Shown here: piece by piece, positions 1 to 33,940 of the stretch
How positions within the stretch are numbered: position 1 is the first letter of the stretch
How the letters are laid out: the number at the start of each line of letters is the position of its first letter
Assembly: GCA_002753395.1 (NCBI GenBank)
Contig: PEAB01000038.1
Location: forward strand, 1 to 33,940
Source of the DNA: Nitrospirae bacterium MYbinv3
Lineage (GTDB): Bacteria > Nitrospirota > Thermodesulfovibrionia > Thermodesulfovibrionales > Magnetobacteriaceae
DNA: 33,940 nt
Reading direction: 5' to 3'
Notes under the pieces: model-generated
What the model saw: the letters and a program-made list of their open reading frames with translations, nothing else
What the model was told of the DNA's origin: nothing
The model's database searches: none
Position numbers and translations under genes: made by a program

Positions 1-85
1 TTCCTGCTTTTCATCATGAACAACCCAAAGGATAGTAAATATAGATTCATCCCTGCCTTCCTCAAAACACTTAGCTTGTCGCTAC

Positions 86-148
86 AAAGGAGGATATAAA
101 ATGATTACACTTCAGACTAAAAATAGATTTCCGCTTACGCTGGAATGA
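86..148 (+). other. Orphan ribosome binding site and 15-codon start, possible gene remnant
   Basis: AAAGGAGG at 86-93 is followed 7 bases later by ATG at 101, which opens a 15-codon frame ending in TGA at 146-148. The last codons already lie inside the dispersed repeat that begins near 126. This looks like the 5' end of a gene cut off by repeat insertion, but 15 codons are too few to identify it, and chance cannot be excluded. Confidence 0.25.
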
Positions 149-244
149 CAGTAAATGGTATATTTAGCCACTCTATGCCTGCCCCTGACCTGAGCAGGGG
201 GCATTCCTGCGAAAGCAGGAACCCAGAAAGTGCAAAACTATAGT
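126..244. repeat. Dispersed palindromic (REP-like) repeat, copy A
   Basis: This stretch matches 14661-14759 over most of its length: both carry a GGAATGACAG-type left part, a CTCTATG centre and a right end reading CAGAAAGTGCAAAACTATAG. At 203-221 it contains the palindrome ATTCCTGCGAAAGCAGGAA, seen again at 14914-14933. Copy A has an extra small hairpin (CCCCTG/CAGGGG arms, about 182-200) that the other copy lacks. Palindromes of this ATTCC...GGAAT form are common interspersed repeats in Neisseria and many environmental bacteria. Confidence 0.75.
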
Positions 245-373
245 TTACCCCTAATTTATATGAAAGTCTAAAAATATCCTAAGTAATCAATGACTTTCAT
301 TGCTTATTGTGTCCGTAAGGTCATGGTGGTTCTTTACACCAAGAATTTCTTATACACCAGTATTATTTTGTGC

Positions 374-403
374 TTGCATACAGTTGGCTGTTTAGCTTAT
401 AAT
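374..403 (+). promoter_or_regulatory. Sigma70-like promoter for the rnf operon
   Basis: A perfect -10 TATAAT at 398-403 sits 18 bases after a weak -35 TTGCAT at 374-379. It lies about 34 bases before the rnfC start and has GGAGG (422-426) downstream as the ribosome binding site. No operator was recognised. The -10 is strong evidence; the -35 matches only half the consensus. Confidence 0.5.
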
Positions 404-437
404 GGTCAATAATTATTTTATGGAGGCATAGATTAAG

Positions 438-1748
438 ATGGGTCTTGCAACATTTGAAATAGGAGGCATACACCCGCCAGATCATAAAAACCTGGCATCA
501 GGCACCCCTATTGAAAATTGTAAGGGACCGGTGAAGGCCGTTATACCGTTAAGTCAACATATTGGAGCGCCATGCAAGGCCCTAGTAGAGGTAGGGCAGG
601 TGGTGAAGATTGGTCAACAAATAGGTAATCCAGAAGGGTTTGTATCGGCTCCGGTGCATAGCTCAGTAGCAGGCAAGGTCTTGGCTATAGAGACATGTAC
701 TGTAGCTACAGGCAGGGTGGTACCCGCCGTTATAGTAGATAACGACAAGTCAGAACAATGGGTGACGCTAGAAGACGATCCCAACTACCTCGAACAACCA
801 CCTGAGATACTGTTGAAGAGAATCAAGGCTGCCGGCATCGTAGGTATGGGAGGGGCCACCTTCCCAACACACGTAAAGCTCTCTCCACCAAAGGAAAAAA
901 CGATTGACGCAGTTATAATTAACGGGGCCGAGTGCGAGCCGTACCTTACATCCGATCATAGAGTTATGGTCGAAAACCCTAGAGATGTAGTCAGTGGTCT
1001 CAAGATACTGATGCGTGTGCTGGGTGTAAATACAGGTCATATTGGTATTGAGAATAACAAACCAGACGCCATAGCTGCAATCATAGAGGCAGCCGCAGAC
1101 AGCCCTGAGTTACAGGTCTGGACACTTGAGGTCAAGTACCCACAGGGTGCAGAAAAAATGCTCATAAAGGCTATACTTGACAGAGACGTGCCAGCCGGAG
1201 GGCTGCCAATGGACGTCGGAGCAGTTGTCCAGAACACAGGAACGGCTGTTGCAATATATGAGGCTTGCAGGTACGGTAAGCCACTCATCGAACGTATAGT
1301 AAGCGTAACCGGCAATGGCATAAAAACCCCCAAGAACTTACGTGCACGTATAGGAACTCCAATATCACAGTTGATAGCAGAGTGTGGCGGACTAAAGGGC
1401 GGAGCGTCGAAGATCATCTCAGGCGGACCGATGATGGGCTTTGCAGTATTCAGCGTTGACGTGCCTGTTATGAAGGGCACATCGGGTATTGTAGCGATGC
1501 TTGCGGAGGAAACCGCTTTTGGGGATAAGTACGGCAACTGTATCAGGTGCGGACGGTGTGTTGACGCCTGCCCAATGGGGCTTATGCCGCTGATGCTGAG
1601 TCTGTTTTCTGAAAAAGGATACTTTGAAGACGCCAAGGGTTATAATCTGTTTGATTGCTTTGAGTGCGGTTGTTGTACATACGTTTGTCCGGCTAAGCGG
1701 CCTATAGTGCAACAGATAAGATTTGCCAAGACACAGGTGAAACCCTGA
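438..1748 (+). CDS. rnfC: Rnf complex subunit RnfC (NADH-side subunit)
   Basis: Peripheral subunit of the ion-translocating ferredoxin:NAD+ oxidoreductase, where NAD(H) reacts and electrons pass to or from the membrane part. The 436 residues show an N-terminal RnfC barrel-like region, a Complex I 51-kDa-like nucleotide/FMN region with GGATFPTHVKL (138-148) and GAECEPYL (163-170), and two 4Fe-4S motifs: C368-C371-C374-C378 and C407-C410-C413-C417. Length is near that of the short RnfC of anaerobes; the long repetitive C-terminal tail of the E. coli RsxC type is absent. GGAGG ends 11 bases before the ATG. It is first in a CDGEAB gene order typical of Acetobacterium and Bacteroides-like rnf operons. 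Confidence 0.95.
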   Translation: MGLATFEIGGIHPPDHKNLASGTPIENCKGPVKAVIPLSQHIGAPCKALVEVGQVVKIGQQIGNPEGFVSAPVHSSVAGKVLAIETCTVATGRVVPAVIVDNDKSEQWVTLEDDPNYLEQPPEILLKRIKAAGIVGMGGATFPTHVKLSPPKEKTIDAVIINGAECEPYLTSDHRVMVENPRDVVSGLKILMRVLGVNTGHIGIENNKPDAIAAIIEAAADSPELQVWTLEVKYPQGAEKMLIKAILDRDVPAGGLPMDVGAVVQNTGTAVAIYEACRYGKPLIERIVSVTGNGIKTPKNLRARIGTPISQLIAECGGLKGGASKIISGGPMMGFAVFSVDVPVMKGTSGIVAMLAEETAFGDKYGNCIRCGRCVDACPMGLMPLMLSLFSEKGYFEDAKGYNLFDCFECGCCTYVCPAKRPIVQQIRFAKTQVKP

Positions 1749-1787
1749 TGATGATAACAACGGTACAAGAGAGAGATAGAGGATCCT

Positions 1788-2825
1788 ATGGAAGAGTCTA
1801 GCAAGGGGCAGAAGGTCAAAGAGCAAGTCGTAAACACGCAGGGTTTAGTCGTCTCTGTAAGCCCGCATATAAGGAGCGAAGAGACGGTAAATAAGATCAT
1901 GTGGACGGTAAGCATAAGCCTCAGTCCTGCATTTGTCATGGGCGTGTATTTTTTTGGCTACAAGGCTATTTGGGTTACGGCTATGTGTATTGTTGGAAGT
2001 TTGTTCAGTGAGTGGTTTGTACAAAGGCTTGCAGGTAAGGAGATAGCCATAAGAGACGGAAGCGCCTTTTTGACAGGTCTCCTGCTTGGTCTGAACATGC
2101 CTGTTACAGTGCCATTTTATATCCCCCTGTTGAGTTCTTTTGTAGGTGTGGCGATAACAAAGCAGTTGTTTGGTGGTCTGGGATACAACATCTTTAACCC
2201 CGCCTTGATGGGCAGGGCATTTGCCCTTATCACGTGGCCCAGGGCGATGACAACATGGGCTGCCCCAACACTATCATTTGCTGCCCTTGACGGCAAGACC
2301 ACTGCAACCCCGCTTGGTATACTAAAGGAAGAGGGATTGGCCAGGCTCATAGAGGTCTTTGGGGATAAGGCACATCTTTACAAGCAGTTGCTGGTCGGTT
2401 ACAGGGCTGGCTCGCTTGGTGAGACGTCGGTTATTGCAATCCTTATCGGAGTGGCGTTTCTGTTTTACTTTAGATATATATCTTGGCATATACCTGTGAG
2501 CTTCCTGTCAACCTTGGCCATTGGGGCGTGGGTTTTCGGGGGCAAGACAGGGCTGTTCTCTGGCGAACCCATTATACATCTCTTGAGCGGTGGACTCATA
2601 TTAGGGGCATTTTACATGGCCACAGACTACGTCACATGTCCTGCCGTCAAGAAGGGTCAGGTAATCTTTGGGATTGGTTGTGGCTTGCTTACGCTGCTGA
2701 TCAGGCTTAAGGCCGGTTACCCTGAAGGCGTTATGTTTGCCATACTCATTATGAACTGCTTAACCCCCCTGATAGATAGAAGCGTAAGGTCAAAGGTGTT
2801 TGGGGCAAAGGGGAAGAAAAAGTGA
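1788..2825 (+). CDS. rnfD: Rnf complex membrane subunit RnfD
   Basis: Integral membrane subunit that carries a covalently bound flavin and takes part in coupling electron flow to Na+ or H+ transport. The 345 residues hold many hydrophobic segments from about residue 40 to 330, consistent with the NQR2/RnfD/RnfE family. The flavinylation-type sequence GKTTATPLG lies at 169-177, with Thr174 the expected FMN attachment residue. A conserved GYNIFNPA block lies at 132-139. The gene starts 39 bases after rnfC, and its stop overlaps the rnfG start (GTGA), so the two are probably translationally coupled. Confidence 0.95.
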   Translation: MEESSKGQKVKEQVVNTQGLVVSVSPHIRSEETVNKIMWTVSISLSPAFVMGVYFFGYKAIWVTAMCIVGSLFSEWFVQRLAGKEIAIRDGSAFLTGLLLGLNMPVTVPFYIPLLSSFVGVAITKQLFGGLGYNIFNPALMGRAFALITWPRAMTTWAAPTLSFAALDGKTTATPLGILKEEGLARLIEVFGDKAHLYKQLLVGYRAGSLGETSVIAILIGVAFLFYFRYISWHIPVSFLSTLAIGAWVFGGKTGLFSGEPIIHLLSGGLILGAFYMATDYVTCPAVKKGQVIFGIGCGLLTLLIRLKAGYPEGVMFAILIMNCLTPLIDRSVRSKVFGAKGKKK

Positions 2826-3454
2826 ACTCAAAGGATATATTTAAGATAACGATAAATCTGCTCCTGGTCTACGTAGCCGGGGGGCTGCTGCTTGCAGCCC
2901 TGTATGCAAAGACGTCGCCTATCATCTTTAAAGCCAATCTGAAGGAAAAAGAAGAGGCGTTACAAAAGATGATCCCCGACGCCGACAAGATTGAAAAGAT
3001 GGGCGATTGGCATCCTCACGAAAAGCACTGCGAATACTACAAGGCCCAAAAAGGCGGAGAGATAATAGGTTACATAGTTCAATCAATGGGAAAGGGCTAT
3101 TCAAGCTACATAGATCTCCTCGTCTCTGTAGATAAGGATATGAAGATACAGAAGGTGGAGATATTAAAGCAGGCCGAAACCCCTGGTCTTGGTGACGAGA
3201 TAATGTCCAAGCCGTTCATTGAGCAGTTTAGAGGGAAGGAATTTAGCCGTTTGAAAGTAATGAAGACAGAGACAACAGAATACATTCAGGCCATAACGGG
3301 AGCCACCATATCGTCGCGTGCCGTTACAGAGGATGCTGTAAAGAACGGGCTGAAGTTACTACAGGAAAAGCTAAACATGACAGCGACCCCAAGCGGCAGT
3401 AAAGAAGATAAACAATCCCAGCTCAAAGGAGGCAATGCAGATGGGAAGCACTGA
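2822..3454 (+). CDS. rnfG: Rnf complex flavoprotein subunit RnfG
   Basis: Membrane-anchored subunit with a periplasmic FMN_bind domain that relays electrons in the Rnf complex. The 210 residues begin with one hydrophobic anchor (about 9-29), followed by the FMN domain with ETPGLGDE (119-126) and ITGATISS (158-165), where Thr162 is the predicted covalent FMN site. A charged tail of about 25 residues follows. The start is GTG, overlapping the rnfD stop by 4 bases, with GGGGAAG just upstream as the likely ribosome binding site. Its 3' end overlaps the rnfE start. Confidence 0.93.
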   Translation: MNSKDIFKITINLLLVYVAGGLLLAALYAKTSPIIFKANLKEKEEALQKMIPDADKIEKMGDWHPHEKHCEYYKAQKGGEIIGYIVQSMGKGYSSYIDLLVSVDKDMKIQKVEILKQAETPGLGDEIMSKPFIEQFRGKEFSRLKVMKTETTEYIQAITGATISSRAVTEDAVKNGLKLLQEKLNMTATPSGSKEDKQSQLKGGNADGKH

Positions 3455-4091
3455 GGCAGCGATTAGGAAACCAAATTCCTTACAGATAGTAGTAAGCGGG
3501 ATATTTAAAGAAAACGCTATATTTCGTATGGCCATTAGCCTTTGTCCAGCCATAGCGGTAACGACTGGCCTAAAGACTGGATTTTTAATGGGCATAGCCG
3601 TAGTGTTTGTTAACGCAATGGTTAACGTAACGGTATCATTGATGAGAAATGTTATACATCCAAGGATAAGGATGCCAATTTACATGTTGATCATATCTGG
3701 CTGGGTAACGGTTGCCGACCTCTCTTTAGCCGCGTTATATAGAGACGCCTATAAGCAGATGGGGCTGTATATACAGCTCATAGTGGCCTTTGCATCCATC
3801 CTGACGAGGGCTGAGAACTTTGCCAGCAAGAATAAGGTTGTACCATCCTTCTTTGATGGCATAGGCATAGGTACTGGCTTCTTTTTTGCGCTTATGGTTA
3901 TAAGTTTCTTTAGGGAACTGCTTGGTAAGGGCACCCTGTGGGGGATTGACATTATACACGCCAAGCCCCTTTTGATTGCCCTGCTGCCAACTGGCGGTTT
4001 TTTTGCCACTGGCCTGCTTATGGGATTCTTCAACTGGATTGACATAAGATTTTACGGCGGCAAAGGAGCCGGTGGAGCATCGGGCCATTAA
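3441..4091 (+). CDS. rnfE: Rnf complex membrane subunit RnfE
   Basis: Integral membrane subunit of the Rnf-Nqr family; together with RnfA it forms the paired core that holds an iron-sulfur centre in the membrane. About six hydrophobic segments are visible, and the N-terminal part has the family-typical SLCPAIAVT stretch. I prefer ATG 3441 over ATG 3435 because AGGAGG ends at 3432, which gives an 8-base spacer to 3441 but only 2 bases to 3435. The start overlaps the last codons of rnfG. From 3441 the product is 216 residues, the usual family length. Confidence 0.92.
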   Translation: MGSTEAAIRKPNSLQIVVSGIFKENAIFRMAISLCPAIAVTTGLKTGFLMGIAVVFVNAMVNVTVSLMRNVIHPRIRMPIYMLIISGWVTVADLSLAALYRDAYKQMGLYIQLIVAFASILTRAENFASKNKVVPSFFDGIGIGTGFFFALMVISFFRELLGKGTLWGIDIIHAKPLLIALLPTGGFFATGLLMGFFNWIDIRFYGGKGAGGASGH

Positions 4092-4157
4092 GCAGCTTAC
4101 GCATGTTGACTTTTGAAACACAAAAAGCCCAAAATATTAGGAGGTATTAGTTAGGTT

Positions 4158-4751
4158 ATGGATAAAGAGTTAGCAAAACTGTTTGAGATATTTATAGCGT
4201 CAGCCCTGATAAACAACTTTGTCTTTACTAGGTTCTTGGGGTTGTGTATATTCTTTGGGGTTACAAAGAAGGTAGAGACAGCGGTTGGCATGAGTATAAC
4301 CTTCACTGCCGTTATGATGATTTCAGCAGCCTTGAGTTGGGTTGTGTTCAATGCTATAATGGTACCTTTGGATATCACCTTTTTAAAGATCATCATATTT
4401 ATAGGTATAATCGCCTCCTTTGTGCAGGCCTCAGACACCATCATGAGGAAGGTCTCACCTGGGCTGTATTACAAGCTTGGTGTGTATCTGGCCCTGATAT
4501 CTACCAACTGCATAATGTTGGCAGTGCCGCTTATAAATTCAGGTGAACACTATGGTTTTATTGAGAGTATTACGCTAGGGCTGGGTTCAGGGCTAGGTTT
4601 TGCCATGGCACTAATTATAATGGCCAGCATCCGTGAGAAACTTGAGCTTGCAGACGTGCCAGTACCGTTTCGAGGGCTGCCGATAGCCTTTGTTACAACT
4701 GGTCTCATAGCCCTTGCCTTTACAGGTTTTGCAGGCATAATAACGTCGTAG
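4158..4751 (+). CDS. rnfA: Rnf complex membrane subunit RnfA
   Basis: Integral membrane partner of RnfE in the Rnf-Nqr family. The 197 residues show six hydrophobic segments, and the early block NNFVFTRFLGLC (19-30) is characteristic of RnfA/NqrE, with its Cys the expected cluster ligand. The gene follows rnfE by 66 bases. GAGG at 4141-4144 is rather far from the ATG; the AGG at 4153-4155 is close, so the exact ribosome binding site is uncertain. Nothing unusual in length. Confidence 0.94.
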   Translation: MDKELAKLFEIFIASALINNFVFTRFLGLCIFFGVTKKVETAVGMSITFTAVMMISAALSWVVFNAIMVPLDITFLKIIIFIGIIASFVQASDTIMRKVSPGLYYKLGVYLALISTNCIMLAVPLINSGEHYGFIESITLGLGSGLGFAMALIIMASIREKLELADVPVPFRGLPIAFVTTGLIALAFTGFAGIITS

Positions 4752-4813
4752 ATTCTAACGCCCCTGACAGATAAGGGAAAGGTTTATTTAAAACAGAGGA
4801 AATAACGGAAATT

Positions 4814-6037
4814 ATGATAATGATTAAAGATATAGCTGACATATTAGCAACATTCAATTTCTTTGATATCGTGCATTTTATTAAAGGCATCCCTATGCCT
4901 AGTGTTGGGGTAGGGGGTGGTATAGACGCCAGAGAGAGCGTGGATGTAGCCGCAACGCTTAAGTTTACCCTGCTGTTTTTAGGGGGCATAGGTGCACTGT
5001 TTGGTCTGGGTCTGGCCTTTGCAGCCAAGAAGTTTTCAGTGCAGATGGACCCCAAAGTAGAAGAGGTACGCGATGTCCTGGCTGGCGCTCAATGCGGGGC
5101 ATGTGGCTTTGCCGGCTGCCAGCAGTATGCCGAGGCAGTTGTACAGAGGGAAGACGTATCCCCAAGCCTGTGTTCACCTGGCGGAGGAGGTGTGGCAGAG
5201 CAGGTAGCCCTCATTACCGGAAAGAAGTCAGTTGCCAGTGAGCCACAATACTCACGGATTATGTGCCAGGGCGACCGGGTGAAAACAATAAAAAGGTTTA
5301 ACTATGAAGGCGTAAAGGAGTGCAGGGCTTCAGTGCTTGCAGGCGGCGGTGATAAGTCGTGTATTTATGGCTGCCTTGGGTATGGCACGTGTCAACGTGT
5401 GTGTCCATTTGATGCTATACACATGAATGAGTTCTCTCTGCCGGTAGTTGATATGAAGAGATGTACAGGGTGTAGGAAATGCGCTGAGGCCTGTCCTAAA
5501 AAGGTAATCGAGATACTGCCGTCATCAAAGGCTGTGCTGGTGGCATGTCACTCTAAAGACAGAGGGACGGATACCCGTAAGAACTGTCAAGTTGGCTGCA
5601 TTGCCTGTGGCATGTGCGTAAAGGTCTGTCCGTATGAGGCTCCGAGTATTGCAAACAACGTATCAACCATAGATATAAACAAGTGCAGGGTTTGTGGCCT
5701 TTGTGCAACAAAGTGCCCTACAAAGGCGATCACCGACCTTCTTTTACCAAGGTCAAAGGCCTTTATCGTTCAAAGCAGGTGCATAGGCTGTAATATGTGC
5801 ATGAAGGTATGTCCAGTTAATGCAGCATCCGGCGAGCTAAAGAAGGCGCACAGTATAGACAGCGCCTTATGTATAGGGTGTGGCATATGCACGAGTAAGT
5901 GCCCTGTACAGGCCATAGACGGTACGTTTAATGCCCCTGAGATATTTGCAAAGGCACTAGAAAAGGCGCAAAAAAAGGAGCTTGAGAAGGCCGCTGGGAA
6001 AAGCGTAGAAAAAGTAGATGCGACACAGGTTAATTAA
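4814..6037 (+). CDS. rnfB: Rnf complex ferredoxin-like subunit RnfB, multi-cluster form
   Basis: RnfB is the subunit thought to accept electrons from soluble ferredoxin. The 407 residues contain an N-terminal extension of about 48 residues, one membrane anchor (about 49-72), the RnfB-specific FeS domain with C94-C97-C102-C120, then six ferredoxin-type CxxCxxCxxxCP-like motifs. The first of the six is irregular (it contains CIYGC and CQRVCP); the others begin CTGC, CIAC, CRVC, CIGC and CIGC. E. coli RsxB has two such motifs; acetogen RnfB proteins have more. The C-terminal 40 residues are a charged, Lys/Glu/Ala-rich tail. It closes the rnf set and lies 46 bases before the next gene. Confidence 0.94.
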   Translation: MIMIKDIADILATFNFFDIVHFIKGIPMPSVGVGGGIDARESVDVAATLKFTLLFLGGIGALFGLGLAFAAKKFSVQMDPKVEEVRDVLAGAQCGACGFAGCQQYAEAVVQREDVSPSLCSPGGGGVAEQVALITGKKSVASEPQYSRIMCQGDRVKTIKRFNYEGVKECRASVLAGGGDKSCIYGCLGYGTCQRVCPFDAIHMNEFSLPVVDMKRCTGCRKCAEACPKKVIEILPSSKAVLVACHSKDRGTDTRKNCQVGCIACGMCVKVCPYEAPSIANNVSTIDINKCRVCGLCATKCPTKAITDLLLPRSKAFIVQSRCIGCNMCMKVCPVNAASGELKKAHSIDSALCIGCGICTSKCPVQAIDGTFNAPEIFAKALEKAQKKELEKAAGKSVEKVDATQVN

Positions 6038-6083
6038 TACATATCAACGTTAATGCAACAATGGGTCAACCAAGGAGAGAGCT

Positions 6084-6506
6084 ATGAACGAAGACTTCAT
6101 GAAACAGATGATGGGATTATACAACAACCCTGTATTTAAGAATGCCTTTTTGGCTTTTTTCCTTAAGATGCAGGAGGAAGGGATAGAGTCAGCCAAGAAG
6201 TCATGGGATGTATCAATGTATCAGAACCTGGTGAAAGGTGGAGGTACGGATCTGTTTGAAAAACTGATCGATTTCTACTCAGAGTTGGGTTTTGTATCAA
6301 AAAAGAAACATGAGGCGGTTGTTAAAGAGAACGAGGAGCTTAAAAAGGAAAACACCATTCTTAAGCAACTAATACAGAACATGAATATCAAGGTGCTTGA
6401 AAACGGTAGTAAAGGTATGCAGGAGATATGGAAGGATACCATTGAAAAGCAGACGGATCTAAGCAAAGACATAGCAAAAAACTTCTTTGACTTGTTCAAG
6501 AGATAA
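6084..6506 (+). CDS. Small coiled-coil protein, phasin-like, beside the PHA synthase
   Basis: I do not recognise a named family. The 140 residues are almost wholly helical in appearance: an N-terminal amphipathic stretch with aromatic residues (NPVFKNAFLAFF, 15-26), and a heptad-like charged coiled coil (about 78-105, rich in Lys, Glu and Leu), ending in NFFDLFKR. There is no signal peptide or membrane segment. Small amphipathic helical proteins next to phaEC commonly bind PHA granules (phasins) or PhaE, so a granule-surface role is inferred from context. AAGGAGAG upstream is a good ribosome binding site. It could instead be a PhaE-related accessory subunit. Confidence 0.7.
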   Translation: MNEDFMKQMMGLYNNPVFKNAFLAFFLKMQEEGIESAKKSWDVSMYQNLVKGGGTDLFEKLIDFYSELGFVSKKKHEAVVKENEELKKENTILKQLIQNMNIKVLENGSKGMQEIWKDTIEKQTDLSKDIAKNFFDLFKR

Positions 6507-6526
6507 CATAGGGTTATGAAGAAATG

Positions 6527-6541
6527 GCCGCCTTAAGCGGC
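6527..6541 (+). other. Small intercistronic hairpin before phaE
   Basis: Arms GCCGC (6527-6531) and GCGGC (6537-6541) enclose CTTAA. There is no T-run after it, so it is more likely a processing or stability element than a terminator. GAGGAGG at about 6557-6563 follows as the phaE ribosome binding site. Confidence 0.4.
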
Positions 6542-6570
6542 TGTAAAATGTATACTGAGGAGGATAGACA

Positions 6571-7659
6571 ATGGATGAAAAGCCTTTTTTTGATACACTG
6601 ATGCAAAAACAAAAAGAATTCATCGACTACTGGCTAAATACAACAAGTAATATGCAGAAGGGGTTTTTCACATATGGATTACACAAAGAGGGCTCAGCCG
6701 GGGCCGGCAGCGATATAATGAATCTGTATAATTCATGGTTAAAGACCGTGGGGTCATCATACGACGAACTTATGAAGATGTACCCTACAGGCACTGGTAA
6801 AGAGACTTTAGGAAAACTATTCAATAGCTTTGACTCCTACGTCAAGGTCTTTGAGGTATGGTCTCCCATATTAAAGGCGATGCAGGAGAACACCTTAAGC
6901 CCTGACAACTACAAGGATCTGTTTGACCCAGAAAAGTTCAAGGAGCTGACAGCTTCAATCTATGGCCTTATAGGCCCGGAAACTGCATCTGAGATCTTAA
7001 AACAGACCACAAATCTCATAGAGACATGGGGACACGCCTCAAATAATATGGTTCATCCCTGGGTCGAGGCTTTTCACAAGAACTTTGAAAAAGTAATGGA
7101 TTCATCAGCAGCCGTAGACCCAAATGCCAGCATGAACATGTTTCATAACGTTTACGGGGCATTTGAGAAGACCTTCGGTAAGGCATTTAAGGCGCCCCAG
7201 GTTGGTAAAGACCGCGAGAAGCTGGAACTAATGCTCAAGACAATGGACCTGTACTCGGTATACACGGCAAAGTCGGCTGAGTTTCAACATAATATGATGC
7301 TTGCTGGCGAAAAGGCTATGAAGAAGGTGATCGACACCGTAGCCGAGAAGATCAAGGCTGGTGAAACAGTCAAGAGCTACAACGACTTCTACAAGATATG
7401 GTCAGAGATTAACGAAAACGAATACTTCTCTCTATTCAACACCGAGGAGTTTTCAAAGATCCAGGGACAGCTTCTAGACTCAGCTCTTGAGTTCAGGAAA
7501 TACAACCACAAACTGATTGAACTGTACCTTGCAGACCTTCCCATCCCAACAAGAACAGAGATGGACGATGTCTACAAAACAATCTACGACCTAAAAAGAA
7601 AGGTCCGCTCCCTTGAGAAAAAGGCTGAAGCAAAGAATGAAAAGGAGGAAGCAATATGA
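6571..7659 (+). CDS. phaE: Class III poly(3-hydroxyalkanoate) synthase subunit PhaE
   Basis: Non-catalytic partner of PhaC in class III PHA synthases; it is needed for activity and acts at the nascent polyester granule in the cytoplasm. The 362 residues are close to the roughly 357 of the Allochromatium vinosum protein. Low-complexity helical sequence dominates, and the C-terminal end has the family-typical PTRTEMDDVYKTIYDLKRK (about 329-347), followed by a charged coiled coil that ends in EEAI. A strong ribosome binding site (GAGGAGG) precedes the ATG. Its stop overlaps the phaC start by 4 bases, pointing to balanced co-translation of the two subunits. Confidence 0.92.
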   Translation: MDEKPFFDTLMQKQKEFIDYWLNTTSNMQKGFFTYGLHKEGSAGAGSDIMNLYNSWLKTVGSSYDELMKMYPTGTGKETLGKLFNSFDSYVKVFEVWSPILKAMQENTLSPDNYKDLFDPEKFKELTASIYGLIGPETASEILKQTTNLIETWGHASNNMVHPWVEAFHKNFEKVMDSSAAVDPNASMNMFHNVYGAFEKTFGKAFKAPQVGKDREKLELMLKTMDLYSVYTAKSAEFQHNMMLAGEKAMKKVIDTVAEKIKAGETVKSYNDFYKIWSEINENEYFSLFNTEEFSKIQGQLLDSALEFRKYNHKLIELYLADLPIPTRTEMDDVYKTIYDLKRKVRSLEKKAEAKNEKEEAI

Positions 7660-8747
7660 AGACGCCTTTTTTGACTTTTGACACAAAAAATGTAGCAAAA
7701 GAAATGGTAGAGCTTACACAAAAGATGGTAAGAGGCTCTGAAACCCTAATGAGTATCGAGGATATCGACGTAGGTACCACACCCAAAGAACTCGTATACC
7801 AACAGGATAAGATGAAACTCTACCACTATAAGAACGAGGGCAGGGTAACGTGCGGTGTGCCGGTACTTATAGTGTACGCTCTTGTTAATAAAGAGTACAT
7901 GCTCGACATCCAGCCAGATAGAAGCATCATCAGAAACCTGCTTAGCCACGGCCTAGACCTCTATATAATCGACTGGGGTTATCCAACCAGGGCAGATAAA
8001 TATATCTCTCTTGATGACTACATCAACGTCTACCTTAATGACAGCGTCGACTTTATCAGACAGACCTCAAACAATGACAAGATCAACCTGATGGGAATAT
8101 GTCAGGGCGGCACGTTTTCCACTATGTTTAGCGCCATATATCCAGAAAAAGTGAAAAATCTGGTCACTCTTGTTACTCCAATTGACTTCTCAGTCAAGAA
8201 AGGACTACTCTTTAACTGGTCACGCAACATCAACGCCGATACCCTAATTGACACATACGGAGTAGTTCCTGGTGACTTTCTCAATAGCGGCTTTCTCATG
8301 CTTATGCCCATCACCCTGAACGTGGGTAAGTACATAGGGATGCTCGATATAGTAGAAAACAAGGAAAAACTCCTCAACTTCCTGAGAATGGAGAAATGGA
8401 TATTTGACAGCCCTGACCAGGCCGGTGAGTGCCTGCGGCAGTTTATAAAAGACATGTATCAGGAAAACAAACTCGTAAAAGGCACCCTAAAGATAGGGGA
8501 AAAAGACGTTAACCTGAAAAACGTGTCTATGCCGCTGTTAAACATCTACGCCAACGCCGATCACATCGTCCCGCCAGATGCCACAAAGCCATTAAACGAC
8601 CTGGTAGGCAGCACAGACAAAGAACTCTATGAGTTTAAGGGCGGACACATTGGAGTCTTCGTAGGCGCTAAGTCACAAAAGGAATTGGCACCAGCAATAT
8701 CGACATGGCTCCATAAGAGAGCTGGCAGTAACGGTCAAAGCTATTAA
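7656..8747 (+). CDS. phaC: Class III poly(3-hydroxyalkanoate) synthase subunit PhaC
   Basis: Catalytic subunit that polymerises (R)-3-hydroxyacyl-CoA to PHA. It is an alpha/beta hydrolase of 363 residues. The lipase-like box GICQGG (147-152) places the nucleophile at Cys149, and NADHIVPPD and GGHIGVF supply Asp302 and His331. These are the same residue numbers as the known catalytic triad of Allochromatium vinosum PhaC, so the protein is collinear with the class III reference. It overlaps phaE (ATGA) and ends the rnf-pha block. No phaA/phaB monomer-supply genes are in the window. Confidence 0.95.
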   Translation: MKTPFLTFDTKNVAKEMVELTQKMVRGSETLMSIEDIDVGTTPKELVYQQDKMKLYHYKNEGRVTCGVPVLIVYALVNKEYMLDIQPDRSIIRNLLSHGLDLYIIDWGYPTRADKYISLDDYINVYLNDSVDFIRQTSNNDKINLMGICQGGTFSTMFSAIYPEKVKNLVTLVTPIDFSVKKGLLFNWSRNINADTLIDTYGVVPGDFLNSGFLMLMPITLNVGKYIGMLDIVENKEKLLNFLRMEKWIFDSPDQAGECLRQFIKDMYQENKLVKGTLKIGEKDVNLKNVSMPLLNIYANADHIVPPDATKPLNDLVGSTDKELYEFKGGHIGVFVGAKSQKELAPAISTWLHKRAGSNGQSY

Positions 8748-8803
8748 CAACACTGATTAGAAGCACGCAAGTAATTTTTGCTACCGACATTTATCCTTGT
8801 CAG

Positions 8804-8826
8804 ACCCCTCCCGTGGTGGGAGGGGT
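8804..8826 (+). terminator. Hairpin downstream of phaC
   Basis: Perfect 9-base arms ACCCCTCCC (8804-8812) and GGGAGGGGT (8818-8826) with a 5-base loop, 57 bases after the phaC stop. What follows is TATAAAT rather than a T-run, so intrinsic termination is plausible but not textbook. A second smaller hairpin, ACCCCA/TGGGGT, lies at 8838-8855. Confidence 0.5.
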
Positions 8827-8889
8827 TATAAATCCAGACCCCATTACATTGGGGTAGGATATCATGTACATTACTAAGGACATACCCCC

Positions 8890-10842
8890 TTGACTCTATC
8901 AGCAAAACAAACATCACCGAAGACAGAGACTCATATATTGAGAGAGTATCTTGGGCAGACCCTTGCTGGCTACGAATATAGACCACAGCAGGAGAAGATG
9001 GCCCAAGCGGTGATGAATTCATTGCATAATAAGAAGAACCTGCTAATCGAGGCTGGCACCGGTGTAGGTAAGAGCCTTGCCTATTTAATATCGGTCAATC
9101 TGTGGTTATTAGAAGATAAAAACAGAAAGGTAGTGGTATCTACCCACACCAAAGCGCTTCAAAGACAGCTCTATGAAAAAGACCTGCCATTTCTAAAGAA
9201 AAACCTCTTCCACGATGTCACATATGCCCTGTGCCTGGGCAGTGAGAACTACCTGTGTATCAGGAGGTTAGAACAGGTAAGACATTCCGGTCTGTTTGAA
9301 GCCGATGAACAGAAGGCAATCTCAGATCTCCTGCATTGGCGTTATGGTGCGATAAAGGGTATAAGGGCTGAGATCGAGGTTGCCTCAAACGTGTGGAATA
9401 AGGTTGCCAGGGAGTCTGATCTGTGTTATGGCAAACAATGTAAATCATACAAAGAGTGTTTTTATCAAAAGGCCAAAGCCGTCGAACGTAAATCAAGTAT
9501 ACTTATTGTCAATCATCATTTATTCTTCGCTCATATTGCCTCTGAAGGCAATGTTTTGCCAAAGTTTGATGCGGTTATCTTTGACGAGGCTCACGAGTTA
9601 GAGGATGTAGCCTCAAGCTACCTAGGAATAGAGGTCTCTAACACTCGGACCAATCACTTATTTGACTCGATACTTACCGTGAAAGGCAAGGGGCTTTTAG
9701 CGAGATTAAAACCGGCTAACCAGGCTTTGTACGATGATATTGTCACCGCGTTAGATACTGCAAGGACTGGGTCTGAATACTTTTTCTTCAAGATTGCAGA
9801 GCTTCTAGGTAACGAACACACCATCAGGATCAGGCAACGGGGCTGTGTCAACGACTTTGCATCAGAGCATTTAGCGACCCTTCAAGACCTCCTAAACAAC
9901 CTGGCCGAGGTCTCAAAAGAAGACAATGCTTATAATGAAATACTGGCGCTCGTTGCGCGTTTTGCATCCATAAGGCACTCTATCGAACTATTTCTCAATC
10001 ATGGCGTTGTGGATGCCGTGTACCATGCCGAGCGATTCAAATCACGGGTAAAGATCATCGTAACACCGGTAAACATTGCACAAAGACTTAGGGACTCAAT
10101 CTTCACCAAGATAGAGACATCCATACTCACCTCAGCAACCTTGTCGTTAGGAGGTGATTTCTCCTATATCAAAGACAGACTTTCACCGTGTCCATGCGAC
10201 GAGCTGGTGCTTGACTCACCATTTGATTATAAGAAGCAGGCTCTCTTGTTCATACCCACCAATATGCCTGAACCAAGGGAACACACCTTCGTTGAAAGCA
10301 TAACGAAAGCGGTTATTGACATCCTCAACATCACCAAGGGCAGGACGATGGCCCTATTTACAAGTTTCTCGCTCTTAAACGAGGTAGCCAACCGTGTCAA
10401 TTCAGAGCTGACCGTGTTGAGGCAGGGAGAGATGGATAACTACAGACTCATAGAGAGTTTTAAGAGTACTGAAAATATGGTGCTTTTTGGCACTTACACG
10501 TTTTGGCAGGGCGTAGATTTCCCAGGCGATGAATTAAAATGTGTTATTATAACCAAGCTGCCCTTTGGAGTGCCTACAGATCCAGTGTTGGAAGGCAGGC
10601 TTGAGTATCTGACCAAGAGTGGGGGCGACCCGTTTAATGACTATCAGGTACCAAGGGCGGTGATAACCCTAAGGCAGGGGTTCGGTAGATTGATACGCAC
10701 CAAAACAGATACAGGGGTCGTAGCTATCCTGGACTCCAGGCTCTTAAGAAAATCTTATGGAAGGGTTTTTCTCTCATCGCTTCCAAACGTTACTATAACC
10801 GATGATATCAAGGATGTTAAGAGATTTTATAGTTCGCTTTAA
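8890..10842 (+). CDS. dinG: DinG-type ATP-dependent DNA helicase with Fe-S cluster
   Basis: Superfamily 2 (XPD/DinG) 5'-3' helicase, acting on stalled forks, R-loops or damage. The 650 residues show a Q-like YRPQQ (30-34), Walker A EAGTGVGKS (54-62), four cysteines in the cluster position (Cys123, 179, 184, 190), DEAH (222-225), TSAT in motif III, and C-terminal motifs including FWQGVDFPGDE and QGFGRLIR. I accept the TTG start at 8890 because AAGGA ends 9 bases upstream and the YRPQQ motif requires a start well before the first internal ATG (8998). It stands alone on the plus strand and converges on a DUF4416 gene only 5 bases away. Confidence 0.9.
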   Translation: MTLSAKQTSPKTETHILREYLGQTLAGYEYRPQQEKMAQAVMNSLHNKKNLLIEAGTGVGKSLAYLISVNLWLLEDKNRKVVVSTHTKALQRQLYEKDLPFLKKNLFHDVTYALCLGSENYLCIRRLEQVRHSGLFEADEQKAISDLLHWRYGAIKGIRAEIEVASNVWNKVARESDLCYGKQCKSYKECFYQKAKAVERKSSILIVNHHLFFAHIASEGNVLPKFDAVIFDEAHELEDVASSYLGIEVSNTRTNHLFDSILTVKGKGLLARLKPANQALYDDIVTALDTARTGSEYFFFKIAELLGNEHTIRIRQRGCVNDFASEHLATLQDLLNNLAEVSKEDNAYNEILALVARFASIRHSIELFLNHGVVDAVYHAERFKSRVKIIVTPVNIAQRLRDSIFTKIETSILTSATLSLGGDFSYIKDRLSPCPCDELVLDSPFDYKKQALLFIPTNMPEPREHTFVESITKAVIDILNITKGRTMALFTSFSLLNEVANRVNSELTVLRQGEMDNYRLIESFKSTENMVLFGTYTFWQGVDFPGDELKCVIITKLPFGVPTDPVLEGRLEYLTKSGGDPFNDYQVPRAVITLRQGFGRLIRTKTDTGVVAILDSRLLRKSYGRVFLSSLPNVTITDDIKDVKRFYSSL

Positions 10843-10847
10843 AATTC

Positions 10848-11390
10848 TTAAATGGAGACGGAGGACAAGCGTAACATCCGTTTAAGCACTTTTCTGCCAT
10901 GGAGTAGGAACTCGTTGGTGGCTGGTTCTTTGTAGTCTGGATACGTAAACAGATGCGGCATAAAACTGTCTTTGTAGTATATTAGCGTAATCTCTGCGTA
11001 GATGCCATCTCTAAGATAAATCCTGTGGGCATAGTTCTTGGTTGATACCAAAACAACCTTTGCTAACGTAATATAACCAGGGTCTATATTAACCCGTCGC
11101 CTGCCATGCACTGAAAGACGACCTTCCATCCCATTTGTCTTATGTTTGACGTCAGCAATAGTCTGTGTGTCAAATAAACCATCGATTGTTATATAACGCC
11201 TGTAAATGGGTTGCCCTATCTCATCTTTGTAGTACTGATAGTATCCCCAATCAAACTGAGCCGACTCCTGACCAACTGCCCCAAAGTTCTCAACTACTAT
11301 TGTCTTTGCATCATTGTAGGCCGTTGCGTCAGAGTACAGCAGTCCGCAAAACAAGACCGCATCTTCTCCCTTATTGCCTGCAATCCCCAT
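10848..11390 (-). CDS. DUF4416 family protein
   Basis: The 180 residues match my recollection of the DUF4416 family: an opening LFCGLLYSD, RRRVNIDPGYITLAKVVL (about 97-114), and HRIYLRDGIYAEITLIYY (about 122-139), then a TYPDYK motif. It looks soluble, with no signal peptide or membrane segment. The function of the family is not known to me. It is the last gene of the clpC - thioredoxin-like - DUF4416 set, starting 24 bases after its upstream neighbour; a GAGG lies immediately before the ATG, so the start could be wrong by a few codons. Its 3' end is 5 bases from dinG. Confidence 0.85.
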   Translation of the reverse strand: MGIAGNKGEDAVLFCGLLYSDATAYNDAKTIVVENFGAVGQESAQFDWGYYQYYKDEIGQPIYRRYITIDGLFDTQTIADVKHKTNGMEGRLSVHGRRRVNIDPGYITLAKVVLVSTKNYAHRIYLRDGIYAEITLIYYKDSFMPHLFTYPDYKEPATNEFLLHGRKVLKRMLRLSSVSI

Positions 11391-11414
11391 CCTCTGCCTG
11401 AAGACTACTCTGGT

Positions 11415-11942
11415 TTAACGCTTTAGAAGGTCACTTATCATGTTCTTAGCTAACTTCGAGTCCCATTCGACTGGACCAAGTATCCGTTTAACCAAGATCC
11501 CATTCTTGTCTATAAGGAAGGTTTCTGGTACCCCCGTTAGGCCATAGGCCCTGGCGCTCTTGTGATCAGCATCCTGTAGGACAGGGAAGTCATAGTTACT
11601 GCCTTTCATAAACTTATTGGCATTTTTCAAGGAATCTCGAAACAATACAGTTACGACCTTAAAATCTGGATTTCCCTTCTGCTCGTTATAGAGCTTCTGA
11701 AGCGATGGGATTTCCTCTATGCAGGAGCCACACCAGGTTGCCCAAAAGTTAAGTAACACGACCTTCCCCTTTATGGCGTCAAGGGTCAACGTATTACCCT
11801 TATCATCCGTCAGAGTAAAGGCCGGGGCATTGAGACCTTCTACGGCATGAGGGGGCTGTTTATCGCCCCCCCCCTTATTGACCAGATTCTGTATTACAAC
11901 AGTGGCCAATATCAACATTATAATAAGTATCGTTGCCTTCAT
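11415..11942 (-). CDS. Membrane-anchored TlpA/ResA-like thiol-disulfide oxidoreductase
   Basis: The 175 residues begin with a hydrophobic anchor (about 3-20) without a lipobox Cys, so the thioredoxin domain is expected in the periplasm. The active site is WCGSC (Cys71, Cys74), after the family-typical LLNFWATW, and the cis-proline loop is TGVPETF (Pro139). TlpA/ResA proteins usually reduce cytochrome c apoproteins or other periplasmic thiols; no cytochrome maturation gene is near, so the substrate is unknown. The start overlaps the clpC stop by one base (TAATG), so translation is probably coupled to clpC. Confidence 0.9.
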   Translation of the reverse strand: MKATILIIMLILATVVIQNLVNKGGGDKQPPHAVEGLNAPAFTLTDDKGNTLTLDAIKGKVVLLNFWATWCGSCIEEIPSLQKLYNEQKGNPDFKVVTVLFRDSLKNANKFMKGSNYDFPVLQDADHKSARAYGLTGVPETFLIDKNGILVKRILGPVEWDSKLAKNMISDLLKR

Positions 11943-14410
11943 TATTCTACTGCCTGATAAGTGTCAAAGACGCCAGCCGATACGTAGTCTTCTGTATCTT
12001 CTGATTCCTTGAAGACGAGTGCGTTATCCACTAACGTAACACTTATTCTATGTACACCCTTAAACCGTCCCTTTAGTAGTTCCTCTGAGAGTTGATCCTC
12101 TACCTCTTTCTGTATGGCGCGCCTCATTGGTCTGGCGCCATAGGCCGGTTGATAGTACTTTGTGATCAACCACTCCTTGACCTCGCTATCAAGCTCTATT
12201 AATATGTCCTGTTCGAGAAGCTGCTTGTTTGTCTCTTCCACTAAGAGGTCTATGATGCTGTAAAGCTCTTCCTTGCCTAGTGGATGGAAAACTACAATGT
12301 CGTCTATGCGATTGAGAAATTCAGGATTGAATGTCTTTTTAAGTTCGTCAAGGACGTTACTCTTTATCTTTGAATACATGTCTGCTGTATCCTTGGTATG
12401 AAAGCCGAGGGGTGTGGCCTTTTCTATAATCCTTGCACCAAGGTTAGAGGTCATTATTATCACGGTGTTTTTGAAGTCTATCTTACGACCAAAGCTGTCC
12501 GTAAGCGTCCCCTCATCCAATATCTGTAAGAGGATGTTAAAAACATCTGGATGTGCCTTTTCTATCTCGTCAAACAGTACGACTGCGTAAGGCTTCTTCC
12601 TAATTTTCTCCGTCAACTGACCGCCATCATCATAACCAATGTATCCAGGAGGCGCACCGGTCAACTTGGAGACGTTAAACCGCTCCATATACTCGGACAT
12701 GTCTATCTTGATCAGGGACTTCTCATCAGAAAAGAGGAAGCTTGCCAGCGCCTTGGCCAACTCTGTCTTACCCACACCAGTTGGTCCTAAGAAAAAGAAA
12801 GAACCGTTGGGTTTATTTCTGCTTTTGATACCAGCGCGGGAGCGCTTAATAGCCCTGCTTACACTATTTATGGCCTCCTCCTGCCCAATGATCCTTCTGT
12901 GGAGCTCTTCCTCCATATGCAGTAGCCGCTCCGTCTCTTTCTCCTCTAGCTTGTACAACGGGATGCCTGTCATCTTTGATATCGTATAGGTTATATCGTC
13001 CTCGATGACTACAGGGACGTCCTTATTGAGATTCTCCTGCCACTTATGTTGGATTACGTCAAAGAGTCTCTTTAGTTTTTCTTCCTCGCCTCTGATAGAT
13101 GCAGCCTTTTCAATGTCGTTAAGACGGATGTAGAGGGTTTTTTCCTTGTACAACCTCGACAGATCTCTCTCAATGTCCTTTAGTTCCGTAGGTGGGGTAA
13201 ACCTTTTAAGTTTAATCCTCGAACCGGTCTCATCAATAACGTCAATGGCCTTATCAGGGAGGTTTCTGTCAGAGATGTACCGGTCAGACAGACGGGCGGC
13301 AGACTCCATAGCCTCGTTGGTTATCTTAATGCCGTGATGTGACTCGTACCCGCCTCTTAGACCGTTGAGTATCCTTACTGTATCCTCAACGCTTGGTGGC
13401 TGCACGTACACTGGTTGAAATCTTCTTTCGAGGGCGCCATCCTTCTCTATATACTTCCTGTATTCGGTTACCGTTGTAGCTCCGATACACTGTATCTCAC
13501 CGCGAGACAGCGCCGGTTTGAGCATACTTGAGGCATCAACGGATCCCTCTGCTGCTCCGGCGCCGATGAGAGTGTGCAGCTCGTCAATGAAAAGAATGAC
13601 GTTGCTGGACTGTTTTATCTCTTTCATTATGACCTTTAAGCGCTCTTCAAACTGTCCTCTGTATTTAGTTCCTGCTATGAGGGCGCCAAGGTCAAGGGCT
13701 ATAATTCTTTTTCCAATAAGGCTCTCTGGTACGTCGCTGCTGTTTATCTTTTGAGCGAGCCCCTCGACTATAGCAGTTTTTCCAACGCCAGGCTCACCGA
13801 TTACGGCAGGGTTGTTCTTTATCCTGCGGCCTAATATCTGGAGTATCCTTTCTATTTCGTCCTCTCGGCCGATAACCGGGTCCAAGAGTCCTTCGTGTGC
13901 CATTGACGTCAGGTCTCTGCCAAATTCGTTTAGGGCGGGTGTTGAGGTCTTCTTTGCCTTTGTAAAGGCCTGCGACCGCATGGAGAGATTTATCGTCAAC
14001 TGCCTTGCCCCTAAAAGATTTGCTCCAAGGTTTCGTAAGATCTTTCCCCCGATCCCCTCGTCTTCTCGAATCAGTCCTAGCAACAGGTGTTCACTGCCTA
14101 TATAATTGTGTCCTAATAGACGTGCCTCCTCTACCGACAGTTCCAGAACCTTCTTTGCCCTGGGTGTAAAAGGGACCTCCCCAAACGTAAGCAGATTACT
14201 TCCAGCTGGAAGGTTTCTCTCTACCTCGAGTCTAATATCCTCGATAGACAGCCCCATTTTTCTCAATATAGTAACAGGTAAACCATCCTTATCTCTCAGC
14301 AGCGCCAAAAGTAAATGCTCAGTGCCTAGATAGTCATTCTGCCTGTTTTCAGCCTCTTCCTTAGCGTATATGATAATCTTCCTGCCTCTCTCAGTAAACT
14401 TTTCAAACAT
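11942..14410 (-). CDS. clpC: ATP-dependent Clp protease ATP-binding subunit ClpC
   Basis: Hsp100 unfoldase that feeds substrates to ClpP. Order of parts in about 822 residues: double Clp_N repeat (1-140), AAA1 with GEPGVGKT (near 205) and ILFIDELH (near 272), a UVR-like helical insert (about 420-450), AAA2 with GPTGVGKT (near 542), and the C-terminal D2 domain. The UVR insert marks ClpC rather than ClpA or ClpB. An LGF tripeptide in AAA2 fits the ClpP-docking loop. I choose ATG 14410, not the GTG three bases earlier, because GAGG then has a 7-base spacer. No clpP, ctsR or mcsB is nearby. A good promoter lies at 14487-14515. Confidence 0.95.
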
Positions 14411-14486
14411 CACATTACCTCAACATTACTTTTTTACACGGGTTAGCCTTCTGCCTTTTTTCAATTCTCCTCATATATAATAACTT

Positions 14487-14515
14487 AATATAAAATAATT
14501 AGTCTGTAATGTCAA
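14487..14515 (-). promoter_or_regulatory. Sigma70-like promoter of the clpC operon
   Basis: On the minus strand a perfect -35 TTGACA (14510-14515) is followed after 17 bases by TATATT (14487-14492). The expected start of transcription leaves a leader of roughly 70 bases before clpC. A second TTGACAT lies exactly 17 bases upstream (14526-14532), forming a direct repeat that could be an operator half-site or chance. No CtsR or CIRCE-type operator was recognised. Confidence 0.7.
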
Positions 14516-14572
14516 TATCTATTACATGTCAATCGTATTAGAAAAAACTGTCGGCAGTCGTTAATTGAGGGA

Positions 14573-14830
14573 TTGTCTGAACTTAGGATTACACGGATTA
14601 AAGGACTTACAGGAAAAAGATTTTAGTATCCTCTTTAAAAAACATGGTAAAAACTTTATGGATTCCCACTTACGCGGGAATGACAGCAAATGGCGCATAC
14701 AGCCCCTCTATGTCATTCCTGCTAAAACAGGCATCCAGAAAGTGCAAAACTATAGCATGAAATATAAAGAAGATACAGATTTTAATTAATTATGATAATC
14801 CCTTAATCTGTTAAATCGTGGTTCAGACAA
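14573..14830. repeat. Inverted-repeat-flanked element carrying a nested REP-like repeat
   Basis: The ends are perfect 10-base inverted repeats TTGTCTGAAC (14573-14582) and GTTCAGACAA (14821-14830). Imperfect inverted similarity continues inward for about 20 bases (GGATTACACGGATTAAAGG against GATTTAACAGATTAAGGG). The REP-like copy B occupies the middle. No coding capacity for a transposase. Such GGATTA-rich ends are familiar as dispersed repeats in environmental genomes. Confidence 0.6.
14661..14759. repeat. Dispersed palindromic (REP-like) repeat, copy B
   Basis: Similar to 126-244, sharing GGAATGACAG, the CTCTATG centre and CAGAAAGTGCAAAACTATAG at the right end. The palindrome here is degraded (CATTCCTGCTAAAACAGGCAT). 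In one frame it translates to the peptide VIPAKTGIQ, a known hallmark of spurious open frames over this repeat type. Confidence 0.75.
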
Positions 14831-14881
14831 ATTTTATTGCAATCATACGGAATATGGCATTGTCAAGTTATGGTAATAGTT

Positions 14882-15002
14882 GGGTGCATAAGGATTTCGT
14901 GGGAAATCATGCCATTCCTGCGAAAGCAGGAATCTATTAGCTTATGGATTGCCGTGTCAAGCACGGCAATAACAAAACACCCCATAACTTTCTTATGCAC
15001 CC
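14882..15002. repeat. Short MITE-like element with 11-base terminal inverted repeats
   Basis: Perfect inverted ends GGGTGCATAAG (14882-14892) and CTTATGCACCC (14992-15002) enclose about 100 bases with two inner palindromes: ATTCCTGCGAAAGCAGGAAT (14914-14933) and ATTGCCGTG/CACGGCAAT (14948-14970). A closely similar end, GGGCGCATAAG, occurs at 18263-18273 beside the truncated kinase. No coding capacity. Confidence 0.55.
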
Positions 15003-15051
15003 TAATAGTTCAGTATACGATTGAAACAAAGTGTATAAGCATGTGATATAG

Positions 15052-15113
15052 TGGGGTCAAGGGGACTGGTCCCCTTGCAGAGGGGGCTTAGGGGAGACAG
15101 AGTCTCCCCTTTT
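15052..15113 (+). repeat. GC-rich double-hairpin repeat, copy 1
   Basis: It begins TGGGGTCAAGGGG, contains the near-perfect hairpin AAGGGGAC/GTCCCCTT, and ends with 9-base arms AGGGGAGAC (15090-15098) and GTCTCCCCT (15102-15110) followed by a run of T. It would terminate plus-strand transcripts, although no plus-strand gene lies nearby. Related copies at 25964-26056 and 33824-33888 are in the opposite orientation. Confidence 0.6.
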
Positions 15114-15175
15114 AATACATACGGGTGAACTATTACAAGTTATGTTAATGTGATTACACCGATATCAAAGTTGCC

Positions 15176-16246
15176 TTATTGCGACTGTTCACTTTCCTTT
15201 TGGTCCCATATAGTCTTATGTTTTCTGATTTCAGCCTCAGCCATAAAAAAGCATTCGACGAGGTGTGGATCAAAATGGTTACCTGCGCCTTTTCTAATTT
15301 CGTCAAGGGCCTTTTCAATAGGCCATGCCTCCTTGTACGGACGGCTCATGGTAAGGGCGTCAAAGACATCGGCAATGGCCACAATTCTGGCGCATTCTGG
15401 GATTTCATCCCCTCTTAAACATTTTGGATAACCTGTCCCGTTGTACTTCTCATGGTGATAGTACGCTATGTCAGCTGCCATTTTAAATAGTGGAGTATCG
15501 CTCTTTGATAAAATCTTGTAACCTATCTCAGAGTGAGTCATAATAACCTCCCACTCATGAGGCTCTAATTTGGCTGGCTTTTTCAAGATGCTACTTGGGA
15601 TACCGATCTTTCCAACGTCATGCATTGGCGCTGTGAGCTCAAGTAATGCAATTTGATCAACTTGCATATTTGCCGCCTGCGCTATTGCGACAGAGTAAGT
15701 GGCTATTCTCCATATATGAATACCCGTATCAGTGTCGTTGTAATGGCCGGCCTCGCCAAGCATAAAGATTGCGGACCTCTGGCTCTGTTGCAGTTCTTGC
15801 GTGCGTTGAATAACAGTCTCCTCACACGTCCGTTTCTGATCGTATAGGGCCAGGTGTGTGGCAACCCTCGCTTTAACGATTGGCGGGGACACTGGCTTGG
15901 TGATATAATCAACGGCGCCGACCTCAAATCCAAGATTCTCATCCTCTACGTCTGCCATAGCCGTTACAAAGATAACAGGGATCTTGGCAGTCAAAGGGTT
16001 AGCCTTGAGTCTCCGGCATGTCTCGTAGCCATCCATTACAGGCATCAAGACGTCAAGAAGGATCAGATCCGGATTAACCTCCCAGGCCACATTCAATGCG
16101 CCAACTCCATCTGTAGCAAAGGACAGCGTGTACTTATCCTTCAATATCTGCCTCATAAGTTGTCTATTGCTAGGTTCGTCATCAACAATCAGAACCTTAT
16201 ATCTCATATTCATCAGTATATCCATCCCACTATAAACATCTGTCAC
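15176..16246 (-). CDS. Receiver-HD-GYP protein, probable c-di-GMP phosphodiesterase
   Basis: The protein (356 residues from the first possible start) has an N-terminal receiver with DDE (22-24), phosphoacceptor Asp65 and Lys117, then an HD-GYP domain with HD at 209-210 (PMHDVGKIGIP) and HHEKYNGTGYP (264-274). HD-GYP proteins hydrolyse c-di-GMP; the metal-binding residues look intact. The first possible start is GTG 16246, which overlaps the upstream kinase gene by 17 bases. ATG 16225 or 16213 are equally possible because none has a clear ribosome binding site. It is the last gene of the minus-strand signalling array and its likely output. Confidence 0.92.
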   Translation of the reverse strand: MTDVYSGMDILMNMRYKVLIVDDEPSNRQLMRQILKDKYTLSFATDGVGALNVAWEVNPDLILLDVLMPVMDGYETCRRLKANPLTAKIPVIFVTAMADVEDENLGFEVGAVDYITKPVSPPIVKARVATHLALYDQKRTCEETVIQRTQELQQSQRSAIFMLGEAGHYNDTDTGIHIWRIATYSVAIAQAANMQVDQIALLELTAPMHDVGKIGIPSSILKKPAKLEPHEWEVIMTHSEIGYKILSKSDTPLFKMAADIAYYHHEKYNGTGYPKCLRGDEIPECARIVAIADVFDALTMSRPYKEAWPIEKALDEIRKGAGNHFDPHLVECFFMAEAEIRKHKTIWDQKESEQSQ

Positions 16247-17405
16247 CTGGTCTTACAAGTGGCAGCTCGATAACAAACTCGGCACCATCTAAGGTGTTAA
16301 AAACAGATATCCTGCCTTCCATCTTGCCTTCGATAATAGCCTTTGACATGTAGAGGCCAATACCAGTTCCACCCTCTCCCTTGCTAGTAACATATGGCTG
16401 GAAAAGTTTCTCAAACACAGACTCATCAATTCCCCCGCCATTGTCTCTCCAGTGTACAACAACCATGTCCTTGACCTCCTCAATAGCAATCTCAATAAAC
16501 CCTTCACCTTTGAATTCGCCTTTCTTTATACGTGTCTTGACGGCATCTCGACTGTTGTTTATCAGGTTTAGGATTACCTGCTTAAATTCGTTGACATATC
16601 CTGCCGAATACAGTTTTAAGGTTCTATCTGTGTTGAATCGGATGTTGACGTTATCCTTTTTCAGTTGATCAGAAAAGAGGTTGACCACCTCGTAGAACGC
16701 CTCCGTTACGTTGAAGGTCATCTTCTGGGCGGAGGGTTTCAAGAAGTTTTGAAAATCTTGAACCGTATGCGACATGAGTTTAATAAGATCCATACTCTGT
16801 GTAACTGATTGCTCAAGGTACTTCTTATCCAGTTCACCTACATCAAAGGCATCCTTTATGTCCTGTACGATGAGGCCAAGGGCATTTAACGGCTGTTTCC
16901 ACTGATGAGCAATGGATGCAATCATCTCTCCCATAGCAGCCATCTTAGACTGCTGTATCAGCATCTGTTCCTCGATACGGCGCTTGTTAAGCTCCTCCTG
17001 CACCCTCTTCTCCAGGGACCTTTGCAGGTTATATAGTCTTAAATGCGTCTGAACTCGAGCTATGACCTCCTCCCTTTGAAACGGTTTACATATGTAGTCG
17101 ATCCCGCCGCTGTTAAAAGCGTTGACTTTTTCAGCGATCTCAGTCAAGGCGCTAATAAAAATAACAGGGATATCTGCCGTTTCAGGGGTGGCCTTTAAAC
17201 GGCGACAGGCCTCTATGCCATCCATCTCAGGCATCATAATATCAAGAAGGATAAGATCAGGTCTAACTCTCTGTGCCGCCTCAAGGGCGCTTACACCATC
17301 TGTGGCAAATGATAAATTATACTTATCCATCAATATCAGCCTTAACAGCTTTCTATTATAAGGCTCGTCGTCAACTATTAACACGCTCCACCGAACTTCT
17401 TCCAT
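16230..17405 (-). CDS. Receiver-histidine kinase (cytoplasmic, HQWKQPLN type)
   Basis: The 391 residues contain an N-terminal receiver (acidic pocket DDE at 12-14, Asp55, Lys107), a coiled-coil linker (about 120-155), the phosphoacceptor motif IAHQWKQPLNAL (His167), and a HATPase domain with DNGGGID and GTGIGLYMSK. There is no membrane segment, so it takes its signal from another kinase or a cytosolic cue. AGAGG ends 6 bases before the ATG, and the gene follows the truncated kinase by 2 bases. Its receiver closely resembles that of the next gene (shared LSFATDGV and LILLD blocks), suggesting tandem duplication. Likely the step between hybrid kinase and HD-GYP protein, by inference. Confidence 0.92.
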   Translation of the reverse strand: MEEVRWSVLIVDDEPYNRKLLRLILMDKYNLSFATDGVSALEAAQRVRPDLILLDIMMPEMDGIEACRRLKATPETADIPVIFISALTEIAEKVNAFNSGGIDYICKPFQREEVIARVQTHLRLYNLQRSLEKRVQEELNKRRIEEQMLIQQSKMAAMGEMIASIAHQWKQPLNALGLIVQDIKDAFDVGELDKKYLEQSVTQSMDLIKLMSHTVQDFQNFLKPSAQKMTFNVTEAFYEVVNLFSDQLKKDNVNIRFNTDRTLKLYSAGYVNEFKQVILNLINNSRDAVKTRIKKGEFKGEGFIEIAIEEVKDMVVVHWRDNGGGIDESVFEKLFQPYVTSKGEGGTGIGLYMSKAIIEGKMEGRISVFNTLDGAEFVIELPLVRPGDRCL

Positions 17406-17407
17406 GA

Positions 17408-18262
17408 TTACCTCTCCAGGTCTATTCCTAGCGTCTTAGCAAATATTATAGCTTTACACCTAGCCTCAATAAAGTCTAACTCTTCTATGGATTTCTTGAT
17501 TGGTATGAGCTGTTCATTGCTGATGTAATTATCTAACTCATGGTTCAGCGGTTCAATCTCATCCGGGTTGTATCTTTGAAAAGACTGCATCATCATTGTA
17601 AGAACATCTCGTATCTTCGACATGTTTAACTCTTTATCTATTGGTGGTTTTTCGATTGTCTTCATATACAAGTTATCATTATAGTCAGTGAAGGATGTAT
17701 CATATTTATCCGGTACAGCAGCATTAATTGTAAAGCTAAATGTGCTCCCTTTGCCAAGTTCGCTTTCTACCCAAATCCTGCCTCTCATGAGATTTACTAA
17801 CTTCATGCTTATAGTAAGTCCAAGGCCAGTTCCACCGTATTTTCTGGTTGTGGAGCTATCGGCCTGGCAAAAGCTCTGGAATATCTTTTCTCTATTATCG
17901 GGTGAAATCCCAACCCCTGTGTCCTTCACCGAAAAAAGAAGATATGGTGATTCGTTTTGGATGTGTTCATCTGTTTTTTTAACTTCAAGCACTATCTCAC
18001 CCTTTTTCGTAAATTTCATTGCATTACCCAATAAATTGATAAGTATTTGTCTCAGTCTAGTTGGGTCGCCTTCTAACACACTTGGAATATCTTCAGAGAC
18101 ACGGTAATTAAGACTAAGTCCCTTCTGTGTGGCCTTGAGCATAAACATGTCTATAGATGATTTTACTACATCTGTTATCTTAAATGGAACACTTTCTATT
18201 TCCAATCTACCTGCTTCAATCTTGGAGATATCCAATATTTCACCAATTACTTCTAATAAGCA
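17408..18262 (-). pseudogene. Histidine kinase missing its 5' half
   Basis: The reading frame starts inside the dimerisation domain: LLEVIGEILDISKIEAG, normally the second helix of HisKA, is the first kinase sequence. Then come a complete HATPase (NLLGNAMKF, DTGVGIS, GGTGLGLTIS) and a C-terminal helical module of about 65 residues. The phosphoacceptor His and all sensor sequence are absent. The frame has no ATG or ribosome binding site near its head (TTG at 18235 is the only candidate), and upstream it meets TGA at 18278-18280. Homology stops at 18259, next to a repeat end (18263-18273). The distal end still supplies the ribosome binding site of the downstream gene. It might survive as an ATPase-only fragment, but a remnant is more likely. 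Confidence 0.75.
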
Positions 18263-18276
18263 GGGCGCATAAGAAA

Positions 18277-18298
18277 TTCATACCAATACTGGTATGAA
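18277..18298 (-). terminator. Hairpin downstream of the hybrid kinase
   Basis: Perfect 9-base arms TTCATACCA (18277-18285) and TGGTATGAA (18290-18298) with a 4-base loop. On the minus strand it is followed by TTTCTTATG, giving a weak intrinsic terminator 12 bases after the kinase stop. It adjoins the repeat end GGGCGCATAAG and may be part of the same inserted element. Confidence 0.4.
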
Positions 18299-18310
18299 CG
18301 CAACTTGGTA

Positions 18311-21226
18311 TCACACCTCAAGGTCTATCCCAAACGTATTAGCAAGTATAATAGTTTGACGTTTCGCCTCTACGAAGTCTAACTCTTCCATGTATTTCTT
18401 GATTGGTCTGATCTGTTCACTGGTGATATGTTTATCTAATTCCAGGATCAGCGGCTCAACCTCATCAGGATTGTATCGTTGAAAGGACTCCATCATCTTA
18501 ACAACAATATCTCGTATTGCCGGTATGTCCAATTCACCTTTAGGCTGTTGTTCGACTTCTTCCTGTATCTCTATAGTATTTCGTATTGAATCAGTGACCA
18601 TTTTTAACTCGACTCCGAGATTTTCTAGGAGCGTCCTAACTTTTTCGATATTTCCCTCTTTTAGTGAGCGTTCAACCTCAGTGGATACCTCAAACACGCC
18701 TATTATCGACAAATTCCCAGACAATCCTTTAAGTGAATGTATTATCCTGTAGGCATTTTCTGTATCGTTGTCTACTAAAAGCGAAGAAATATTATCGGCT
18801 GTGCCGCCATACTTACGTGAAAAGTCTAATAGGGCGCTTATGTATGCCATAGTATCTTTCCATGTATTAATGCCTCTTTTAACGTCTACGCCTTTAATCG
18901 CAGGCATATCAGCAGTTGGTGCAGCATTTTTTTCAAGTGAGCTGGTATCGACGCTGTGTCCGAGGCCCTTTGGAACAAGCTGCTCGATCTCATCGAAGAG
19001 TTTATCGAATTCCACTGGCTTACCTGCAATGGCGTCAAACCCCCTACGGGTATACATCTCTTTTTCTTCACTTGTGACGCTGGCGGTTAAGGCTATAATC
19101 GGGATATGTTCATTATAAACTGGCTCCAGCTCACGGATACGCTGTGTGGCCTCTATGCCGTCCATCCCAGGCATCTGTATATCCATAAGGATAAGGTCAA
19201 CAGCCTCACCCTTAAAACGCTCAACAGCTTCAACACCATTTTTAGCCACTATTACAGTATGCCCTTGCTGCTCCAGGCGTGTCTTCAACAAAATGATATT
19301 CTCATCAATGTCTTCTGCGAGCAGTATCCGAAAGACACGGTGTGGTCTTGAGAAAAACGGTTGTTCGTATTTAGCATCTATACCTGCAAGAACCAATTCA
19401 GATCCGTTGTTAGTTTTTTTCATCTTTACGGTAAAGTGGAAAACGCTCCCTTTACCTACCTCACTATCTAACCAGATGTCGCCCCCCATCAATTCAACTA
19501 GCTGTTTGGATATAGTCGTGCCAAGACCTGTCCCCCCAAATCGCCGCGTCATTGAGCCATCAGCCTGTGTAAATGAATCGAAGATACTGTCTATTCTGTC
19601 AAGAGGTATGCCTATTCCCGTATCGGATATGATAAAATGTACGGTGTCTTCTGTGTCAAATGGTCTTACGTCTATGCCGATGCTCCCTCTTTCTGTAAAT
19701 TTTATGGCGTTACCTACAAGGTTTATTATTATCTGTCTTAGGCGTAACGGGTCTCCAATAAAGTTACCCTGCATAGTTGGGTCGATGTTATATGTTAGAA
19801 TAAGGTTTTTTTCACTTACCTTAACGGCAAACGTCTGATAAACGTTTTGGATAAGTTCATTGAGGTTAAACGACTTTAGTTCCAGTTCCATCTTACCGCT
19901 TTCCATCTTGCTGACATCCAGGATATCGTTTATGAGGCTCAGCAACGCCTTTGCCGAATTCCTTGAAATGGTAATATACTGTCTGTTTATCGTTGATATA
20001 CTGTAATCGTCAAGTACCAGGTCCAAGAAACCGAGGATTGAGTTCATTGGGGTTCTGATCTCATGGCTCATATTGGCTAAGAAGGCGGACTTGGTTTTAG
20101 TAGAGGCCTCGGCTGCCTCCTTGGCTGCAGCCAGCTCTGCGGTGCGCTCCTTAACTCGTAACTCTAAATTTTCATAGGCATTTTGGAGTTCAACCTCCGC
20201 CCTATTACGTTCAACTATCTCTTGTTGCAGTTGTTTATAATTCATTTCAAGTCTAACATTAGCAGATAAAAGCTGCTCCGTTCTTCTATCAAACAGATCG
20301 GCCAAACGTTCTAACTCATCTTCAGTCCCCAGCGGGCTGCAATTAACACCTTCATCCCGTGAGGCCATCTCAACCCTTGAGCACAATGTTAAGATAGGTG
20401 AAGATACGCTATTACCGATCCTGATGGCAATAAATACAGCGGCTATGATAAAAAATGCACCAATGAAAGCAAGCTCAGCGATAGCATTATAGATAACCCC
20501 CCTGTACTGCGATTTTAGAGACCCAAGTATAACGGATATTTTTAGTTTGTGAAGGATAGGATGATTCTTGGTTGCAAGTTGTTTGATAACGATATATGAA
20601 CTGTCTCTATCAAAGTTCTTGTCTGTAACCATGAAGTTGTCAGCATACAGTCTATAAAAAAAAGCCTCATCAGGAAGGATTTTATAAAATATGCTTGTTA
20701 AGTCAAATTCGACTATAACGGCTCCCTGTGGAGTATTATAATATTCTATGGGTACAATATAGACAAGATTTCTATTGTCTGAGATATAGAACCTTGGCTC
20801 ACCGGTGGCCAGGGCCATACGAAGGTATCTTGTCTTTGAATAGTCAGGGGGATTGGTCAGATTAAAGTACATAACGGTTTCATCAAAACGCACGATAGTT
20901 ACCGCTGAGATATCCTTTTTGACGAAGCTATCTATTAACTTTGGAAGATATGATGCCCTTCCCTGTGGGTCGACCAGGGCATTGACTACAAAGGGATTCT
21001 TGCTGAAGTTTGTAGTAATGTCAAAGAGATAAGATAAGCGCTGTTCAAGGTTGCTTATACAATGTTCGTTATAGACCTTGAGTTCCTTGTTTAACTCAAC
21101 TGTTAAGGTCTTTTCTAACAGGACGGCAACTGTGATTATTATAGAGATTAGGATTACTAGTATTAAGGTTATGTAATGAAATAATATCCTTTGTCTGAGC
21201 CTTTTCTTAGGAGGATTAACTGTCAC
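18311..21226 (-). CDS. Membrane hybrid sensor kinase with receiver, HPt and C-terminal helical module
   Basis: The 971 residues run: transmembrane segment (about 16-38), periplasmic sensor region (about 40-245), second transmembrane segment (250-270), HAMP-like linker and coiled coil (270-375), HisKA with SHEIRTPMN (His388), HATPase (DTGIGIP, GGTGLGTT), receiver (Asp682), HPt with HSLKGLSGN (His830), and a C-terminal module (about 904-971). All parts of a phosphorelay are in one protein. The GTG start overlaps the stop of the binding-protein gene (GTGA), so the two are translationally coupled and probably form one receptor. The output partner may be the receiver proteins downstream. The same C-terminal module ends the truncated kinase next door. 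Confidence 0.92.
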   Translation of the reverse strand: MTVNPPKKRLRQRILFHYITLILVILISIIITVAVLLEKTLTVELNKELKVYNEHCISNLEQRLSYLFDITTNFSKNPFVVNALVDPQGRASYLPKLIDSFVKKDISAVTIVRFDETVMYFNLTNPPDYSKTRYLRMALATGEPRFYISDNRNLVYIVPIEYYNTPQGAVIVEFDLTSIFYKILPDEAFFYRLYADNFMVTDKNFDRDSSYIVIKQLATKNHPILHKLKISVILGSLKSQYRGVIYNAIAELAFIGAFFIIAAVFIAIRIGNSVSSPILTLCSRVEMASRDEGVNCSPLGTEDELERLADLFDRRTEQLLSANVRLEMNYKQLQQEIVERNRAEVELQNAYENLELRVKERTAELAAAKEAAEASTKTKSAFLANMSHEIRTPMNSILGFLDLVLDDYSISTINRQYITISRNSAKALLSLINDILDVSKMESGKMELELKSFNLNELIQNVYQTFAVKVSEKNLILTYNIDPTMQGNFIGDPLRLRQIIINLVGNAIKFTERGSIGIDVRPFDTEDTVHFIISDTGIGIPLDRIDSIFDSFTQADGSMTRRFGGTGLGTTISKQLVELMGGDIWLDSEVGKGSVFHFTVKMKKTNNGSELVLAGIDAKYEQPFFSRPHRVFRILLAEDIDENIILLKTRLEQQGHTVIVAKNGVEAVERFKGEAVDLILMDIQMPGMDGIEATQRIRELEPVYNEHIPIIALTASVTSEEKEMYTRRGFDAIAGKPVEFDKLFDEIEQLVPKGLGHSVDTSSLEKNAAPTADMPAIKGVDVKRGINTWKDTMAYISALLDFSRKYGGTADNISSLLVDNDTENAYRIIHSLKGLSGNLSIIGVFEVSTEVERSLKEGNIEKVRTLLENLGVELKMVTDSIRNTIEIQEEVEQQPKGELDIPAIRDIVVKMMESFQRYNPDEVEPLILELDKHITSEQIRPIKKYMEELDFVEAKRQTIILANTFGIDLEV

Positions 21227-23388
21227 TTTACACCTTTATTGATTGGAACTATGGTTCCATTGCTGTCATATCTAGCCATAAAATAATCATTGACATTAAG
21301 TGCATCATGCCTTGTCTGCGTAAAAGGAGGTGAGTATCGCTTTATCAGGCCATCGTGATAATCAATATTTTCAAGGGCTTGCCGTATAAGAGGTCGATCA
21401 AGTACTCCAGCCTTATTGATTGCAATTGCCAACAGGTGGACAAGGTCATAGGCCTGAGCTGTAGCACTAGGGACAGATATCTCCCGAGCTGACTTGACAT
21501 GATAAGCGTCCATATATTGCTTAATTACGCGTTTAGTCTTTTCATCTTTAGTATCTAAAAAAGTAAAAGTCTGAATGAAACTCAAATCTATATTTTCAAG
21601 TTCCCTTTTTACGTCTTGCCAGAAGTACCCTCCGGTAATAGACCAGTGGGATAAGACTGGTATCTTCTGTTGTCGTAATGTCAAGGTTTTAATGGTTATT
21701 ATACCCTCTGGACTTGTTGCAATGAGCAATATAATCTCAGCTCCAGAATTCTCAATCCTGGTAATCTGTTGTACCATATTTTCCTCACCATAATTAAACC
21801 ACTCAACTGCGTATGGTTTAAAACCTTTTTCACTTATGAACTTCATCATAATCTCATTATTCTCTCTGCCCCAAAGACTATTTACAATCAAAAAGGCTAA
21901 TTTACGAGATGATTTCATTGCTTGGCGTATAATAAAAGGCGCTGCCTCAGTATCGTTGATAGAGATCCTGAACACATAATTGGGATTGTATGGATTCTTT
22001 ACAATCTTGTCAGCAGCAGCCCAGGGGATGAGATATATAATCTTATCTCTATGTATCTTCTCCAGATCGGACAGTATTACTGAGCTATGAAGACCTCCCA
22101 TAATAGCAACCAAGTTCCGCATCTTGCTGAATTGTTCTACGTTGTTCAGACTACGTGCAGGGATCCCTGCGTGATCCATCACAACGATGGATAACTTCTT
22201 GCCAAACACTCCCCCCTGCTTATTAATCTCATTTACGGCAAGTTCCATCCCTCTCTTTATGGCCATACCTGACAGGGCTGAACCAAGACTTACATCAGCG
22301 TTTAGACCAATTATGATATCGTCCTCTTCTTTATAGTGATACTTCTTTTTTAGAAAGTCCACCGTTAAGTCTATGACGTCATCCCCTATTATTGTTCTGT
22401 ACTTATCGGTGATATGTCTGGTTGCCTCATGGAAGTCGTAGATCTGTTTTTCATTGAGGGCGGTTATGCTAACGCCAGCCTCGCTAATTGTCTTCATATA
22501 CCTCACCTCATCTTTGGCTATCTGCTGTCTCTCAAACGCAGTCAACTCTCTAGCTGTAGAGATTAGAATTTGCACAATGTCATAGGGGAGAGAGTCGAGC
22601 GTTTTCTTGCTAAAGCAAAACACATAGGCCAGATAGGCATGGTTGCTGATTATTAAGTGAGATTGAACCTCGTAAAACTTAAGACTGTATATGGGGGCAA
22701 TGGGATTCTCCTGTGCATCAACCACCCTGTCCTTTAGCGCCCTGTAGGTTTGATGAAAATCTATAGGGATTGGGTTTGCCCCAAAGGCAAAAAACTGATC
22801 CATAATCAGATTGCTCTTCATAATGCGAACGTTCATACCACTGAAATCCTTTGGGGAGTAAATAGCCTTATTGGCAGTAAACTGTTTAAAACCATTTCCC
22901 CAGAAGGCAGCACCAACAAGTCCATGTTCTTTGAGCCTTTCCAGAAGCAGGCTGCCTGGTTTGCCGTCTAACATCTCATAGGCGTCCTCTATTTTTGGAA
23001 ACAGGAATGGGATATCTGAGTACTGCAAAGCCGGCAGTATTATGCTTAGTTTTGCGGTTGGTGACAGCAGGATATCTAATTGTCCATCTATGGCCATTTC
23101 GATCATCTGGTGATCGTTTGCCAACTGCTGTGACGGGTGGATAGTAATCTTCACCCTATTCTTTGTTCTTTCACTTACAGTATCGGCATACTTCTGCGCT
23201 GCAACGTGCATGGCGCTGTCAGCAGGCATGTTGTGGCCAAAGCTCAACTCATAGACCTTCTCATCTGTATGTCTGGAGTTGGCAGTCTTAGAGCTGTACC
23301 AGCCAAGGAGGTAGAAGAGAAAAAGCCCCGTTATCACTGACACAACGACGATAGCAATAAACAGCCTCTTTGAGTTAGTCCTGTTCAT
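21223..23388 (-). CDS. Fused TRAP DctP-type and ABC Peripla_BP_6-type periplasmic binding protein
   Basis: The 721 residues begin with a hydrophobic anchor (about 9-28, no lipobox Cys), then a complete DctP-type domain (45-350) and a complete branched-chain-amino-acid/amide-type domain (about 357-715). In the first, GMNVRIM carries Arg188, the usual carboxylate-binding Arg of TRAP proteins, and VVDAQENP matches the family motif VDGxExP. The second shows GMELAVNEINKQGG and a typical two-lobe layout. No TRAP membrane subunits or ABC permease genes are near, and the next gene, overlapping by 4 bases, is a membrane hybrid kinase. A sensing rather than a transport role is therefore inferred. Ligands cannot be read from sequence. 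No clear ribosome binding site precedes the ATG. Confidence 0.9.
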   Translation of the reverse strand: MNRTNSKRLFIAIVVVSVITGLFLFYLLGWYSSKTANSRHTDEKVYELSFGHNMPADSAMHVAAQKYADTVSERTKNRVKITIHPSQQLANDHQMIEMAIDGQLDILLSPTAKLSIILPALQYSDIPFLFPKIEDAYEMLDGKPGSLLLERLKEHGLVGAAFWGNGFKQFTANKAIYSPKDFSGMNVRIMKSNLIMDQFFAFGANPIPIDFHQTYRALKDRVVDAQENPIAPIYSLKFYEVQSHLIISNHAYLAYVFCFSKKTLDSLPYDIVQILISTARELTAFERQQIAKDEVRYMKTISEAGVSITALNEKQIYDFHEATRHITDKYRTIIGDDVIDLTVDFLKKKYHYKEEDDIIIGLNADVSLGSALSGMAIKRGMELAVNEINKQGGVFGKKLSIVVMDHAGIPARSLNNVEQFSKMRNLVAIMGGLHSSVILSDLEKIHRDKIIYLIPWAAADKIVKNPYNPNYVFRISINDTEAAPFIIRQAMKSSRKLAFLIVNSLWGRENNEIMMKFISEKGFKPYAVEWFNYGEENMVQQITRIENSGAEIILLIATSPEGIITIKTLTLRQQKIPVLSHWSITGGYFWQDVKRELENIDLSFIQTFTFLDTKDEKTKRVIKQYMDAYHVKSAREISVPSATAQAYDLVHLLAIAINKAGVLDRPLIRQALENIDYHDGLIKRYSPPFTQTRHDALNVNDYFMARYDSNGTIVPINKGVK

Positions 23389-23480
23389 AAGGCGGATTTA
23401 TTCTGACTGACATTAACCACACTATTGGAGTATATTTGCTTGTCCGCTTTGCCGTTCATTGTCAGGACTACCCAAATTTT

Positions 23481-23783
23481 TTAAGGGGTTAAAACTTCTA
23501 TCTCCTCGAATTTGGAGAAGTGATTTTTATCATAGATATAGATGTTGGTATCCAAGAGATAAATCTTTTTATAGGTATCATAAATATCTCCCCTGGTAAT
23601 ACTTCCCTGTACGTATATATGGAAGGCGCCAAAACACATACTATTTTCATGTTCTTGTTTAACTCCCTCCGATTTTGAAGCAACGGCTCTTTGCTTAAAT
23701 AGATCAACCAGTTCCTCTATTACCTTAGTCTCTTCATAAGATAACCCGCTAACATCAATTATATACGTTTTTCTTGTCTCCAT
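23481..23783 (-). CDS. Antitoxin-like protein fused to remnants of a PIN toxin
   Basis: Residues 1-75 resemble small VapB-like antitoxins (DVSGLSYEETKVIEELVDLF near the start; GSITRGDIYD near the usual antitoxin end). The remaining 25 residues look like the two ends of a PIN domain with the middle missing: YLLDTNIYIY, the usual PIN start, runs straight into DKNHFSKFEEIEVLTP, a usual PIN end. This suggests loss of the antitoxin stop and an internal deletion of about 90 toxin codons. Only the first of the PIN catalytic acids remains. I prefer ATG 23783, with GAAG 5 bases upstream, over TTG 23792. It may still be an expressed hypothetical protein; family assignment is from memory of motifs. Confidence 0.55.
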   Translation of the reverse strand: METRKTYIIDVSGLSYEETKVIEELVDLFKQRAVASKSEGVKQEHENSMCFGAFHIYVQGSITRGDIYDTYKKIYLLDTNIYIYDKNHFSKFEEIEVLTP

Positions 23784-23821
23784 GTTCTTCAACGATAATG
23801 GATAGCCTTCTTTCTCTCTTT

Positions 23822-24877
23822 CTATAGGCTGATTTTCTTTATAACGTCGTAAACATCAGTTGGCCGTATAATCGCTCCGCCTGCTCTGCCGTAGAAAAGG
23901 ACGTCTGTCTTACCGTTTACGGCCAGCCTTACGTCTTCAACCATCTGGCCGGTGTTAAGCTCAACTGTCAGAAGTTTCACATCCTCGTTAGCCAAACTGT
24001 TTAACTCCTTTTCAGGAAATGGAAAGAGTGTTACCGGTCTGAATAATCCTACCTTTAATCCCTCCTTGCGGTGGGTTTTTATAGCCGAGAGGGCTATTCT
24101 AGCAGCACTTCCAAAGGCTACCACTATGATGCGAGCATCTTGTACGTCAATTGCCTCGTATCTCACCTCGGAGGTCTTCATCCTGTCGTATTTAGCCAAT
24201 AGGACGTTGTTCTGCCCCTCCAGCTCGCCCTCACCCATGTAAAGGGTCTTTATTATATTAGGCGCTCTGTTGCGACAGCCAGAAAGTGCCCAGTCTTTTG
24301 GGGGCAGGTCTGGTTTTACGTACGGTGTTGGATAAAAAGGCTCCATCGTCTGTCCTAATATCGCATCAGCTAAGATCAACACTGGGTTTCTATACATGTC
24401 GGCCCTATCAAATGCAGAGAAAGTAAGGTCCCACATCTCCTGAACGTTGTATGGTGCATACACTAGCAGCCTGTAATCGCCGTGTCCGCCGCCCTTAACC
24501 GACTGGAAATAGTCCGACTGTGATGCAGAGATGTTGCCCAACCCCGGTCCGCCCCTCTGCATGTTTACAATAACTGCTGGCAGTTCAGCCCCCGCCAAGA
24601 AGGATATCCCCTCCTGTTTGAGGCTTATCCCCGGTGAGCTTGATGACGTCATGGAACGCACACCGGCTGCGGCAGCCCCATAGACCATGTTGATGGCAGC
24701 TATCTCACTCTCTGCCTGTATGAACACACCCCCTACCTCCGGCAGTCTCTTAGACAGATACTCAGGGATCTCGTTCTGTGGTGTTATAGGGTAACCGGCA
24801 TAAAAACGGCACTGAGCATTCACTGCCGCCTCAGCTATAGCCTCGTTGCCCTTCATTAATATACGCTTATTTAACAT
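23822..24877 (-). CDS. vorB: 2-oxoacid:ferredoxin oxidoreductase alpha subunit, VorB type
   Basis: The 351 residues match the alpha (pyrimidine-binding plus domain II) subunit of ketoisovalerate/2-oxoacid:ferredoxin oxidoreductases: MKGNEAIAEAA near the start, AGYPITPQNEIPEYL (27-41), QRGGPGLGN (107-115) and a C-terminal domain II ending in a GRAGG stretch. The enzyme would oxidise a 2-oxoacid with CoA to acyl-CoA, CO2 and reduced ferredoxin. The thiamine-diphosphate beta subunit and the ferredoxin-like gamma subunit, normally adjacent, are not in the window, so this copy is an orphan. No clear ribosome binding site is seen. Related korA is possible; VorB fits the length better. Confidence 0.88.
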   Translation of the reverse strand: MLNKRILMKGNEAIAEAAVNAQCRFYAGYPITPQNEIPEYLSKRLPEVGGVFIQAESEIAAINMVYGAAAAGVRSMTSSSSPGISLKQEGISFLAGAELPAVIVNMQRGGPGLGNISASQSDYFQSVKGGGHGDYRLLVYAPYNVQEMWDLTFSAFDRADMYRNPVLILADAILGQTMEPFYPTPYVKPDLPPKDWALSGCRNRAPNIIKTLYMGEGELEGQNNVLLAKYDRMKTSEVRYEAIDVQDARIIVVAFGSAARIALSAIKTHRKEGLKVGLFRPVTLFPFPEKELNSLANEDVKLLTVELNTGQMVEDVRLAVNGKTDVLFYGRAGGAIIRPTDVYDVIKKISL

Positions 24878-24915
24878 TTTATGTTTAGGACATCACATCC
24901 TGCAAACTTTTACAA

Positions 24916-25875
24916 TTAACTAACCTGAGACAAACGCCATCGTATAGTATTCCGAATCCCTTCTTCAAGCATAACCCTGGCCTCAACGCCTAGGACGGTC
25001 TTTGACTTATCTACCAACAGGCAGCTCTTTTTAAGGTCACCGGCTCTGGCAGGTCTACTAATGGGGATACCTAAGCGTTCATCCAGGTCGGGTTTATACA
25101 ACTTTAACATATCATATATTACGTCAAACAACTCCCTGGTATGAGTCTCCTTACCTGTGCCTATGTTTACGGCCTCACCACTGCCCCTATCGATGGCCGC
25201 AAGGTTGGCCGCCACGACGTCGGAGACATTGCAGTAGTCGCGAATCATACCCATTGGTTCATCCTGATAGTGATACAAAACGCACTCCTGGCCGCTCAAG
25301 AGTCTATCCATAAATATCGCAACCACACCGGCCTCTCCATGAGGTATCTGTCTTGGCCCATAGACGTTGGCATATCTTAAGACGGTATAGTCTAATGCGT
25401 ATTGATGTCTATAAAAGTACAGGTATTGCTCCGACACCGCCTTTGTTACCGCATAGGGCGATAGCGGCTGCGGGTGGCAGGACTCCGAGGTTGGGTACTC
25501 GGTAGCCTCTCCGTAGATAGCGCCTTAGGAGGATATAAAAATAACCTTCCGTACCTCTGTCCGTCTTGCCGCCTCAAGTAGATTGATAAGCCCCAATACG
25601 TTGACATCTGCGTCATAGCCTGGGTCATCCACAGAGGCAGGTACCGACATCTGGGCTGCGTGGAGGTTTATTATGTCAAACATCTCTTTTTGAAAGACCT
25701 TTAGCACCTCTCTACTGCGGATATCCATAAGATAGAAACGAGCTTTTGGGTTGACGTTCTCCCACTTACCACCTGAGAGGTTGTCCATGACGACAACGTC
25801 ATACCCCGCCTCTACGTAGGCATCAACCACGTTTGAACCTATAAAACCGGCCCCGCCCGTAACTAATATCTTCAT
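24916..25875 (-). pseudogene. NAD-dependent sugar-nucleotide epimerase broken by an in-frame TAA
   Basis: One continuous frame of 320 codons encodes a GalE/WcaG-like short-chain epimerase: GGAGFIGS (7-14) NAD-binding loop, conserved NVLGLINLLEA, the catalytic YAVTK, then VLRYANVYGP and a substrate domain. Codon 117 (25525-25527) is TAA, in the strand ending in the active-site Ser/Thr, where related proteins read SSGG or SSSA before the IYGE motif. Both sides are in the same frame and otherwise intact, so the change is a point mutation or a base-call error, not decay. A TCA to TAA single change would explain it. The second half could start at GTG 25437, but without the NAD fold. Confidence 0.85.
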
Positions 25876-25888
25876 ACTACACTGATTA

Positions 25889-25918
25889 ATAATGAATTGA
25901 AGCTAACTTTTTTGTCAA
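25889..25918 (-). promoter_or_regulatory. Possible promoter of the epimerase gene
   Basis: Minus-strand TTGACA (25913-25918) and CATTAT (25889-25894) are 18 bases apart. The implied start of transcription leaves only about 7 bases before the ATG, so it would be nearly leaderless; the match may be chance. Confidence 0.3.
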
Positions 25919-25963
25919 GTAACCAAAGCATTGATAAGTACCTGCTCATAATTAATTATATAC

Positions 25964-26056
25964 AAAAAAGGGAGGGCTTTGCCTCTGCCGCAGGGGTTCG
26001 CAACCCCCTCCCTCAGACCCACCCACAAGGGGACCAGCCCCCTTGACCCCATTATA
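25964..26056 (-). terminator. GC-rich repeat acting as terminator of the Cache kinase operon (copy 2)
   Basis: Reading the minus strand, GGGTCAAGG is followed by a CCCCTTG-type hairpin, then a long hairpin with arms GGGAGGG (26006-26012) and CCCTCCC (25970-25976) enclosing an inner GGGGTT/AACCCC hairpin, ending in six T (25969-25964). It begins about 24 bases after the kinase stop at 26080. Same repeat family as 15052-15113 and 33743-33888. Confidence 0.75.
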
Positions 26057-26079
26057 CAAAGATCATCCCCATGAATCTC

Positions 26080-27885
26080 TTAAGTACCCACAGCAATCAG
26101 CTTTATTATAAACTCCGTTCCCTCTTCTATGTTTCTGGTTAGCAACTTGCCGCCCATGTTTTTTTCTATTATTGTTTTTGAGATAAATAGGCCAAGACCG
26201 GTACCTTGTTCTTTAAATTTAGTTGAAAAATATGGTTCAAAGATTTTATCTCGTATATCTTCAGGTATTCCACCACCATTATCAGTTATCGAAATAATTA
26301 TTTCACCATTACTTTCCGAGAATATCATATTGATTTTCCCTGTAAAGTCAGAACTGCTTTTAATCCGTTTATATAATATGGCATCCCTAGAATTATTCAT
26401 TAAGTTAAGGATCACCTGTTTAAATTCATTTGGATAACCTATAGTTATTGGTGTTAGTTCAGTGTTGGTAGTCTCAAGGCTTATTTCTAAATCGTTTTTC
26501 TTATATGAACTGCCAAGCATGTATAGCAGCTCTTCAATTGCGGTTATTACGTTAAAATTGATCTTTTCTTTAATTGGTAACAAGAAGTTTCTAAAATCAT
26601 CAATGGTTCGTATCATAAAATTGACTTGTTCACGTGTGGTACTAACTGTTTTATCAATATACTCTTTATCAAGCTCTCCATATTCATAGGCATCCTTAAT
26701 GTCATAGATGTTTAGGGATAAAGCATTCAATGGTTGTTTCCACTGATGAACTATCATACCGATCATTTCACCTATTGTTGCCATCTTAGATTGTTGAATC
26801 AGTAGTTGTTCATTCTGTTGTCTCAACTTTATTTCACAATCAACAGTCTGTTCTAAATCCTTGGTTAGAGATTGCAGTTGCTTTGTTTTGCTCTGCAAGT
26901 CCTCCTCCGCCTGCTCACGATACGTTGTGAATTTATAAGATAAGTACATGAATACAAAAGTACCGATGATGAAGATAACTACCAGAGTTGACGTTATAGT
27001 AAGTTCATGCTTCCAGTCCCTAAGATAATCATTAGCAGCTATTCCTACAACGACATAAAGGGGATAGTTAGTTATCTTTCGATAAGAAACATATTTTGCC
27101 ATGTTATCAAAACTCGTTGGTGTAAAAAACGTACCAAACGTCTGCCCTGCCTCATAACGTCTTCTAAGTTCTGGAGATATATTCTTATTGCCGATATCGC
27201 TTCCAACAATCTTGGGTTGAGGATATCGGGTGATTATTGCCATCTCCCAATTACGCAAGCTAATCCCCCCGTTAGGTCCTACATCAATAGAAGAAAATAT
27301 CTTAGTAATGTGCTCTAATGCAATGTTAGCATAAACAATACCAGCAAAAGAGCCGTCCGAGTAATCGATCCGTCTGGCAAGTGCAACAACCCATTTCTTG
27401 CTGATGCGTGCAAAGACAGGCTTTGATATTACCAACTTGAACGCTGTATCACTGTAGGCTCCAATAAAGAAATCCCGGTCCGAAAGATTTACCTTGGAGC
27501 CTTGTGGCACGCCAAGGCCATACCTTACAGTTCCCTGCGCATCGGTTATCCTCAGGCTTTCAAGTGTGGGCAAACGTCTCTGATGCTCCGCAAGGAGTGA
27601 AGTTAAACTATTGCCGTCAATGTTACCAGTATCATTCATTTTTTTTACCTCATCGGCGATGTCTACCAAGATCATATCTATTTTATCTATAAATCCACCT
27701 ACGTATTGTTCAAGCACCTGAGATAGGTTTTGAGATGTGACGGCAGCCCTTTGCTCTGCTTGATGTCTGCTGTTACGCAGATATCCAACACTCAGAACTA
27801 TGACAAAGAGGTCGATCAGCAATATGCCTATTGCTAGCATCTTGAAGAAGATGGATAGAGATGCTGTGTTTTTGTCTTTAATCAA
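26080..27885 (-). CDS. Cache-domain sensor histidine kinase
   Basis: The 601 residues show a transmembrane segment (about 16-37), an extracellular double-Cache-like sensor (40-290, with LRITDAQGTVRYG and SDRDFF), a second transmembrane segment (296-317), a coiled coil, the phosphoacceptor motif IVHQWKQPLNAL (His380) and a HATPase (DNGGGIP, GTGLGLFISK). Cache sensors usually bind small carboxylates, amino acids or similar solutes in the periplasm. TTG 27885 is the only early start; ATG at residue 16 would remove the positive residues before the membrane segment. No clear ribosome binding site is seen. It lies 12 bases after the large kinase and shares its transmitter type. Confidence 0.9.
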   Translation of the reverse strand: MIKDKNTASLSIFFKMLAIGILLIDLFVIVLSVGYLRNSRHQAEQRAAVTSQNLSQVLEQYVGGFIDKIDMILVDIADEVKKMNDTGNIDGNSLTSLLAEHQRRLPTLESLRITDAQGTVRYGLGVPQGSKVNLSDRDFFIGAYSDTAFKLVISKPVFARISKKWVVALARRIDYSDGSFAGIVYANIALEHITKIFSSIDVGPNGGISLRNWEMAIITRYPQPKIVGSDIGNKNISPELRRRYEAGQTFGTFFTPTSFDNMAKYVSYRKITNYPLYVVVGIAANDYLRDWKHELTITSTLVVIFIIGTFVFMYLSYKFTTYREQAEEDLQSKTKQLQSLTKDLEQTVDCEIKLRQQNEQLLIQQSKMATIGEMIGMIVHQWKQPLNALSLNIYDIKDAYEYGELDKEYIDKTVSTTREQVNFMIRTIDDFRNFLLPIKEKINFNVITAIEELLYMLGSSYKKNDLEISLETTNTELTPITIGYPNEFKQVILNLMNNSRDAILYKRIKSSSDFTGKINMIFSESNGEIIISITDNGGGIPEDIRDKIFEPYFSTKFKEQGTGLGLFISKTIIEKNMGGKLLTRNIEEGTEFIIKLIAVGT

Positions 27886-27897
27886 AACGAGTTCTGC

Positions 27898-30800
27898 TCA
27901 TTTATTGCTAATCTCAATTGTAAACACAGCGCCATCTCTAACATTATGGGCATATAGTTTACCATTCATAATTCTTTCTACTATCATCTTTGATGTATAT
28001 AATCCTAATCCGGTACCTTGTTTTTTGAACTTTGTCGTAAAATAGGGTTCATAGATTTTGTCATTTAATCCCTCTGGTATCCCTCCGCCATTGTCCGCTA
28101 CTGCTATACAAATTGTTCCATTTTTTTTGTAGAAAGAGATATCTATGACCCCATCATCTATTAATAACCCTTTGGTTCTTCTTTCATCAATTGCATCGAC
28201 AGCGTTATTTATCAGGTTTAACAACACCTGAGTGAGTTCATTTCTATTAGACATGACTCCCATTTCACCACAACACAACACCGATAACGCCCTCTCAAAT
28301 ACTCCTCCATGAAGAGAGCAACTAAACTTAAACGTTATATCCTTTGATTGAAGCTCGTCATAAAACAACGACACGACCTCATCAATGCAGGTTCTAATAT
28401 CATATGTCTCATGTTCCGATGTTGTTTTAACGAGATCTCTGAAGGTATCGATAACGTTAGACATGTATTGGATATGAGAGCCAGCCTTGTCTACCAGTTC
28501 ATATAAGTATTCCTTATCTAATTCTCCATAGTTATAGGCGTCTTTAATATCAAAAATCAGTGAATTAATGGCATTTAGTGGTTGTCTCCAATGGTGGGCA
28601 ATATTTATTAATAATTCACCAAGAGACGATATCTTTGATTGATTTATCAGTAAGTAATCCTTTTGTCTGCTATTATTGACTTCCTCTTCGACTCTCAGTT
28701 TTAGTGTCCTATTTATTTGCTCTAGTTCCCTAAATAAACGGGCATTTTCTATAGATATTGCCATCTGAGGTATCAGTATATTTAAAACTGTTATACGATT
28801 GGCAGAAAATACCCCTGTTGTAAGATTGTTTTCGAGGTATAAAACCCCTATAACCTTTTTTACATGGATAACCGGTAACGATAAGATTGACCTTGGCTTC
28901 TTCCTTCTTATATATGGGTCGGCTCCAAATTGTTCGTCCTCAATAGCGTTATCAATAATAACAGTTTTACCGGTATTGGCAACATAATGGACTATCTCGC
29001 CAGAGATATCAAGATCAACACTAAGAGGTGTCGAGTGCAATATTTGTATGTCATCCAAGTTGGATGAGGATTCAACAAACAACACCCCCTCTGACAAAAA
29101 CAATATAACCCCTCTCTGCGCCCCAGCCGTTTCCATAATAATCTTCATCATCTTTGTCAACAGTTTATCCATGTCGACTTCACTTGAGATGATCTGCGTG
29201 GACTCCATTACAGAAACTAAATCATATCCCGTAACGCTACCTGTTGTAGTATACGTACTTAACGATTGTATAAAGCCTGTGTGTCTCGTCTCCACCGATT
29301 CAAATAAATCAGGGTAGACTATCTTTAACCTTTGAGATTTGTATATAGCGCCCCATGTAAAATATTCATAAACCGCTTCATTCATATAAACTCTTGCTAT
29401 CTTAGTGTTGTTTTTTTGTAACCAAAACTTTGCCATAAGCTCATTTACAAGTGCTTCAACCTGGATGAACCCGTTTTCCTTAGCAGATTGAATCGATTGT
29501 TCATACAACGTTATCGCTTCCATATCATCTCCGGTAATACAGGCAATCTCCGCACTTATCAAATAATACATATGAAGAAAGTTCTCTTTACAGTTTTCCG
29601 CCCATATCCACATCTGCTTTTTAACTGCAAGCAGCTTCTCCATATGTATTTTCTTTTCTTCCTCTGAAGCCATTGTATAAAGTGATGCGATAACTAAAGA
29701 ATAATAGAACCTGTATTGGGCTGTAGGCAAGAGACTCTGTGTTGCAACTGAGATAAGTCTTTTTTCAACCTCCTCTGAGACCTCTAATGCCTCTTTTGAC
29801 CTGTCATATAAATAAAGCACTTGCATCTTGAGGATATAGTATATGCAGAGAACCTGTATGTTTCCATTGGCATTACACTGGCGCAGGTACTCGTCCTCTG
29901 TCAGTTCGTTATACTGAAAAACACTATCTGTTTTTCCTTGCAAATTAGAGATTATTATCTGAACACCTGTGATTAAATCAATAGCCCACCGGTTTTGTCT
30001 GGCCTTACTGAATTTAATTAATTTCGTTAGTTCCTCTTCAAGCTCGTTTAATGGTTTTCCATAATAAAACATGCAGTAGGTGTTGTGCCCAAAGGCATAG
30101 CCTGAGTACTGCAAGTTACCAGATTCTAAACCAGCATGGTATGCCTCGTTGTAGTCCTCCTCTGCATATTTAAGATGTTTATACCATGGTTTTAAGGAAC
30201 TTCCTATCATTAAATACGCTACGCTTCTATCGGATGGATTGTTATATTTTTTACACAGGTTCTCGGTAAGTTCGGCATATTCTGATGCTGACTTATAATC
30301 GTTAAAGACATAACCCAGAAGTCCGCCAAAAGATGGGTATGTATAAGTAGCAGAGGAGACGTCACCGTATTTGAGGCAAAGTAGGACCTCCATAGGGATA
30401 ATAACCGCCCATAGTCTTTGATGGGTGCGATAGCATGGTGGTCCAAGGCTTGTTAACAACCTCATGGCAATTATCTTATCTTGCCGGGTCATTGGGGGTA
30501 AATCGATAAGCGAACTTATGGTTTTTCCTTTCATTAGTGCCATGACATTAGCAATTTGTTCGTCTCGTGCCTTTGGCAAATCACCGGTGTCCTCCGGCAG
30601 CTTTATGCCAACATATGAGAGGGCATCTCTGGCGGTTTGAATGGCCTCTTTGTATCTAGCCCTCATCGTATACTGCACTATAAGTATATGGAGAAGCTCG
30701 GCCTTTTCTTCTGGTGTTCTAATATACTCCAAGGCGGCATAGATGTACCTCTCTGAAATGTCGTCATTATCATTGAGGTATTCAACCGTTGCCCTTTCTT

Positions 30801-33195
30801 TGTATATCTCCTTTGCTAATTCGTAGTTTCTGTCCCATATACTGTCAGGCAATCTTTCCATGGCGTATTTCAAGTAGGTCAGCGAGGCTGAGTATGCAAT
30901 AGATTCCCTTGCTTTTTGGGAAGCCCGGAGGTTTAATTCGCATAGTTCTATCAATTCCAGGTCTGTTGTAATCAGACTTCTTCCCTTGTTCAAGTGGTCT
31001 AATACTGTGAAAATATTCCCGTTAAGACTTTCTCTACTGAAGTGTCTTATTAAGCGTTGTCCTATATTATAGTGGATTGATTCTATATTGTTTTCATCCA
31101 GTAGGGAGTATGCTGCCTGCTGTACACGATCATGCAAGAACTTAAAATTCATTATTATTGGCTTAGCGCTTAGGATATCTTCCTTTGTTATTTCAAGGGC
31201 TGAGGTAGAGAGTATCAATTCCTCATTGATTGCGGGCATAAGTTGTTGATACAAATCTATTGGTTGTGTCTTCATAATCACAGATATCGTATCTAAGTCA
31301 AACCTGTTACCAATGCATGACGCCATACTCAGCGCATATTGAGTAGTTTCTGGAAACTTCCTCAGTTTGTGTATCATAAAATCAACAACGTTATCAGTAA
31401 TGTCTGCTTTTTCAATTAACGAGATATCACAGGACCAGCCAAATCTTTCTTCTTTACAACTATCAGAATTATAACTAAACTTAATAAGCCCATCTTCATA
31501 CAATCTCTTGAGAAATTGATTGATGAAAAACGGGTTACCTGCTGTCTTGCTTATAACGATATCAACTAACCTTAAGACGTCTTCATTACGGCTATGGAGG
31601 GTATCGCATAACAGTTGTTCTATATCAACGCTATTTAGAGGGTCAAGGTTGATCTCGTTGATAGTTGTTCCTGACTTCTTTAGTCTATTGATAGAGAGCA
31701 TCAGGGGATGTGTAGGACTCACCTCATTATCCCTGTAAGCCCCTATAAGGATAAAATGATTTATTTCCTTATCAAGCACTATCAATTCAATAAGTCTAAG
31801 CGTGGTTATATCTGCCCACTGAAGGTCGTCCAGAAATATAACCAACGGGTGTTCTCTCTGAGAAAACTGCTTAATAAAACTGGTAAAAATCTCATTAAAA
31901 CGGTTCTGTGCCTCAACTGGAGGCAGTTCTTGCACAGGCGGCTGTTCTCCGATTATCAATTTCATCTCAGGGATTACGTCTATTATTACCCGACCGCTTG
32001 CTCCTAAAGCTCTCATAAACTGCTGCCTCCACCACCCTAACTGTTCACCGCTTTCAGACAGTAACTGGTTTAACAACCCCCTGAACGCACCGATTATAGC
32101 ACTGCATGGTATGTTTCTTTGAAACTGATCAAATTTACCGTGTGAAAAATATCCTCGGCTGGCCGTAACCGGTTTGTATAATTCCTTAATTAGAGATGTC
32201 TTTCCAATCCCAGAATATCCGTAAACAAGTACCATCTGACGTCCACCGTTAGATACCTCATCAAATCTCTCCATTAAACCTGATAACTCACTGTCTCTTC
32301 CGTAGAGCTTATTAGAAATATGCAACTTATTTGGCACATCGTGTCTTCCAATTATAAAACTTGATATCTCACCATTTAATAGTTTTATGCAATCGACCAG
32401 GTCAACCTTTATACCGTGTGCGCTCTGATATCTGTCAGAAGGGGATTTGCTTAGCAGTTTCATTACAACATCTGACAAGAGTACAGGTATATCACTGTTT
32501 GTCATGTGTGGCGGCTTAGGTTCCTTGGCAATATGGCAATATACTATATCCAGCGGATCATTAAAGGCAAATGGAAGCATGTTACATAATAACTCATACA
32601 GGGTTATCCCAAAAGAGTAGTAATCTGTACGATAATCTATCGGTATATTCACTCTTCCTGTCTGCTCCGGCGATATGTATGACAGTGTTCCTTCTATTAA
32701 CTCTGGGATCGATATGATCGGGTCTTCTCTTGATAATACTGTAGATATCCCAAAATCTATTATCTTTAGCTCCCAAGTATCTGGGTTTAAAACGATATTT
32801 GATGGATTTATATCTTTATGGATTATGTGTGCTGAGTGGAGCTCCTCCAAGGCGTCTGCTATTATACATCCTAACGATAAGACCTCTTTGGTTGTAAGTT
32901 TACTGCGCCTATATAATGTTTTTAAAGATTCTCCACCAAAATCCTCAAATATTATAGCTAATGTGTTATTATACTTTACAAGCTCATATGAACATATCAC
33001 ATGTTCAAAATTTTTCCCGTAGGTTATTTCATATTCTTGCTTGTAGCGGTTAAGAGATCTTTGTTTGGGATATTCGTCTCTAAGTATCTTTATGATTACA
33101 GGTACAGTATCTATAAGACGAATAGCTCGATAAACAACGCTATTGTTGTTTTCATCCGTCTTAGAAATTACTCTATAACCCTTTAATTCAATCAC
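27898..33195 (-). CDS. Trifunctional Ser/Thr kinase - STAND ATPase - GAF - histidine kinase
   Basis: The 1765 residues run: Ser/Thr kinase (7-270; Lys36, HKDINPSN with Asp128, DFG at 147-149, SPEQTG), AAA/STAND ATPase (about 297-520; GYSGIGKTS at 326-334, LVIFLDDLQWAD near 451-462), a long TPR-like helical region (about 700-1290), GAF (about 1325-1490), coiled coil, and a histidine kinase with IAHHWRQPLNAI (His1534), DNGGGIP and GTGLGLYTSK. This is the known large family of hybrid Ser/Thr-histidine kinases found in cyanobacteria, myxobacteria and others. It has no membrane segment, so it is cytoplasmic. All catalytic residues appear intact. Start is GTG, 7 bases after the receiver gene, without a strong ribosome binding site. 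Confidence 0.93.
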   Translation of the reverse strand: MIELKGYRVISKTDENNNSVVYRAIRLIDTVPVIIKILRDEYPKQRSLNRYKQEYEITYGKNFEHVICSYELVKYNNTLAIIFEDFGGESLKTLYRRSKLTTKEVLSLGCIIADALEELHSAHIIHKDINPSNIVLNPDTWELKIIDFGISTVLSREDPIISIPELIEGTLSYISPEQTGRVNIPIDYRTDYYSFGITLYELLCNMLPFAFNDPLDIVYCHIAKEPKPPHMTNSDIPVLLSDVVMKLLSKSPSDRYQSAHGIKVDLVDCIKLLNGEISSFIIGRHDVPNKLHISNKLYGRDSELSGLMERFDEVSNGGRQMVLVYGYSGIGKTSLIKELYKPVTASRGYFSHGKFDQFQRNIPCSAIIGAFRGLLNQLLSESGEQLGWWRQQFMRALGASGRVIIDVIPEMKLIIGEQPPVQELPPVEAQNRFNEIFTSFIKQFSQREHPLVIFLDDLQWADITTLRLIELIVLDKEINHFILIGAYRDNEVSPTHPLMLSINRLKKSGTTINEINLDPLNSVDIEQLLCDTLHSRNEDVLRLVDIVISKTAGNPFFINQFLKRLYEDGLIKFSYNSDSCKEERFGWSCDISLIEKADITDNVVDFMIHKLRKFPETTQYALSMASCIGNRFDLDTISVIMKTQPIDLYQQLMPAINEELILSTSALEITKEDILSAKPIIMNFKFLHDRVQQAAYSLLDENNIESIHYNIGQRLIRHFSRESLNGNIFTVLDHLNKGRSLITTDLELIELCELNLRASQKARESIAYSASLTYLKYAMERLPDSIWDRNYELAKEIYKERATVEYLNDNDDISERYIYAALEYIRTPEEKAELLHILIVQYTMRARYKEAIQTARDALSYVGIKLPEDTGDLPKARDEQIANVMALMKGKTISSLIDLPPMTRQDKIIAMRLLTSLGPPCYRTHQRLWAVIIPMEVLLCLKYGDVSSATYTYPSFGGLLGYVFNDYKSASEYAELTENLCKKYNNPSDRSVAYLMIGSSLKPWYKHLKYAEEDYNEAYHAGLESGNLQYSGYAFGHNTYCMFYYGKPLNELEEELTKLIKFSKARQNRWAIDLITGVQIIISNLQGKTDSVFQYNELTEDEYLRQCNANGNIQVLCIYYILKMQVLYLYDRSKEALEVSEEVEKRLISVATQSLLPTAQYRFYYSLVIASLYTMASEEEKKIHMEKLLAVKKQMWIWAENCKENFLHMYYLISAEIACITGDDMEAITLYEQSIQSAKENGFIQVEALVNELMAKFWLQKNNTKIARVYMNEAVYEYFTWGAIYKSQRLKIVYPDLFESVETRHTGFIQSLSTYTTTGSVTGYDLVSVMESTQIISSEVDMDKLLTKMMKIIMETAGAQRGVILFLSEGVLFVESSSNLDDIQILHSTPLSVDLDISGEIVHYVANTGKTVIIDNAIEDEQFGADPYIRRKKPRSILSLPVIHVKKVIGVLYLENNLTTGVFSANRITVLNILIPQMAISIENARLFRELEQINRTLKLRVEEEVNNSRQKDYLLINQSKISSLGELLINIAHHWRQPLNAINSLIFDIKDAYNYGELDKEYLYELVDKAGSHIQYMSNVIDTFRDLVKTTSEHETYDIRTCIDEVVSLFYDELQSKDITFKFSCSLHGGVFERALSVLCCGEMGVMSNRNELTQVLLNLINNAVDAIDERRTKGLLIDDGVIDISFYKKNGTICIAVADNGGGIPEGLNDKIYEPYFTTKFKKQGTGLGLYTSKMIVERIMNGKLYAHNVRDGAVFTIEISNK

Positions 33196-33202
33196 TTTAG
33201 TT

Positions 33203-33613
33203 TTATAAAAGTTCTACTGATAATCTATATAGATGATCTAAAAACTGATCTTCATTTATTGGCTTTATGAAATACCCCTGAATTATATATTTCTTTGCCA
33301 TTTTCAGAGAGGCTTCATCTGATATAGCCGAAATTACAACTATAGGAACTGTCTTGTCAATCTCCCTTATATGTTTAATCAACTCAAGCCCATCGTGTTT
33401 AGGCATCAGGAGATCGGTCAACACTATGTCAGGTTTGAATTTTATGTATAACTCCAACCCTCCTTTACCATCACTGGCTGTATATATCTCTTTAAACCTT
33501 CTCCTCAGTGATTTTAATGACGCCTCTTTAACCATTTCCTCATCCTCTACAAACAATAGCGTCAGGGTTTGCTTAATCTTCTGTATGTATTCTTTTTGCT
33601 TATCGTCAGTCAT
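33203..33613 (-). CDS. Stand-alone receiver (CheY-like response regulator)
   Basis: The 136 residues form a single receiver domain: FVEDEE acidic pocket (21-26), phosphoacceptor Asp67 in LTDLLMPKHDG, a conserved Ser95 and Lys117 in FIKPIN. There is no DNA-binding or enzymatic output domain, so it probably acts by protein contact or as a phosphate shuttle. It is first in the three-gene minus-strand set with the Ser/Thr-histidine kinase (7-base gap) and the Cache kinase, so it is the likely phosphoacceptor for one or both. A promoter-like pair lies 50-80 bases upstream. Confidence 0.92.
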   Translation of the reverse strand: MTDDKQKEYIQKIKQTLTLLFVEDEEMVKEASLKSLRRRFKEIYTASDGKGGLELYIKFKPDIVLTDLLMPKHDGLELIKHIREIDKTVPIVVISAISDEASLKMAKKYIIQGYFIKPINEDQFLDHLYRLSVELL

Positions 33614-33663
33614 ATCATTTTATCATTTTCACTCATTGGTGATTGAAAAACGCGTATACACCC

Positions 33664-33693
33664 ATATTACCATACCCTTATTAGCTCTTTCAA
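33664..33693 (-). promoter_or_regulatory. Sigma70-like promoter of the receiver-kinase operon
   Basis: On the minus strand TTGAAA (33688-33693) and TAATAT (33664-33669) are 18 bases apart, leaving a leader of about 45 bases before the receiver ATG. Neither box is perfect. No operator recognised. Confidence 0.45.
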
Positions 33694-33742
33694 TACTTCA
33701 CTGGATTAGGGTGAATAACAAAGTCGTGTTTTTTTCAAAGAA

Positions 33743-33786
33743 GGGGAGGCTCTGCCCACTGCCGCAGGGGTTCGCAACCCCTCCCC
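33743..33786 (-). repeat. GC-rich hairpin repeat, copy 3
   Basis: Arms GGGGAGG (33743-33749) and CCTCCCC (33780-33786) enclose an inner GGGGTT/AACCCC hairpin, with the same CTGCCGCAGGGGTTCGCAA core as 25986-26003. On the minus strand a T-rich stretch follows after a short gap. Confidence 0.6.
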
Positions 33787-33823
33787 TCAGACCTAATGCT
33801 GTTGACTTAAGGTTGTGAAGATG

Positions 33824-33847
33824 AAAAAAAGGAGGGCTTTGCCCTCC
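33824..33847 (-). terminator. Strong intrinsic terminator (minus strand)
   Basis: Perfect 7-base GC-rich arms GGAGGGC (33831-33837) and GCCCTCC (33841-33847) with a 3-base loop, followed on the minus strand by seven T (33830-33824). It probably ends a gene lying to the right of the window. The upstream part of the repeat includes the perfect palindrome AAGGGAAC/GTTCCCTT at 33863-33880. Confidence 0.75.
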
Positions 33848-33940
33848 CTTAGACCCTCCCACAAGGGAACTTGTTCCCTTGACCCTGTAAATGTCAGGCG
33901 TGGCTGCTTAAAATGTCGCCCATGTGCATACATATTAATG

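Follow-up and report, generated by a model that had tools for sequence, protein, structure and literature searches.

In the genome of Nitrospirae bacterium MYbinv3, we identified a three-gene signalling cassette that we read, with slightly more confidence than doubt, as a conserved "many kinases, one receiver" (bow-tie) system, in which cytosolic STAND/GAF and periplasmic dCache inputs feed a single receiver. The basis of this reading is the domains, catalytic residues, predicted topology, gene order and predicted fold of the three proteins. The window, that is, the whole stretch of DNA analysed, is contig PEAB01000038.1 of assembly GCA_002753395.1 (33,940 nt), in which the block occupies positions 26080-33613. 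The host is a relative of the magnetic Nitrospirota bacteria (family Magnetobacteriaceae). The block consists of three minus-strand open reading frames (ORFs), for the receiver, an HstK-type kinase and a Cache kinase, in this order, separated by gaps of 7 and 12 bases, in agreement with the sequence-only reading from which this analysis started; we infer that the three genes are co-transcribed. The domains listed in that reading were recovered as Pfam matches (receiver, Pkinase, AAA_16, GAF, both HATPase_c and Cache), and His1534, His380 and the receiver Asp67 are all found at the positions it gave. The features are as follows:

33203..33613, minus strand: lone receiver (single-domain response regulator), 136 aa, ATG start (Pfam Response_reg, residues, orthologues)
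27898..33195, minus strand: HstK-type dual kinase, 1765 aa, GTG start, with the layout STK - STAND ATPase - TPR - GAF - HxWRQPL histidine kinase (Pfam, orthologues)
32371..33195, minus strand: Ser/Thr kinase domain, residues 1-275 (Pkinase match, catalytic residues)
31036..32355, minus strand: predicted STAND ATPase core, about residues 281-720 (AAA_16, motifs, model)
29296..31035, minus strand: predicted TPR-like helical sensor arm, about residues 721-1300 (AlphaFold2 model)
28732..29223, minus strand: GAF domain, about residues 1325-1488 (GAF_2, E 9e-13, residues 1340-1483)
27901..28728, minus strand: HxWRQPL-type histidine kinase module, residues 1490-1765, phosphoacceptor His1534 (HATPase_c, motif, tree)
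26080..27885, minus strand: membrane sensor histidine kinase, 601 aa, TTG start, with the layout TM - dCache - TM - HQWKQPL module, His380 (Pfam, hydropathy)
27007..27780, minus strand: periplasmic double-Cache sensor, about residues 36-293 (Pfam, hydropathy, profile)
25965..26050, minus strand: interspersed-repeat copy past the end of the block, where a terminator had been supposed (repeat search, folding)

The receiver matches Response_reg (E 5e-20, residues 20-128), with the acidic pair D24/E25 and K117 accompanying the phosphoacceptor Asp67, and no second Pfam domain, that is, no output domain, was detected at E 0.001. The Cache kinase carries a HATPase_c domain (E 2e-19) and a sensor region that matches dCache_1 (E 6e-9, below the gathering score) and dCache_1_like (E 7e-7, above it). 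The profile of this region aligned with the solved chain 3lif_A (E 2.9e-28), listed as a putative diguanylate cyclase, which we take to be a double-Cache sensor domain; the mean pLDDT of the structure model of the region is 54. By hydropathy, the Cache kinase contains two TM-like stretches and the big kinase and the receiver none, consistent with the cytosolic and periplasmic placement of the inputs proposed previously.

A promoter and a terminator had also been put forward in support of the block, and we dropped both as evidence. The promoter scan yielded 30 promoter-like sites vs 26.7 (sd 4.9) in shuffles, that is, the chance level, and one site (33693-33664, 9/12, with TG before the second hexamer) lies ahead of the receiver. 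Terminator-like sites were likewise at chance (5 vs 5.1, sd 2.9), with none immediately after the block. The downstream hairpin is a copy of an interspersed repeat (40/40 scored places match; 638 first-look candidates in all), and positions 25955-26055 fold no better than their own shuffles (z -0.23).

The HstK-type kinase

The 1765-residue protein was previously called a dual-specificity kinase, a term that usually denotes Ser/Thr plus Tyr kinases. It is a member of the HstK family, known from cyanobacteria, with the features of that family: an N-terminal Ser/Thr kinase (STK), AAA_16, at least one GAF domain and a C-terminal histidine kinase. The published name for such proteins is "dual protein kinase" (PMC1262709, PMC2176072), and they were described more than 20 years ago (2001 paper cited in PMC2176072). 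The GTG start is supported by an orthologue that begins with ATG at the same place. Another species of the same genus (G003) has a full-length orthologue (69% identity), and Ca. Magnetomicrobium a partial one; between MYbinv3 and G003, dN is 0.16-0.23 for all five parts of the protein, with pS of 0.71-0.74, which is near saturation.

Proteins of cyanobacterial STK family III, from Nostoc and its relatives, share the N-terminal Ser/Thr kinase, GAF and C-terminal histidine kinase, and the homology extends from the N-terminus as far as residue 1505-1530 or so, or further; six of them (L048-L051, L053, L054) show 38-39% identity in the best segment, which runs from query residues 1-7 to 1493-1762. 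Unlike these, the MYbinv3 protein ends in an HxWRQPL module that is unmatched by Pfam HisKA at E 0.001, and its gene lies between those for a lone receiver and for a Cache kinase. At the six cyanobacterial loci, with little upstream sequence in L053, no receiver or HxW-kinase profile match was found within three ORFs of the HstK gene (L052 and L055 stop inside the gene and were not counted). Shuffling of the tail and GAF domains is on record for the family (PMC2176072). The survey accounts available to us name no phosphotransfer partner for HstK-type dual kinases. By layout, the protein also resembles the fungal Chk1, Mak2 and Mak3, for which the succession Ser/Thr kinase - AAA_16 - GAF - histidine kinase is described (PMC9069115), but Chk1 has a built-in receiver domain whereas the MYbinv3 receiver is a separate gene. 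The HstK family is known, and the gene setting, the unusual kinase tail and the old, conserved gene order are new.

The Ser/Thr domain (Pkinase, E 1.2e-33, residues 18-259) had been described as intact. This holds for Lys36, Asp128, Asn133 and Asp147 but not for the glycine-rich loop, which is incomplete in MYbinv3 and in all 16 aligned rows displayed. Of the 18 Nitrospirota proteins with an aligned N-terminus (MYbinv3 counted; G278 and G385 share one genus), 11 have lost the HxD Asp. The alignment, initially made without L047 and L050 and later supplemented with L050 and L052, leaves out the partial Magnetomicrobium protein, G234, a second, N-terminally short G003 copy (L110) and the fragment L055. 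Because the Asp is retained here and lost in many relatives, the Ser/Thr half is a credible enzyme in MYbinv3 but not in Nitrospirota generally. The persistence of the domain despite these losses, the incomplete loop and the replacement of DFG by DLG in the G003 orthologue would fit a fold that serves mainly as a docking or allosteric module, with the protein signalling solely via His-Asp chemistry. We regard this alternative as somewhat unlikely, given that both MYbinv3 and G003 keep the Lys, the HxD Asp and the Asn, that dN of the domain (0.19) is as low as in the rest of the protein, and that all seven aligned cyanobacterial homologues keep the kinase motifs.

For the middle of the protein, the prediction is a STAND ATPase of the MalT/NLR kind that carries a TPR sensor. 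STAND ATPases are defined by Walker A, Walker B and the GxP motif; within and beyond the AAA_16 match (E 1.5e-37, residues 296-483), we found GYSGIGKT at 326, VIFLDD at 452 and, from G553-N554, a GNPFF motif whose G, N and last F are invariant across 15 aligned rows. The AlphaFold2 model of residues 281-1320 (mean pLDDT 85.2) retrieved 6mfv as the top Foldseek match (E 9e-11), with a low TM-score (0.34 by query). VIA-align gave Z 15.8 for 6mfv (613 aligned, rmsd 9.0) and Z 17.9 for MalT 8bob (379 aligned, rmsd 4.9), but non-STAND helical-repeat proteins score as high (Z to 20.5), the list being headed by APPBP2, APC/C and separase chains, which we take as generic helical repeats; these comparisons took the model as a whole. 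The profile of residues 281-1320 matched no PDB sequence at E 0.001. The likeness to STAND ATPases with a TPR sensor (6mfv, MalT 8bob, Apaf-1, NLRs), in which a NOD core of AAA and winged-helix parts precedes the TPR arm, is one of predicted fold, and the MYbinv3 core differs from these in being flanked by kinases on both sides. Because of this predicted architecture, the cytosolic input may exceed the GAF domain alone.

Conservation of the cassette in related genomes

In G003, the receiver, HstK and Cache kinase genes are collinear with those of MYbinv3 (64-69% identity). An HxWKQPL kinase lies upstream, ending 2 bases before the receiver; no such third kinase is present in the 327 bases that remain upstream of the receiver in the MYbinv3 contig. 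A reduced version of the cassette occurs in another genus (G012), with a kinase, the receiver, an HstK scrap and a broken Cache kinase in this order, the first kinase being the sister of the upstream kinase of G003 (100/99, kinase tree). The receivers of the three genomes form one clade (100/99) in a tree of 23 short receivers that includes three long branches (C69, C131, L034); the G003 and G012 orthologues are 64% identical to that of MYbinv3, and among the 12 family members searched, receivers with more than 60% identity were found only in these two. In G008, which encodes an HstK orthologue, no Cache kinase start is evident in the 102 bases remaining after the gene. This and the presence of a closely similar receiver in only two of the 12 count against the bow-tie reading.

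The scrap in G012 appears to be an HstK remnant, a claim carried by the DNA matches and their order. Among the loci compared (duplicate loci and the G012 records themselves removed), the two best blastn matches of the gap between the receiver and Cache kinase both fall in the 3' end of the G003 HstK gene (E 7e-5 and 2e-4), one of them running over the stop codon, and the next match spans 18 bases (E 0.01). In protein comparisons, the scrap's C-terminal part is not specific to HstK when fixed-length modules are used, scoring 54 with HstK vs 56 and 55 with two other kinases; against full C-termini and with the second fragment included, the G003 HstK came first (92 vs 88 for the next). The score of 54 was reached by 0/300 shuffles (best 52). 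Our first reading of G012, late insertion of HstK into an older cassette, was dropped once the scrap was found.

Conservation of the neighbourhood had been proposed as a check, and these comparisons support the three genes as a conserved unit. Given the collinearity in G003 and the scrap in G012, the cassette, judging from gene order, predates the genus, and its reduction came afterwards. In a 3.7 Mb genome crowded with signalling genes (142 receiver matches and dozens of HxW-type kinases), three unrelated genes could come to lie side by side by chance; the order kept in a second species and the gene remnant that traces it in a second genus make this highly improbable.

Histidine kinases and lone receivers in the MYbinv3 genome

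The HATPase_c domain of the HstK tail is recognised by Pfam (E 3.3e-17), and its DHp part through the motif and its relatedness to the other 37 modules collected from the same genome; dozens of modules of this H-x-W-R-Q-P-L type are encoded in MYbinv3. In a tree that combines 12 modules from relatives with the 38 HxW-motif modules taken from MYbinv3 itself, the three HstK modules form one clade (100/100). The groups submitted to AU tests were named after inspection of the tree. A single clade of the HstK tail and the kinases next to it, as expected if the tail were a local duplicate, was rejected (p-AU 0.003), and a common origin of the five HstK-borne HxW tails found was weakly rejected (p-AU 0.040). 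The tree places the HstK tail apart from the second ("GELLxNIAHHW") clade, and a grouping with that clade is not rejected (p 0.48). By the first of these tests, the cassette's three kinases are not closely related to one another, so that a shared partner would not have been inherited from one ancestor, which counts against the bow-tie reading. An aromatic residue at His+14, noticed post hoc, is present in 6 of the 50 modules; the three from HstK proteins and the two from Cache kinases are among these.

Of the 142 receiver matches, 31 lie in frames of 160 codons or less, and 8 of these adjoin one of the 55 best-scoring kinase matches (own-genome profile matches above 98 bits, with the HxW motif confirmed only among those fetched), so that lone receivers next to kinases of this type are a recurrent arrangement here, in favour of the bow-tie reading. 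The genome also contains 17 Hpt matches. A further point against the bow-tie reading is that the receiver could also serve other HxW-type kinases of the genome. Kinase-receiver-kinase sandwiches occur at two loci, C32 and C108; with the cassette, where the receiver also sits between kinases, these would suit a relay, in which the receiver ferries phosphate from one autophosphorylating kinase to another that is mainly a phosphotransferase or phosphatase, as described for PhyK, which does not act as a kinase on the receiver MrrA but takes phosphate from it (PMC5964349). The block would then pass phosphate along and would not be a pair of inputs into a single sink. Both kinases of the cassette, however, keep the N-box, G1 and G2 (by eye) and match HATPase_c over nearly the full length, so neither looks dead, and we consider the relay unlikely.

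Among 13 kinase-receiver pairs hand-picked after the trees were built, with kinship ignored and C93 and C69 left out, all five lone receivers beside "GELL" kinases belong to one clade, to which 7 of the 8 others do not (Fisher 0.005), a result we use as a hint only; several other receivers in the tree contribute no neighbour data. The second kinases at C32 and C108 contradict a strict correspondence between kinase and receiver clades.

Proposed signalling scheme

In the bow-tie reading, HstK and the Cache kinase would autophosphorylate on His1534 and His380, and both would add phosphate to, or withdraw it from, Asp67 of the one diffusible receiver. The receiver would act by binding a partner or by passing the phosphate on. 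The STAND core and TPR arm probably work as in MalT, with an inducer or partner opening an ADP-bound monomer into an assembling ATP-bound form. Assembly would bring the GAF-histidine kinase tails together and might let the N-terminal Ser/Thr kinase act on its neighbours or on itself. An alphaproteobacterial parallel is the single-domain receiver MrrA, for which at least six phosphorylating kinases are described (PMC5964349). In both cases, as far as the description allows comparison, one lone receiver is associated with several kinases, in MYbinv3 by gene neighbourhood, and, unlike MrrA, the MYbinv3 receiver has two adjoining kinases.

A more elaborate version, which we consider quite unlikely, casts the STAND part as a platform on which an HstK multimer, formed in response to an intracellular inducer, would unite the Ser/Thr and His kinases. 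The Ser/Thr part would gate the shared receiver or the Cache kinase, intracellular and periplasmic inputs would form an AND gate, and in many Nitrospirota relatives the Ser/Thr part would by now be a pseudokinase regulator.

For the HstK family, the cassette is a compact and well-defined test case for phosphotransfer from an HstK-type kinase, for cross-talk of Ser/Thr with His-Asp phosphorylation, and for the idea that a STAND core drives a histidine kinase. Furthermore, the occurrence of intact and Asp-lacking Ser/Thr domains within one phylum provides a natural comparison of enzyme and pseudokinase.

Conservation and probable decay of the cassette

The ORFs, gaps, domains, and phospho-sites of the three-gene block agree with those of the sequence-only reading:

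33203-33613, minus strand: lone receiver (136 aa, Asp67)
27898-33195, minus strand: HstK, a dual protein kinase (1765 aa, His1534), with Ser/Thr kinase, predicted STAND ATPase, TPR, GAF, and histidine kinase parts
26080-27885, minus strand: Cache kinase (601 aa, His380)

The source genome spans 3.7 Mb in 175 contigs (completeness 96.6%), and the window is one entire contig (C61). In a relative of the same genus (G003), a kinase truncated at the edge of the contig precedes the receiver (64%), HstK (69%), and the Cache kinase (68%, part on contig); two of the junctions are gaps, of 2 and 103 bases, and one is an overlap. A relative from another genus (G012) encodes a PAS kinase of 821 residues, which groups as sister to the G003 upstream kinase in the kinase-module tree (support 100/99); next come the receiver (63-64%) and then a Cache kinase that matches at 65-69% in its Cache part and is broken, being split over two frames (L083 7108-9326). 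The 182 bases between this receiver and Cache kinase (L083 6926-7107) contain matches to HstK residues 864-884, 1731-1738, and 1747-1764, in order and in three frames; by DNA, the two best matches among the loci compared are to the 3' end of the G003 HstK, one of them crossing the stop of that gene. We read this stretch as the remnant of a deleted HstK, in which case the cassette would predate the divergence of the two genera, and both genomes would since have lost a part: G012 its HstK and the window, within the 327 bases left on the contig, the upstream kinase, for which these last 327 bases give matches only at chance level. Genome G004 has a Cache kinase with no receiver adjoining, and no close match to the receiver or Cache kinase was found in G002, G005, G007, G010, G011, and others of the family.

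The promoter and terminator previously assigned to the block are not supported: promoter-like sites in a site scan, and terminator-like sites as well, were no commoner than chance, and the hairpin downstream belongs to an interspersed repeat. For this repeat (25965-26050), 40 of the 638 first-look candidates in the same genome were scored, and all matched at 92-100% identity; it is hairpin-rich, with at least 40 copies there. Repeat-like letters were also seen by eye upstream of the receiver (~33735-33885), close to the contig end. HstK and the Cache kinase share one frame and are separated (27886-27900) by just a TGA and four codons, none of which is ATG, GTG, or TTG.

Elsewhere in the window, an in-frame TAA divides an NAD-dependent epimerase gene (24916-25875, minus strand) into pieces of 116 and 173 codons, each with a Pfam Epimerase match, making this either a pseudogene or an assembly error. 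A second signalling cluster (15176-23388, minus strand) encodes a receiver-HD protein, a receiver-kinase, a HATPase protein, a hybrid kinase that carries receiver and Hpt domains, and a 721-aa ORF uniting DctP and Peripla_BP_6 binding domains.

Lone receivers and HxW histidine kinases

Among 142 receiver matches in the genome of the window, 31 occupy frames no longer than 160 codons, and 8 of these adjoin, on the same strand, one of the 55 kinase matches above 98 bits, compared with fewer than one expected under random placement (estimated by hand). Thus, this genome repeatedly sets a lone receiver beside one or two HxW-type kinases. Two receivers are flanked by kinases on both sides:

L111 3687-9812 (contig C32): kinase-receiver-kinase, first kinase of the "GELLxNIAHHW" clade, second of the main clade
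L112 2290-8747 (contig C108): same arrangement and clades

The distinctive point of the window cassette is that one kinase is HstK. In G006 (L107 9005-11849), an ORF with Ser/Thr kinase and AAA domains overlaps an HxW kinase ORF, forming a shortened HstK in which TPR and GAF were not found, and a lone receiver follows directly; this is a second case of the association.

The tail of HstK is a histidine kinase module of the H-x-W-[RK]-Q-P-L type, and the HxW motif was seen in 38 distinct modules of the same genome. In a tree of 50 modules, of which 12 come from relatives and the rest are these 38, one clade (support 100/100) unites the HstK tails of the window, G003, and G008; its nearest kin is uncertain. 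Other HstK tails are of H-E-[IL]-R-T-P types (G001, G009, G012, G278, and G369) or come from a second HxW clade (G009 and G006).

The Ser/Thr kinase half

We aligned 25 proteins possessing the N-terminus, 18 from Nitrospirota (the phylum of the window, the window protein being one of the 18) and 7 cyanobacterial, collected by searches at E 1e-100 of 176 genomes of the order (10 with a match) and 395 of the phylum (16 with a match), plus one earlier search of relatives. The HxD Asp is present in all 7 cyanobacterial homologues and in 7 of the 18 Nitrospirota proteins (window, G003, G001, G007, G267, G369, which lacks the DFG Asp, and G196), and absent in the other 11 (two in G009, and G012, G048, G081, G140, G006, G385, G278, G373, and G226):

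L091-L094, L107-L109, L130, L131, L133, L134: Nitrospirota HstK homologues with Asp loss

None of the 16 alignment rows displayed has a complete glycine-rich loop. Given these tallies, the Ser/Thr kinase of the window could be active, in a phylum where the catalytic Asp is often missing; its loss in 11 of 18 proteins suggests a repeated shift to pseudokinase inside one phylum. Two HstK-type proteins occur as two ORFs (L109 3482-8697 in G140, where the break falls between TPR and GAF and the ORFs overlap by 4 bases, and L133 4606-9059 in G373), through either natural gene fission or a frameshift.

Family, fold and predicted switch of HstK

Full-length, HstK matches only itself in its own genome; the 104 other matches are partial, mostly to the histidine kinase end. 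A contig of Candidatus Magnetomicrobium cryptolimnococcus, a member of the Magnetobacteriaceae (Nitrospirota), carries the nearest named relative of the gene, at 62% in its best segment, and a G008 contig (C82) matches at 64%. Alignments with cyanobacterial HstK-like proteins (38-39%) begin at the N-terminus and reach about residue 1505-1530, one of them extending to 1762. Pfam recognizes kinase, AAA_16, GAF, and HATPase. Because the kinase, GAF, and histidine kinase layout is described for dual protein kinases (excerpts of PMC2176072 and PMC1262709), and the kinase, AAA_16, and GAF domains are common to HstK and fungal Chk1, Mak2, and Mak3 (excerpt of PMC9069115), the architecture is already known.

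An AlphaFold2 model of residues 281-1320 (15 sequences, mean pLDDT 85.2) shows an ATPase core and, after it, helical repeats. Its best Foldseek match is 6mfv, a STAND protein whose sensor is of the TPR type (E 9e-11, query TM-score 0.34); VIA-align gave Z 15.8 for 6mfv (613 residues) and 17.9 for MalT 8bob (379), with unrelated helical-repeat chains reaching 20.5. According to excerpts of PMC6468293 and PMC4381067, STANDs switch from a closed state with bound ADP to multimers that hold ATP, and by analogy this transition is likely the switch of HstK.

The cassette is unnamed in the literature searched, little of it aimed at this bacterial group and most subscription papers outside it, and we do not claim that it is unpublished. 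What our data show is the anatomy, conservation, and predicted fold of the block; we infer every phosphotransfer step. Overall, the block is a real, conserved signalling unit, in which the protein family is known, and the setting and the tail are new.
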